Part shown: positions 1-64,000 of the stretch, in pieces
Layout: each line of letters starts with the position of its first letter
How positions within the stretch are numbered: the first letter of the stretch is position 1
Assembly: GCA_030651815.1 (NCBI GenBank)
Contig: JAUSBW010000169.1
Span: forward strand, 1-64,000
DNA: 64,000 nucleotides
From: Methanoregula sp.
GTDB lineage: Archaea > Halobacteriota > Methanomicrobia > Methanomicrobiales > Methanospirillaceae
Reading direction: 5' to 3'
Notes under the pieces: generated by a model
Seen by the model: only the letters and a program-made list of their open reading frames with translations
What the model was told of the DNA's origin: nothing
The model's database searches: none
Translations under genes and position numbers: made by a program

Positions 1-133
1 CGACCATGCCCGTCAGTAAGCACAGTAACGTGATGAAAAAATTGAGGATGACGGTCATTTTCACCGCAAGCGTATGCGATACAGCGTACTGCCGCACCCT
101 CCTCTCCGTTACCATGCAGGATTTCAGGTTCAT
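1..133 (-). CDS. N-terminus of a possible membrane protein, truncated by the window start
   Basis: Minus-strand reading from ATG at 133 gives MNLKSCMVTERRVRQYAVSHTLAVKMTVILNFFITLLCLLTGMV, open to the window edge with a hydrophobic segment. Confidence 0.3.
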   Translation of the reverse strand, partial: MNLKSCMVTERRVRQYAVSHTLAVKMTVILNFFITLLCLLTGMV

Positions 134-309
134 TGTTGTTAATCAACCAAGTATTTCATCGTTTAAATATTTGCCTGAAGCAGTTGGTTAGATTAATCGG
201 GAATTGTGTCAGACAATTTTAAAACCGGGGCAGGTGGGGGCCCGGATTTTTGGGGAAAATTTGAGCGCGGGCAAAAGGTGGGGGAAATTTAAAAATTTTA
301 TAGAAATAC

Positions 310-362
310 TGGGGATGGGATTCAAACCCAAGAACTCCTGCGAAACCGGGCCCTGAACCTAG
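310..362 (-). pseudogene. 3' half of a tRNA-Leu gene (tRNA fragment)
   Basis: Reverse complement CTAGGTTCAGGGCCCGGTTTCGCAGGAGTTCTTGGGTTTGAATCCCATCCCCA has a CAG anticodon loop, variable arm, T-arm (GGGTTTGAATCCC) and discriminator A; no matching D-arm/acceptor 5' half upstream. Confidence 0.65.
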
Positions 363-469
363 TACAATAACATGGCGCAGCGTCTAGGAGTGTCTGTTCC
401 TATCAGTTACGGGTGTTAATTCACAAAACCCAAAACGCTATAATTAAAGTAAAATAATATATTGTCATT

Positions 470-763
470 GTGTGCTGCCAGTTATCTGAAGAAGAACTCT
501 TCATCTTGGATATGTTATACCAAGGTCGATCTCTGGCATCGAATCGGGGGAAAAACTACGAATTCATAAAAAAAATATATGCAAAAAAACGATTTACTAA
601 AGATTTCGATGATGCGATTAAAACCCTATTGAACCGGGGCTATATTACTCAAATAAGAAAGAAAGATATCAAATTTTTCATTTCTAATAAGAACCAAGCC
701 ACGCTGGCATTATTTTCGCACGGATTTAACACTTCGTTGGGTAAGATCCGACATATTGAATAA
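470..763 (+). CDS. hypothetical small protein, possibly wHTH
   Basis: 97-aa ORF, Lys-rich, helical composition. Confidence 0.4.
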   Translation: MCCQLSEEELFILDMLYQGRSLASNRGKNYEFIKKIYAKKRFTKDFDDAIKTLLNRGYITQIRKKDIKFFISNKNQATLALFSHGFNTSLGKIRHIE

Positions 764-882
764 TCTTTACACGCGTGTTCAATTTACTTTACATACTTTT
801 AATAATAATAATAATAATAACAACAAGGTGGAGACAGGGAGTGACATACCCTGTTTAATTCACAGTGTATGTGGTGAGTCAT

Positions 883-1389
883 ATGCAGAAACCATTTGAG
901 GGAGTGTTTGGGAACACCAGTGAAATGAGATTACTGGAGTTTCTATTACCTTTGCAGGACATCGAATTCAACGTAACAGAATTGTCAGAAGAGGTTGGCG
1001 TTTCAAGGGTTACCGCAACGAGAATTATCAAAAAATTCGTAAAAAACAAAATCCTGAAACCACGTCGGGTAGGTTCAGTCACATTTTATTCCCTGAATGT
1101 GAATTCGCCCTGGGTTGAGGTCGCAAAACGATTAAACATCGTGGCCATTGAATCCATCTTGGGAGATGAAACGTTATATGAGATTCATGATTATCTCGAA
1201 ATCCACAGGCCACGGCCCACATCATCAATAGGGCCCGAACCTGTAAGCGAAATGGGATGGAAAATACAGAGAAGTCATCCGATGACTCCGCTAGATGGAA
1301 TAATCTTGGATGGAACTGCAAGCTCCCAGTGCTTATCGAACTTATGGAACTCCGGAGATCCCGTAAAATTAAATGATTGTGTGGTATAG
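883..1389 (+). CDS. winged-helix transcriptional regulator-like protein
   Basis: FNVTELSEEVGVSRVTATRIIKKFVKNKILKPRRVGSVTFYSLN is a wHTH signature; the tail after about residue 110 is less convincing. Confidence 0.6.
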   Translation: MQKPFEGVFGNTSEMRLLEFLLPLQDIEFNVTELSEEVGVSRVTATRIIKKFVKNKILKPRRVGSVTFYSLNVNSPWVEVAKRLNIVAIESILGDETLYEIHDYLEIHRPRPTSSIGPEPVSEMGWKIQRSHPMTPLDGIILDGTASSQCLSNLWNSGDPVKLNDCVV

Positions 1390-1391
1390 TT

Positions 1392-1811
1392 ATGGCAACG
1401 CATGAAGATTTCTTCAAAAAAGAGCTGGTCACGGAACTGCGAAATATCGCAGGACTAATGGAGAAAGAAAAAAATCCAGAGAAAAAAATTTATTATTTTT
1501 CTGCGGGTTATGGGATTACAAGTCGATCATATCGGTATGCATTCTCAAGCGAGGTTTTACTCGCAGATCTCATCCTGAATGCAAGCTATCAAACCCTTTT
1601 TGATCGATTCAAACGGATTAAATCGGGTGAGACTACCGTCCCACTGGATGAAGCAACGTTCAAGAAGATCGAAGACGGACTCTGGGATCTTGCAAAAGCG
1701 TTGGATACTGGCAAACCAATACAAAAGTCGCTTGAGGAGATATTGACCGCTTCTTTTAGTGTATCCGGTCCTGGATATTATCTAAAAGAAAAAGGCATGC
1801 TGAAATTGTAA
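1392..1811 (+). CDS. hypothetical protein downstream of the wHTH gene
   Basis: ORF from MATHEDFFKKEL, 139 aa, adjacent to the wHTH gene. Confidence 0.55.
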   Translation: MATHEDFFKKELVTELRNIAGLMEKEKNPEKKIYYFSAGYGITSRSYRYAFSSEVLLADLILNASYQTLFDRFKRIKSGETTVPLDEATFKKIEDGLWDLAKALDTGKPIQKSLEEILTASFSVSGPGYYLKEKGMLKL

Positions 1812-1844
1812 ATCTCTCTTTTTAATTCAGCATACAAAATAGAA

Positions 1845-1929
1845 TGCGAGGGGAGGGATTTGAACCCGCGAACCCCTTCGGGAACGGATCTTGAGTCCGT
1901 CACTGTTGACCAGGCTTAGTTACCCTCGC
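1845..1929 (-). tRNA. tRNA-Leu (anticodon CAA)
   Basis: Reverse complement GCGAGGGTAACTAAGCCTGGTCAACAGTGACGGACTCAAGATCCGTTCCCGAAGGGGTTCGCGGGTTCAAATCCCTCCCCTCGCA: paired acceptor stem, long variable arm, CTCAAGA anticodon loop, T-loop GTTCAAATC. Confidence 0.92.
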
Positions 1930-2007
1930 TCAGAATAATATTTGTTTTAGGATCGTAAAATGCTTTGAGTTGGATAAACGTGCTCTTTTGCCATACTTGG
2001 TCAACAA

Positions 2008-2049
2008 ATCTTGAGTCTATCGCCGTTGGCCAGGCTTGGCTATCCCCGC
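2008..2049 (-). pseudogene. 5' half of a tRNA-Leu gene (tRNA fragment)
   Basis: Reverse complement GCGGGGATAGCCAAGCCTGGCCAACGGCGATAGACTCAAGAT resembles the 5' half of the adjacent intact tRNA-Leu, with no 3' half following. Confidence 0.65.
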
Positions 2050-2095
2050 CCTATGTGGGATAATGTTGGTGAGAGGGATACATAAGCTCAACTGA

Positions 2096-5000
2096 TCACA
2101 TGAAATCCGCTAAACCCAGCTGCTGCTCTTTTTCCTCACCGAACGTGGACTGGATCGCAAGGTCAATCACCTCGACCCGCTGCTTGGTATATTCCGAGAC
2201 CTTGTACTTCCGGCAGATCTCGCGGGACATCTCGAGATACTTCTTCACCGACCCTTCATGCACCGTGGGAATGATATTGCCATTGCACGGGTGCTTACCC
2301 TTGAACTTCGTGCACTTGCCGGCAAGCGGTATCCTGCGGTAGCTCGTGTTGCACTTCGTGCACCGGAACTTCTGCTTTGAGAATGCCGACAGGTTGCCCA
2401 TTAAGTCCCGGATAAAATGGGTGTTGAGCACACGCTCTGCCACATCGTCCACGTCAACGGCCCGGATCTTCTCAGCAAGTACCAGTTCGGCTTCGAGCTT
2501 GTCGGTCATCGTCTTTAGCTGGGTGTACATCGATTCGATCGGGCCTGCCGAGATATCCGAGGTGTCGTGGGTGAACTGGAACCCTTCGAGCTGGGCAGGG
2601 GTACCGATCCGGTTCTCGACCCGGTCGATGAGTTTGACAATCGTCTTGGGCTCAATATAGTTGAGGGCACCAGTGTAGAGTTCGAGGGGATAGTTTTCAC
2701 AAACATCGACGTTTAAGGCTTCCTTGTCGATCTGGGCTGGATCGATCCTGCTCGTCAGCACGAGCGGGGCATCCATGGATCCGCCCCGGTTCTGGGGCAG
2801 GAACGAGCGCGAGAAGTTGATCAGGCCATCCAGCAGGAGCATGATGCAGTCTTCATCCCCATCACACTGGCCAGTGAAGATCCCGTTTGCCACGAGAGTA
2901 TGATCGTCAGCAACCGTCAGGCAGTAGACCCGCTCTTCGGGCGCTGGTACCACATTAATGGTGCGGATACGGTCCGAGATCACGTTCATGCACTCCAGCA
3001 CCGGCACCGCATCCCCGACTTTGAGTTCGAGCGCCCTTATCTTCCGGAGGTACGCGGTGTCCCAGACAAGCATTGCATGATCGGGAGTGACTGAGATATC
3101 CTTTCCAAGTGCAGTTGTGATCCGGAGCAGGGTTACCGGTGACCTGTGGATAGAGACCGTAGTGACCTTCCGGATGTGCATCACGCCATTCGTATCGATG
3201 GTGCGGGTAAAATACGGGCGGGCCGGGTCCGAGTAATAAGTGCCGAGCTGGTCGATGCCCGGCCGGCTCACGTCAAAGTTTTCAAGCACGAACTTCCGTA
3301 TCGGGTGCCGGGTCCATGACCTGCCATCGTACACCTCGATCATGGTATCGCCAAAGAAGCAGTTGCGCCGCTTGGCGGCATGGAAGAACGGATGGGCATA
3401 GCCAACATCTGCCCGGGTGAACCCGACGATCCGGGCGAGCACACCGGCGCTCGTGTGCGGAGCAAGGCCAATCACAAGATGCCCCACGAGATCCTGGGTT
3501 TTCTCCACATTGTAAAACGGGGGCAGACCGTAGCATTTCACCAGCAGATCGTCCATGAACTTTGCCACGTTCACCATATACTCGGCGCAGGAATCCGATA
3601 CCAACAGATCCTGTGCATGGAGTTCAACCACCTGCTTACCGCTCTGGAGATCGTACCCGTGCGTGTCTGTGGTATATCCCAGCGAGCGAAGTTTCTCTAC
3701 AGACACCCGCACTTCATCGGGGCGGATGTGGGTGAGCGGCAGGTCGATCATGTCAAACCGCGTGGTCCCGTCCTTAAAGACCCAGATGTTCCGGATCGCC
3801 CGTAAGATACCCTTCTCCATCGCCTCGACGGACTTCTCCTTCGAGATCATGCCTTTGACGCCCTTGACGAGCGCAACCGCATCGGTTTTCATCCCAAGAC
3901 GTGCCATCACCTTGGCATATTCCCCTTTGAGATCAAGTTTTACCCGCTGGGTGCAGGTGGCCTGGGCGTCACAGCCGGGACACCGGGGCAGCTGGGTTTC
4001 CCTGCCGCACTTGGTGCAGGTGAAAACTGCAACGGTATGCCCCCCGCACTTATCGCACCGGTTGAGATATGTGATCTCCTGGCACTCGGAACAGCGCCTG
4101 CGGCCCACTTCGATCTCGATGATCCCGCTTTCTTTATGGAAGCCAATCTCGGTATCGTTCTGATCAGTCTCCTCGATATGAGCAGAAGCAGACTGAAACG
4201 ACCTCCGGGCACCACCGGTGTCCCCGAGCGGGAAGAGGACATGCGGGGGCGGATTCATCTTGCGGGGCTTGGATTTCCCCGGTCTCCCCATGCGTCCGCC
4301 GATCCGGGTCCCCGATCGGGAACGCATCCTGAACCCGGAAAGGTGCTGGACGAGGGCCAGCTGGGAAACATCCGGGGCACCATTCCACTCCTCGCGTTTC
4401 TTTAAGGTGTCATCCAACCCGAGGCAGGCAATGAATGCCCGGTAGATCTGGATCTTCACGCTCCCGTCCCGCACAACATGGGGAAGGAGCAGGGTTTCGA
4501 GGATATCCTTGGTCACCGGGTCAAGAGGGATCTGAAGATGATCATCAACAATCTTTCCCTTACCCGAAACCGCGTCAGCGAGTTGGCGGATCTGTTCAAT
4601 AGTGATATCGTCCCAGAACCATGTATAGGCGGGATGCAGATATCCACCTGCCCGGGCAAATGCAAGTGCTTCTCCCTCATCTTTGGGGGTTTTTGTACCC
4701 GGCTCGCTGTCGAGCAGCCACCACTCGTTGCAATAACCAGAGGGCACCAGCGGGTGGTTGTTCTCTAAAAATTCCCCGTACGAGATGAGAATCTCCCCCA
4801 CATCGAGGATCCGCTCAATGCCGGGCTGGAGGCGTTTTGCCGTGGCTTCGTCATCGATGCGAAGCACATCGCCATCGGTCAGGCGCACGGTCGGGCCTTC
4901 GATCGAATCCACCGGAACCACACCACAGGCCTTGCCCGGCCGCTCGGTCTTCATCTGGGTGCCGGTGGCAAGGAATTCCCCCAGCACATACAGGGTGGCA

Positions 5001-6010
5001 GGGTGCAGACCGGCTGCGGCAAACCCGGTGTTGCGCGAGCGGCCGTACCGGAGCCGGAAGCCGCCTTTTCTCATCGGGTAGGAAAAGACCGGTCTCCCTC
5101 CGATCAGATCGCGGAGATACTTGTCCAGCGGTTTGATGCCGACCGTTTTTTCCTCGTCACCGGACTTTGAGGCACCGGCAATGAGTTTGTCGAGCCAGTC
5201 CCAGCCCTCCATCTTCATCATCTCGACCCGGCTCTTGAGCTTGCGGGCTTTACCGGCAATACCTTCTCCGATAACGAGCGCCATGCCACCCCGTACCGAG
5301 TTCGTCTCAACCCGGTCGAGATTCCGGTGCCCGGACACCTCCTCTTTTTCGGTTGCTTCGCCATCAATGCAGACCGGGCAGTTCCCGATGATGAGCCGTA
5401 TCTCTGCTTCGCTCGGCAGGTACTGGAGGTTCATGATCGAGTTGTACTGCCGGATCTCCTCGATATACCGCTCAATTTCCTGCTGACGGGGGATGTACCG
5501 GTTGATACCCAGTTTCTGGCGAACATAGTCCCCAACGAGCACAGAGAGTGCCTGCGCAGTCCCGCCGGCACTCCGGATCGGACCTGCATAGAAGATCATC
5601 AGGTACTGGCTGCCATCGTCGTTCTTGCCGAGCTCGATCTTTGCGATCCCTTCGGTGGGGGCTGCAACGACTCCCTCGGTGAGCAGGGCCATCGCCGTCC
5701 GGATGGAATGGTCGAGGATCTCATCCACGGAGGTCTCCCCGAACTTGCAGGCAACAAAGTCGTCGCCGATACGGAGCGCGATCTCCTCCCGCGACATCCG
5801 GGATTCGAGTTCACGGATCCGCACAGCCACCCCCTTGATCCCGAGCAGTGCCTCCACCCGGTCGGCAAGATCGCTGGCTATGGGGATCTCAACATCGAGA
5901 GAAGGGTCGAGGCCACGGGAGCGGGCTTCCTTCGCTATCGCTATCGCATGATGAAGATCATCCATGAGGGACTTTTCATACGCCTCCATCGCGGGCGAGA
6001 GCACCAACAT
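2096..6010 (-). CDS. polC: DNA polymerase II (PolD) large subunit DP2 with intein
   Basis: 1304 aa; zinc-ribbon motifs, [14 protein letters not shown] catalytic motif, C-terminal [11 protein letters not shown]-like motif. Confidence 0.96.
2867..3361 (-). other. mini-intein inside DP2 (165 codons, C-terminal Gln)
   Basis: In-frame insertion between HAAKRRN and CDGDEDC; begins [10 protein letters not shown], contains [10 protein letters not shown], ends [22 protein letters not shown]; no endonuclease-sized insert. Confidence 0.92.
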
Positions 6011-6108
6011 ACCGGTACGATGGTTCGGGAGGGGATTTATCCCTTCGGTTTATCTCACTTTAAAAAAAAGTGAGGCCCGATCCTTATGCTGAATGTGCAC
6101 AGAACAGG

Positions 6109-6663
6109 TCAAGCCTTATCTTCATCGTCCTGCACATGTTTTACCATCGCAGGAAGACCCGTATCGCCCATCTGCCAGAGGGTCAGTGCAGCGCAGGATT
6201 TGATAATTTCATCGGCATCATCCAGCCGGCGGGTGAGCGGTTCCACTGCCGGCTTTCCTATCCGGCAAAGCGCCCGGGAAAGATAGCCCCGCAGATCTGC
6301 ATCATCGCTTCCCATAGCAGTAATCAGAGGTTCCACCGCAGGACTGCCTATCTCACCAAGGGCAGCAGCACCGTAGCGCCGGAAATCCTTTTCCCTGTTC
6401 AACCGCATTGCAGCGATCATGGGTTCAATCGCCGGTCCTCCGATTCGTGAGAGGGCGACTGCCGCATACCAGCGGTGATCATTGTCCGGTGAATCCGCAA
6501 GTGCCTTGATAAGAACCGGTATTGCAGGTTCGCCGAGCTCCCCGAGTGCCTGCACTGCCTCGTGCCGGATATCGATAGACGGATTTCCCAGAGATGTAAT
6601 GATCTCATTGATCTTCTGTTCATCGGTCGCGTACGGATCGTTTCGGGAATTTTGCTGCGCCAT
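6109..6663 (-). CDS. PBS-lyase-type HEAT-repeat protein
   Basis: Repeats of AVQALGELGEPAIPVLIKAL type. Confidence 0.85.
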   Translation of the reverse strand: MAQQNSRNDPYATDEQKINEIITSLGNPSIDIRHEAVQALGELGEPAIPVLIKALADSPDNDHRWYAAVALSRIGGPAIEPMIAAMRLNREKDFRRYGAAALGEIGSPAVEPLITAMGSDDADLRGYLSRALCRIGKPAVEPLTRRLDDADEIIKSCAALTLWQMGDTGLPAMVKHVQDDEDKA

Positions 6664-6665
6664 TA

Positions 6666-7634
6666 TTACCTCATATTCTTATCTTTACATTCTTTTTTTG
6701 TGTTTCCACCCCGTATCCTGCGCACCAGCGGTTCGACAGCCGGGATCAGGATGGCATCGATTGCATCGGCTATTGCCTTTCGCTCATTGTCATCCGCATT
6801 CTCAAGGAGCTGGATTAAGGGCTCGATCGCATCTGCGTTCTTAAGTTCCCCGATCGCAGTCATCACTTCGATACGAGTCTCTCCATGAGCACCCTTTAAA
6901 AAACCCAGCAGGGGACCGAGTGCAGGAGTGCCGATGGATGCAAGCGCAGATGCGGCTTCTGCCCTTACCATTGCCTCCTCATCAGCAAGTGCGAGGATCA
7001 GCGGTTCAACAGCAATTGGATTTTTTATTTTCCCCAAGGCAAGAGCGGCCCCCCACCGGACATCGGGATCACCCTTTTTAAGAGCTTGGATGAGAGGGGG
7101 GGCTGCCGTATTGCCAATCATGCTGAGTGCATGAGCAGCCCGGCTTCTCACAAACCGGTCATCATCTGAAAGCAGCTGTATCAGGGGTTCAATGGCATCC
7201 GGGTTCCCAATCTCCCCTAATGCAATCGCGGCTTTCCAGCGGACATCATCATCCGGGTACTGCAGTGTTGCAATGAGCAGCTCCACTGCGGGATTCCCAA
7301 TCTTCGAGAGCGCTTCTGCCGCTTTCCACCGCACACCACTGAACTCATCGCGTTTTAATGCGGTGATAAGGGGGCCGACTGCTGATTCATCCCCGATATT
7401 TCCCAACGCTTCTGCCGCCTCGTACTGGATCTGGGGATCTTTATGTTCCAGCAGGCGGGCAAGACCGACGATATCCCGTCTTACTGTAAGTTTTTTCACA
7501 TCCGGCCCAAGAAGCCCTGCCGGATTGATACGATCAAAAAAGGTTAGTTCCACTACGATGAAGGCCATCAGGTAAAGCAGGCGTTTGTACCTGAAAACCG
7601 GCGGGATGAATTCCATCTGATGATACTTTGGCAA
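6666..7634 (-). CDS. HEAT-repeat protein with N-terminal membrane segment
   Basis: Multiple AAEALGNIGDESAVGPLITAL-type repeats; hydrophobic N-terminus. Confidence 0.85.
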   Translation of the reverse strand: MPKYHQMEFIPPVFRYKRLLYLMAFIVVELTFFDRINPAGLLGPDVKKLTVRRDIVGLARLLEHKDPQIQYEAAEALGNIGDESAVGPLITALKRDEFSGVRWKAAEALSKIGNPAVELLIATLQYPDDDVRWKAAIALGEIGNPDAIEPLIQLLSDDDRFVRSRAAHALSMIGNTAAPPLIQALKKGDPDVRWGAALALGKIKNPIAVEPLILALADEEAMVRAEAASALASIGTPALGPLLGFLKGAHGETRIEVMTAIGELKNADAIEPLIQLLENADDNERKAIADAIDAILIPAVEPLVRRIRGGNTKKECKDKNMR

Positions 7635-7687
7635 GAGAGGGATAAATGGATTGTGTGTTGTTCGCAGGAAGGGGGGTCTAAAAAGGA

Positions 7688-7852
7688 GTGTGTGTAAACA
7701 TTGCGCTTGCCATGTTCAGCCCCTCTATCCACTCGATGCGTCTGCATATCGTGGAATTCTTCTCGAAGTTCTATACGGGAGGCGGTGTAGTGTATAAACC
7801 GTTTAAGAAGGTGGTTGTGGAGGGGTGGGGTAAACTATGGGTGGGGTTTTAA
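7688..7852 (+). pseudogene. C-terminal fragment of an archaeal ATP synthase subunit I gene
   Basis: Translation NIALAMFSPSIHSMRLHIVEFFSKFYTGGGVVYKPFKK matches the C-terminus of the intact AtpI here (NIVLAVFSPFLHSFRLHMVEFNSKFYKGGGKMYKPFRK); no upstream domain. Confidence 0.85.
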
Positions 7853-7981
7853 CGGGAACTGGAGGGCTGTTTTGGATCCCGGCTTTACCGCTGTCAATTC
7901 TGGAAGTTCACCATCTCAGATACCTTCTCATTAGGTTACCCGGTCACTCTGGGAATCTACATCGCAAAAACAGGATTTGGG

Positions 7982-8530
7982 CTATTCTATCTTTTGAACC
8001 TGAAACCAGAACATACAAAGATTTTTTTCGAAATTTTCTGATTCTTTGAATTTATTTCTGATGCATTTCCAGAACTGCTGATCATGATTCCGATTGATCA
8101 GGTGTACCATCTCATGGAATACAATATATTCAACAAGATTATCGGGAAGGTACTGCCCCAGAGAGTTCAGAGTCAGGGTTCCATTCTTACTGCAACTCGC
8201 CCATTTGGAACACATTTTTTTAATGAACAACCGATCCGGAGCACAACCAAGTTCTTGTGAGTAACTCCTGATTAATTCCTGAACCTGTGTTCTGAACTCT
8301 TCTTTCGTTCTGGATTCGAGAGTGATAGTGGCTGATGTCTCTATAGCATCGTGAATAAACCGGTATTTGCGTTCAATCCATTGCCGGTGCTTTTTTAATA
8401 CCCGGTCCTCGTCCTGCCCTTTTGGAAGTACGACAAGTAATGTCCCGGTTCTGAATTCCAGTCTTGGGTGTTTCACATCCCTGTGTGAGACGGTATAAGG
8501 GAAATGAATGGGTTCAGTTTGAGCCAGCAT
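7982..8530 (-). CDS. YgjP/DUF45-like zinc metallopeptidase
   Basis: HEMVHLINRNHDQQFW motif; overlaps the hsdR stop. Confidence 0.85.
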   Translation of the reverse strand: MLAQTEPIHFPYTVSHRDVKHPRLEFRTGTLLVVLPKGQDEDRVLKKHRQWIERKYRFIHDAIETSATITLESRTKEEFRTQVQELIRSYSQELGCAPDRLFIKKMCSKWASCSKNGTLTLNSLGQYLPDNLVEYIVFHEMVHLINRNHDQQFWKCIRNKFKESENFEKNLCMFWFQVQKIE

Positions 8531-11500
8531 AATTTTTCACGCTCTCGATAAGCTTGAGGTATAACTGGTCGATCTCTTCGATGCTCTTTCCCCGCGGTTT
8601 CCCGTACCTGCGGGCAAACCTCTGGATATCCTGTTCTATACCCTTTTTCGCACTCACCTGCGAAATCCAGCCGGGGAACATAGATTTTTTGAGGTCTTCT
8701 GATAGCTGACGGATATCCCTGATAAGGTCTGAGTCTTCTCCCCATTGTATTTCGATCTTCAAAAACATCGAATATTCTAATTCTGATAGCCCGAGCTGAT
8801 CCCGCCGTGCATTCAGCTGTTGCATCTCCCTGATAATAGCTGCACCATCGCGGTAGATTGCTTCATAATCCTTGGATTTTGCTTTCCAGGCGCAGATGAT
8901 CTTCTCGACCCGTTCGAGAAGCGATTCATTGACCGGTGTCTGGTGCCGATCAACCAGAATGAACCGGTTGAGTGTGAAAACGATGTTTGCCGCTTTTTCC
9001 CGCTTGTCGGCTACTTTTTCTTCAAGTACCTTGAGATACTCCGGCCCGAATTCAATCACCGGCAGGTTGTTCTCAACATTCTGGATATCGGTAGTTTTAT
9101 GGATATACTTGATCGTCTTTTCAAAATATTTCTGGACATGGGTTGCATAGTCAGGCTGATTCCTGAGCGCCATCCGTGTGTAATAGGAGTATATTTCTGA
9201 GAACCACTTGTACTGTTCAAAATATTCGAGTTTTATTTTATCAGGGCCGAGGAATTCAAAGACCCTGCGCATCTCCCGGTATGTATCGACAAACTCATCT
9301 GCGATCGTTTCATCACCGGTGAGTAATTCAATAGCTGACAGGAATGTGTCCTTGTCATAGGATCCGATTTTAATATCTTTGAACATGCCGGCAAGCTCTT
9401 CCATCCGTGCCGCAAATTCCTGTGCGATCTCTTCTGTTGAGAACAGAGCGCTGGTGATATCGGTCTCATTGTATTTTTCAAGGGCTTTTCTTATGTCCTT
9501 GAGGATCCCGATATAATCGATGATAAGACCCGCTTCTTTGACACCTTTGTAAGGCCGGTTCGTCCGTGCAATGGCCTGAAGGAGCCGGTGTTCCCTGAGC
9601 GGTTTGTCAAGATACATTGTCTGGAGAATCGGCGCATCAAAGCCGGTGAGGAGCTTGTCAGTGACAATCAGGATTCGGGGATCCTCTTCCCACTTGAAAC
9701 GGTCCCGGATATCATCATTGATCTCGCCGGCATCGTAACCGGGGTTTGATTCCATGACCCCGTCTTTGTAGGAGGCGAGCACGGAATCCCGTTCATCGGC
9801 CTGGTAGGTCATGACAACTTCAGAATATTCCGGTGGGAGGTGCTTGTCGAGTTCCTGTTTGTAAAGGACACAGGCTTTCCGGCTGACCCCGACGACCATG
9901 GCTTTGTATCTGCCATCGACATTTTCCCGGAAATGAGCGGCAATGTCCCGGGCAATAATTGCGATTCGTTTTGGATTCTCCAAAAAGACCTTGATGATAT
10001 TGAGGCGTTTCTTGACGCCTTCTTCAACCGGCTGCCGGTAGGTATCCGGGATCTCTTCGAGTTCGGTTTCAAGGAATATCCGGAGCATCTCCCGGTGGAG
10101 GTTGATACCTGCCTCTTTTTCTAGGCGTGGCTGGTAGGCAATCTTCACCGTGAACCCATCTTCGATTGATTCGCGGATGAAATAGCGGTCGAGGTAGAGT
10201 TCTCCTTCATCGGGGTAACTGAATTCGGTGTAAGTATCTTTCCCGATACGGTTTACCGGTGTCCCTGTCAGGGCAAAGAAAAACCCGTTTTTGAAGATAC
10301 CCTTCCGCATCTGGGCGGCCATAAGTCCGTACTGCGAGCGGTGGCCTTCATCGATGAACGCAACGATGTTCTTCCTTGTCGTGATCGTTTCACCGGGCTG
10401 GTTTTCCAGTTCCTTCTGGAGCCCGCTGAGCTCCTCGGGCCGGAACTTGTGGATAAGGGTGATCATGATGCCACGCCTGCCTTTCCCCTGATCGGCGAGC
10501 AGGACCCGCTTGAGTTCCGGGATGCTCCCGATGATCTCCGGTTTTGTGATAGTGAGCGCGTTATACTCTTCGTAGAGCTGGTCTTCAAGATCGATCCTGT
10601 CAACGATGAAGAAGATCGAAGGGTTCTTCAGCGCGGGCTGGTGATAGAGTTTGTTCGCGGCAAAGATCATCGTGAGGGTCTTACCCGATCCCTGCCAGTG
10701 CCAGATGAGCCCCTTGTTCTTGTCAGTTTTTCCCGCGAGGTTATCGAGGACGCGGTTGACCATCTTGTTTGCCGCACGGTACTGGATGTACCGTGGCAGG
10801 ACCTTGGTGTCCTCTCCCATTTCCCGGCGCATGAACAGGAAATACCTGAGAATGTCAAGCAGGCATTCCGGCTTGAGCATGGCGACCGATGCATCGTGCG
10901 GCTCCATATCCTCGATCTTCCACTCGTCGGTCCTGACCTCATCCTGCCACGGGACGATAGGGAAGAACTTCACTATCTGCTCAGCAGCCATCCCGATCTG
11001 GACGTACTTGTAGAGCTCAGGAATGATCTTCTTGTAATCCCGGATCTGGGCATACGCCGTGTGCCAGTCTTCTGTGAGGCTCGCCGGATCCTTGCACTCG
11101 ATATTGACAAGCGGAATCCCGTTGATATAGAGTATGATGTCGTTCCTGATCCGCTCGGTTCCTTCGTGGATAATCTGCCGGGAGACAATGTACTCGTTGT
11201 TCTCCAGTTTGTCGTAATCGAAGAGCCGGATGTATTCAACGGTCCTGGTCTTTTCGAAACGGACCGGGATGCCTGCCTTCATGAACTGGAGGATCTGTTT
11301 GGCAGCTTCGATGCCCGATCCCCGGCTCTGCAACTCCCGGACGGCAAGCCAGATCTCCTTCTCTTCGATCCCGATGTCTTTGTTGATCTTCTTGATAGCG
11401 CGGATGAGGGGATTGACGAGAAGCGGTTCCTTGTAGCTCTCCCGCTCCAGTTTGTCGGATGAAGTGAGCGTCCAGCCATTTGCCTGGAGCTTTTCGATGA

Positions 11501-11537
11501 TTGGGTCTTCGACGAGTATGAGTTCGAGGGATTTCAT
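8514..11537 (-). CDS. hsdR: type I restriction endonuclease subunit R
   Basis: PD-(D/E)xK-like region (YINGIPLVNIECKDP), Walker A HWQGSGKT, FIDEGHRSQYG, helicase motifs; 1007 aa. Confidence 0.95.
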   Translation of the reverse strand: MKSLELILVEDPIIEKLQANGWTLTSSDKLERESYKEPLLVNPLIRAIKKINKDIGIEEKEIWLAVRELQSRGSGIEAAKQILQFMKAGIPVRFEKTRTVEYIRLFDYDKLENNEYIVSRQIIHEGTERIRNDIILYINGIPLVNIECKDPASLTEDWHTAYAQIRDYKKIIPELYKYVQIGMAAEQIVKFFPIVPWQDEVRTDEWKIEDMEPHDASVAMLKPECLLDILRYFLFMRREMGEDTKVLPRYIQYRAANKMVNRVLDNLAGKTDKNKGLIWHWQGSGKTLTMIFAANKLYHQPALKNPSIFFIVDRIDLEDQLYEEYNALTITKPEIIGSIPELKRVLLADQGKGRRGIMITLIHKFRPEELSGLQKELENQPGETITTRKNIVAFIDEGHRSQYGLMAAQMRKGIFKNGFFFALTGTPVNRIGKDTYTEFSYPDEGELYLDRYFIRESIEDGFTVKIAYQPRLEKEAGINLHREMLRIFLETELEEIPDTYRQPVEEGVKKRLNIIKVFLENPKRIAIIARDIAAHFRENVDGRYKAMVVGVSRKACVLYKQELDKHLPPEYSEVVMTYQADERDSVLASYKDGVMESNPGYDAGEINDDIRDRFKWEEDPRILIVTDKLLTGFDAPILQTMYLDKPLREHRLLQAIARTNRPYKGVKEAGLIIDYIGILKDIRKALEKYNETDITSALFSTEEIAQEFAARMEELAGMFKDIKIGSYDKDTFLSAIELLTGDETIADEFVDTYREMRRVFEFLGPDKIKLEYFEQYKWFSEIYSYYTRMALRNQPDYATHVQKYFEKTIKYIHKTTDIQNVENNLPVIEFGPEYLKVLEEKVADKREKAANIVFTLNRFILVDRHQTPVNESLLERVEKIICAWKAKSKDYEAIYRDGAAIIREMQQLNARRDQLGLSELEYSMFLKIEIQWGEDSDLIRDIRQLSEDLKKSMFPGWISQVSAKKGIEQDIQRFARRYGKPRGKSIEEIDQLYLKLIESVKNYAGSN

Positions 11538-11538
11538 C

Positions 11539-12795
11539 TCACGTCACCATCACCCTTCGTTTGCCGGTCAGCAGTTCGTTCATCAGGCCCTGCTTCAGAT
11601 GTTCGTAGTGGGCGGTGCGCTGGCGCTGGAGGGAGAGTTTGTGATCGATTGTAGTGAGAATGGAAGTGATGTGCTGTTGTTCTTTGAGCGGGGGGAGTAT
11701 GATCGGAGTGTTGAATAATTGTTCTGAGTTCAGGTGTGATTGAGCAGATCGAACACCGATTGCCTTGAAATGGGATTGGCGATGTGAACACAATAGATAT
11801 TTTGAGATAAACGTTGGATCAATTCTCTTTTGATTTGGCGTGAATACTAGATCGTAACCAGCAACCGCAATTTTATCATAGTTAAATAGACCGATATCCC
11901 CGGTGTTCACACCACTTCGAACGATAATAATATCCCATTTATGTAAATATAGATCTTTACCATGAGAAATCGATTTTGGATCAATTTCATTTACAGTATT
12001 CCAATCGATAGAACCACGATCGATATCTTTTGCACAAATCATTGGAATTCCATTCTCTTTTGAGTTGGGGGGTTGAGCAAAACCATATTTAATTTCTCCA
12101 AAATCACCTAACTTCCCAATATCCCATTCTTTAGGCATTATCCCGACATTTTCTTCTTCTTTAAACTCCGTATGCCCGATGCCCTTCGTCATGAGCTCCT
12201 GCATCACGCCCGCCTTGAGGCGCTCGGTCTCCGCAGCCGCTTGCCGCGAGCACTGGATGGCGTCGTCTACGGTGGTGAGGATGGTGGCGATGCGACTTTG
12301 TTCGGGGAGGGGAGGGAGAGGGATAAGTATCTTTTTTACTTGTGAGTCATTGAGGGCCGGGTATTGAGCTCCGACCATCATGCGATTGCATTGATTAATG
12401 ACCTCATTCGAAAAAAGGACGTTCAGTAAATATCTTGGATCGACTGTTCCCTTACTTCGAAGCACTGCGAATCCTGTGGAACAAATCTGGTTATTCAATT
12501 TTTTGGGAACAAGTGCAAACGCTTTAAGATACGGACGTACCTCGGACATGATTACGTCATCAGTTTGCACAACACGACGGGCTCTTGAAGGCGCATCTTT
12601 TCCGATCAGTTCCTTCACTGTGTTAATTACGCCGCTTCCATTTTCAACGGCATCGATATCGATATAGGAGAATTTTTCATGGGGTCTTTGGGTCGGATCA
12701 TGTGATTCAGGATTGATATCGACAATATCCTTCAATTCTGCGATCTTCCATCCTTCTGGTACATCCGCAATTTTCGTGTCTAAAAAAAAGGTCAT
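11539..12795 (-). CDS. hsdS: type I restriction specificity subunit S
   Basis: Two target-recognition domain half-repeats (PEGWKIAELKDI..., PKEWDIGKLGDF...), LPPLPEQ and LPPLKEQ conserved helices. Confidence 0.94.
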   Translation of the reverse strand: MTFFLDTKIADVPEGWKIAELKDIVDINPESHDPTQRPHEKFSYIDIDAVENGSGVINTVKELIGKDAPSRARRVVQTDDVIMSEVRPYLKAFALVPKKLNNQICSTGFAVLRSKGTVDPRYLLNVLFSNEVINQCNRMMVGAQYPALNDSQVKKILIPLPPLPEQSRIATILTTVDDAIQCSRQAAAETERLKAGVMQELMTKGIGHTEFKEEENVGIMPKEWDIGKLGDFGEIKYGFAQPPNSKENGIPMICAKDIDRGSIDWNTVNEIDPKSISHGKDLYLHKWDIIIVRSGVNTGDIGLFNYDKIAVAGYDLVFTPNQKRIDPTFISKYLLCSHRQSHFKAIGVRSAQSHLNSEQLFNTPIILPPLKEQQHITSILTTIDHKLSLQRQRTAHYEHLKQGLMNELLTGKRRVMVT

Positions 12796-14762
12796 CGTCC
12801 CGACCTCGCAGATCGTGATTTTTCTACCGGTTGGGGGGAATATCGTATGAATAATTGTCCGGTTGTGCTTTTAGCGACGACTTTTAATTCCTTGATTCCC
12901 TTCTCTCTCAACTCAAGGATCTCCTCAATATTCTCAAAAAAAATGTCAAAACCTTCAACTGCGTAGGGCACGTTAAAGATTCTTCCAAAAAGGGAATAAT
13001 CAATTGTTCCGATGGGGCCTTTTCCTTCAAGTGTCAGTAGTTTCCCCTGTTTTAACGGGGTGAGAGCATCAGTTTTAAGAACAATTGTAGCTTTAATCTC
13101 AGGAATTTTTTGTTTTCTTCCTCGTAAAAATGTTACAAGCTCTCGGATCGTTCGCTGGTCCTCTTGTGTAATCTCATCGGGTATAGTTAATCTTACTTTA
13201 AGGATACGTTGTATGTCAGATAGATCTGTGTATAATTGACATAGTGCATGAATAGGAGGTGAATCTGAAGTGGGCTCTGAAAATGAGTTTGGTGGGATCA
13301 GAAAAGGGGCAGGCAATCGATCAGTAATTAATTCCAATGTCTCTCCCTGAATCCACTTATCGAAAAGACTATAGATTTGCCGGCCACGTTCGATATCTGA
13401 CACAATATGGTGCATCGAGAAATTGAGTTCTACATCTGGTTTTCCCTTTTGTATTGTGATTGTAAAATTGAAATCCGGATCTTTAATTTCGAATTTTAAC
13501 AGAACTTCCGAGTTAAAAATCTTCATTGGCAGTTTGCTGAGCCGAATTGTACCACTCTGTAATTGGAGATCGACATTAACCACCTCAGATGGTTGAGGTG
13601 CCACAGATAATGCCGGATAACTTGAGATAGCGGGATCGAAAATGAAGACGCCATTCATTTCCCCTCCTCGTATAGAAATAGTACAGTCAGAATCTGTTAG
13701 CATTACAGGTTCGAAGCTCTGACCGGTTACAAATTTCTGAAAAGCCAAAAATTGAGTGTTGTTACCTGTTTTGGAGGTAAGTGTTATTTTAATGTCGCTT
13801 TGAACGTCAGGTCGCGTAGGAATAAGTGATAGATGGGTAATTTTTCCACAGGAGATATTCCGATCCACATGGAAGTCCCGACTTTCAAATATGGGATCGG
13901 ATTTTATCAGAAGGGCCGAATTCCCCATACTATCGAGATAAGAAAATTGGATTGTTTTTACGGCAACAAAATTCATCGCTGCCGCTGCATCCATCTCAAT
14001 ATAATGCAAATCGTAACTGCTCAGGTGGGCTCTCTTTTCTTCATCGATCTTACTATCAATGAAATAATAGGAATGTCTCCGCCTTTTGAGTCGTTCGTCA
14101 ATATCCCCGAGCATTTCCTCAACATGCGGATCGTTTATTGAGTAACCGATAAACGCAACAGAATATATCGCAAGTAGGGATCTGATGTTGCCCCAGACAA
14201 TAGAATCCTTATCGAACGTATCGTAATCATCTGAGGTAATAATTATTGAACCGGGATCTGATAAATCACCATGAATCTTCAATAAAACGGTCTTCTCTGG
14301 ATTGTCAGTCAAACCTGGTAATTCTTCATCGTGAGCAATTTTAACAATCCTATTATTCCCATATGCATATTCGAATAACGGATCGTAGTTTGTTGTGACG
14401 ATATACTTCACACGATTTATCAGTGCGAGTAATTCGTGGACATCACTTCGTTGAGGAGTGTTATCGTAAAGCGTTCTCAATAACTCAATCAGAGAATCCC
14501 GTCCCTTGGCTGCAACATAATAGTCTGCAACTTCCTTTAGTGATACATCCCGTAGGTCAGGAGCACCACTCGGTAATTCACTTAGAGTTTTTAAAATGAT
14601 ATCCCGAAGTTGTGTCCCTGTTGGATAACCTGCATAACTTGAGAACCCGGATCCAACCCATAAAATGACTTTTTCTTCACGAATCAGTTTACATAGAGAA
14701 TCCAGTTCACTGTATGATCCGGAATGATTCGGTACAGTAGTGGGATGAATTGCATCAGTCAT
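12792..14762 (-). CDS. SIR2-domain protein with C-terminal domain of unknown function
   Basis: N-terminus LWVGSGFSSYAGYPTGTQLRD, YIVTTNYDPLFEYA, LLKIHGDLSDPGSIIITSDDYD; 656 aa; 4-bp overlaps with both neighbours. Confidence 0.9.
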   Translation of the reverse strand: MTDAIHPTTVPNHSGSYSELDSLCKLIREEKVILWVGSGFSSYAGYPTGTQLRDIILKTLSELPSGAPDLRDVSLKEVADYYVAAKGRDSLIELLRTLYDNTPQRSDVHELLALINRVKYIVTTNYDPLFEYAYGNNRIVKIAHDEELPGLTDNPEKTVLLKIHGDLSDPGSIIITSDDYDTFDKDSIVWGNIRSLLAIYSVAFIGYSINDPHVEEMLGDIDERLKRRRHSYYFIDSKIDEEKRAHLSSYDLHYIEMDAAAAMNFVAVKTIQFSYLDSMGNSALLIKSDPIFESRDFHVDRNISCGKITHLSLIPTRPDVQSDIKITLTSKTGNNTQFLAFQKFVTGQSFEPVMLTDSDCTISIRGGEMNGVFIFDPAISSYPALSVAPQPSEVVNVDLQLQSGTIRLSKLPMKIFNSEVLLKFEIKDPDFNFTITIQKGKPDVELNFSMHHIVSDIERGRQIYSLFDKWIQGETLELITDRLPAPFLIPPNSFSEPTSDSPPIHALCQLYTDLSDIQRILKVRLTIPDEITQEDQRTIRELVTFLRGRKQKIPEIKATIVLKTDALTPLKQGKLLTLEGKGPIGTIDYSLFGRIFNVPYAVEGFDIFFENIEEILELREKGIKELKVVAKSTTGQLFIRYSPQPVEKSRSARSGR

Positions 14763-15829
14763 TCGTTCTTCCCTCCCACATTCCGGGATTTGGCATCCCC
14801 CATCTTAACCAGTTCCTCTTCCAGTTCCTCAACTGTGGGGAGTTTTCCTTTCATCCGGGTCGGGAGCGCCTTCTTCAGCGTGTAAGTCGATATGCCGATT
14901 GGCTTTTTCATATCGCGGAGTGCGTATTCGGCTATTACATGGTTCCGTGTTTTACAGAGCAGGATGCCGATGCTCGGCTGGTCAACCTTTGCATCCCGCA
15001 TGAGATCGTCCACCGCTGATAGATAGAAGTTCAGCTTCCCGGCAAACTCCGGAGTAAAATCCACAACCTTCAGCTCGATGACTACGTAACAATGGAGTTT
15101 TAAGTGATAGAAGAGCAGGTCGGTATAGAAGTCCTCTCCGCCGACCTCAAGGTGGTACTCGCTCCCCACGAATGCAAACCCCATCCCGAGATCGATCAGG
15201 AAATCCCGCAGGTGGAAAAGCAGTCCCTGGTGAAGATCGTGCTTGGTGTGTTCTTTCCCAAGCGACAGGAAATCAAAATTGTACGGGTCTTTAATGATCT
15301 GCTGTGCGAGCTCCCCTTGAGGGGCAGGCAACCGCTCGCGGAGATTCGAGACGGTTTTCCCCCGCCGGTTATAGAGATCACTCTCTATCTGATGGACGAG
15401 AATACTCCGGCTCCAGCCGTTAGCAATCGTCTCGCGGATATACCATTCCTGCTCATCGGGATCAGAAATTTGATCCAGAATGACACAATTGTGGAACCAG
15501 GGAATTTGTGCAGCAAGCTGCTGCACTAATTGCTCGTTTGACCAAGCCTCGGCAAATTTACGCATATATTTTAGATTGCGCGATGAAAATCCCTTCATTT
15601 CCGGGAACTCGCTGGAGAGGTCCCGGGAGATCTGCTCAATGACTTTTGCCCCCCAGCCTTCTGATTCCTGGCGCTGAAGGATCTCTTTTCCTATCTGCCA
15701 GTAGAGTAAAACGAGCTCGCGGTTCACCGAGAGCGCTGCATGAATCCGGGCAGCACGAATCCTCTCTTTTATTGATTCAAGAAATGTTATATACCCGCCA
15801 GCCACCTCGTTCATACAACGAACCTCCAA
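14759..15829 (-). CDS. DUF1016 (YhcG-type) PD-(D/E)xK nuclease-family protein
   Basis: LVLLYWQIGKEILQRQESEGWGAKVIEQLS..., DLLFYHLKLHCYVVIELKVVDFTPEFAGKLNFYLSAVDD. Confidence 0.92.
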   Translation of the reverse strand: MEVRCMNEVAGGYITFLESIKERIRAARIHAALSVNRELVLLYWQIGKEILQRQESEGWGAKVIEQISRDLSSEFPEMKGFSSRNLKYMRKFAEAWSNEQLVQQLAAQIPWFHNCVILDQISDPDEQEWYIRETIANGWSRSILVHQIESDLYNRRGKTVSNLRERLPAPQGELAQQIIKDPYNFDFLSLGKEHTKHDLHQGLLFHLRDFLIDLGMGFAFVGSEYHLEVGGEDFYTDLLFYHLKLHCYVVIELKVVDFTPEFAGKLNFYLSAVDDLMRDAKVDQPSIGILLCKTRNHVIAEYALRDMKKPIGISTYTLKKALPTRMKGKLPTVEELEEELVKMGDAKSRNVGGKNE

Positions 15830-15931
15830 GGGGATATGATCGATTTGCTGATGTCAGCATTATGATCAAAACACCCCCGGTTTCTAAATCTGATAGTGGT
15901 GGGAACATTCCCGGTATAATTCCCCGTGCAT

Positions 15932-15960
15932 GAACCATTCGAAATTTCTGGATCGTTACC
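15932..15960. repeat. degenerate copy of palindromic repeat
   Basis: GAACCATTCGAAATTTCTGGATCGTTACC aligns with the perfect palindromes at 16071 and 17011. Confidence 0.6.
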
Positions 15961-16070
15961 CGTTATCATCCTGAATGTACCTGCCGGGATTCCTTCCCGT
16001 CCTCTCTGAAATGCCGGGTTATACACATTTATGTGCAAAACAATCAACAGATGGTTTATCATGGCACATC

Positions 16071-16099
16071 GAGCTATCTGGAATTTCCAGATAGTTGCC
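16071..16099. repeat. palindromic repeat, copy 2
   Basis: GAGCTATCTGGAATTTCCAGATAGTTGCC; perfect inverted repeat 16074-16094. Confidence 0.8.
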
Positions 16100-16114
16100 G
16101 ATAACAAAAGAAAC

Positions 16115-16996
16115 TCAGTCATCCTGCTCCTCCATCCTCTCCCGCTTTTCACTTCCTCCGGATATCCTCCCCGACTTCTCCGCAAGGTGATCTTCTTGCA
16201 ACTTCACTCTCCGCTCAAGTTTCTTTAAGTCTTCTTCAGGAGGCAATGTTTCCGGCTTTATCCCCCGCTTCAACAGCAGCTCGCGGATATCTTCGTTGTT
16301 CTGGACGTGTTCTTCGGTGATGGGATCCTCTCCATGGAGATCCCGCTTCTCCACATTGAAGTTCGTGATCTCGGTGGCGAGGTTCTTAGCGGTGATCGTT
16401 ACAGTAGGCAGGAAATCAGCAAGAGGGCGCTTCTCCGGCACATCCATCTTCTGCTTCATATCACGGGTTGTGAACCCACCGAAAAGCGCCTTGTCACCTT
16501 TGCTCCGGATATTGGCAAATCCCTTGTCATCTACCCCACGCTCGTAAATATTCCTAGAGAGTGCAGTTTCTGAATCCTTCAGCTGTTTTCGCGCCCTTAA
16601 CCGCTCCCCAAGCTGGATATGTTCCTCTATGATCTCCTGCTTACGGGTCTGTACCGCGAAGTAACTCTGGGCAAACGCGATCTCTTCCTTGCGGGGATCC
16701 CCGTTCTGCGCTACAAGATAACACGCATACCGGGTCAGCATGATATCCTCAATCTCCCGCTCCCCGCCTTTGGGCACGGGTATCGATTTGTTGACGTCAA
16801 CAAAATGATCTAAAATCGCATGATTTGAGTTTTTACACGATTCCTGAGCTTTTTCGATAACTCTGATAAAATTTCGCCATTCTGCATATCCGAGAAGGGT
16901 CTGTAAATCCCGGGCAAACCAGAATTCCACGCCATCTTTTACGTGGACATAATCTTCGAAGTTCTTGTGCAGGCGCTTAACGATATCGGATCTCAT
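16115..16996 (-). CDS. dinD: DNA-damage-inducible protein D-like
   Basis: WFARDLQTLLGYAEWRNF, ARYACYLVAQNGDPRKEEIAFAQSYFAVQTRKQE, RNIYERGVDDKGFANIRSKGDKALFGG. Confidence 0.9.
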   Translation of the reverse strand: MRSDIVKRLHKNFEDYVHVKDGVEFWFARDLQTLLGYAEWRNFIRVIEKAQESCKNSNHAILDHFVDVNKSIPVPKGGEREIEDIMLTRYACYLVAQNGDPRKEEIAFAQSYFAVQTRKQEIIEEHIQLGERLRARKQLKDSETALSRNIYERGVDDKGFANIRSKGDKALFGGFTTRDMKQKMDVPEKRPLADFLPTVTITAKNLATEITNFNVEKRDLHGEDPITEEHVQNNEDIRELLLKRGIKPETLPPEEDLKKLERRVKLQEDHLAEKSGRISGGSEKRERMEEQDD

Positions 16997-17010
16997 GCAG
17001 TACCTCCGGT

Positions 17011-17039
17011 TCGAACTATTCGGAATTTCCGAATAGTTG
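17011..17039. repeat. palindromic repeat, copy 3
   Basis: GAACTATTCGGAATTTCCGAATAGTTGCC; perfect inverted repeat 17014-17038. Confidence 0.8.
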
Positions 17040-17054
17040 CCTCACCCTCAGCCA

Positions 17055-18842
17055 TCAGTTACCCCCTACATACCCAATCTCTTTGAGATGCCCGGCAATC
17101 TGTTCATCGACCGTGCGGAGTTCTTTTTCCACATCTTTGATCGCAGCCCACGTAGCAGGAATATCAACTTCCTCAACGTCCTTCTGCGGCGAAACGTACA
17201 AGGTCACGTTCAGATTGAAGTCGTTCTTTTCAATCTCTGCAAGCGGAACAACCTTGGAGAACCCTTCAATCTCCTCCCATGAATTCGCCACACCAACAAT
17301 CCTCTCGATGTTCTTATCGGTTATAATGTTCAACTTACGCACGTCAGGATGCTTACCAAACTCCAGTGCAGCATTGATGATGAGCACTTTGCCCCGGTGA
17401 TCGGAACGCTTGTTCTTCCCAAAGAAGAGCAGTGCACCCGGAGCGCCGGTATTATAGAAGAGTTTCTCCGGCGTCAGTACGATGCATTCCAACAGATCGG
17501 CTTCAAGAATCTGCTGACGGATCGCCTTCTCCTTGCCTCCCCGGAAGAGACACCCGTTGTCCATCACGACACCAACACGGCCGTTCCCGTCTTTTGCCGA
17601 GGCGAGCATGTGCTGGATCCATGCCCAGTCAGCGGACTGCCGGTTGGGGAACCCATACGAGAAACGCTGTTTCCAGAACTCACCTTTCTTCAGCTGGTTC
17701 TCATCGTACATGTCCTGGTTCCATGGCGGATTTGCAACAACAACATCGAACTGTCGGATTGCCTCACCATCTTTAAATTTGGGATAGAGAAGAGTGTCTC
17801 CATAGGCCAGCTGAACATTCCGGATATCATGGATATACATATTCATCCGGCCATATGCGAGCGTCTTGGCGTTTGCCTCCTGCCCATAGAGAAAGATCTG
17901 CGTTACTGCATCCGGACCGAATTGCTCCCTGACATGGGTATAGGAGGCGATAAGCATCCCGTTCGATGCCGATGCAGGATCGTACACACTCTCGCCGGGC
18001 TTGGGGTCGAGTACCTCAATTAAGAGCCGGATGACTTCGCGAGGTGTGTACACCTCGCCTTCCTTTGCTTTCTGCGGTGCGAAGTAGCGGAGAATCCACT
18101 CATATGCATCCCCGAGAACATCCGGTGAGACATGGTGAAGTTTCTTTTCGCTGAAGAGCTCGACAAGCTGCCTTAGTATCTCTCCATTTTCCTGGCTCTT
18201 GGCAAACTCAATAAAATCAACGGTATCAAGGACATCGCGAAGTTCAGGGTTCCTCTCAGCAATTTCCTTAAGCGCTTTTGAAAAGATCTCCGGAAGTTTG
18301 ATCACTTCAGCTCTGAGGTTATCCCACAGGTACTCCTCCGGTAGATCGAAATCATGATACATCGCCCGCTTTGCTTCAGCCTGAGCTTCTTGTTCTGTAT
18401 AGCCATCATGAAGGGCTTCTTCTTTTGCCGCTTCATATTCCAGTTCCCATTTATCACTGATACGCTTGAGGAAGAGCGGCAGGAGGATGAATTTGTAGTC
18501 AACCCGGGTCCTGATGATGTCTGCTGCCCGTTTCAATAATGCTTCAAGATCGCTCCGGGTCAGGGTCGAGTTATTTATGTCAAAAATTTCTGTGACCAGA
18601 GAATCCTTGCTTATCAGCTGATAGATCTTTTTTCGGGCATCCATGGCATCGGAGGTGACGGTGAGTCTCCCGGCTTTTCGAAGACGCGACAAAAGGACCG
18701 GAACTTTCTCCGGGGTATCATGCTCAACTTCACCAAGAATTTTTACTGCATCATCGAGACGGAATCCCTCGTTTTTATATTGATCCCAGAGAGTTGAGTA
18801 TCCTTTTTCAACCCATATGGGAAGCGAATTGTTAAAACTCAT
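17055..18842 (-). CDS. hsdM: type I restriction-modification N6-adenine methyltransferase with N-terminal wHTH-like extension
   Basis: NPPWNQDMY motif, APQKAKEGEVYTPREVIRLLIEVLDPKPGESVYDPASASNGML; N-terminal ~80 aa wHTH-like; start taken at MSFNNSLP. Confidence 0.94.
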   Translation of the reverse strand: MSFNNSLPIWVEKGYSTLWDQYKNEGFRLDDAVKILGEVEHDTPEKVPVLLSRLRKAGRLTVTSDAMDARKKIYQLISKDSLVTEIFDINNSTLTRSDLEALLKRAADIIRTRVDYKFILLPLFLKRISDKWELEYEAAKEEALHDGYTEQEAQAEAKRAMYHDFDLPEEYLWDNLRAEVIKLPEIFSKALKEIAERNPELRDVLDTVDFIEFAKSQENGEILRQLVELFSEKKLHHVSPDVLGDAYEWILRYFAPQKAKEGEVYTPREVIRLLIEVLDPKPGESVYDPASASNGMLIASYTHVREQFGPDAVTQIFLYGQEANAKTLAYGRMNMYIHDIRNVQLAYGDTLLYPKFKDGEAIRQFDVVVANPPWNQDMYDENQLKKGEFWKQRFSYGFPNRQSADWAWIQHMLASAKDGNGRVGVVMDNGCLFRGGKEKAIRQQILEADLLECIVLTPEKLFYNTGAPGALLFFGKNKRSDHRGKVLIINAALEFGKHPDVRKLNIITDKNIERIVGVANSWEEIEGFSKVVPLAEIEKNDFNLNVTLYVSPQKDVEEVDIPATWAAIKDVEKELRTVDEQIAGHLKEIGYVGGN

Positions 18843-19499
18843 ACAAGATATGCAATTGCTGAAATTAAATAGTTTGTGTTTATTGTAAAAACTAAACTCA
18901 ATTATGTTCATGTATTTTTATTGCGCCATATGCACATGGCGTCATTAGATTGCTATTTAAAAACATTCCTTTTTTATTAAGGGCGACTACAACGCAGTTC
19001 ATCTTCAATAACAGTGAATATTTCATTGCATATATTATTTCTCATGCAGAATCCGAATAACTAATAACTCATCGCACTCTGCCGCACCTCTATCCCCCTC
19101 TCCCAATTCGCGCATATCGCACAGAATCTCTGCCAGATCCGGATCTCATCATTCAGGAGATTTTGTGAGTTCCACCGCCCCGTTTTTTTTGTAAAAGCAC
19201 CTCAATATTTATTCTATTGGACGAAAAACAAAATAGTATCAGAAACGTTCCTGAAGGAAAAGCAGACCATGACCTTGTGCGAAGTACGAACCATCGGTGA
19301 GATTACCATTGTTGTAATGCCCCTCCAGATTGACCATGTCGCTGCATTGACGCTGGACCACGGCTCCGGGAACTCGCCGCCCGGGAACCAAAGGCCCTGC
19401 TCTGCGAATCTCCGGGTGGAATATTCCTTCCGGCAGCGGGAAAGTATTTATCTCCCTTTGAGGGATTACACATATTGATCACATTTTGGATGTCAGGGT

Positions 19500-19700
19500 A
19501 TGACACACGATATCAATAATAAAATCGGGAAACTCAAGGATATGGCCATAGGGAGGTGCAGGGAGCGGATAGAGCAGGCGGCATGCAAGGCAAAGGAAAT
19601 AATGAACAGGCCAAAATCTGAAGAACAGAAACAGGAAACAACAAATTACACTCAGCCTTCCGGAATTACTTCATTTTTAAAAAAAAGGCACGGGCTTTAA
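19500..19700 (+). CDS. small uncharacterised protein, paralog of the 28277-28528 product
   Basis: 66 aa, shares IxKLKxxAxxRCRERIxxA and C-terminal TSFLKKxxGL with the ORF at the other end of the ATP synthase operon. Confidence 0.7.
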   Translation: MTHDINNKIGKLKDMAIGRCRERIEQAACKAKEIMNRPKSEEQKQETTNYTQPSGITSFLKKRHGL

Positions 19701-19778
19701 TACCGGTGAGACCGGGGCAGGATATGTTACTGATGCAGGAGCATGGGTCATTTCACCAAATTCCCGGCGGCAGGTCTG

Positions 19779-20432
19779 TCAGCCGTTCTGCTTTATTGCT
19801 GCCTTTTTCTTGCGTTCAATAATCTTTTTGACCTTTTTTAACCGGAAGAGGTCTTCCCGCTCCCGTTCGTCAATGGCGTTTTTGATATACTTTTTCTGTT
19901 TTTTTAATTCGGGGATCATTATCTGCTCAAGGGCGTTCACCCTTCTCCGGGTTATCTGGATCTCCCCCCCGAGCCTTTTTAAGGAAGTCTCCGTCTCCGC
20001 AAGCTCGATTATCAGATCCAGTTCCATCTCGAACTTTTCGGCTGCCTCATCGATCCTGCCGCTCACCCCGATGATACTGTAGCCCCTCTCTAAAACACTC
20101 TTTGAGACTCTCTTTTTCTCAAGTACCGGAACAGGAACTCCCATGATATTTTTCCCCTTGATATCGATGAACAGGCCCTTCCTTGTTGCAAAGGAGGCGG
20201 ACTTGAGGGTCACAGAATCATCAACGGCGAGAGCGGTTAAGAGCGAGCGCTGTGCCGAGATGGCAACACTCTCCAGCTCATCCCGCGATTTCGAGACCGA
20301 CTCCATGATGTGGAAGAATTCCTGGATGAGTGCATCCATCTTCTCACGGAGAAGATCCCTCCCCTGCTCGGCAAGCTTTATCTGTGCATTTTTCTTGATG
20401 AGCTCCATCCTCGTGGGGTTTACCTGTTCCAT
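19779..20432 (-). CDS. atpD: A-type ATP synthase subunit D
   Basis: VNPTRMELIKKNAQIKLAEQGRDLLREKMDALI; operon position. Confidence 0.95.
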   Translation of the reverse strand: MEQVNPTRMELIKKNAQIKLAEQGRDLLREKMDALIQEFFHIMESVSKSRDELESVAISAQRSLLTALAVDDSVTLKSASFATRKGLFIDIKGKNIMGVPVPVLEKKRVSKSVLERGYSIIGVSGRIDEAAEKFEMELDLIIELAETETSLKRLGGEIQITRRRVNALEQIMIPELKKQKKYIKNAIDEREREDLFRLKKVKKIIERKKKAAIKQNG

Positions 20433-20435
20433 GAC

Positions 20436-21833
20436 TCATCCCTTTCTGTATGCCGGGTGATACTTCCTGATGTAGTCGAGTTTTATCCGTTTCAATTCTT
20501 CTTCCGGAAGCATGGACATAAGATCCCAGCCAATCTCCAGCGTACTTTCAATGCTCCGGTTTTCATCTCCCTGTGTGATGAATTTCTTCTCGAACTCATC
20601 CGCAAACTTCAGATATTTCTTGTCCAGTTCGGTTAACGCTTCTTCACCCACGATCGCAACCAGCCTCCGCAGGTCTCTCCCGTAGGCGTATGAGGCATAG
20701 AGCTGGTCTGCCACGTTCCTGTGATCCTCCCGCGTCTTTCCCGCACCTATGCCGAGGTTCATGAGCCGGGAGAGACAGGGAAGGACATCGATAGGCGGAT
20801 TTGCCCCCCTCCTGTACAGATCCCGCGAGAGCACGATCTGCCCTTCGGTAATATAGCCGGTGAGATCCGGCACCGGATGGGTGATATCATCATCGGGCAT
20901 GGTCAGGATGGGGATCTGGGTGATGGACCCTTTTGCCCCCTTGATCCGCCCGGCACGTTCGTAGAGGGAGGCAAGGTCTGTATACATGTAGCCGGGATAC
21001 CCTCTCCTTCCCGGGACTTCCTCCCGTGCCGTTGAGATCTCTCTCAATGCCTCACAATAGTTGATCATGTCCGTCATAATCACGAGGACATGAAGGTTGT
21101 GGGTAAACGCGAGATATTCTGCAACGGTAAGGGCGCACCGGGGAGTGGCGATTCTCTCGATGGTCGGGTCATCAGCAAGGTTCATGAAAAAGACCACGCG
21201 TTCAAGAGCACCGGTCCTTTCAAAATCATCCATAAAGAACGATGCCTCTTTATAAGTAATCCCCATGGCAACAAAAACCACAGCAAATTTTTCTCCTTCC
21301 CCAAGCACCTTTGCCTGTCGTGCGATCTGGGCGGCTAGCTTGTTTGCAGGCAGACCGGCACCGGAGAATATCGGGAGTTTCTGACCCCTGACAAGAGTAG
21401 TTAATGCGTCAATAGTGGACATTCCTGTCTGGATGAAGTCTGCTGGTTTGTCCCTCGCATACGGGTTGATGGGCATCCCGTTGATATCCAGACTTGCTTC
21501 CGGGATGATGTCAGGACCTCCATCCCGGGGCTTTCCCACACCGTTCAGGATCCTCCCCAGCAGATCAATGGACACATCTATTGTCGGCGGTTTGCCGGTA
21601 AACTGCACCCGGGTCTCTTTATTATCGATTCCGCTGGTACCCTCAAATACCTGAATCACCGCAAGGTCCCGCGAGATATCCAGAACCTGCCCTGTTCTCA
21701 CTTCACCGTTAGGCAGCGTGATTTGTGCGATCTCTCCATAGGAAACCCCCTTGACAGACTGGACGAAAATCAAAGGCCCGGAGACATAGTTGACCGTCTT
21801 GCACTCTTTTGTCAGCAGGCTGACCGGCTTCAT
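20436..21833 (-). CDS. atpB: A-type ATP synthase subunit B
   Basis: 465 aa; [40 protein letters not shown]. Confidence 0.96.
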
Positions 21834-23569
21834 CTCTCCACCTCCAGTGCAGCAATGTTCTTATCGATCTCCCCGATAAGATCCTTGATTTTACTGACAT
21901 CGGCCAGTTCCTTCATCCTGCCAATCTCCTGTTTTAAGGGCAGTTTCAGGATTTTGTTCAGGGCAACTCCCCGGTTCATCGCTTCACTCGTCCGATTATA
22001 GAAGTTGAGGATCACCTTGAGCATACAGTACTGCTTCTCAAGCGGACAGAAAGAATCGATTTCATGATAGGCACTCTGCTGGAGGAAATCTTCCCTGATC
22101 ATTCGGGTAACCTCCAGAATTGCCTTCTCGCTCTCGGGCAGGGCATCAGGACCGACCAGCTGCACGATCTCCTGTAACTCAACTTCTTTCTGGAGCAGGT
22201 ACATGGTCACGTCCCGCATCTCTTTCCACTCATCAAATCCGCTTTGCACAAACCATTCCTGAATGCTGTCCAGATAGAGCGAATAACTTTTTATCCAGTT
22301 CACCGAAGGGAAATGTCTCCTGTACGCAAGATTTGTATCCAGTGCCCAGAACGTCCCGGCAATTCTTAACGTATTCTGGGTGATGGGCTCTGAGAAATCA
22401 CCTCCCGGGGGGGATACCGCACCGACAATGGTAATGGATCCCAACCGTTCATCTGACCCAAGGCAGACAACCCTGCCGGCACGCTCATAGAACGCCGCAA
22501 GTCTCGTAGCAAGGTAGGCGGGATAGCCTTCTTCGCCCGGCATCTCCTCTAACCTGCCCGAAACTTCCCGTAATGCCTCGCCCCATCGGGATGTGGAGTC
22601 AGCCATCAGCGCAACGTCATATCCCATGTCCCGGTAGTACTCTGCCATGGTGATGCCCGTATAAATCGAAGCCTCCCTGGCCGCCACCGGCATGTTCGAT
22701 GTGTTTGCAATCAGGATCGTTCTCTGGATAAGGGGCATATTCGTCCGCGGATCCACAAGTTCGGGAAATTCTGTCAGGACATCCGTCATTTCATTTCCCC
22801 GCTCCCCGCAGCCGATATACACAACGATCTGGGTATCCGACCATTTTGCCAGTGTCTGTTCTGCCACCGTCTTTCCCGTACCAAAACCACCGGGGATCAT
22901 GGCAGTTCCCCCTTTGGCCACCGGGAACATGATGTCAAAAATTCTCTGCCCGGTAATAAGGAGCGAACGCGGGTCCTGCTTTTTTTTGTAGGGTCTCCCC
23001 CGTCTCACGGGCCATTTCTGCAGCATTGTTATGGAAGTGCTGTCATCGAGAATGCAGATGGGGTCTTCAACAGTAAACGCACCACTGCGGATCTCCTTTA
23101 TGGTTCCGGAAACCGGGGGAGGAACCATGATCCTGTGCTCTATATTATACTCCGCTACCGTCCCAACGATGTCTCCGCCAGAGACCGTATCTCCCTTTTT
23201 TGCAGATGCGACAAAATCCCACTTCTTTTCCTTATCAATGCCGGGAACGGAAATTCCACGGGATATGAAACTGCCACTTCTCTTAACCAGCACCGGCAGT
23301 GGCCTCTGAATGCCGTCATAAATAGAGGAGAGGAGCCCCGGACCGAGCTCAACTGACAGGGGCGTTTCGGTGTTTACAACTTTCTCGCCAACTTTCAGGC
23401 CGGATGTGTCCTCATACACCTGAACAACTGCCAGATCCCCGTCAAGGCGTATGATCTCCCCGTTCAGCTCCTCGACACCTACCTTCACCACGTCATACAT
23501 CTTAGAGCCCCTCATCTGGTCCGAAAGAACCACAGGCCCCGAAATTCTCGAAATAACTCCCGCAATCAT
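21830..23569 (-). CDS. atpA: A-type ATP synthase catalytic subunit A
   Basis: 579 aa; P-loop [52 protein letters not shown]. Confidence 0.96.
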
Positions 23570-23574
23570 GACCC

Positions 23575-23895
23575 CTACCTCCTAATCACGATATTATACC
23601 CGATTGCCCTCTGCAGCAGCCGTTCGATGTAACTTGTTCTCTCGAGACCCTTGACCCTGGCGGGAATCGGAATAATGATCGGCCGGTATGTCTTTTCGAT
23701 TTTTTCCAGCAGTTTTTCGTCCAGAGCTGCCATGAAATCTTCACTTACCGCAACGATTCCCGTATCGTCCTTATATATCAGGGGGGGTATGATCTTCTTT
23801 GCCTCGTCCAGATTTGATACCTCGATTACATCCACACCGGCAAGCCTGAACCCCGGTGCCGAATCGGGATCGGTGACCACAACAAACCTATACAT
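23575..23895 (-). CDS. atpF: A-type ATP synthase subunit F
   Basis: 106 aa; [12 protein letters not shown]...[10 protein letters not shown]; operon position. Confidence 0.93.
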
Positions 23896-24949
23896 AAATC
23901 AATTCCTCCCGGATTTCTTTTTCTGTTATGTCGGCAGTCTTGCACCTCGCTATGATCCTGATATTGGTGATCTCGTTATATTTCGCCCAGACATACCCGA
24001 CTGCAACGGCAATACTCAGGGGGTCGCCAAGGAACCGGCGGATGCCCCGTTTTATCAGGTATTTCTCGAGTTCTTTTTCAAATACGGATATCTTTTCTGT
24101 CTTGAACACATCTGCGGGAAGTTCTGAGAGAAACTTGTATGGCGTGGCGTCCAGAACCTTTATCGCTCCCTCAAGTGTCCCGGATCTCAGCATGGAGAGC
24201 AACTTCTCGATATCCAGCGTAATACCGCCCTTGATCAGGAATGGTTCTGCCTCTTCAATCCCGATTTTGTCCCTTATCATCTTTAAGACATTTTTGATAT
24301 TGGTCACATCAATCTCCGTAGTTATCATATCCAGAATGATACGATCATCATAGGAATCTTCGCCTGATTTTTCTAATGCATTTTCATAGTAAAATTTGTC
24401 AATGGCATACTCAAGGATGGACAGATCCCTTTTTTCAGAGTATTCCTTAAAATTCCGGGTTAATGGTTTAGCATATTCGATCCCCCACGTTGCTAAGAGA
24501 TCGATGACCGCCTTGACATCCGGCTGCCTGATCAATTCAATGAGCGTAGTATTATCCAGTTGCCCTGCCGGAACAAGGCATTCGACAATCTCCGCTGATG
24601 TCATATGGATATTCTTTCCCCGGAGAATGGTTTTGATGTTCTGGATATCCCACCGGCTCAGCAGAATGTTTATGTACTTCTCGGAATCTCCCCCTTTCAT
24701 AAAACCTAAAATCTTTCGGAAGGCATTGGTGAAATCATTGCGTAAGGCAACCTCGATACACTTCATCCCGGAATACTGGACGGTTGCCCTTTCAATCTCC
24801 TCTTTATAGGAAGTATTTTCCAGCTCAGCAATGATGGATTCAACATCGGGTTTGAGGATCAGGGATTCAAACACGGGTGGGGCGAGCAGGCGGCTTTTCA
24901 TGCCTTTTATCCGGGCATTTACATAATCATACTCCACTCTGACCACCAT
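23888..24949 (-). CDS. atpC: A-type ATP synthase subunit C
   Basis: 353 aa; YDYVNARIKGMKSRLL; operon position. Confidence 0.93.
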   Translation of the reverse strand: MVVRVEYDYVNARIKGMKSRLLAPPVFESLILKPDVESIIAELENTSYKEEIERATVQYSGMKCIEVALRNDFTNAFRKILGFMKGGDSEKYINILLSRWDIQNIKTILRGKNIHMTSAEIVECLVPAGQLDNTTLIELIRQPDVKAVIDLLATWGIEYAKPLTRNFKEYSEKRDLSILEYAIDKFYYENALEKSGEDSYDDRIILDMITTEIDVTNIKNVLKMIRDKIGIEEAEPFLIKGGITLDIEKLLSMLRSGTLEGAIKVLDATPYKFLSELPADVFKTEKISVFEKELEKYLIKRGIRRFLGDPLSIAVAVGYVWAKYNEITNIRIIARCKTADITEKEIREELIYV

Positions 24950-25523
24950 AGAGCGTAGTAAATATTTCAGATTTTAAAAGAGCCTTTGCTTTCTCAAATC
25001 TCGATTCTGTCGTGTTGAATATGATGAACCTTCCATCCTTTGTGCTCGCGTTCAGACCTCCCGCACTGGTAATATCGGTAACTACTTCGCAGTTCAGCTT
25101 GAGTTCGGACAACAATTTTTTACAAAGGTTCTCATCCATTTTATCGATGTGCAGCTGGATTTCTTCTCCTTCCAGCTCCAAAACCACCTCTTGTAACATT
25201 TTTCTGAAATGGTTCTCGTAATCTGCACGCGATCGTGCTGATGAGAGAATTTTCCGGGCTTCAAAAAAGGCTTTCTTAAACACTTCATCTTTGGTCCGGG
25301 TAAACTGCATCCGGGTTTCTTCTTTGATCTTTGCAATTAATTTGTTACGTTCGGCTTCTACAGTTTTTTTAACTGCATCCAGATGCTTCTTTTTGATTGC
25401 CTCGTCTTTCCCCTCCGCCCCCTTTCGTATCTCAACCGATTGCCTGTATGCATTTTCCTTCAATTCTGTGATTCTATCACCAGCACTTACCTCCACTGAT
25501 TCAATCAGCTGCTCAATCGACAT
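24927..25523 (-). CDS. atpE: A-type ATP synthase subunit E
   Basis: 198-aa coiled-coil protein; DGRFIIFNTTESRFEKAKALLKSEI; operon position. Confidence 0.9.
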   Translation of the reverse strand: MSIEQLIESVEVSAGDRITELKENAYRQSVEIRKGAEGKDEAIKKKHLDAVKKTVEAERNKLIAKIKEETRMQFTRTKDEVFKKAFFEARKILSSARSRADYENHFRKMLQEVVLELEGEEIQLHIDKMDENLCKKLLSELKLNCEVVTDITSAGGLNASTKDGRFIIFNTTESRFEKAKALLKSEIFTTLYGGQSGV

Positions 25524-25682
25524 TGCACCATCAACCCCTGTAATATCTTTTTCGAACCAGTACAGTTATGTTCGATCCCCCATGTTCCTCAATTAAGTTC
25601 CCGGTTCCGCCAAACGACCGATATGCCATGTATCAGTACCTCATGGCAGATTTGCCGGTTGTATCCTGACCATCCCCTCCAT

Positions 25683-25910
25683 TCACACGAGCATGATCAT
25701 CATCATTGCCGCAACCACGAAACCAAGAATGACCATGGTCTCGGGAATTGCCACCAGCACCACCATAAGGCCAAATGTCTCAGGTCTCTCTGCAATGGTC
25801 CCTGCACCGGCGGATCCGATTTTTGATTGCGCGTAACCTGTTCCCAGTGCTCCAAGTCCAAATGCAATTCCAACTCCAATAGGAATACCCCAATCTACCA
25901 TGTTTACCAC
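25683..25910 (-). CDS. atpK: A-type ATP synthase membrane rotor subunit K (c)
   Basis: 75-aa hairpin; Gly-rich helix 1 and VLVAIPETMVILGFVVA helix 2. Confidence 0.94.
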   Translation of the reverse strand: MVNMVDWGIPIGVGIAFGLGALGTGYAQSKIGSAGAGTIAERPETFGLMVVLVAIPETMVILGFVVAAMMMIMLV

Positions 25911-26017
25911 ATCCTCTTTTTTTTGTGTTTATTGATATGATCCTGATTAAAAATTCTCAATCTGCTGTACATAATGGTTGCCAAACCAGCGGGATGCTCC
26001 GTGTTCATTTCACGGTT

Positions 26018-27937
26018 TCACCCCTCCTTTTCCTTTCTGAAGGGTTTGTACATCTTGCCCCCGCCCTTATAAAATTTGGAATTGAATTCCACCATATGCA
26101 ACCGGAAGGAATGCAAAAACGGGCTGAACACTGCAAGGACGATATTGAGCATATGCAGCAGGGCGGCGATTAAAAATCCGACCAGTACGACATCCGTCGA
26201 GCCCCCAAGTTTATTCGCCACCAGCGCCAGAACAACCGACGCCATGCCGATTGCCATGATACGGGCATAGGAGAGAATGTTTCCCACGGTGCTCATAATC
26301 TCGAATACCCCGAAAAACCCTCCGCCATAAATGATCAGCGGCACAGCGATGACGAACAGCAGCACGCCTGTCTGAAGGAGGATATCCGGAAGCACCTTTG
26401 CCGCCCCACCGATGATCAGGAGCAGCCCCGTGATTGCGATGATCATTCCGGCCTTTTCCATTACATGTTTCTTGCTCTTTTTGGTAATGGCATTGAGGAT
26501 TCCCAGACTAAGGCCGAGGAACACATGGAATACTCCTATGGTGATGGCAAGGATCAGGAGGGGGACCAATACTTCAATCCTGTTCCATGTGATACCGAGG
26601 AAGTGGATTGGATGGATCCAGCCCATATGTTCACCGAAATTCCCGAAGAACTCGCCGAAGAGGAACCCGAAAAAGATGGTTGGGACAGATGAGATGATCA
26701 GGATGTTCATCAGGTGCTGGAGCCAGATCTCCATTTTATACTTGTTTTTCACGATCAGGGCAATCCCAAGTATAATGAGTCCATAAGCGATATCGCCGAC
26801 CATGAGACCGAAAAAGATAGGGAAGAAGATCGCAAGCAGCGGACTTGGATCGATCTCCCGGTACTGTGGTGGGCTGACCATCTGCATGAGAAATTCAAAG
26901 GGTTTTACGATTGCAGGGTTATCGTAGAAGGTGGGCGCCTCGTCCATCTTCTCCGGACTCACCTCAAGCTCATTGACGATGACCCTGTTGCCGAAGGCAT
27001 TTTTCAGTGCTTTTTTTGTGGATTCCAGGTATTTTTGGGGGATCCAGCCCAGAATTACAAAAGTATATTCCGTCTGACCGAATTTGCCGAATACGCCTGC
27101 TTCTTCGTTCCTGTCTTCAAGCACTTTTTTGAGCACCGCAAGTTCCTGGTACCATTCCGTGGAGAGTTTTACCAGATTTTCGTCGATTGTTGCCATCTCG
27201 TCAATTGATTTCGTCCTCTTTATAGAAATCAGCTGAAGAATCTCATTGAAGGGCTTACCAACGAACTCAGATGGCAGACGCACCTCATTGACATTCTGGG
27301 AGAAGATGAGCGAGTGAACCGCCTCGGCATATCTTTTATTGAACACGATAACCGCAGCAATAGTTGTTTCATCGATATCTGCAGAAATTATTTCAAACTG
27401 TTTTTTTGTAATTTCTACCAGCGCATTTCTGATGAAGTCTAAAACCTCCCTGAACTCCCGCTGGATGAGAATTACCGTGACTTCAAAACCCTCTAAAACC
27501 GGCAACTGGCTTTCCAGAGGCTGAATTTTTTTAATTATTTTTTCGTACCTGCCCATTGCGCCAAGAGTAAATTCCAGATCGCTCTTCTTTATTGCGAGGT
27601 CCTTTGTGGTCGATTCGAGCTCCTCGATTACGTGGTTTGCCCTCGCAAGCAGGTCATGGTGGCTGGTTTTCTGCAATTCCTCATAGATTTGTTCCTGCTT
27701 CAGGGTATCATATTTAATTTTAGGGAGGGCAAGGAAAATTCCCCCTATTTTTACCAGGGTATTTGCGATATCTCCCCCTTTTTCGATTTCCATCTTCCTT
27801 AAAAGTGTATCCCCGGGGCGGATCGTTCTGGATATATCCTCAAGCTGGACAGTTCCCGTGTGGTACAGGACGTCGACTACGCTCTGAAGATCTTTTTTTG
27901 GCCCCAGTACCTGAACCTTTTTCATCTTTTGAAGCAT
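26018..27937 (-). CDS. atpI: A-type ATP synthase subunit I (a)
   Basis: 639 aa; PIFFGLMVGDIAYGLII, SYARIMAIGMASVVLALVANKLGG, FSPFLHSFRLHMVEF. Confidence 0.95.
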   Translation of the reverse strand: MLQKMKKVQVLGPKKDLQSVVDVLYHTGTVQLEDISRTIRPGDTLLRKMEIEKGGDIANTLVKIGGIFLALPKIKYDTLKQEQIYEELQKTSHHDLLARANHVIEELESTTKDLAIKKSDLEFTLGAMGRYEKIIKKIQPLESQLPVLEGFEVTVILIQREFREVLDFIRNALVEITKKQFEIISADIDETTIAAVIVFNKRYAEAVHSLIFSQNVNEVRLPSEFVGKPFNEILQLISIKRTKSIDEMATIDENLVKLSTEWYQELAVLKKVLEDRNEEAGVFGKFGQTEYTFVILGWIPQKYLESTKKALKNAFGNRVIVNELEVSPEKMDEAPTFYDNPAIVKPFEFLMQMVSPPQYREIDPSPLLAIFFPIFFGLMVGDIAYGLIILGIALIVKNKYKMEIWLQHLMNILIISSVPTIFFGFLFGEFFGNFGEHMGWIHPIHFLGITWNRIEVLVPLLILAITIGVFHVFLGLSLGILNAITKKSKKHVMEKAGMIIAITGLLLIIGGAAKVLPDILLQTGVLLFVIAVPLIIYGGGFFGVFEIMSTVGNILSYARIMAIGMASVVLALVANKLGGSTDVVLVGFLIAALLHMLNIVLAVFSPFLHSFRLHMVEFNSKFYKGGGKMYKPFRKEKEG

Positions 27938-27943
27938 ATCGCC

Positions 27944-28273
27944 CTACTCCAAGGATACAACTTTTGCGATTTTATCTATTGCTGCGGGTAAATTGCGTTC
28001 GCCCTCTGCCCGAACCAATATCGCCTCTTCATTGCTCTGATTTCTGATCTGCTCAACTTCTTTTCTTAATTTTTCCATTTCTTTTTCATAATATTCCTGG
28101 GCAGTCTTTTTCCCCTCTCTCTCTGAGGTCTCAATCATTTCCGAAGCTTCTTTCCTCGCACTGATAATGACCTCCTCGGCTTCCCTTCTGGTCTCATCAA
28201 TTTTAATGCTGATCATCAGCTCTTTTTCCCGGATTTGCTGCAATAACGATTTTTCTTCTGCCATCTGCAACAC
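27944..28273 (-). CDS. atpH: A-type ATP synthase subunit H
   Basis: 109-aa coiled coil; operon position. Confidence 0.85.
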   Translation of the reverse strand: MLQMAEEKSLLQQIREKELMISIKIDETRREAEEVIISARKEASEMIETSEREGKKTAQEYYEKEMEKLRKEVEQIRNQSNEEAILVRAEGERNLPAAIDKIAKVVSLE

Positions 28274-28276
28274 CTG

Positions 28277-28528
28277 TTATAATCCCCGCATTTTTTTTAA
28301 ATATGATGTCAGACTATGATTCTGGCGGCAATTTTCCGTTGTGATGCATTTTTCCTTGAGATTTTTTTGTGCTTCGATAATCCGCTCCCGGCAACGGTCA
28401 ACTGCCCCTTTTTTCAGTTTGTCAATGAGTTCGGACATATTGTTCATCATAGGCAGAAACCAACTGTGGTCTATGTCAATACTCCTATTCCCAAACGATA
28501 AATGTATCTGTTGATTTTCTGCTGTCAT
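28277..28528 (-). CDS. small uncharacterised protein at the head of the atp operon (internal start at MMNNMSEL possible)
   Basis: 3-nt spacer to atpH; paralogous to 19500-19700 (RCRERI...TSYLKKMRGL). Confidence 0.75.
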   Translation of the reverse strand: MTAENQQIHLSFGNRSIDIDHSWFLPMMNNMSELIDKLKKGAVDRCRERIIEAQKNLKEKCITTENCRQNHSLTSYLKKMRGL

Positions 28529-28833
28529 GTCCTGATGTCATTTGACCAAAATCCTTAAGCTGAGGGCTATGCACGATATTCATAGAAAGAGTATAGAAAA
28601 TGGATGAATGAAAATGAGTTTTTCTACAGAGCGTGCCATAATCCTATGGATCATAAATGAGAATGAAAATTCAAGTGACACATTTTTCATACCAGCCATT
28701 GATTTAAGATATCACCGTGTATGACAAATCCAGATAGCATTAAATATCGTAAATAGTATTTATTATTCAAAAGAGTCCCGTCCATTTCGCGTTGTCTGCT
28801 GCAGACCCTTCGATATATCTAATGGAGTGACCT

Positions 28834-29700
28834 ATGTTCGAAAAAATACTGTTCCCTACGGATTTTTCTGAGTATGCAAAGAGAGCGCTCGACTGCATAG
28901 CCGGTTTTCCCGGAGCCCGCGATGTCATCCTGTTCCACGTTGTCGAAGGGGCCAGATCTCCGAGAGGTGGTGGAGAGATAGGTGATACATTCTACAGGAC
29001 CGGCGAAAATTTCCTCAAGGAAGAGAAACGCTACCTTGAAAACCTCAGCCAGAACCTCAGGGTGACAACGGCGGTAAAGATATCATCTGACACCGCCGGA
29101 GCAATCATCGAAACAGCCGAGGAAAGAGGCGTTTCCCTGATCGTTGTCGGTGCGCGGGGGAGCAGCCTCGTGGAAGGGATTCTCCTTGGCAGTGTGTCGA
29201 TGGCGGTCCTCCGCCGCAGCAGGATCAATGTCCTGATCATGCGCCATAAAATTATCGAGAAGATGAAGGCAAAGACCTATGAAATGTTCTGCCCGATGAT
29301 ACTCTCCCGGGTCCTCTGTCCGGTTGATTTCTCCCTTTACTCTGACAGTGCGATAGCCCTTCTCAGCAGGACAAAGGGGGTGAGAGGGGTTATCCTTCTC
29401 CATGTTGTTTCTCAGGGCGAGACTGAAGCTGAGATTGAGGATGCTGTCCAAAAGGCGAAGGCTCAGATAGAAGCAATCCGCAGCAGTCTTGCCGCACAGA
29501 GCATCGAAGTCAGGACAATCGTAAGGACAGGAAATCCCAGCTTCGAGATCACGAGAATTGCCGATGAAGAGGACGTATCTGTCATCTGGATGAGCTCCCA
29601 TGGAAAAGGCTGGTTCCGTGACCTTTTGCTCGGCAGCACAGCGTATACGGTGGCTATGAACGCAAAACGGCCGGTGATCATCATCCGTAAGCCGGAATGA
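28834..29700 (+). CDS. tandem-domain universal stress protein
   Basis: Two USP domains: MFEKILFPTDFSEYAKRAL...VVGARGSSLVEGILLGSVS and SRVLCPVDFSLYSDSAI...WMSSHGKGWFRDLLLGSTA. Confidence 0.94.
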   Translation: MFEKILFPTDFSEYAKRALDCIAGFPGARDVILFHVVEGARSPRGGGEIGDTFYRTGENFLKEEKRYLENLSQNLRVTTAVKISSDTAGAIIETAEERGVSLIVVGARGSSLVEGILLGSVSMAVLRRSRINVLIMRHKIIEKMKAKTYEMFCPMILSRVLCPVDFSLYSDSAIALLSRTKGVRGVILLHVVSQGETEAEIEDAVQKAKAQIEAIRSSLAAQSIEVRTIVRTGNPSFEITRIADEEDVSVIWMSSHGKGWFRDLLLGSTAYTVAMNAKRPVIIIRKPE

Positions 29701-30281
29701 AGGGGAACGAATAAGGCTGAACTCTCCGGATGACTTCATAACGGCAGGCATCAAGTTCGTCCCGAATGCATTATTAAGGATATTCCCGATCGGATAACGT
29801 ATCGATGTCTTGTCCTTACCATTAAAGGCGTGAGGTTCAGGCGACGATAATTCTCCTGAGGTTTAAAGTCCAAAAAGACCCTTTTATATCAAGGGCAGAT
29901 GAAATTCGGACTGGTGGTGTGGATCAATTCTGAATGAGCGGGAACAACTCCTCTGTGTATTTCGGCTACCTGCAGAAAGGTACTCTCTCAAGAAAAGAAG
30001 AGCAAGTACCTGATATAGGCAATTGGCCTATCTGGAGAACTGCGAAGAATGGAATGGAATTTTTTAAAGCCTTAATCAATCCTGAATACCATTTCAACAA
30101 ACGGTATATACGGACTTGCCGGTACTACTTTTAAATCTTACATTTTTGCACATATTACTTTGAGGAGAGATTGTACCTGAGATCTCTTCATCAGCCGTTC
30201 TCCTCTCCTCATAAATAATCGGTTTTTTTACCGGGCAAAAATACGGGATAAGTATGATATACCCGCGCTGATCATGCGAAT

Positions 30282-30737
30282 TTATCCCACGGCGAACTTA
30301 CCCAGGATACCCAGGGTAAACGCCATCACAAGCAGAGCCACGGTTTCGACGATCCCCAATATGATCATGTAATTGCCGAATCCTTTACCGGTTTCTCCCA
30401 TGGCGTCGCAGGCGCAGGCAGCACATTTACCCTGAAAGTATGCAGAAAGGCCGATAGCCGCGCCACAAAAGGCGCCGATACCCCAAAGGAACTGGCCTTG
30501 TGCGGCAAGTTCATACATCCTGTTCATTACGATCATGCCATAAATTGTCTGGGTAAGCGGCGCACCGACAAAAGCAACGAGCATAAATGCCGCCGGCTTA
30601 TTCTGGCTGAAATTCTTCTTCCATGCACCTATCGCAGCCATTCCGGCGACACCTGCTCCGGCGGCAGACCCGCAGGCCGACAAGGCAAGCACCAAACCTA
30701 ATCCCAGATCCTGAAATTGCATCAGCAGCGCATCCAT
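30282..30737 (-). CDS. ntpK: V-type ATPase subunit K (c, double hairpin)
   Basis: 151 aa; PLTQTIYGMIVM in hairpin 1, FQGK after helix 3, LGIVETVALLVMAF in helix 4. Confidence 0.95.
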   Translation of the reverse strand: MDALLMQFQDLGLGLVLALSACGSAAGAGVAGMAAIGAWKKNFSQNKPAAFMLVAFVGAPLTQTIYGMIVMNRMYELAAQGQFLWGIGAFCGAAIGLSAYFQGKCAACACDAMGETGKGFGNYMIILGIVETVALLVMAFTLGILGKFAVG

Positions 30738-30811
30738 GATGTCCTCCTGTTTATTCTTTCCATGTTGTCCTCCTGTTTATTCTTTCCATGATATCCTCCT
30801 GTTTATTCTTT
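30738..30811 (-). repeat. tandem 26-bp repeat carrying Shine-Dalgarno plus ATG upstream of ntpK
   Basis: Minus strand: GAATAAACAGGAGGATATCATG GAAAGAATAAACAGGAGGACAACATG GAAAGAATAAACAGGAGGACATCATG; units 30738-30763, 30764-30789, partial 30790-30811. Confidence 0.95.
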
Positions 30812-32581
30812 GAGTGGCTCGAACGCTACCCCGCTCCATGTTACATTTGCGTGTCCCGAAAATTCAAGTACGTTAAGCCTGACGCCATGTACGAGTACTG
30901 ACATCGGTCCTAAAATGATGTTTAAACCATGGCCGATCATAAGAATTACTACACCTGCCACTAAAGCTGCGACACCGTCACCCAATCCTGATGACAACGT
31001 ATTCGTAGTCTCTGCTATGGCGAGACATGCCAAGCCAACCGCAAAAAGACGTATATACGAGACCACGTCGGTAAAATTATTCATAATGCTCAACGCCACC
31101 GTCCCCAGCCCATCTCCGATGCCTCTGAGCACATTGGCCTGGGGATTGGTAAATAAAATCACAAGAACAATCCCTGTAGCAACCAGCCATATCCCCAGGG
31201 GGGGAAATGCTTCTCCAAGGATTAACGTCCTGGCAAGGAAAAATGCGGTCCAGAGTATGCATATCCATCCGACATCAGCAAGTGCTTTTAACGACGGAAA
31301 TTTCAGGTACGCCTGCCAGGAATGGGCAATGGATAAATGCAATGCTCCTAAAAAGAAGCAGAACGTTTGCATAAAGTTGGCATCGTTTAACTGCGGAACG
31401 AGGGGCTTATATCCAAAGTTAAGCAACCATGCCTGACCAAAAAAGGTTCCGGTCAGGACACCCCATATTATTGCGCAGGAGCCTAATAGATAAAAAAGCG
31501 AAACCGTCGTTTTCATCTCTGTATTCAGTTTCATCTTTTTATATAACCAGAGCGTTATCAGCAGCGTGAGCAGGATATAGACCAGCCCATAACCGGCATC
31601 ACCTATCAGAATGCCAAAAAATATGGCAAAAAAAATCAGAAACAGCATACTTACGTCAAGTTCACGATATCCGGGCGTAATCCCCAGGAGCTCAAGCACA
31701 GGCTTGATCATACCGGCCCATTTGGGATTGCGCAAGAGCGTCGGCACATTATCATCGGCCGAAGGCTTGGTGATCACGATTCCCCATTTTCTGCTCCTGG
31801 CTTTTGCAATCAGATGCCCTTCCCTGTCAAAAGGGATGTATCCCGTTACATAACTGATTGCCCCTTCCTTCCCCATGCCGCTTACTACCTGCTGGAATTC
31901 GATCTCTTTCTCCAGTTTTTTCTTTATTCCAGAAAGGGCTTCATAAAAACCAGCGGATTTTATAATCTCGCCTTTAATCATCTCCATATCTGTATTATTC
32001 CCGGTGAGCCGTAATTTAAGCAAAGACAAGCTTTGCTTTGGCGGATGAATTTCTAAAAAAGCGCATTCAAACTGCCTGCGTGATATCGCCACGCAATGGG
32101 CGATGTCGCCTGCGGTAAATATCGTTTTTGCCACCACGTCATCAGGAAAACTTCTTATTTCTTTTACAGGTACCTGGTAAAGCGTAAGGTAAATGCCGTT
32201 TTGGCTCAGGTGCTGAATCTGGTTGAGATCAACATCACCCCAGTGCTCCCACTCATTGATTTGACCGATTATGGTTCTGGATGAGGACTCCAGTTGTTCC
32301 TGGCGCCTGCCAAGTTCGATGATATGGTTTGCAACCGCTATCCAGTCACCGGTGATGTTATTCTGCGGTTGAATGTTTTTCTCTGACGCTATCGCCCGGT
32401 TCAGGAGATCAAACGAAGAATTAATTAAGGCCAATTTTTCCTGGAGCGCGGATGTATCTCTGACATCAGGCAGATTCTGGTGCTCTACGTGCAAAACCCC
32501 TAATGTACGCAAATATTTTACCGTTGCTTCTGCGTCTCCGGTTTCGAAAAGGATGGTGGCTTTTTTCATCGGAACAATCAC
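30803..32581 (-). CDS. ntpI: V-type ATPase subunit I (a)
   Basis: 592 aa; FAIFFGILIGDAGYGLVYI, SYIRLFAVGLACLAIAETTN, GVRLNVLEFSGH. Confidence 0.95.
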   Translation of the reverse strand: MIVPMKKATILFETGDAEATVKYLRTLGVLHVEHQNLPDVRDTSALQEKLALINSSFDLLNRAIASEKNIQPQNNITGDWIAVANHIIELGRRQEQLESSSRTIIGQINEWEHWGDVDLNQIQHLSQNGIYLTLYQVPVKEIRSFPDDVVAKTIFTAGDIAHCVAISRRQFECAFLEIHPPKQSLSLLKLRLTGNNTDMEMIKGEIIKSAGFYEALSGIKKKLEKEIEFQQVVSGMGKEGAISYVTGYIPFDREGHLIAKARSRKWGIVITKPSADDNVPTLLRNPKWAGMIKPVLELLGITPGYRELDVSMLFLIFFAIFFGILIGDAGYGLVYILLTLLITLWLYKKMKLNTEMKTTVSLFYLLGSCAIIWGVLTGTFFGQAWLLNFGYKPLVPQLNDANFMQTFCFFLGALHLSIAHSWQAYLKFPSLKALADVGWICILWTAFFLARTLILGEAFPPLGIWLVATGIVLVILFTNPQANVLRGIGDGLGTVALSIMNNFTDVVSYIRLFAVGLACLAIAETTNTLSSGLGDGVAALVAGVVILMIGHGLNIILGPMSVLVHGVRLNVLEFSGHANVTWSGVAFEPLKE

Positions 32582-33204
32582 ACCGCCACCTCCTCAGAAT
32601 CAGCCTCTTCGATCTTATTTTTGGCAATTTTGCTGCGACCAACAGCATTGGTCATCTGGTCACTGATATAGATTTTAATCAGGCGGATTGCCTCTTTTGC
32701 CTCGGGGATTTTTACCTTTTCGAACAGATTGACACGCTGCGTGGTAATACGCAATTCATGCTTCAGAATAAATATTCCTTTTTCAATGACCCTTATCTCT
32801 TCTTGTAAAGAGACCATATCCATTAATGTTTCCAAGCCTGCATCCACCCAGAGAGGCGTTAAGAATAAGTCATACTCCGCCAGCTCAAAATCTACGCGTT
32901 CAAAAACCGGTACATCAACCCCGGCAATGTTTTTCTTTGCGGTAATGATGTTTTTTAGGATAAGCCATTGCCTGATGTCGGGAGCCTCAACCAGAAGTCC
33001 TGACCAGTTTTCCGCTGCTTTCTCCTTTTCGGATAAGGAATTCTTTCTCTCCTTAAGAGTGCTCTGCTGGTGCAAAATTTCAAGCTGCAACAGCTGCTTC
33101 TTAAGCTGCAGGGTAGGCAGATACCTCTCGTACTGTCGCAGGGCATCTCTTTGTCTTTTAAGTTCACCTTGAGTAAGTTTCACTTTCATACTTTTTTTGA
33201 CCAA
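32578..33204 (-). CDS. ntpD: V-type ATPase subunit D
   Basis: [64 protein letters not shown]. Confidence 0.93.
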
Positions 33205-34484
33205 TACTTATCTATCATGGATTTCTTAATCCCGATCTCCTCAGGAGAGAAACAGTCGTGCAGAATCTCCCAGCCCAGATCCAGCGCTTTCTCCAGGGAG
33301 ATATTTACCGCGAGCGACATCATTTTATCTTCAAAGAGTTTTCCGTATTTAAGAAGTTTCATATCCCAGGCACTCATCTGAAATCCCATGGCCTGCTTTT
33401 CCTGTGTTTCGCGGTATTCGGCAAAAAGCTGAATCATCGTATCCATAATCGTCCGGTGGTCGTCACGGGTTTTGCCGTTGACCTGCTGCTTCAAACGGCT
33501 TAAGGAACCGAATGGTTCGATCACACCGTTCTTAAGATAAAACTGCCCCTCGGTAATATAGCCGGTATTGTCCGGAATCGGATGAGTTACGTCATCCCCG
33601 GGCATCGTGGTTACTGCGAGAATAGTAATTGAGCCTGCGGTATCAAAATCAACTGCCTTTTCATAGCGGGCTGCCAGCTGGCTGTAAAGGTCGCCCGGGT
33701 ATCCCCGATTGGAAGGAATCTGTTCCATGGTAATGGAAATCACTTTTAACGCATCGCAGAAATTGCTCATATCCGTCAATAGTACCAGCACCCGTTTTCC
33801 CTCCAGAGCGAAATTCTCTGCCACCGCCAGACTGAGATCCGGAACAAGCAAACACTCCACAACCGGATCAGCCGCGGTATGCATAAACACAATCGAATGG
33901 GAAAGTGCGCCGTGTTCTTCTAAGGTGTCTCTGAAGAAAAGGTAATCATCATATTTTAAACCCATGCCACCTAAAATAATGATATCGACTTCCGCCTGGG
34001 TTCCAATTCTGGCCAACAGTTCGTTATAAGGCTCACCGGCAATGGAAAAAATAGGGAGCTTCTGGGATTCAACCAAAGAATTAAATACATCGATCATGGG
34101 TATGCCCGTCCGAATCATCTTGTTCGGGATAATTCTTTTTACCGGATTCACGGGTGGCCCTCCGATATCGACGAGATTTTCGGAAAGGTCTGGCCCGTTA
34201 TCCAGGGGTATACCGCTCCCGTTAAAAATGCGACCTAAAAGCATATTGCCGGTCGCGATACGCATCGGGTGTCCTAAAAATCGTACCTTGTCGCCCGTGG
34301 AGATGCCGCGGCTCCCGGCAAAAACCTGTAAAAATACTTTTTTTCCGTCAAGTCGGATTACCTGGGATAAGGAAGTTCCATGTTTGGTGATTACCTGGGC
34401 GAGCTCCGTATTGCCTATGTTTTCCGCTTCTACAGTAATGACGTCCCCGGCAATCTGAATTATGTTGGTATATAATTTCTGCAT
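33186..34484 (-). CDS. ntpB: V-type ATPase subunit B
   Basis: 432 aa; [39 protein letters not shown]. Confidence 0.95.
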
Positions 34485-34485
34485 G

Positions 34486-36222
34486 CTAACCTTTCTTTAA
34501 CCGTTCGAGTGAGAACACCCTGATTTCTTTCTCGTTTTTTTCAAACTCTTCACTCTGCCAGGGAGCGGAGTTCCAGCCCTTGAAAAGCTGTCTCAGCTGC
34601 TGGAAAAAATGTAAAGCCGTATCTTTATTTTCAAAGATGAATTCCGATTCCAGAATGCGGTAAATAAAATCAAATACGTAAATCTGTCGTTCTTTGGGGG
34701 TAGCTTCGTCAACTGCGTCAAAGGCATTCTGCTGCAGATAGACAAAATCAAAAAATTCTGCTTTAAGGTAGTCCACGTAATCGGAAAGCGAAGTCCCTTC
34801 TTCTCCGACAACTTTCATCATCTGCGCCACATCGAAACCCTTGCGCAGAATCCCGTGCCCCCGCTCTTTCTGTTTCTCGTCAATAAAACTTTTATACTTG
34901 CTCCAGCTGATTAACGGGTCTATTGCCGGGTATCTGCGGGCATCGGAACGGCTACGGGAAAGCCCATGGAATGCACCAACTACTTTTAACGTTGCCTGGG
35001 TTACCGGCTCTTCAAAGTTTCCTCCTGCAGGGCTTACTGCTCCGCCGATGGTAACCGAACCGGTTGAGCCGTCATATAACCGCACCGCACCTGCCCTTTC
35101 GTAGAAAGAGGCGATACGCGATTCTAAATATGCGGGGAACGCCTCTTCTCCGGGAATCTCTTCGAGCCTGCCAGACATCTCACGCATGGCCTGGGCCCAA
35201 CGGGAGGTGGAATCCGCAAGCAAAAGCACGTGAAGACCCATCTGACGGTAATATTCGGCTATCGTTACTGCCGTATAGACGCTCGATTCTCTCGCTGCTA
35301 CAGGCATGGAGCTGGTATTAGAGATAATGACGGTGCGGTCGCTCAAAAGCCGGTTGGTTCTGGGGTCAAGTATTGTAGGGAATGTTTTTAATGTTTCGAC
35401 TATTTCTCCGGCACGCTCGCCGCAGGCAGCAATAACGACAATATCCACATCGGCATGCCGGCTGGTCAATTGCTGTAACACTGTTTTCCCTGCACCAAAA
35501 GGACCGGGAATACAATAAGTCCCCCCCCGGGCCACAGGAAAGAGCGAATCAATAAGGCGCATCTTTGTGACCAGCGGTTCGTCGGGTTTAACTTTCTCGG
35601 CGTATGCCTGAATAGGGATTTTCACCGGCCAATTCTGGCTCAGATACACAGGATAGATCTTTCCGTCCAGGTCTTTTATCTGGGCAACCGCCTCGCGTAT
35701 CGTGAATGTGCCGGCATTTTCAATCGATACAACTTCAAAATTTCCCTGCAAAGAGAAGGGGACCATACAGTAGTGCCTGAATATTTTTTCCACCACAAAT
35801 CCGATTTTATCTCCCGCACGTACTCTGTCACCGGGTTTTACCAGAGGAGTAAAATCCCAGACCTGGGTATCAGAAAGCGCCTTGAAATAAACACCGCGTT
35901 TTAAAAAAAAGCCGCATTGTCTGGCAATCTCCGGCAGAGGATTTTGCAGACCGTCAAATATCTGACCCAGCATCCCCGGCCCCAACTCAACCGAAAGAAG
36001 CTCTCCGGTAAACTCAACCTCTTCGCCGATTTTTAACCCGCTGGTTTCCTCATAGACCTGCATCTCCGCAAGCTTGCCGCGCACACGGATGATTTCTGAC
36101 TTAAGACGTTCTGCCTGGTGCAGGATATAGGCAACTTCATTCTGCATCACCGGAGAATCGAAACTGACAGTTACCATGTTTCCGCTGATTTTGGTAATAC
36201 GGCCTTTTCTGGGTGCTGTCAT
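34486..36222 (-). CDS. ntpA: V-type ATPase catalytic subunit A
   Basis: 578 aa; P-loop [52 protein letters not shown]. Confidence 0.96.
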
Positions 36223-36232
36223 TCATACCCCG

Positions 36233-36763
36233 TTAATGCTGTAAAGCTTGTTCAAGCAGGATCGTTCGATCTGCACTGCGAATGTTCTCCCAACGCTGGA
36301 GTATCAATAATTTATAGGCATAGATTATCAGAACGGCCAGATCAAAATAATGGCCCGTTGCCAACTCCTCCAATGCCTTCCAGCGCGTTTCATCCAGTGT
36401 CTTCTCCGCATCAAGAACAGAAGTATGTATGCTCGCTGCCATAATTGCAGGGGCGATGGAAGAACCGCTGTAAGCGTCGGGCCGCAGATACATCGCAGGC
36501 TCAGTATGTTTTTTTGTGGCACGTATCCTGACCAGCTCATTTCTTAAGGCAACATCGAATTCGATCCATTTCTGAATAATCTGGTGTTTTTTGCCTTTTT
36601 CAAAATATTGTTCAGGTTGGGGCAACGTACGTACTAGTTGATAGTCTTTTTCCGGAATAAGCTGGCAACATACTTCTAAAAATTGCTCAAAAGAAAATGG
36701 CGGCTTCATTCCAAAATGCAGCATAGGCAGGCTTGCGATCAAATAGGGATAAAAATCTGCCAT
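36233..36763 (-). CDS. DUF2764-like V-type ATPase-associated protein
   Basis: FYPYLIASLPMLHFGMKPPFSFEQFLEVCCQLI and location between E and A subunits as in bacterial V-ATPase operons. Confidence 0.8.
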   Translation of the reverse strand: MADFYPYLIASLPMLHFGMKPPFSFEQFLEVCCQLIPEKDYQLVRTLPQPEQYFEKGKKHQIIQKWIEFDVALRNELVRIRATKKHTEPAMYLRPDAYSGSSIAPAIMAASIHTSVLDAEKTLDETRWKALEELATGHYFDLAVLIIYAYKLLILQRWENIRSADRTILLEQALQH

Positions 36764-36769
36764 CTTTTC

Positions 36770-37381
36770 TCATTCCTTAATTGCTTCTTGAAGAATCTGA
36801 TTTAATTTCGGCTTAAGATATGTGCCGATATATTCTGCCAGGGCCTTGTCGGAAAAATCATAGCAGGATTTTCCGCTGTCAAAACTTATGGTAAAACCCC
36901 CGGAAATTTCTTCCGCAGGCCTCAAAATGATCTTTTTCTTCGTTTCTTCCCTGAGTTTGTACATAAAATTTTTTTCCAGGGTTTCCATGTCCTCCTTATT
37001 AAGTAAAACCGTTATGTCACTACTTTCCCCCGCGCTATAGTTCCTCGCCACTTCCAATAAGAGTCTGGATAGGGCTTCAGGGGTCAAGGCCTGCTGGAGT
37101 TCTGAAACCACAATGCGCCCAAGCATGGCATTAATTTCTGTTCTTAAGGACAGGAGCAGATCCCTTCCCGCATGAGCAAGAAGGGTTTTTTCTTTTTCAT
37201 CTTCACAAAAAATCCTGTCTTTCGCAGCAGCAATCATTTCTTCTGCCTCAAGCTTTGCCTGAGCGAGGATGTCATCGGCTCTTTGTTTTGCCGCGGCCTC
37301 TATATTTTGAGCCTTTTCCTCCGCGGCCCTGATTCCTTCCTGATTTATTTTTTCAATCAAGTCTCTAATCTCTTCTGCCAT
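36770..37381 (-). CDS. ntpE: V-type ATPase subunit E
   Basis: 203-aa coiled-coil first gene of operon; GGFTISFDSGKSCYDFSDKALAEYIGTYLKPKL. Confidence 0.88.
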   Translation of the reverse strand: MAEEIRDLIEKINQEGIRAAEEKAQNIEAAAKQRADDILAQAKLEAEEMIAAAKDRIFCEDEKEKTLLAHAGRDLLLSLRTEINAMLGRIVVSELQQALTPEALSRLLLEVARNYSAGESSDITVLLNKEDMETLEKNFMYKLREETKKKIILRPAEEISGGFTISFDSGKSCYDFSDKALAEYIGTYLKPKLNQILQEAIKE

Positions 37382-37577
37382 AGAAAAACCCCTTAATTTT
37401 TATGATATATCAGGAGGGTATACAACATCTTTACCGGTTCAATATCGTTTTTGCCAATTTCCATTGGAAGATCCGGTTATTTTGTAGTTGGTGCAATACT
37501 ATTAAAAATCATTGAATCGTACCAAATTTCCCAACAGGAGAATCAGGATCCACATGGCATTGCAGGTCGGCTAGGTA

Positions 37578-37898
37578 CATATACTTCATGTTGTGACAAA
37601 GGGGGAAACACATGAAGAGACTGAGTCAAATATTCAGGAAGCAACAAAGAAACCTGAGGAAATAAAAACCGATCTTGCTGGTGCCGGGCTCTCAGTAAGG
37701 ATTCATATCCGTCCGGGTCGACCGCCCGACGAGATTATCAGCCTTGCAGATGCAGAGGATATCTCACTGATTCTTATGAGCTCGCACGGGAAAGGTTTAC
37801 TAAAGGAGATTCTCGTAGAGAGCATCACGCTGGGAGTCGCCATCCACACTAACCGACCCCTGATGGTCATCCGGACTCCGGGCAAACCGCGGAATTAA
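37578..37898 (+). pseudogene. truncated universal stress protein (second USP domain only)
   Basis: VHILHVVTKGETHEET...ISLILMSSHGKGLLKEILVESITLGVAIHTNRPLMVIRTP aligns with domain 2 of the 28834 USP; preceded by an in-frame TAG. Confidence 0.75.
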
Positions 37899-38144
37899 GA
37901 GCGCGCACGGTCTTTTTATCAGGAATAACAGTTCCGTTCAGTATCACCTTCCTTTACCGGGTTTCCATACGAGTGACTCACTGTCCCGAACCCCTCTTCT
38001 GATTGCAGCAATATGCTCTCCTGCCAGTATTGTCCTGCTATGCCAGCGCAAGCCACGAAATACAGCGGAACCGGGAGTTTATTCTGGCATTTTGCCTAAG
38101 AAAAACTATTTAATCAGGATCACAAGATTTAGTTGAGGATGGAT

Positions 38145-38474
38145 ATGCCTGATGTGACAAATGACGAGCGGGGGAGAAGAATTTTTCAGCTGCACAAGGA
38201 GAGAGCTGTCGAGACGGCAATAGAAAAGATCCGCCACAACCCTGGATCCGGTTTATCTGCATTTTCACCTCAGGACATAAAAACGCTGAACTACATCCTT
38301 GGCGAGACGTGGGTCTCTGTTGGGAGACAAATCTGGGAACAGAGTTCCTTTACCCGACTGACCAGAAAAGATCTGGAGGAGATCATCAGTATCGGAAACG
38401 ATGTAAACAGCAAGAAATTGCGGGAGGAGACGGGGGTCAATAAGATCTGCGGGATCCTCAAGGGATCCATCTGA
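38145..38474 (+). CDS. uncharacterised small protein, paralog of 40185-40514
   Basis: MPDVTNDERGRRIFQLHKERAVETAIEKI...TWVSVGRQIWEQSSFTRLTRKDLEEI. Confidence 0.75.
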   Translation: MPDVTNDERGRRIFQLHKERAVETAIEKIRHNPGSGLSAFSPQDIKTLNYILGETWVSVGRQIWEQSSFTRLTRKDLEEIISIGNDVNSKKLREETGVNKICGILKGSI

Positions 38475-38647
38475 AGAGGAACACAGGATCCTCTGCGGTT
38501 TGCTGATCGTAATTGACGGACTCTTTTTCCTGTCTACATTCCTCAAGATCCCTCACAGGGCATTCTGGTCATTCTTTATCGTAGCTATCCTGCTGATCAT
38601 CATCTTTTGGTACTGGAAGTTCTCTTAAAAAGAAAGTCAATACGTGA

Positions 38648-39835
38648 TCAGAATCCAGCAGCCCGGTAAAGGAAATAGAATATAAATGCGGTGACGGCGG
38701 TGATCGGAATAGTCAGTACCCATGCGGTAACGATCTGCCGCACAATCCCCCACTGGACAGCAGAACATCCCCGTGAGGCACCGACGCCCATGATTGCACC
38801 GGTGATCGCATGGGTTGTCGAGACCGGGACACCGAATGCAGTGATAAATGAAAGGACAACACCTCCCGACGTCTCCGCACAGAATCCCTGATAGGGACGA
38901 AGCTGTGTAATCCTTTTTGCCATAGTTTTAACCACCTTCCACCCCCCGAGTAACGTGCCGAGGGCAATGGCTGCACAAGACAGAACAATCACCCAGACCG
39001 GTACAATGAATTCGTGGAGCACCCCGCCTGCGATCAGGATAGCCGTGATGATACCCATGGCATTCTGGGCATCGTTGCTCCCATGCCCGAGGCTGTAAAA
39101 CGAGGCAGAAACAATCTGCAGTTTTTTTGAAAAGAAGTCCATTTTTTTAGGATTTGCATTCCTGAACCAGCGGATAAAAACAAGGGAGATCAGGTACGCG
39201 GAAATAAATCCCAGAAGTGGCGAAACGACAATGAAGACAACAATCGCAAACAAACCGGAGATTTTCAATATCCCTGTGATAATAACAAACGGGACTGATA
39301 GCACCGCCCCGGCAAACGCCCCCTGAGCGATGAAAGGGAGCATTGCCTCTTCTTTTGTCAATCTTCCAATGATGGAGAAAAGAACCATTCCGATAATTGC
39401 ACCAATGGCAGCGTACATGAACAACCACAGGATTGTGCCCACAGATGGCAGGACAATCACACCGATTCCGGCGTATGCAGCAGCAGACCCGATAAGACCC
39501 CCCACCAGCGCATGGGTTGCCGATATCGGGATACCCGCGCGGGATGAGATAAATACCCAGAGGACCGCGACAACCAAACCAATGAGAAGCACAGAGGTCG
39601 TCAAAAACACAGGATCAACAATGCCTTTTCCGATTGTCTTTGCTACCGCAGTAGTAAAGATGAGGGGGCCGATCATGTTGAAAAACGCAGCCATCGCCAC
39701 CGCCTGGACCGGGCTGAGAACCCGCGTGGCAACAATTGTGGCAATTGAATTTGCCGCATCATTCATACCGTTGACAAAATTGAAAAGAAGGGCAAGGACG
39801 ATACCGGCAAGAACGAGGGAGTCCATGGTGATCAC
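38648..39835 (-). CDS. PiT-family inorganic phosphate transporter
   Basis: FNFVNGMNDAANSIATIVATRVLSP and GHGSNDAQNAMGIITA, GVPVSTTHAITGAIMGVG PiT signatures. Confidence 0.95.
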   Translation of the reverse strand: MITMDSLVLAGIVLALLFNFVNGMNDAANSIATIVATRVLSPVQAVAMAAFFNMIGPLIFTTAVAKTIGKGIVDPVFLTTSVLLIGLVVAVLWVFISSRAGIPISATHALVGGLIGSAAAYAGIGVIVLPSVGTILWLFMYAAIGAIIGMVLFSIIGRLTKEEAMLPFIAQGAFAGAVLSVPFVIITGILKISGLFAIVVFIVVSPLLGFISAYLISLVFIRWFRNANPKKMDFFSKKLQIVSASFYSLGHGSNDAQNAMGIITAILIAGGVLHEFIVPVWVIVLSCAAIALGTLLGGWKVVKTMAKRITQLRPYQGFCAETSGGVVLSFITAFGVPVSTTHAITGAIMGVGASRGCSAVQWGIVRQIVTAWVLTIPITAVTAFIFYFLYRAAGF

Positions 39836-40020
39836 GTATGCCAGCTTGCGATATCGGAGAGCGCGTTTGCAACATTCTCACAGTTATCGGTCGCGATCTG
39901 GAGAGGTTTGTAAATATCCCTGAGTTTGATGACCGCAATCACATCTGTAATCTTGATGCGGTCTTTATTAATCATTTGCCTCGCCGAATAAGGAGGAAGA
40001 ATTTTTTCCAGGGCACTGAC
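39832..40020 (-). pseudogene. C-terminal remnant of a DUF47 (PhoU-like) PiT accessory gene
   Basis: Minus frame VSALEKILPPYSARQMINKDRIKITDVIAVIKLRDIYKPLQIATDNCENVANALSDIASWHT* ending in the GTG start of PiT; in-frame TAA upstream at 40021-40023. Confidence 0.75.
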
Positions 40021-40184
40021 TTACTGCAGGTGTTAGACCGGCGCTATTTGGGTTATTATCTTCATCCCGGGGTTCCCCTGTTCTTTTGGTATCGACAGTC
40101 CTGTCCAAAGGGAGGGGTGCCATAAAGGTTATCACGTGAGAGGGTAATGAGAAAACTAATCACGCATTCGTGTGGGGGGATGGA

Positions 40185-40514
40185 ATGCCAGATGTAACGC
40201 AGGCTGAGGTGGGACGGCGACTGTACCATGTTCACCGTGAGAAACTTGTGGAAAATGCGATCAAACTGATCCAACAGGGTCTGGGAACGGAGTGGAAGTC
40301 ATTTTCAGAGGATGAGATTCTCCTCCTCGGGCACCTTTTACAATGTACCTGGAACACGATCGATCAAAAGATCTGGGAAAAAATATCTTTTGCCCGCATC
40401 ACAAAGAGAGATATAGTGAAGATCCTTACCTCTGGAAAAGGGGTTGGCCCGGGAAAGAACCCCGAACCGGCTGAAGTTGCTGAGATCAAAAAGATCCTGC
40501 TTGCGATCTCCTGA
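40185..40514 (+). CDS. uncharacterised small protein, paralog of 38145-38474
   Basis: MPDVTQAEVGRRLYHVHREKLVENAIKLI...TWNTIDQKIWEKISFARITKRDIVKIL. Confidence 0.75.
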   Translation: MPDVTQAEVGRRLYHVHREKLVENAIKLIQQGLGTEWKSFSEDEILLLGHLLQCTWNTIDQKIWEKISFARITKRDIVKILTSGKGVGPGKNPEPAEVAEIKKILLAIS

Positions 40515-40584
40515 TGATCATCCCCTTTTTTTCGTTAATTCACCGGTCTTAAGGCAAGAGAAACGGGAACAGTTACATCATGAA

Positions 40585-41757
40585 TTATGATGTAGCGGTG
40601 TTAATGCAGTCCTCAATCGTACCTATGCTCGCCACTGCCCCGCACATATCCGGTACATATGCCAGCGCCTTGCCGCTGTTCACCATGATGGCGGAGTACT
40701 GCTCCATCACCGGTGAAACCACCATGCAGGTATCAGCATAGACCCGGGCACCACTCTTCTCAATTGAGTCAACCGTCTTCCGGTTCAGGTCAATGACACC
40801 CTGCGCAGCAAACACGTACAGGGGCTTTGTGATGAGTCTGCCATTCAGCAGGCCGGCAATCGTAGCGAGTTCCTCAGGAGAGCAGTGCGGGCATCCAACC
40901 GCAACCGCATCGACCGGCAGCACCTTAAACAATGCCTCGATCTCTCCGGATTCCACAGCTATGACTTCGAGGCCGGAGAACTCAAACGGGACTTTTAATG
41001 TTTCCGGAGTGATTCCCTCAACATGATACAGGGCCACAGCGCCGGTTGCCGCCATCGCCGCCCCGAGCGCCTTGAGCCGGTCGCTGTCCGGGTTGAGCCC
41101 CGAGAAGAACGGGATGCGGTTTCCCACCAGCTTGCCGGTGTGGTAGCCGAGCGCCCCGTAGTGTGCGATGCTCCAGTCGCGGGTATCGGCCTGCACGCGG
41201 ACGATCACCTGCGGTTTCCGGTTCTCCGCAAGGTGCAGACCATAGCAGGGAGTCTTTCCTATCAGGGCAGCGGCAAGCGCTCCCGGCCCACCTTCGCGAT
41301 TCGTCCGGGCACCGATCACCGAGTTCGCGTAGCTGACAGCTGATGATTCCGACCATGCGAGATGATCCCCATACGAGGTCTCGCGCAGGTAATACGGGGT
41401 GCAGGTGCATTCGAGGCCGATGCCCAGCCGTTCATAAGCGGCAACCACTGCCTGCTGTTTTCTGGCAAAGTCCGGATCAATACCCATCTCCTGCCAGCGT
41501 TCCCGGGGCATGCCGATTGGGTTTAAGACCGCAGGGACAACCGCCTTTGCATCGAGCGAGGAGAGCCATGCAAGACCGTATTCACCGATCGTCTTGTACG
41601 AAGCGCCGCTGACTTGTGCACTCCGGATTGGCACGAGCCGCTCAGCACCAAAGACTTTCCCGAGGGCGACAAGGAGTTCGAGCATCTTCTGCCTTGTCTC
41701 GCCCTGCTCTCCTGCAAGAATCCGTTCATCCTCTGGATCGAGATGCATCACGATCAC
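40585..41757 (-). CDS. aconitase X catalytic subunit (phosphomevalonate dehydratase large subunit)
   Basis: VPAVLNPIGMPRERW, CTPYYLRETSYGDHLAWSESSAVSYANSVIGARTNREGGPGAL, VAVGCPHCSPEEL. Confidence 0.92.
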   Translation of the reverse strand: MIVMHLDPEDERILAGEQGETRQKMLELLVALGKVFGAERLVPIRSAQVSGASYKTIGEYGLAWLSSLDAKAVVPAVLNPIGMPRERWQEMGIDPDFARKQQAVVAAYERLGIGLECTCTPYYLRETSYGDHLAWSESSAVSYANSVIGARTNREGGPGALAAALIGKTPCYGLHLAENRKPQVIVRVQADTRDWSIAHYGALGYHTGKLVGNRIPFFSGLNPDSDRLKALGAAMAATGAVALYHVEGITPETLKVPFEFSGLEVIAVESGEIEALFKVLPVDAVAVGCPHCSPEELATIAGLLNGRLITKPLYVFAAQGVIDLNRKTVDSIEKSGARVYADTCMVVSPVMEQYSAIMVNSGKALAYVPDMCGAVASIGTIEDCINTATS

Positions 41758-42989
41758 CAGGTGGCACGCGAGAAGTCTGCCTCGCGCCCGAACACCATCG
41801 TTGCATCCACACCGACTTTCACGTTGGTGCCGTCTTCAAGCTGGCACGGATCGAGCGATGAGCCACGGACACCGGTAATCAACATGATATCCCGGTCACC
41901 GCTCACCCGGGTTGCAATCGCGTATTCAACATCATGAGGATCAGTAGGATCAATGTCCTCGTCCACCACCACCACATGCTTGAGTGAGGTGTGGGCGGCA
42001 AAAGCGGCCATGATCGCGTTCTTGCCATCGCCCTGCGTGCTCTTTTTTATCTGGATCACGGCGTGGAGATACCCGCACCCCCCCTTGGTCAGCACCACGT
42101 TGCGCACTTCTGTTACCCCCGCTACCGCCTTGTAGATCTTTGGTTCATACGGTGCGCCCATCAGCATCTTGTGCTCGTCGCCGCCGGGCAGGATGCCGTG
42201 GTAGATGCAGTCCGGTTTGGTATACATGCCAGTGAACTCGATGATGTGCTGCATGCGGATCGGATCATAGGTCCCGGTGATATCCACAAACGGGCCTTCC
42301 TCTGTGAGTTCCGCTGTGATAAACCCTTCCAGCACAATCTCTGCATCGGGGACGAGCACCCCGTTACTGCACCTGTGCACCTTCATCTCCCCGCCCATCA
42401 GTTCTGCGGCAAACGGGAGCTCCATACCCGTCGGGACCCGTGTGCAGCTCGCAAACGTAACTGCCGGGTGTGTCCCGATGGTGACAGCGATGGGGAGCTT
42501 CTCACCCTTTGCCAAGGCCTTTCCGAGCATCACATGCGTATGCCGGCCTTCCACAAGCCGGGCAGCCACCCGGTGGGAGTCGAGCACCTGCATCCTGTGG
42601 ATCGATGCATTCTCCACACCGTCCCAGCGGGAGAAGACGATTGCCGATGTGAGATATTTTCCCGCATCTTTGGGGAAGTGGTGCATGATGGGGATGCGAT
42701 TAAGATCGGGCTTTTCCATTTTCAGCGTGCCGGCTTCCACAACTTTCCCGTCAAATTTTGCATCGGCGAGCGTCCTGACAATCTGCTTTTCATCAATACC
42801 AAGGGCAAGGGATAGCGAAGTCCGGCTGGCGGTAAGGTTCATCACCGCACGTTTGCCGTCGATATTATGGAAGAACAGGAGCTTGTCTGTGGCACTCGCC
42901 ATCTTTGCAGCCTGCATATCAGCAGATACGGGCTCCTTTACATCGATAACAAGCCCCTGTTTGCGCATTTTTTCTATGAATTCACGCAT
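41754..42989 (-). CDS. UbiD-family decarboxylase (probable anhydromevalonate phosphate decarboxylase)
   Basis: FHNIDGKRAVMNLTASRTSLSLALG, TFASCTRVPTGMELPFAAELMGGEM, VVVDEDIDPTDPHDVEYAIATR; start at MREFIEKM. Confidence 0.93.
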   Translation of the reverse strand: MREFIEKMRKQGLVIDVKEPVSADMQAAKMASATDKLLFFHNIDGKRAVMNLTASRTSLSLALGIDEKQIVRTLADAKFDGKVVEAGTLKMEKPDLNRIPIMHHFPKDAGKYLTSAIVFSRWDGVENASIHRMQVLDSHRVAARLVEGRHTHVMLGKALAKGEKLPIAVTIGTHPAVTFASCTRVPTGMELPFAAELMGGEMKVHRCSNGVLVPDAEIVLEGFITAELTEEGPFVDITGTYDPIRMQHIIEFTGMYTKPDCIYHGILPGGDEHKMLMGAPYEPKIYKAVAGVTEVRNVVLTKGGCGYLHAVIQIKKSTQGDGKNAIMAAFAAHTSLKHVVVVDEDIDPTDPHDVEYAIATRVSGDRDIMLITGVRGSSLDPCQLEDGTNVKVGVDATMVFGREADFSRATW

Positions 42990-43539
42990 CGTAACCACTC
43001 CAGCGTTTTGCAAGCGTATGTTCCACCTCAAGATGGTCGAGCACGCGGGCAACAACCATGTCCACCAGATCATCGATGGTCTTTGGGTGGTGGTAGAAGG
43101 CAGGGCAGGCGGGCATGATCATTGCCCCGGCATCCTTAGCAGCGAGCATATTTTTTAAATGAATTTTTGACAGGGGAGTTTCACGGGTGACGAGAATGCA
43201 TTTCCGGCCTTCTTTCAAGCAGACATCCGCAGTCCGGGTGATCAGGTTGTCGGCATACCCGGTCGAGATGGCGGAGAGGGTCTTGGCGCTGCAGGGTATC
43301 ACCACCATCCCGTCAATCCTGTGGGAACCGCTGGCGATCGATGCCCCCATCTTATCGATGTGATGGACAGTTGCATTGAATCCCTCAAAAGAGACACCCT
43401 CGTGGGTGGCAATCTGCTGCGCAACATCTGATACAATGAGATGGACGTTTGCATCCCTGCACAGCACCTCAAGCAGACGGCGGGCATAGCATGCCCCGCT
43501 TGCCCCCGTCACTCCGACAACATACTCTTTTTTCATCAT
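42982..43539 (-). CDS. ubiX: UbiX-family flavin prenyltransferase
   Basis: YVVGVTGASGACYARRLLEVL, VVIPCSAKTLSAISTGYADNLITRTADVCLKEGRKCILVTRETPLS. Confidence 0.95.
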   Translation of the reverse strand: MMKKEYVVGVTGASGACYARRLLEVLCRDANVHLIVSDVAQQIATHEGVSFEGFNATVHHIDKMGASIASGSHRIDGMVVIPCSAKTLSAISTGYADNLITRTADVCLKEGRKCILVTRETPLSKIHLKNMLAAKDAGAMIMPACPAFYHHPKTIDDLVDMVVARVLDHLEVEHTLAKRWSGYDA

Positions 43540-43795
43540 TACCCTGCCCCTTCCTGTGATAGCAATGTCGGAGTGATGGCAAAAAGAGTTTATGCCGGGA
43601 TACACCCGGACGGGTTCACGATCCCTTGTTTTTTAGCGGAGCGAAGAAGAGGTACCTGACCTGTGCCTCCTCAACCCTGCGGGCGTGAGACGGGTTTTTA
43701 GTCACGGCGCGCTTCAATCACCAGCGTGTTGAGGATGTTGTTGAGCCTCAGGGGATCATACTCCAGTCTTCGATCATGTCGGTCCACCTCAGAGA

Positions 43796-44269
43796 TTAAG
43801 GATTTCGTTTGGCCGCAGTAACATCCACTTTGACCCTGTTCCCCTTCATCTCGATCTTGTACGGCCCGGTGGTATACATGGGGATCTGGTTTTTAAGATC
43901 AAACCCGTTCTCCCTGCCATAGCCATAGGTCTCTGACTGGCCGTTGTCCATGTGGGTCACTTTCATCTCAAACCAGCAGTAGATGGTGTTGTCGTTGAGC
44001 GGGAGGATGTCAAAGTTGATACCCCATGACGGGTTATCCACGCGGAACTGCTCCACAACTACGTCTTTTTCACTCTGGAACGAGTAGGACTTCTGGAGAT
44101 AATGATCTCCCATGGCAAACGATGGCCTGGCTTGAACTGTTGTTGCTACAGATGTTGTCACCGCATTTGATGTGGATGTTGCTACGGGTGCTGCCGGGCT
44201 CTGTGTGCATCCTGCAACTATCACCCCTGCTATGACCAGTGCGAGGATAACGAATACACTGTGTTTCAT
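43796..44269 (-). CDS. lipoprotein of unknown function
   Basis: Signal peptide with lipobox IVAGC; Thr/Ser linker. Confidence 0.7.
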   Translation of the reverse strand: MKHSVFVILALVIAGVIVAGCTQSPAAPVATSTSNAVTTSVATTVQARPSFAMGDHYLQKSYSFQSEKDVVVEQFRVDNPSWGINFDILPLNDNTIYCWFEMKVTHMDNGQSETYGYGRENGFDLKNQIPMYTTGPYKIEMKGNRVKVDVTAAKRNP

Positions 44270-44906
44270 AAGCTTGTGTTTGGATAGGGGGGTCTATTAT
44301 ATTTTATTGATGTATTGTTGGGTGAAAACATTCTTTGTTCCAGGATTTTTTTAAAAAAATCCCCAAGTGTTTTGAGGGGATGCATCTCTTCTTGCGAGAC
44401 AAACCTGTGAAAGTCCATGTAGAGCGGCACATAATCATCACGCGGTCGCATCTGCGCGAGTGTAAATCCTTTTTTTCGGTACCATTCAACAGCACCGGTT
44501 TTTGAATCGACAGTAATGATGCGGCACCCGGTGAACTGCGAAACATGCAATGTAATGACAAATATTCTCAACAGCATGAGCGTCCCGATACCATTGTTGT
44601 CAAAATCACGGTGCCGTGCCATCCGTGCAATTTTAATGGCGGGATATTTGCGATATGCCCATGTGGGCTCACGATCCGATTCGCTCACTGCTTCTGCAAC
44701 AATGCTGTCATTGATCAGCGTAAAATATCCGACCACCTTGTCATTCCAGTAGGCAAGAAATGTTGCAGAGAGCCGGTTCATCTGGTTATTGAGTGCATCC
44801 TCTTTTAAAAAATCATCCAGTTCCTGCTCGGTCGAATGAAACGTGGATACATCACACGATGCATCTAGCGATTTAAAACAAGATCAAAATAGGAGAGTTT
44901 AGACAT
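44266..44906 (-). pseudogene. GNAT acetyltransferase (TacT-like toxin) with -1 frameshift near 44871-44877
   Basis: Frame 1 from ATG 44906: MSKLSYFDLVLN(R*); frame 2: SLDASCDVSTFHSTEQELDDFLKEDALNNQMNRLS...GIGTLMLLRIF...GAVEWYRKKGF; joined they give one plausible GNAT; no start codon exists in frame 2 before the TGA. Confidence 0.7.
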
Positions 44907-45051
44907 AGAGTTTTTCTTTTTTTGCAATTTTTATGGCTTCGCGGATAAGGTCACGCCCTTCTTTTGTTATTTTGGGGTTCTCCATGTATTTGTGAAACCT
45001 CTTGGCGTCATCTCCTTCCAGCACCAGCCCAATCTCAATTGGTTTTGCCAT
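44899..45051 (-). CDS. 50-aa putative antitoxin upstream of the GNAT gene (absent from the ORF track)
   Basis: MAKPIEIGLVLEGDDAKRFHKYMENPKITKEGRDLIREAIKIAKKEKLYV*; its stop overlaps the GNAT ATG (ATGTCTAA). Confidence 0.8.
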   Translation of the reverse strand: MAKPIEIGLVLEGDDAKRFHKYMENPKITKEGRDLIREAIKIAKKEKLYV

Positions 45052-45204
45052 CCCGTTCACCTCGGTTTTTATTAGTATTATATTTCTACAGAACTATTTG
45101 AATTATTGCGAAGGGTTACAACGGCGGATCATGTATTTACAGCAGAGTGGAAAAGGACCGGTCCAGGAGGACCCGGTTTTTTGGGGTTGGACGACGATAA
45201 TACA

Positions 45205-45274
45205 TCTAATCCTGAATTAGACGGGTGACCAAATTATTAGACTCAAGTCTAATGTTATTGGACGTAAGTCTAAT
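45205..45274. promoter_or_regulatory. cluster of three TCTAA/TTAGA inverted repeats upstream of the TA pair
   Basis: TCTAATcctgaATTAGA (45205-45221), TTAGACTcaAGTCTAA (45237-45252), ATTGGACgtaAGTCTAAT (45257-45274). Confidence 0.5.
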
Positions 45275-45959
45275 CAGCCATCCACATTTGCGGTCTGATC
45301 AGGTCGATAAGTCCATCGCTCAGAAAGTTATGTGCAAAGTTATGTGTGCGCACATAATCATTTTAAAAAAACCGGGCACGCGAAAAAAATAAAAAAATTC
45401 CCGGGCCGGTTCCGCATCCCATCCTTCAATGCCCGCCGCTCTCGTACCGGTTCCTGCCGCTCCACCCACGGATAATCCCCCAAACCCCCCTTTCGCCAGA
45501 CGGTCCGGGGGGTCATGAAAAAAGGGGGTCGGAAACCTTAAAAACCCCGTAAAACACCCGGTTTGTCAAACGGGGCATTTCTGAAAAACCCCGAAAAATG
45601 CCCGGATTCCATCGGGACTGGTATGTGGGAGAAAACTGCAAAAGGAGTTCATTTTAGCCTTTTCAGGATCTGGGTATGTTTTCGTTTTAAATCTTCCAGG
45701 GGTCGATAGGTAGCGGATCGGGAAAAAAGTGCCACCAAAGCGCAATGAGGTGCATCAGAACGCATTATATGCGCCTCAATTCGGGGTTATTTTGGTGATT
45801 GGGGCATTATACGTCGAGATAAATGGTGATTAACTGGGGGTTGCCGGGATATCCATGGGGAAGGGTATGTGGATGGGGTGGGATGGCTGGCGAAAAACAG
45901 TTTTACTACTCTGTACAGGAATTTTTCCGGAATATTTTTTAGTGCGTGTGGGTTTTTTT

Positions 45960-47165
45960 TTAAAATAGCGTATCCTGCCGGGTCGGTTTTTTTATGTGCA
46001 GGACCTCGCATGCTGCATCGGCAACACGTTCCTGCTGACCGGAAAGTGTATATACCCCGAGACGCCACTGATCGCGCCGGGTGGCATTGAGCGTCCGTAC
46101 ACGCGGAGAGAACTCTTCGAAATCCACAATTGCATTGCGGTTCTTCACCCGGACACCAAGCGACATCTCGCTCGGGATCGAGGGAATGTCAACCAGCACC
46201 TCGTGCGGCAGGATACCTGCCAGCTCAGCAATCCGGTTGGCAAATGCCCGGCATTTTTCAATTGGTGCACCGTCTTCGAATCCAACCACATTGACCTGAT
46301 CGCTCCCGGCAGAGAGTACCCGTTTGTAAAGCCTGCGCTCGTACAACCGGGCTGCAAGTGCCCGGACCACGGGTTTTTCTGAAGTCTGCAACGCATGCAT
46401 GCACCCCGGATCATCCATAATCAGGATTTTTTGTGCCGTGGCATCCGGTGCATCCCCGAGGTGCTCAAGAACAGCCAGCTGGAACATACTCTCCCCGATA
46501 CGGCTCACATGATGGTAATACACGGAAGGGCGCATGAGCGTGCGGGCGATGAGCAGTGATTCGGCCGCGTTCACCCCGTTCTCATCAAGCACCATCCCCT
46601 CGGGCGTCTTGATCAGGTGCCGTATAAGTCGCTGGGCATCCACTGTGCCATACGGGGCACCTGTGTAATACGCATCCCGTAGCAGGTAATCCATCCGGTC
46701 CACATCGAGATCCCCATGGATAATACCGGATAACGGGTGTTTTCCTTTCACTACCGAGCAGAGCTCATCGGGGTCAATGTCTGAGGCACGGAGCAGATCT
46801 CCCGCATGATCCTTAACAATCAGTTCAATATCATCGTGGGTGCGGTGCAGGAACTTTTTCATGAGCGGTTCGCTTGCATGGGAGAACGGGCCATGACCAA
46901 TGTCATGTAGAAGCGCGGCGGCGATCACCAGCCTGCGCTCATCATCCGATAATCCAAACCGCCGACACGCGACATCCGCAAGGAACATGGTACCCAGCGA
47001 GTGCTCGAACCGCGTGTGATTGGCACCCGGGTATACAAGGTAAGAAAACCCGAGCTGCTTGATGTAGCGGAGGCGTTGCAGGGCCGGGGAATCGAGCAGG
47101 GCAAGGGCAAACTCCTCCACTTCAACATAGCCATGGACCGGGTCCTTGATTATTTTCATACTCAC
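45960..47165 (-). CDS. HD-domain phosphohydrolase
   Basis: [45 protein letters not shown]. Confidence 0.93.
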
Positions 47166-47203
47166 TAAAGAATCTTCATATACATCGCATAAAAGTATTA
47201 GTA

Positions 47204-48106
47204 ATGATTACTTTCCTTTCGGGCGGGACCGGCACCCCGAAACTCCTGCGGGGCATGCAGAAAGTCATGGATCGGCACGAGATCTCTGTTATCGTCAACA
47301 CAGCTGAAGACATCTGGATCTCAGGAAACCACATCTCACCGGATGTTGACACGGTCATGTACCTGTTTGCCGGCATCCTCAACACGGATACGTGGTGGGG
47401 GGTCAGAAACGATACGTTCACCACCCATGACGAGATTACCCGGCTGGGCATCGATGAGTTCATCGCGATCGGTGACAGGGACAGGGCAGTGCACATTGCC
47501 CGGGGCGAGATGATGCGAAACGGGATGCGCCTGACCAATGCAACAAAAATTCTCTGCGACCGCTTCGGCGTCCGGGAAAATGTGCTTCCTATGACCGACA
47601 CCGAAGTGACGACTCAGGTCCGGACAGAGATCGGTCTCATTCATTTCCAGGAGTACTGGATCCGGGCCAAAGGAAAGATCGAGATCCAGAAGGTCGTGCG
47701 GAATTTCAATGAGCCTCCGATTGCAACCGAAGAGGGGCTGGCAGCAATCGAAGCAAGCGATGCGGTGGTGATCGGCCCTTCAAATCCTATAACAAGCATC
47801 CTGCCGATTCTCTCATGTGACGGGATAAAAGACGCACTTAAGGATAAATTCGTGATCGCGGTAAGCCCGTTTATTGGAGAGGAACCGATCAGCGGTCCTG
47901 CGGGCGCCCTCATGCGGGCTGAGGGATTCGAACCGAGCTCGATCGGCACGTTCAACTGTTATGGCGGGCTGACCGATCTCTTCGTGCAGGATATCCGTGA
48001 TCCGGTCGAAGTGAGCCATTCCGTCAGGTTCGATACCCTGATGACCGATGAGGAGAAAAGCGTGGCACTGGCACGCGAGATAATCGAGCTTATAAAAAAG
48101 CATTGA
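47204..48106 (+). CDS. cofD: 2-phospho-L-lactate transferase (coenzyme F420 biosynthesis)
   Basis: [62 protein letters not shown]. Confidence 0.95.
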
Positions 48107-48200
48107 TGGCCGCATTTTGCTGCTATACTTCCAGATTTCCCTTTTTTCACCAGCCAACCCTTAAAGGTACGGTACTCCGGAGTGGATCTTTGCATTTTTA

Positions 48201-48620
48201 ATGATCTGCTTAATTTTATTATCCGGGTGTAGTGCTCCATCACCGGCAACCACACACACATCAACAACGTCTAGCCCCTCACAATCACTTTCCCCGGCAT
48301 ATCCCAGCACAACGCTCACTCTTAAACAGACCGTCGCACCGATAAACCCCTCCGGTACAGCCGTCACTCTTTCACAGACCACAACAAAATTACAAATACC
48401 GGTTTCAGCGTGGCTTTTTTTCTGCTCCGTTTTTCACCGTCTCCCTGCTTTATCGGGTTCAGGACCCGCAAGGGGTCCAGCCCCTATTGTTTATTGTTGG
48501 GGAACGACGGCAACGGGATCGCCCGTAGCCTATTCAGTCACGCACCTTTCGAAGTGTGGATCGCCACACATCGACGGCGCTGTTAATCGTACAGGTGAAT
48601 GTAACATAGTTTTTTTATAA
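48201..48620 (+). pseudogene. possible decayed lipoprotein gene
   Basis: LILLSGCSAPSP lipobox plus Thr/Ser-rich stretch, then non-protein-like tail. Confidence 0.35.
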
Positions 48621-48738
48621 TTTTCGGGAATTAATCAAATTTTTAGTTTGTTTACCAATATGTATCAATTCAAAAACTTTATCGTGCTCTGTTCCCAAAA
48701 ACATCATAAAAATAAAAAATATTTCTGGATCGGTTCTC

Positions 48739-50490
48739 ATGCAGAGTTTTGTTAATGTAAGGTCAATGTCCCGTATTTGCGCTATTGTTGTGTTATTGAT
48801 TCTTGTTGTCGCAGTGCCAGCATCGGCAATAACACCCCTAACAATAGACTCAGTAACTCCTTCGACGACAAGCATTGTGAATGGAGGAACTGTCATCATC
48901 ACTATTGCCGGTACTTGTGGAGCGCAAATAACTCAAGCCTCCTTTACCATGTGGACTCCTCAAAACGTAGGTCCAGGAACCACTCTTCAAACAACAACAA
49001 ATGGGAATCAGTGGACGGGTCAAGCGGAGTATACATTTTCTCCTAATGCACCATCCGGACAATACAAAATCGGGAGAATAAATGTTCAGGATGCGGCTGG
49101 AAATTACGTTTCAAAAGATTTTATTCCTGAAGTCATTATTAACGTTCAAAATTCTGTTTCCGCTCAACCCCCAACAATAGACTCAGTAACTCCTTCGACG
49201 ACGAGCATTGTGAATGGAGGAACTGTCATCATCACTATTGCCGGTACTTGTGGAGCGCAAATAACTCAAGCCTCCTTTACCATGTGGACTCCTCAAAACG
49301 TAGGACCAGGAACCACTCTTCAAACAACAACAAATGGGAATCGGTGGACCGGTCAGGCATCCTATACTTTCGCTCCAGATGCTCCATCCGGGCAATACAA
49401 AATTGGGAGAATAAACGTTCAGGATGCGGCTGGAAATTACGTTTCAAAAGATTTTATCCCACAGGTCATTATTAATGTTCAAAATTCTGTTCCTGCTCAA
49501 CCCCCAACAATAGACACCGTAACCCCTTCAACGACAAGCGTTGTGAATGGAGGGAATGTCATCATCACTATTGCCGGTACTTGTGGAGCACAAATAACTC
49601 AAGCCTCCTTTACCATGTGGACTCCTCAAAACGTAGGTCCAGGAACCACTCTTCAAACAACAACAAATGGGAATCGGTGGACGGGTCAAGCGGAGTATAC
49701 ATTTTCTCCCAATGCGCCATCCGGACAATACAAAATCGGGAGAATAAATGTTCAGGATGCGGCTGGAAATTACGTTTCAAAAGATTTTATCCCACAGGTC
49801 GTTATTAATGTTCAAAATTCCGGTCAATCCACTCCAACGAGCACCGCAACTCAAACCGCTTCACCAACTACTATCCCATTTACAACCCCTTACCCAACGC
49901 AGACAGCCTCGACCCAGATCGCCACGATCTATATCCGGAACAACGTGTTCGTGCCTCAAGAACTCACCGTACCGCCGGGAACCGGAATCACGTGGATCAA
50001 TAATGATGCAACCATCCATGCGATCAAGACGACGGGCACTCACGCCGGCATGTTCCGTTCTGGCGATTTAGTGAAAGGTTCCCAGTTTGGCTTCACCTTC
50101 GGTGATGAGGGCACGTTTGAAATTATAGACACTTACTCAAATGCAATTTGTGTGATCATTGTCAAGAAAGGCGCGTTGTTGATAGGTAATCCCACAGTTC
50201 AAACTAGCGCAATAACGACAGTCCCAACATCATTGCCTACATCATTACAAACAACCGAACCAACCTCCAGTCCTACGGCAGCATCAACCACCGTTCAGAC
50301 TACTGCAATAACAACAGCACCCCCAACAGGACAAACTACTATTCTTACGATAGCACCAACCCCCAATTATGATGCAAAGATAGCAGCTCTCGAAAGTCAA
50401 CTTGCAGTACAAAACCAGAAAATAGAGGAACAGGGGAATATTTTGGATAAGATTACCAGCTTTTTAAGAAATATTTTTGGCTGGAAATAA
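48739..50490 (+). CDS. secreted/cell-surface protein with three 111-aa tandem repeats, cupredoxin-like domain, Thr-rich linker and C-terminal helix
   Basis: Signal peptide; TIDSVTPSTTSIVNGGTVIITIAGTCGAQITQASF... x3; IYIRNNVFVPQELTVPPGTGITWINNDATIHAIKTT. Confidence 0.85.
   Translation: MQSFVNVRSMSRICAIVVLLILVVAVPASAITPLTIDSVTPSTTSIVNGGTVIITIAGTCGAQITQASFTMWTPQNVGPGTTLQTTTNGNQWTGQAEYTFSPNAPSGQYKIGRINVQDAAGNYVSKDFIPEVIINVQNSVSAQPPTIDSVTPSTTSIVNGGTVIITIAGTCGAQITQASFTMWTPQNVGPGTTLQTTTNGNRWTGQASYTFAPDAPSGQYKIGRINVQDAAGNYVSKDFIPQVIINVQNSVPAQPPTIDTVTPSTTSVVNGGNVIITIAGTCGAQITQASFTMWTPQNVGPGTTLQTTTNGNRWTGQAEYTFSPNAPSGQYKIGRINVQDAAGNYVSKDFIPQVVINVQNSGQSTPTSTATQTASPTTIPFTTPYPTQTASTQIATIYIRNNVFVPQELTVPPGTGITWINNDATIHAIKTTGTHAGMFRSGDLVKGSQFGFTFGDEGTFEIIDTYSNAICVIIVKKGALLIGNPTVQTSAITTVPTSLPTSLQTTEPTSSPTAASTTVQTTAITTAPPTGQTTILTIAPTPNYDAKIAALESQLAVQNQKIEEQGNILDKITSFLRNIFGWK
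48841..49839 (+). repeat. three tandem 333-bp in-frame repeats
   Basis: acaatagac anchors at 48841, 49174 and 49507 (exact 333-bp period), few substitutions. Confidence 0.92.
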
Positions 50491-50924
50491 TTTTTTAATA
50501 AATTTTGGATTTAGCGTCGATGCTGCCAACGGAAACGCAATGGTGGATCTACTGTCAACGAGGGATAGACTACATCAGTATCCGAGAATGGAATTACGCC
50601 GAATTTTATTCACTCGTAATCTTACTTTTTTGATCGCCGTTCTCTATACTTTTCACGATGACAAATACGACACCTGCAATGTCTATAACCTTGTTTTTCT
50701 CCGTGGGTGGGATCGGTTGGAAAATCGATTAGGGGTTTCCAAATGTGACATGTCGAACAGACTTTTCCCACAACACCGTCTTTGATGACAATCGCCATAT
50801 TTTATTAGATTTCGTTCTTGTACTTAAAGTCCGTGGTCTGCACCTAAAGTCGGGTCAAAGGGGAACTTTGGGTGCAAAGCTCCGGAGTGGCAAACCTATT
50901 TAACGCTGCGGAATAACGGTTATC

Positions 50925-51866
50925 GTGAGAGGCATGAAGGAAACAATGAGCTGGAAGAGCGGCATAATCATAGTAATTGTTTTTGTATTATTATCCGGGT
51001 GTGTATCAGGTCCAGGTTCACAAAAAGGCACCCTCAATCTTACATCGTTGCCTTCCGGCTCTGAGATCTATCTAGACAACCAGTTCCATGGCACTACCCC
51101 GGTCACCATTCCGGAGGTTATTGCAGGGTCCCACACGCTTGAATATCGTCACTCAGGATATAAGAGCTGGTCAACTACAATCACGGTCACGCCGGGTTCA
51201 TCCAACTATTATGCAGCATTAGCTCCTCAGACCAATGTGCAGCTTCCAGAGGATATCGGTCAAACAATAACGGGAGCGCCAACACCGGCACAGGTGGCAG
51301 TAACGATCGAGGCCGGTAAAAAGACGATGATCATCAGGGACTCGAACCGTTTTTCCGGAACCGCATCCGGAACAAACAGTGTATTATTGACACTCTACGG
51401 ACCGGGAAAATATTTAAACGGGGTATCTCTGGTTCAACAAAACGTCAATGAACTCGGTAACTGGAATTATTTGTGGAATCCGGGTTCTTCTGTAGAGTCG
51501 GGTTTATACACAATGATCGTATCTGACCCATGGAAAATCACATCAGAAAGAACTGAATTTACCGTGATTGGCGGGGGAGTGGTCTCCATTTCTCCGAGTA
51601 CTTATTCGGCTGCTACAGGAACTTCTGTAACTTTTTCCGGCCAGTGCACTACCGGCGCCCAGAATGTATTACTGGCATTATACGGCCCCGGGCTATATAC
51701 CAACGGGAAGGAACTGGGCCCCTTCTCTGTTACGGCAGATAAAACATGGAGTTATAAGGTAACCCTCGATTCTACCATGCCAACAGGTGACTATACCATG
51801 TATGTGTATGATGTCCCAAAAACCAGCTCAGATAATACCCGGTTCACGGTCGGTTATTCGTCATAA
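50925..51866 (+). CDS. PEGA-domain lipoprotein with two repeated Ig-like domains
   Basis: LLSGCVSGPG lipobox; GTLNLTSLPSGSEIYLDNQFHGTTPVTIPEVIAGSHTLEYRHSGYKSW; two related LLTLYGPGKYLNG / LLALYGPGLYTNG domains. Confidence 0.85.
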   Translation: MRGMKETMSWKSGIIIVIVFVLLSGCVSGPGSQKGTLNLTSLPSGSEIYLDNQFHGTTPVTIPEVIAGSHTLEYRHSGYKSWSTTITVTPGSSNYYAALAPQTNVQLPEDIGQTITGAPTPAQVAVTIEAGKKTMIIRDSNRFSGTASGTNSVLLTLYGPGKYLNGVSLVQQNVNELGNWNYLWNPGSSVESGLYTMIVSDPWKITSERTEFTVIGGGVVSISPSTYSAATGTSVTFSGQCTTGAQNVLLALYGPGLYTNGKELGPFSVTADKTWSYKVTLDSTMPTGDYTMYVYDVPKTSSDNTRFTVGYSS

Positions 51867-52097
51867 TCGCATTTTTTTAACAACCACGCATTCCCGCCTC
51901 TTTTTCGGGTTTTTATGATTTGGCAGAAGCCCAAACAACTAAAGGGGGATATCGGAATCCCAATGCCGGGGGGGGTGGAATTTGCCCAAATCAGATTTTT
52001 TTTCTAAAAAGAAATGCGAGTGCAGCATCATTCGACCGATTGTTTATCCGATACCTATTTAGAGGATTTTATACTAATATTCGTTCGGAGAGATCAC

Positions 52098-53288
52098 ATG
52101 GGCATTACAAAGAAATTCCTCAATTTATTCAAATCCGGAAAGAGTGAGGAGGAAGAGCAGGCGCGTCGCCTTGCACAAAAGGAGCGCTACGATAATTTCC
52201 TTAAAGCCCTTACCGAAGGGGATCTCGACACCAGATGGAACGCTGTTCGATCAGTCGGGGATCTCGGTGAGCCATTCATCGAGCCACTCATCCGCGGTCT
52301 GAAAGACGAGTACTGGATCATCAGGCGCGGATCGGCAGACACGCTCGGCAAGATCGGAGCTCCGGCTGTATCACCCCTGATCGGTGCGCTGGATGATTCG
52401 TCTGACGATGTGCGCCAGGAGACCATCCGGGCACTCCAGCTTATCGGAGAATCATCTGTTGGTCCCCTGATCCAGGCAGTACAGCACAGCCAACCGCTCA
52501 TCCGTCGCGGGGCAGTGCAGGCACTGGGCATCATGGGTGAGACACGGGCTGTCGGCCATATCATCGAATCGTTAAAAGATGCAGATCCGTGGGTCAGGCA
52601 CGAGAGTGCAGTTGCACTCGGCCGTATCGGTGATCCCCGTGCAGTCGCACCGTTGATCGAATGCCTCAACGATGCACGGGAGCATGTCCGCATGGCAGCG
52701 ATGGCGACACTATGTTCGCTGGGTGAGCCTGCCATTGAACCACTCATACGAGCGCTCATTGATCCCAATGATGATGTCCAGCGCAGGGCGGCACTCGCGC
52801 TTGTCACAATTGGGGAGCCCTCAGTTGAGCCATTGATAAAAGCACTCGGGGACCAGAATCCCGGCATCCGCAAAGGTGCAGTTGAAGTGCTCGGCCAGAT
52901 CGGCAACACCCGTGCGATCTCCCCGATCATTACGGCTCTCGATGATCCGGTCCGGCCGGTTCGCATCGAAGTTGTCAAATCCCTTGCCGCTCTCGGCGTA
53001 CCCGCAATTGCACCGCTTATGCAAGTCTTCCGCGAGGGCGACATCAGGATGAGGACAGGTGCTATGGAGGCCCTCTGGATGCTCGGCCAGCCGGCAACCA
53101 CCCCCCTCATCATGGTCTTAAAAGACGGCCAGAGCGATGTCCGCAGGCGTGCGGTGCTCCTTCTCGGTGAGATCGGCGACCAGAAGGCAGTAGATCACAT
53201 CACCGGCCTCCTCTCGGATGATAATGTGGCCGTGCGCCGTGAAGCCTTCGAAGCGCTCGAGATGATCAAGAAAAGAATGGCACAATAA
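52098..53288 (+). CDS. HEAT-repeat (PBS-lyase-type) protein
   Basis: About 11 repeats of IEPLIRGLKDEYWIIRRGSADTLGKIG type. Confidence 0.9.
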   Translation: MGITKKFLNLFKSGKSEEEEQARRLAQKERYDNFLKALTEGDLDTRWNAVRSVGDLGEPFIEPLIRGLKDEYWIIRRGSADTLGKIGAPAVSPLIGALDDSSDDVRQETIRALQLIGESSVGPLIQAVQHSQPLIRRGAVQALGIMGETRAVGHIIESLKDADPWVRHESAVALGRIGDPRAVAPLIECLNDAREHVRMAAMATLCSLGEPAIEPLIRALIDPNDDVQRRAALALVTIGEPSVEPLIKALGDQNPGIRKGAVEVLGQIGNTRAISPIITALDDPVRPVRIEVVKSLAALGVPAIAPLMQVFREGDIRMRTGAMEALWMLGQPATTPLIMVLKDGQSDVRRRAVLLLGEIGDQKAVDHITGLLSDDNVAVRREAFEALEMIKKRMAQ

Positions 53289-53482
53289 ATACCAGCCGTT
53301 CATCTTTTTTTATATGAAAACTGCTCTGCTTTTTTCAGGTGCCTGTAGGCTTGTGACCATCGGAATCATATGGCACTACAGGGCACCGGTATTTTTTAAA
53401 AATATGCAATCTGCGATGGCTTGATATGATAAGCCCGACAGAGCATGCAGATATGAGACGGAGTTGAGAGATTACGCGGCTT

Positions 53483-53911
53483 GTGGTGACCAGACGGAAT
53501 CGTGATACGGTACTGTCCGTGGCAAAAGGCGGTTCGGATCAGGATATGCCCAATGATTCCTACCGGGAGCGGTTGATCAAATATATTCCGGTAGTGACCA
53601 TCGCACTTTTCATTACCATATATGGGATCACGTATTACCTGTATGACACCGGGTCGTGGTATCCCGTAGTGGCACGCTGGATCCTGATCCCCGGGGTCCT
53701 TGGTACGGTGCTGTACCTCTGGAAAGTTGAGAATATTTCCGATGCTGTACAGCTGGGTATCTCTGCAATCGGTTTTCTCATCCGGGCGTGTGCACTTGGG
53801 GTGGTAACAGTTACATCCCTGCCGTTTTACAATGCCATTGTAGCCGGGCTGCTCCTTATCGCATATGTCTTTTTAGCACCCCTGATTGACGGAGTGCCTG
53901 AGGTCTGGTAA
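53483..53911 (+). CDS. small integral membrane protein
   Basis: Four hydrophobic segments; start uncertain. Confidence 0.55.
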   Translation: MVTRRNRDTVLSVAKGGSDQDMPNDSYRERLIKYIPVVTIALFITIYGITYYLYDTGSWYPVVARWILIPGVLGTVLYLWKVENISDAVQLGISAIGFLIRACALGVVTVTSLPFYNAIVAGLLLIAYVFLAPLIDGVPEVW

Positions 53912-53964
53912 CGGCACAATCAAAAAACCGGAAAAACCATGCAATCCGGGAGGAACGAACGGAT

Positions 53965-54399
53965 ATGGATCAGTTCATGCGAGAAGCGATTGAAGAAGCG
54001 AGAAGAGGACGTGATGAGGGGGGTATTCCCATCGGATCGGTGCTTGTACGGAATAACGTAATCCTCGGCAGGGGACACAACCGACGGGTGCAGGAGGGTG
54101 ATCCGATCATACATGCAGAGATCGACTGCCTGCGCAATGCCGGACGGATCGGAACGTACCGGGATGCTGTGCTCTATTCCACGCTCATGCCCTGCTATCT
54201 CTGTGCCGGTGCAGCCGTCCAGTTCGGGATAAAAAAAGTCGTTGTGGGTGAATCGCGGAATTTTGCCGGGGCACGGACGTTTATGGAAGAGCATGGCATC
54301 GAAGTGATCGTGCTGGATCTTGACGAATGTGTCACCATGATGCAGGAGTTCATTCTACAGAATCCACGGCTCTGGAATGAGGATATCGGGGAACTCTGA
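53965..54399 (+). CDS. CMP/dCMP-type (cytosine) deaminase family protein
   Basis: HAEIDCLRNAG...STLMPCYLCAGAAVQFGIKKVVVGE zinc deaminase motifs. Confidence 0.92.
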   Translation: MDQFMREAIEEARRGRDEGGIPIGSVLVRNNVILGRGHNRRVQEGDPIIHAEIDCLRNAGRIGTYRDAVLYSTLMPCYLCAGAAVQFGIKKVVVGESRNFAGARTFMEEHGIEVIVLDLDECVTMMQEFILQNPRLWNEDIGEL

Positions 54400-54455
54400 C
54401 CTGACCAGACCCAACAGCCGCAATCCTCATATTCTCACAGGCTTTTCTTCTCTTC

Positions 54456-55652
54456 ATGGTCTCGCTTGCAGACATCCGATATGCACAGGTGCTGATCGCT
54501 CCTCACATCATACACACGCCGCTTGTCCATTCCCCGACAATCTCTACACTGACCGGTGCGCAGGTTTACCTCAAACTCGAGACGCTCCAGAAAGCAGGTT
54601 CGTTCAAAGTGCGGGGCGCCAGCTACAAGATCTTTTCCTCTCTTGAACAGTGCAAAGAGCATGGCGTAGTGGCAGCATCTGCCGGTAATCATGCACAGGG
54701 AGTAGCGATTGCAGCCAGGAGTGCCGGAGTTCCTGCAACGATTGTGATGCCGGAATGGTCATCGATTGCCAAGCAGGAGGCAACCCGGGGATATGGCGCA
54801 GAGGTGATCATTACCGGGCTTACGCTGGATGAGAGCATCGAACAGGCGCAGGAGATCGCACGTGATGGGGGACTGTTCATCCATCCCTATGATGATGACG
54901 GGGTTATCACGGGACAGGGGACCATTGCACTTGAGATCCTGCAGGATCTCCCGGACGCAGACATGATCGTCGTTCCCGTTGGGGGTGGCGGGTTGATCGC
55001 AGGGATTGCTATAGCTGCCAAAGGATTGCGTCCTGATATTTCAATCATCGGCGCACAGGCAAAAGCCTGCCCCTCTGCATACGAAGCTATGCGACACGTA
55101 GAGCCGGTGAGAGTGGATGCCGGGCGGACAATCGCAGACGGGATACGCGTAATCCAGACAGGCACTGAAACACTACCGGTCATACGGGAGCTTGTGGATA
55201 TGATCGCGCTCGCTACTGAAGAGGAGATCGCTGATGCAATGCTCCTGTTGATGGAGCGCAAGCATGTGATTGCCGAGGGCGCCGGGGCAACGCCGCTTGC
55301 TGCACTGCTGAACGGATCCATTCCGGTAAAACCGGGCAGCAAGGTGGTACTCGTGATCAGCGGCGGGAATGTGGACAGCCCACAGCTCTTCCGGATCCTG
55401 AAGCAGGCGCTCCTTAGACATGGGCGGATCATAAGGCTCTCGGTGCTGCTCGATGACCGGCCCGGCACCCTTGCCCGGCTCCTCTTTACGATAGCAAAAG
55501 AGCAGGGCAACATCCTCTCGATCCAGCATATTCAGGGCGAGAGCGATACCGCAGCCCACCAGGCACGGGTAGATCTCGAGCTTGAGACCCGGGGTATGGC
55601 GCATGTGGATGCAATTAAAAAAGCGCTGGGGAATCAGGGATATGATCTGTAG
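54456..55652 (+). CDS. ilvA: threonine ammonia-lyase with C-terminal ACT domain
   Basis: GSFKVRGASYKI PLP-lysine motif, VGGGGLIAGIA, ACT-like LSVLLDDRPGTLARLLFTIAKEQGNIL. Confidence 0.94.
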   Translation: MVSLADIRYAQVLIAPHIIHTPLVHSPTISTLTGAQVYLKLETLQKAGSFKVRGASYKIFSSLEQCKEHGVVAASAGNHAQGVAIAARSAGVPATIVMPEWSSIAKQEATRGYGAEVIITGLTLDESIEQAQEIARDGGLFIHPYDDDGVITGQGTIALEILQDLPDADMIVVPVGGGGLIAGIAIAAKGLRPDISIIGAQAKACPSAYEAMRHVEPVRVDAGRTIADGIRVIQTGTETLPVIRELVDMIALATEEEIADAMLLLMERKHVIAEGAGATPLAALLNGSIPVKPGSKVVLVISGGNVDSPQLFRILKQALLRHGRIIRLSVLLDDRPGTLARLLFTIAKEQGNILSIQHIQGESDTAAHQARVDLELETRGMAHVDAIKKALGNQGYDL

Positions 55653-55757
55653 ATGGAATGAACACTTATTTTCTAATGAGTTCATCGGAGCAATTATCCC
55701 TTATTTATCAGGATATCCTTTGAAAGTGAATGGGCAGGAAACCAAACAAAAAACTAC

Positions 55758-56438
55758 TTAAAGTTCCCCGAGCCCCTTCCAGTAATCGTACTCGTGTTTC
55801 CAGAGATCCTTGTTAAACGAAACAAGGCGTTTGAAATATTCCTTGCGTTCGAGATGGACTTTTACCTGTGCCGGATCGATCCACTTCGTCATGATCGCAT
55901 CGGCCAGTTTCCGTCCCAGCTCCTTTGCCTGCTTCTCTGCCGGAACGATCGCATTCGGATCAGCCCCGACAAGCACACCCACTTTCCCGACCGTTGTTGC
56001 ACCAAGGTGTAGCAGGGCAGAATTCATGTAATCCGCTACCTCATCAGCCATGGATCCACCGGCTGTAGAGACCGCACAACCGTACTTCCCCGCAAATTGC
56101 TGGCAGTGGATCGCGTCTGCCATCCGATCGAGCATCGTCTTGAGCTGGGCGGTGACCGAGTTGATATAATTCGGTGAACCGAGCACAATACCATCTGCAC
56201 CAAGCATCTTCTCCAGCAGCGCAGGGAAATCGTCATCATGGATGCACTCGCCTTTTGCGTAACAGGTCCCACATGCAGTGCAGTACTTGATCTCAAGACC
56301 ACAGATGTCCACAAACGTGACATCAGCTCCGGTCTTCCGTGCTCCCTCAAGGACGGCCAGCACCAGCTTTCGTGTCTGGCTCTTCTCCCCTTTCGGGCTC
56401 CCGTTAATGCCGATAATCTTCATGATTTCGTTCTCCAT
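55758..56438 (-). CDS. NADPH-dependent FMN reductase / iron-sulfur flavoprotein family
   Basis: IIGINGSPKGEKSQTRKLV, CTACGTCYAKGECIHDDDF, VLGSPNYINSVTAQLKTMLDR. Confidence 0.9.
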   Translation of the reverse strand: MENEIMKIIGINGSPKGEKSQTRKLVLAVLEGARKTGADVTFVDICGLEIKYCTACGTCYAKGECIHDDDFPALLEKMLGADGIVLGSPNYINSVTAQLKTMLDRMADAIHCQQFAGKYGCAVSTAGGSMADEVADYMNSALLHLGATTVGKVGVLVGADPNAIVPAEKQAKELGRKLADAIMTKWIDPAQVKVHLERKEYFKRLVSFNKDLWKHEYDYWKGLGEL

Positions 56439-56601
56439 GTAAGGATGATTGCTGATCGATAAAAAAGTATGCGATGACCAAAAATCCTCTGTTTCGGCGG
56501 TTGGACCGGTATACTTGAGGGAATACGCTCTTTACCCATAATTGCACACCATTTACCGAGTGATTCTTCCATGATCATCCGCGACATTACAGATTCCTCC
56601 C

Positions 56602-56940
56602 ATGAACGTGTCCTTGACCACTCGCTGCTCTCTCGAACTGCTGCATCCAGATAAGGTAGCCGGGGCACAGGCACTGGAGTGCAGTATCGCCCATGCCATC
56701 ATCCTGCCCGGCGAGTCTGCACTCCCCCACCTGCTGAAAAAATCCACAGAACTCTATTATATTCTCGAAGGGTTGGGAGAGATGCACATCGACAATGAAT
56801 CCGCACCAGTATCACCGGGTCAGTGCATCCTGATCCCTCCACAAGCCCGCCAGTGGATCCGGAATACCGGCAAGGAGAATCTTGTCTTCCTTTGTATCGT
56901 AGTGCCGAAATGGCAGGAGATCGACGAGTTCCTCGTCTGA
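56602..56940 (+). CDS. cupin-domain protein
   Basis: LLKKSTELYYILEGLGEMHIDNESAPVSPGQCILIPPQARQWIRNTG. Confidence 0.9.
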   Translation: MNVSLTTRCSLELLHPDKVAGAQALECSIAHAIILPGESALPHLLKKSTELYYILEGLGEMHIDNESAPVSPGQCILIPPQARQWIRNTGKENLVFLCIVVPKWQEIDEFLV

Positions 56941-57016
56941 GGTAGTCCCCTCGCGTCCATTCCTGCGGGCTTTTTTATACGAATATTTTTTATAGGGGGA
57001 GTTCTATCCTTCCACT

Positions 57017-57379
57017 ATGGAGTTTCTGGGTAAGACACGCGAACAAAGGACGAGGGTAATCTTCTTCCTGATCCTTTCCGTTGCCGTACTGTGGGCCATG
57101 TTCCTCCTCCAGCAGGGGGAGATACTCCCATTCACCTTTATGTTTGCCTCCCTTGCCGCAATCAACCCGGTGGTGGCATTCATCGACCTGAAAAATTCCC
57201 GGAGGACCCGGTCCCTCTTCTTCTTCTACCTCCTGATCCTCGTCGCTCTCGTCTGGGCGGTATTCCTCCTCTTCCTCGGAGTACACGTCTGGGTGAGCCT
57301 CTTCCTCTTCATCGTCGCGGTGGGCGTTCCCTTTATCCTCCACGTTATGGAGTCCGAGACCGAACCCTCCGCACTCTGA
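57017..57379 (+). CDS. small membrane protein
   Basis: Four hydrophobic helices, good start context. Confidence 0.6.
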   Translation: MEFLGKTREQRTRVIFFLILSVAVLWAMFLLQQGEILPFTFMFASLAAINPVVAFIDLKNSRRTRSLFFFYLLILVALVWAVFLLFLGVHVWVSLFLFIVAVGVPFILHVMESETEPSAL

Positions 57380-57424
57380 TCTCTGGATGAAATTCATTAA
57401 GGTAGCAGATCCAAAATATCAACC

Positions 57425-58069
57425 ATGAGCCAAGAGGCCGGGAGGCACGAATACCATATCGCGAAGAACCGGCTGGAAACGATGGTGGACACGATCTTTG
57501 CGTTCGCCATGACCCTGCTCGTGCTCGGGATTGCAATGCCACAGCTATCCGTGAGCCAGGCCGCAACTGAACTCCCCGGATACTTAGCAAAACTACTCCC
57601 GCAGTTTATCCTTTTCATCATCGCATTTCTGGTACTTGCCCTCTTCTGGATCGAACACCACCGCCAGTTCCATTATCTCCGGATCGTTGATCCAACCATT
57701 CTCCGGTTCAATGTCGCCATTCTCATCTTCATCGTCCTGATCCCGTTCACCACGGATGTGTCAGGAGCTTATGATGGCGTGATGATCGCCGTGCTCCTCT
57801 TTCATGTAAATCTCCTGATCGTTGGTGCGCTGTTTCTTGGCCAATGGATGTATATCTGTAAGTGCAGCCATCTCTGTGATGCTGAATTTGACATCGCTAA
57901 GAAGGGATACCGGTTCTGGATTCTTGCAACCGTCCCGTCCGTTGCGATCCTCGGTGTAGTGGTGGCTTTTTTTTCACCCCCGTATTCCCTGCTGGTCTAT
58001 ATTCTTGTCCCGATCATCATTGGCATCAGAAGGTTTTCTTCCGGGCGTCAGGAACAAACGAGCGGGTAA
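57425..58069 (+). CDS. TMEM175-like (DUF1211) potassium channel family protein
   Basis: NRLETMVDTIFAFAMTLLVLGIAMP, FWIEHHRQFHYL. Confidence 0.88.
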   Translation: MSQEAGRHEYHIAKNRLETMVDTIFAFAMTLLVLGIAMPQLSVSQAATELPGYLAKLLPQFILFIIAFLVLALFWIEHHRQFHYLRIVDPTILRFNVAILIFIVLIPFTTDVSGAYDGVMIAVLLFHVNLLIVGALFLGQWMYICKCSHLCDAEFDIAKKGYRFWILATVPSVAILGVVVAFFSPPYSLLVYILVPIIIGIRRFSSGRQEQTSG

Positions 58070-58141
58070 ATGATTATTTAATAATGCACAGTGGATGGAA
58101 AAAAGGCGTTTTCATGAGGAGATAAAACGAAGATTTTCATA

Positions 58142-58290
58142 CTCCCCTTTCATTTGAATAACGATATTTTTTCTTCTTTGGTGTGTTGGCTCAAGCAGGA
58201 TGAGCGCCATTCCAGCATTGATAACAGAGCCCCGTCAGGTCTCTTTTGGGGGGGTGTCTGCGCAACCAAACGGAGTATAATTGTGGCACT
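58142..58290. repeat. ~145-bp direct repeat, copy 1
   Basis: CTTTCATTTGAATAACGATATTTTTT...CCAGCATTGATAACAGAGC...CAACCAAACGGAGTATAATTGTGGCACTCT matches copy 2. Confidence 0.8.
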
Positions 58291-58418
58291 CTTTTCTTTC
58301 TTTTAGACATTCTGTTTTCTTCCATTAATCCCTGTCACCAACGGGGGTATATCGTGAACGGGGTATTGAACCCCGTTGCCGCTTGTCGGTCACGATGCTT
58401 TGAGATTGTAGATGCCAT

Positions 58419-58844
58419 TTATATTTGGTATCCAGACGAACAAACTTTATTGTAGTTCTGTTGTAGTTCAAAGATACAATGATTGGTGCAAGACGAATAC
58501 GCGTCGCATGCAGGATTGTTTGACATATAGTAACTCAGGTTGGTTTCTCCGCCACCCCCAGCCTTCGATCGTTTTACCATTTCTGCTGCACAGTTTTCTC
58601 GGATTCCGATTAGTTTATCGATTTTGCCACTTACCTCTTTACAATCTCCGGACAAATCACATTGACAATCCGGTGCTGTGGTTGTTATTGCCGGTGTAAT
58701 CGTCGTTATTGGGGTTGGAGTTACAAGCACTGTCACGTAAATGATTTGCGGGGTTGGTGTAACAGCGGAATTTTTATTTCCACCAACACATCCGGTAGTT
58801 ATTATTACTGTCACCAGTAAGACCATAAAAATAAGATATTTCAT
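58419..58844 (-). CDS. Cys-rich lipoprotein of unknown function
   Basis: MKYLIFMVLLVTVIITTGCVGG lipobox; TP-rich linker. Confidence 0.75.
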   Translation of the reverse strand: MKYLIFMVLLVTVIITTGCVGGNKNSAVTPTPQIIYVTVLVTPTPITTITPAITTTAPDCQCDLSGDCKEVSGKIDKLIGIRENCAAEMVKRSKAGGGGETNLSYYMSNNPACDAYSSCTNHCIFELQQNYNKVCSSGYQI

Positions 58845-58847
58845 ACC

Positions 58848-58996
58848 CCCTCTTTCATTTGAATGAAGATATATTTTTCTTGTTGTTGATGGCTCGTGCA
58901 GGGTGAGTATCAATCCAGCATTGATAAAAGAGCTCGCTATTGGGTCTATTTTGGGGAAGTCTGCTCAACCAAACGGAGTATAATAGTGGCATTCTA
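58848..58996. repeat. ~145-bp direct repeat, copy 2 (leader of the lipoprotein gene)
   Basis: CTTTCATTTGAATGAAGATATATTTTTCTTG...CCAGCATTGATAAAAGAGC...CAACCAAACGGAGTATAATAGTGGCATTCT. Confidence 0.8.
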
Positions 58997-59042
58997 CAAC
59001 TAATCGAAATGTATATCTTCGGAAAAAGGTTAGTACAACCAA

Positions 59043-59888
59043 ATGCCAAAATTTTGCCATGGATGTGGAAAAGAAATTTCTGATCCCGTAAAATTTTGCC
59101 CGGAGTGTGGCACAAATACCAACACTCCGAATTATGATCCTAACCATTCTCTGAAAAACAACGAACAACCACAGAGTACCCAAACAGACGATAAAACAAT
59201 TAAAAAATCTAACAATTTTGATCAGTCCGATTCAGATTTAAGCAAAGCGACTTCAGTAATCACCCATAAACCGATTGTTTTAGCAATTATCGGGATTTGC
59301 ATTTTTTTAATAGTCATCTCTTTAGTGATCGTACCTACAAAAACGATCACTAACGATGTTGAGGTTGTCTTCACCGATACAGAAACATACTACGAAAAAG
59401 AGCCCTACATTGTTCAAGAATCATATCAGGAACAAGTACCCTATCAGACTACTGAGTCATATACCGACAGTGTCCCCGTTCCGGTAAGTGTTCCTTATCA
59501 GGACTATGAATATTCCTATCAAACTTCCGACGCAGGAACCGGAAAATATTATTCATCCGTTCCTTCTGGTTGTGTTTGCTCAAGTAACCGGTACCTGTAC
59601 GACAAAGATGGGGTATATGGAGCGTTATGTGTCCAGTTGACTTGTCAAATCTCAACGCCCGTAACGAAATACCGGACCGAGATGCAACAACAATCTCTCC
59701 AGAAAGAGCGACCCGTGACAAAATATCGGACTGAAACAAAAACCAGAGATGTCACAAAATATCACGATGTCGCTAAAACCCGCGATGTGATGAAAACCAG
59801 AATTGAACAACGACCTCTGGAAGTGAACTGGCTCCTGGGATTTAAAACCCCATACTCACTTCATCTCCCAATTATTTCGGGCAAATAA
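59043..59888 (+). CDS. zinc-ribbon membrane protein
   Basis: MPKFCHGCGKEISDPVKFCPECGT; one TM helix; repetitive tyrosine/threonine-rich beta region. Confidence 0.75.
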   Translation: MPKFCHGCGKEISDPVKFCPECGTNTNTPNYDPNHSLKNNEQPQSTQTDDKTIKKSNNFDQSDSDLSKATSVITHKPIVLAIIGICIFLIVISLVIVPTKTITNDVEVVFTDTETYYEKEPYIVQESYQEQVPYQTTESYTDSVPVPVSVPYQDYEYSYQTSDAGTGKYYSSVPSGCVCSSNRYLYDKDGVYGALCVQLTCQISTPVTKYRTEMQQQSLQKERPVTKYRTETKTRDVTKYHDVAKTRDVMKTRIEQRPLEVNWLLGFKTPYSLHLPIISGK

Positions 59889-60827
59889 ATGAAAAAAATA
59901 ATTGTAATTTTGGTTTTCTGTTTGCTCATCATCGGATGCGTATTCGCGTTTGTTATCTATAATTACAATAAAAATTTTGACTCCGAACAAATCCAGCACC
60001 AAAAAGAAATTGAGAGAATCAAACAGGAACAAAGCCGTCTGGATACCCAGTTCTCTCAACAACAACAAACCCAGCAACAACAGCAGGTCAAAGCTGAGAC
60101 CGAACAAGCTTCACGGTTAAAACTGGATAAGGATGGCGATGGATTAACCTATGAGCAGGAATTAAAATTGGGGACCAGTGATGATAAGGCTGATACGGAT
60201 GGAGATGGCATCCGGGATAATGAGGACAAACATCCTGCCGGCGGAGGGGAAATTTATAGAATTACAGTACCTTGGTCACATAATGGACAACGATTCACCA
60301 CTCAATTTGGAATTGCGGAGGATTGGTATTGGTATTACAAAGATAAACCGAGAGGTGATTACCGATTTACGGATGCCCGATTTGTTACCTATAAAGATCC
60401 TGTAATTCAAACAATCGCAAAAGATATTACCGATGCCTCGGTGAGTGCCGGAGATCCCTGTAAATTATGTCTTGCGATTGATTTTGTGGAATCTATGGTT
60501 TACCAAAAAGACATTGAATATAATTCCAATCCAGAATACCCAAAATATGCAATCGAGACTATTGTTGATGAACGTGGGGATTGTGAAGATACATCATTTT
60601 TGATGGCTTCAATTCTGGAGGCACTGGATGTTGATACGGTTCTGTGGTTATATCCGGGTCATATGGCCGTTGGATTTGCGTCGGATAATTGCCGGGGAGA
60701 TAGTTACAATTACCAGGGAAGGAAATACTGTTTCCTTGAAACAACCAGCGATCCGGATTATTTAGGGATATATTTTATACCGAGCAAATACGTTAATGAA
60801 ATACCATACTTTATTGAAGTGAATTAG
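59889..60827 (+). CDS. membrane-anchored transglutaminase-like protein with Ca-binding (TSP3/EF-hand-like) motifs
   Basis: LDKDGDGLTYEQELKLGTSDDKADTDGDGIRDNEDKHPAG; ETIVDERGDCEDTSFLMASILEALDVDTVLWLYPGHMAVG. Confidence 0.82.
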   Translation: MKKIIVILVFCLLIIGCVFAFVIYNYNKNFDSEQIQHQKEIERIKQEQSRLDTQFSQQQQTQQQQQVKAETEQASRLKLDKDGDGLTYEQELKLGTSDDKADTDGDGIRDNEDKHPAGGGEIYRITVPWSHNGQRFTTQFGIAEDWYWYYKDKPRGDYRFTDARFVTYKDPVIQTIAKDITDASVSAGDPCKLCLAIDFVESMVYQKDIEYNSNPEYPKYAIETIVDERGDCEDTSFLMASILEALDVDTVLWLYPGHMAVGFASDNCRGDSYNYQGRKYCFLETTSDPDYLGIYFIPSKYVNEIPYFIEVN

Positions 60828-60895
60828 GGGGATAATGTCTATAATTATTGAGACCCTTTTTTTTTAAATAAAGTGGGGCAGGAATACGCAACAGC

Positions 60896-61486
60896 CTATT
60901 CCCAGTAATACTTAACAAAGAATTTTGATTTCCTTACCTTTGGGGTAAAGTGACGGAGGGCAAGAGGCACGATCAGAATCGTTACGATGATGTTGCCAAT
61001 AAGCCATAGGGAAAAAACGCTCCCGATCTCGCTGGATGCAATGACATTTCCAAGCGCAAGCGTGTAAGCACCCCATGCGGCACCCACAACATTGTTGATC
61101 AATACACCAAAGAGCAGCAGCAGCGTCCAGTCCCGCCGGTTCTCAAGATTGAGATCCACTTCAAAGGTTCGCAGGGCAACGAGCGGGATGAGCACCTGCA
61201 GGAGGCCGGCGATCGACCAGTAGATCGCAACCCCGGCAGGAATGGTGGCGTTGGTCGAGAGCAGCCCGGAACCGATAAGGGTGCCGGCATATGCAGCTAT
61301 CGCACCATAAGCACCAAACCAGAGGGTGAAGATGATCATAAACGCTACGGCAAAATATAGAGTTGATATCCCACCAATGCCACCGGGCAGGGCAATTACG
61401 CAGAGCCGGGCGATGATGGTGTTGACCACGATAAGGACGAGGGTAAGGATGACAAAGGAATACGTTGGTTCATGAACGTTTTTCAT
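60896..61486 (-). CDS. MASE1-like integral membrane protein
   Basis: About 6 TM helices; start taken at MKNVHEPT. Confidence 0.6.
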   Translation of the reverse strand: MKNVHEPTYSFVILTLVLIVVNTIIARLCVIALPGGIGGISTLYFAVAFMIIFTLWFGAYGAIAAYAGTLIGSGLLSTNATIPAGVAIYWSIAGLLQVLIPLVALRTFEVDLNLENRRDWTLLLLFGVLINNVVGAAWGAYTLALGNVIASSEIGSVFSLWLIGNIIVTILIVPLALRHFTPKVRKSKFFVKYYWE

Positions 61487-61659
61487 ACATTCTCCTGTAT
61501 TCCATATTGCGTGCATATATAAATAGTATTTATTGTCCTGTGGATACAGTCGAATCGCGATCCACAGCTTTTTTTAATCATTCCCTGTGTTTTTTCACAC
61601 TTCGCAATTTTTATGACCGGAACACCGTATCTATACATACAGGAGTGTTGCCGGACCAA

Positions 61660-61929
61660 ATGACCACATCACAGGATTCTGCGCCCGATTCTGCATATGT
61701 ACAGGAAAATATCCTCGTTGAGAATGCTGCTCAGGCTCTTGACGAGCGCAGGGACGCCGGGCTTGAAGGGCTCGTTGGAGGGCTTGATTCAGCGATCATC
61801 GCTACCGGGACCGACCATCTCGTGCCTGCGGTCTATGAGTTGCTCTGTTATACCGGACTCGCATGCTTTGACGGGTTTTTTACCCGTAGCAATGTGGAAA
61901 AGCTGACCGAAGCAACGGCAAAACAGTGA
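61660..61929 (+). CDS. small hypothetical protein upstream of ruvC
   Basis: 89-aa acidic ORF from MTTSQDSAPD. Confidence 0.55.
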   Translation: MTTSQDSAPDSAYVQENILVENAAQALDERRDAGLEGLVGGLDSAIIATGTDHLVPAVYELLCYTGLACFDGFFTRSNVEKLTEATAKQ

Positions 61930-62004
61930 CCCGCCAGCCATGGATGATTGTTGTATGTACGATGAAATTCAATTAAGGAAAAACCGTGCGATTCGGTATC
62001 TGCC

Positions 62005-62475
62005 ATGATAGTCATAGGAATTGATCCCGGCGTTGCCCGGCTCGGATATGGCGTGATACAGGTGGACAAAGGAGTGTCAGCGTCGCTCTGCTATGGGTGC
62101 ATCCAGACACGGGCGGGTCGGCGACAGGCAGAGCGGCTGCTCACGATATATACTGAGATTACAGCACTCTTTACAAGGTACCCGCCGGATTTTCTGGCGA
62201 TTGAAAAACTTTTTTTCACAAAAAATGTCACATCTGCGATGAGCGTGAGCGAGGTGCGTGGGGTGATACTCCTTGCCGCAGAGCAGCACCATATCACAGT
62301 CGAAGAGTATACTCCGAACCAGATAAAACAGGCAATCACCGGATCCGGACGGGCGGATAAGGGGCAGATGCAGGAGATGATCAAGCGCCTGCTCCATCTC
62401 GATGAGGTGCCAAAGCCTGATGATGCAGCAGATGGTCTTTCGATTGCCTTATGTCATATCCACATCATGAGATAG
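62005..62475 (+). CDS. ruvC: Holliday junction endodeoxyribonuclease RuvC
   Basis: MIVIGIDPGVARLGYGVI, FLAIEKLFFTKNVTSAMSVSEVRGVIL, DDAADGLSIALCH. Confidence 0.95.
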   Translation: MIVIGIDPGVARLGYGVIQVDKGVSASLCYGCIQTRAGRRQAERLLTIYTEITALFTRYPPDFLAIEKLFFTKNVTSAMSVSEVRGVILLAAEQHHITVEEYTPNQIKQAITGSGRADKGQMQEMIKRLLHLDEVPKPDDAADGLSIALCHIHIMR

Positions 62476-62479
62476 TACT

Positions 62480-63076
62480 ATGATCGCGCATCTGTACGGT
62501 GAACCGATCCAGACCGGGGACCGTTGGGTGGTACTGGACGTCAATGGCATCGGTTACCGCGTGTATGTACCCGTTCCCGAGGTGCAGGAGATTGCGGGCA
62601 GTTCGGGGAAGGTAAGACTGTTCACTCACATGGCAGTGCGGGAAGATGGCATCACCCTGTACGGGTTCCTCCACGGAAGCGAACGGGAAATATTTTCCAT
62701 CCTCATCGGGGTTTCGGGGATCGGTCCGCAGACAGCCCTCAATATCCTCTCCCAGATTACGATCGCAGATTTTGCGCTGGCGATCCTCACTGAAGATGAA
62801 AAAACCCTGACCCGGATATCGGGTATAGGGAGCAAGAGCGCAAAGCGGCTCATCCTTGAACTCAAGGACAAGATGAAGAAAGTGCGCGATTCCATGCCAC
62901 CGGTCGGAGCCGGAAGAGGCGATCATACGATCAACGATGCGGCAAGTGCGCTTATCTCGCTCGGGTTTGCCGAGAAAGCCTCGTATGATGCAGTAAAGGT
63001 CTCCGCCACAGGATTAAAAGAACCCACCGTCCAGACGCTGATCAAAGCGGCACTGGTAAAACTCAAAGAGCACTGA
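62480..63076 (+). CDS. ruvA: Holliday junction DNA helicase RuvA
   Basis: [67 protein letters not shown]. Confidence 0.95.
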
Positions 63077-63083
63077 TACGACC

Positions 63084-64000
63084 ATGACCGAGCGGATCAT
63101 TTCCCCCGAACCTCTGGTGGATGATGGCGAAGAGCTCACGCTGCGCCCGGCCTCTCTCGATGCGTTCATAGGACAGGACCAGGTAAAAGCGATGTTGAAG
63201 ATCGCAATCGAAGCTGCGAAGATCAGGGGCGAACCGCTCGATCATATCCTGTTCTCCGGACCCCCGGGGCTGGGTAAGACCACGCTTGCCTATATCATTG
63301 CGCACGAGATGGGCGCGACAATCAGGACGACGACTGGCCCTGTGCTCGAAAAGCCCGGGGATATTGCAGCACTGGTCACTCCGTTAAAAAAAGGGGACGT
63401 ACTCTTTATCGATGAGATTCATCGCATGAACCCGGTAGTAGAAGAGATCCTCTACCCCGCGATGGAAGATTTTTTCATCGATGTGATGATCGGTGAAGGC
63501 CCGAGCGCCCGTTCGATCAAACTCACGCTCGAACACTTCACTCTGATCGGGGCAACCACCCGGCAGGGACTGTTGAGTTCGCCGTTCCGGGACCGGTTCG
63601 GTATTATCACCCGCCTAAACCTGTATTCCCCCTCAGAACTTGTCGATATCATCACCCGGAGCGCCGGCATCCTCAAGATTCCCATCACTCCGGATGGTGC
63701 TGAAGCGATCGCACAGCGGAGCAGGGGTACTCCACGGATTGGCAACCGTCTCTTACGCAGGGTGCGGGACTTTGCAGTGGTAAAGGGAGATGGCACGATC
63801 ACTGCAGAGATTGCAAAGAACGCTCTTTCCCTTATGCAGATCGACGAGCTCGGGCTGGATGAGCTGGACCGGCGCATCCTGTCGGTCATTGCTGAGGATT
63901 TCGGGGGAGGGCCGGTCGGGGCAAAGACCATTGCAATATCTGTAGGAGAGGAGACGCGGACGATTGAAGAGGTGTACGAACCCTATCTCATCCAGATCGG
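63084..64000 (+). CDS. ruvB: Holliday junction DNA helicase RuvB (3' truncated by window end; absent from the ORF track)
   Basis: [88 protein letters not shown]. Confidence 0.96.

Follow-up and report, generated by a model that had tools for sequence, protein, structure and literature searches.

Proteins of the SIR2 family often destroy the cell's own NAD+. An effector embedded in a restriction-modification (RM) operon is described for EcoprrI, a type Ic system carrying the anticodon nuclease PrrC, which is kept silent by EcoprrI and freed by T4 Stp (PMC2610378; PMC12707154). A link of Sir2 to type I RM was reported by Makarova et al. 2012, who also propose that immune proteins are inhibitors of the associated toxins (PMC3506569). 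In S. thermophilus, a SIR2-HerA pair with RM genes around it gives protection when it is cloned on its own (PMC11514479). The idea of a coupling between SIR2 and RM is thus not new, the 2012 paper containing the same association and, in general form, the same hypothesis; as far as we found, the literature contains no test of it on SIR2. A literature search, with most subscription papers and bioRxiv preprints outside its reach, returned no paper joining SIR2 with HsdS and HsdM and none joining SIR2, DUF1016 and type I restriction. Beyond the consulted passages of the 2012 paper, the present analysis adds a preferred slot before hsdS, several SIR2 types within it, the joint replacement of SIR2 and hsdS, and variants in which the catalytic His is Asn.

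The window (the whole stretch of DNA analysed, 64,000 nucleotides) derives from contig JAUSBW010000169.1 of the methanogenic archaeon Methanoregula sp. (GCA_030651815.1). According to the list of open reading frames, the genes hsdM, dinD, DUF1016, SIR2, hsdS, hsdR and YgjP follow one another at 7982-18842, all on the minus strand, and their families were assigned by profile matches from Pfam, NCBIfam and PADLOC. The type I DNA N6-adenine methyltransferase subunit gene hsdM (17055..18842; 595 aa, NPPW motif; Pfam N6_Mtase 3e-105, HsdM_N 1e-15) was given the start supported by alignment with two related operons, L148 and L067, as a start at the more distant ATG at 18911 would extend the protein by 23 aa absent from these relatives. 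It is followed after 58 nt by a dinD-like gene with a Bro-N domain (16115..16996; NCBIfam DNA damage-inducible protein D 5e-108; PADLOC PDC-S13) and, beyond a gap, by a gene for a DUF1016/YhcG PD-(D/E)XK nuclease (14759..15829; Pfam YhcG_C 1e-60, DUF1016_N 1e-48; D...ELK motif), whose likelier start is the ATG at 15814, preceded by GGAGGT. The SIR2 gene (12792..14762; 656 aa) comes next, then the specificity subunit gene hsdS with two target-recognition domains (11539..12795; Methylase_S in two stretches, 6e-35), the restriction subunit gene hsdR with a nuclease and a SWI2/SNF2 motor (8514..11537; NCBIfam hsdR 1.2e-199, HSDR_N 2.5e-33) and a YgjP-like zinc metallopeptidase gene (7982..8530; HExxH; Pfam YgjP-like 7.5e-27). 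The operon therefore holds what defines a type I RM system, namely an N6-MTase hsdM, an hsdS with two target-recognition stretches, and an hsdR with HSDR_N and a helicase motor.

Overlaps of 4 nt join DUF1016 to SIR2 and SIR2 to hsdS, while hsdS and hsdR are 1 nt apart and hsdR and YgjP overlap by 17 nt. The gene order, families and overlaps given in the initial annotation were thereby reproduced. Tight coupling of the genes was retained for DUF1016-SIR2-hsdS-hsdR-YgjP and given up for hsdM and dinD, because of the 58-nt spacing and the 285-300 nt between dinD and DUF1016, two distances that the initial annotation does not mention.

The SIR2 domain of the window protein (approximately residues 20-262; SIR2_2 1.5e-27 at residues 121-255) matches those of ThsA (profile match 4e-31), KomC and DSR2 by sequence and by predicted fold, and shares with these NADases the motifs TTNYD and K-I-H-G-D. 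Since the catalytic Asn and His (N125 and H164) are kept, depletion of NAD+ by this protein is plausible. The C-terminal region (residues 263-656; 12795..13937) is unlike those of DSR2, ThsA and KomC. The initial annotation had left it unrecognised, and a Foldseek search of the isolated region against the PDB likewise returned no match below E 0.1; weak profile similarity to AbiGii, of the lactococcal AbiG abortive infection system, was found and is confined to this region. The PADLOC AbiGii profile matched three of four relatives (best 4.6e-6), the window protein weakly (4.9e-4), and Pfam AbiGii_2 matched two of the four weakly (best 0.0017), with no match to the window member at E<=1. C-terminal regions of the relatives L002 and L074 gave no matches when searched against plasmids, and relatives on phage or viral contigs resemble the window protein in the SIR2 domain only. 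A scan of genome contigs yielded six loci, among which two archaeal ones and one from Myroides match well past that domain.

Membership in described systems was considered in turn. The window protein is much shorter than the DSR1/DSR2 models (approximately 1215-1263 positions) and scores 22.6 bits with Dsr2 against a cut-off of 1400; for Thoeris, no TIR (ThsB) match occurs among the seven operon proteins, and similarity to ThsA is limited to the SIR2 domain. The MAD2/MAD5 equivalogs of MADS reach 64 bits against a cut-off of 720 and 46 against 400. No HerA/DUF87 gene is present in the operon, which shares with SIR2-HerA the SIR2 effector; in L153-L155 such pairs take up the same slot of the RM locus, and HerA/DUF87 was detected in L153, L155 and L196, the HerA of L154 being assigned by similarity. 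For PrrC/RloC proper, Pfam profiles detected no AAA_13 ATPase with a nuclease domain in the operon.

Recurrence was surveyed in 232 genomes of the host's class, which contain 56 SIR2_2 places. Of the 56, 17 belong to a type I RM locus or to what is left of one, and in 12 places SIR2 immediately precedes hsdS, in most cases with an overlap (4 nt in the window, 1-17 nt in nine others, and distances of 16 and 57 nt in two). The other five RM-linked places are the first SIR2 of L129, the three SIR2-HerA pairs mentioned above, and an hsdM-SIR2 remnant (L147). Outside the class, hsdM-SIR2-hsdS was found in L193 and hsdS-SIR2-hsdR in L163 and L165, and L196 is a further RM locus. The slot before hsdS is filled by different SIR2 types across several different RM families; even within the host genome, a second and distantly related RM operon (L078) carries another SIR2 type there, and the families SIR2a and SIR2b can be aligned over the SIR2 domain only. 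The architecture of the initial annotation thus recurs in its SIR2-hsdS part, and these gene neighbourhoods give good support to a hybrid of a type I RM system with a SIR2 protein, although the seven-gene set is not a conserved unit. A random accumulation of functionally unconnected defence genes in an island would fit the way DUF1016, dinD, RhuM, HEPN and Mrr genes vary among the related operons, appearing and vanishing within them; it is nevertheless very improbable, as one slot is reused across RM families and a rough chance expectation lies well under one SIR2 directly before hsdS, against the 12 observed.

The closest relative operon, L148, is 91% identical to the window in hsdM, 85% in hsdR and 78% in dinD. 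Its slot holds a different SIR2, of the SIR2b family, together with a divergent hsdS, so that SIR2 and hsdS differ jointly while hsdM, dinD, hsdR and YgjP stay. The presence of differing SIR2 genes in one slot suggests a built-in, self-sacrificing back-up for the case in which the first defence fails. We accordingly give about an even chance to the window SIR2 being a PrrC-like back-up effector on the type I RM system, a proposal that starts from the observed gene order and overlaps, the intact catalytic motifs, the repeated SIR2 types before hsdS and the SIR2 and hsdS replacement in one RM backbone. HsdM, HsdS and HsdR would carry out ordinary DNA methylation and cutting, and SIR2 would be produced together with HsdS from the overlapping genes. 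Presumably coupled to RM activity, SIR2 would probably be held silent by, or along with, the Hsd complex until a virus blocking or escaping restriction released or activated it, perhaps via its C-terminal region; active SIR2 would then hydrolyse NAD+ and stop both the cell and the infection. DUF1016, a nuclease, and DinD count as optional passengers. The likeness to PrrC-EcoprrI lies in an effector gene inside an hsd operon and in the proposed back-up when restriction fails; PrrC is, however, an ATPase-regulated tRNA nuclease with demonstrated Hsd silencing, whereas in the window a SIR2 protein is encoded directly upstream of hsdS and its silencing by Hsd is what we infer.

Alternatively, SIR2 may be an independent single-gene anti-phage effector, merely co-transcribed with the RM operon and sensing a phage product via its own C-terminal region like DSR2, in which case insertion at the slot would be tolerated, since the overlap between the genes keeps hsdS translated. 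This is a real possibility, if short of an even one. Both SIR2 families have solo relatives among archaea and bacterial plasmids (L068, L070, L071, L074 and, on plasmids, L156-L161), which makes RM genes dispensable for this type of protein, and no RM linkage was seen at the seven bacterial-plasmid SIR2b loci inspected. Linkage to RM has been gained or lost repeatedly, at least five changes between embedded and solo genes being required on the SIR2b tree; the C-terminal region varies between SIR2 types, and SIR2-HerA taken from among RM genes protects by itself (PMC11514479). The bias towards the position before hsdS, usually with overlap, in several RM families and SIR2 types nevertheless exceeds general defence-island clustering, and the joint change of SIR2 and hsdS on a retained backbone also speaks against independence.

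In 8 of the 11 embedded SIR2b proteins, including the L148 occupant, Asn replaces the catalytic His; NAD depletion therefore cannot be assumed for all occupants of the slot. The K-V/I-N-G motif of these variants is conserved and the Asn of TTN retained, which looks like conservation and not decay. On this pattern, the SIR2 protein might be an NAD-binding modulator of the RM complex, not an NAD-depleting toxin, for example restraining HsdR or tying restriction to NAD status. As an account of SIR2 in these operons this is improbable, since the His is kept in the window protein and in L067, L078, L145, L147 and L193, the closest solved relatives of the window protein are NADases, and the Asn variant also occurs where SIR2b stands solo, away from any RM genes.

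Returning to the back-up reading, a broader and more doubtful form of it is that type I RM in these archaea carries an exchangeable effector-specificity cassette of SIR2 and hsdS that changes as a pair, the assembled enzyme guarding SIR2 and its inactivation by a virus firing SIR2, as an NAD-based counterpart of PrrC, with the His-lacking SIR2 proteins as a second class of different chemistry. Should SIR2 act as a guard of type I RM, the PrrC rule that blocked restriction leads to cell shutdown would cover NAD+ loss as well as tRNA cleavage and, beyond bacteria, methanogenic archaea, and the interpretation of anti-restriction proteins and plasmid transfer would be affected. The window and L148, with the same RM backbone and different SIR2 and hsdS, make the coupling directly testable by swaps.

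The seven-gene composite, which the initial annotation had treated as one unit, did not hold as a conserved unit: DUF1016 is missing from the two closest operons (L148 and L067), dinD is missing from L067, and a 285-nt gap (15830..16114, minus strand), lying between dinD and DUF1016, interrupts the tight gene overlaps. Given the recurrence before hsdS and the make-up of L148, with a different SIR2 and no DUF1016, these comparisons indicate that the recurrent unit is SIR2 adjoining hsdS, with DUF1016 and dinD as variable passengers. The gap is possibly an internal promoter or an exchange boundary; DNA similarity between the window and L148 ends approximately 45 nt past dinD. A DUF1016 counterpart with 49% identity is present in the RM locus L196, and a YgjP-like gene terminates most of the related operons.

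On the minus strand of the window, seven ORFs with strong family matches were located in the order hsdM (17055-18842), dinD (16115-16996), DUF1016 (14759-15829; alternative ATG at 15814), SIR2 (12792-14762), hsdS (11539-12795), hsdR (8514-11537) and YgjP (7982-8530). The gene order and junctions of the initial annotation were all present: 4-nt overlaps at DUF1016/SIR2 and at SIR2/hsdS, a 1-nt space at hsdS/hsdR, and an hsdR/YgjP overlap, which measures 17 nt. Its single run of seven genes omitted the gaps at hsdM-dinD (58 nt) and dinD-DUF1016 (285-300 nt), and tight overlap is therefore confined to five genes. A TTTAAATA box was found ~119 nt upstream of hsdM, and dinD, DUF1016 (from ATG 15814) and SIR2 are each preceded by a Shine-Dalgarno-like sequence. 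Catalytic motifs were unbroken where inspected (HsdM NPPW, DUF1016 D...ELK, YgjP HExxH), as were TTN(125)YD and KIH(164)GD of SIR2, in which the catalytic His is retained.

The N-terminal part of the SIR2 protein (residues about 20-262) matched ThsA, KomC and DSR2 both in sequence and in predicted fold. For the C-terminal part (residues 263-656), already described as unrecognised, no Pfam family of its own was found. This part was matched to AbiGii by PADLOC in three of four relatives (best, 4.6e-6; window protein, 4.9e-4) and to Pfam AbiGii_2 in two of the four (best, 0.0017), a sequence likeness that is regarded as a lead and not as an assignment. Its predicted model, built alone (pLDDT 70, pTM 0.61), gave no match below E 0.1 in a PDB fold search. 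Full-length relatives (family SIR2a) were few (L067/L072, L068, L069, L070/L073, L071 and L074), including proteins from Methanocalculus (L067/L072, 43% identical) and Myroides (L074). RM context was found among them at L067 only, in the order hsdM-SIR2-hsdS with overlaps of 4 and 1 nt, and without dinD or DUF1016.

The whole SIR2_2 family was then followed across the class (232 genomes), and its 56 places were read together with their flanking genes. SIR2 was the gene directly upstream of hsdS at 12 of these (window, L067, L078, L108, L125, L128, L129 (second), L130, L139, L144, L145 and L148), against a rough chance expectation of less than 0.1; the two genes overlap by 4 nt in the window and by 1-17 nt at nine other loci, and are separated by 16 nt at L108 and 57 nt at L145. 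Five further SIR2 genes belong to an RM locus or to the remnant of one (those of L153-L155, each partnered with HerA, plus L147 and L129 (first)). With HsdM_N present in 138 of these 232 genomes, SIR2 accompanies only a minority of type I systems. The count of 12 is inflated by kinship among genomes and has to be judged by how independent the cases are: the window genome has a second RM operon, L078, that is distantly related to the first (hsdM similarity, 1.5e-97), L108 starts with an EcoEI-type hsdR, and the tree of SIR2b, a second SIR2 family in this slot, requires at least five switches between embedded and solo genes. Among 40 loci read outside the class, the orders hsdM-SIR2-hsdS (L193), hsdS-SIR2-hsdR (L163 and L165) and DUF1016-hsdS-SIR2-HerA-DUF262-like-hsdR (L196) were observed.

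L148, from the genus of the window, shares the RM backbone (hsdM 91%, dinD 78%, hsdR 85% and YgjP 72% identical), whereas the stretch from dinD to hsdR differs almost throughout except in conserved parts of hsdS (39%), containing DUF1016-SIR2a-hsdS in the window and SIR2b-hsdS-HEPN in L148. The SIR2a and SIR2b profiles aligned over the SIR2 domain only. Distinct SIR2 proteins have thus come to occupy one and the same slot, each with its own specificity subunit. As both closest operons lack DUF1016, this gene is a passenger, although it is also found near SIR2 in L196 and L069.

Asn occupies the catalytic His position in 8 of 11 embedded SIR2b proteins (at L125, L128, L129, L130, L139, L144 and L148) and in solo ones (L127, L131-L134, L136 and L143). 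K-V/I-N-G is conserved in this group and the TTN/TPN asparagine is retained, L148 additionally having TPN and NGS; the motif is conserved and not decayed, so that the chemistry may be a different one. KomC H146N and DSR2 H171A among the PDB matches are engineered changes, at what we take to be the same position.

As the best-supported reading, the window operon would combine a restriction system with a guarded, PrrC-like back-up effector. PrrC, silenced by EcoprrI and freed by Stp of phage T4 (PMC2610378; PMC12707154), is the analogue; for the window operon, silencing, a trigger and NAD+ loss are hypothetical. In Makarova et al. (2012; PMC3506569), Sir2 is named among type I RM-linked proteins, and immune proteins themselves are proposed as inhibitors of linked toxins. 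The literature searched, outside which most subscription papers and bioRxiv preprints fall, yielded no functional work on SIR2 genes embedded in type I RM operons. The hybrid interpretation in the initial annotation, with SIR2 as a possible abortive-infection effector keyed to RM, is supported in part: the genomic evidence favours a functional link, but two findings point away from guarding. Solo relatives occur commonly, and protection was conferred by a SIR2-HerA pair, located among RM genes, when it was cloned alone (PMC11514479); and the catalytic His is replaced by Asn in most embedded SIR2b proteins, that of L148 among them.

Other composite RM loci were also recorded. L078 (contig C274, 7071-17624) contains hsdM, a 187-aa ORF, SIR2b, hsdS, an Mrr-like nuclease, hsdR and a short YgjP; in L129 (5799-10604), a RhuM gene precedes two tandem SIR2b genes that overlap by 4 nt and are flanked by hsdM and hsdS; and L108 (3374-14998) has EcoEI-type hsdR, SIR2 and hsdS, with an AAA_13 (RloC/PrrC-like) protein on the opposite strand. 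SIR2 stands beside HerA within type I RM operons at L153 (394-8398, with a Ymh gene), L154 (5698-13504), L155 (4771-14045) and L196 (5027-15947), the last two with DUF262-like genes (by eye) and L196 also with DUF1016.

Elsewhere in the window, two HEAT-repeat-like proteins (6109-7634) adjoin the YgjP end of the operon, and the DNA polymerase D large subunit (DP2, 2096-6010) has an intein splicing domain match at residues 945-1004. Two adjacent, apparently complete archaeal/V-type ATPase clusters lie at 19779-28273 and 30282-37381; each was confirmed to have subunit I, and the second also has one confirmed alpha/beta-type subunit.
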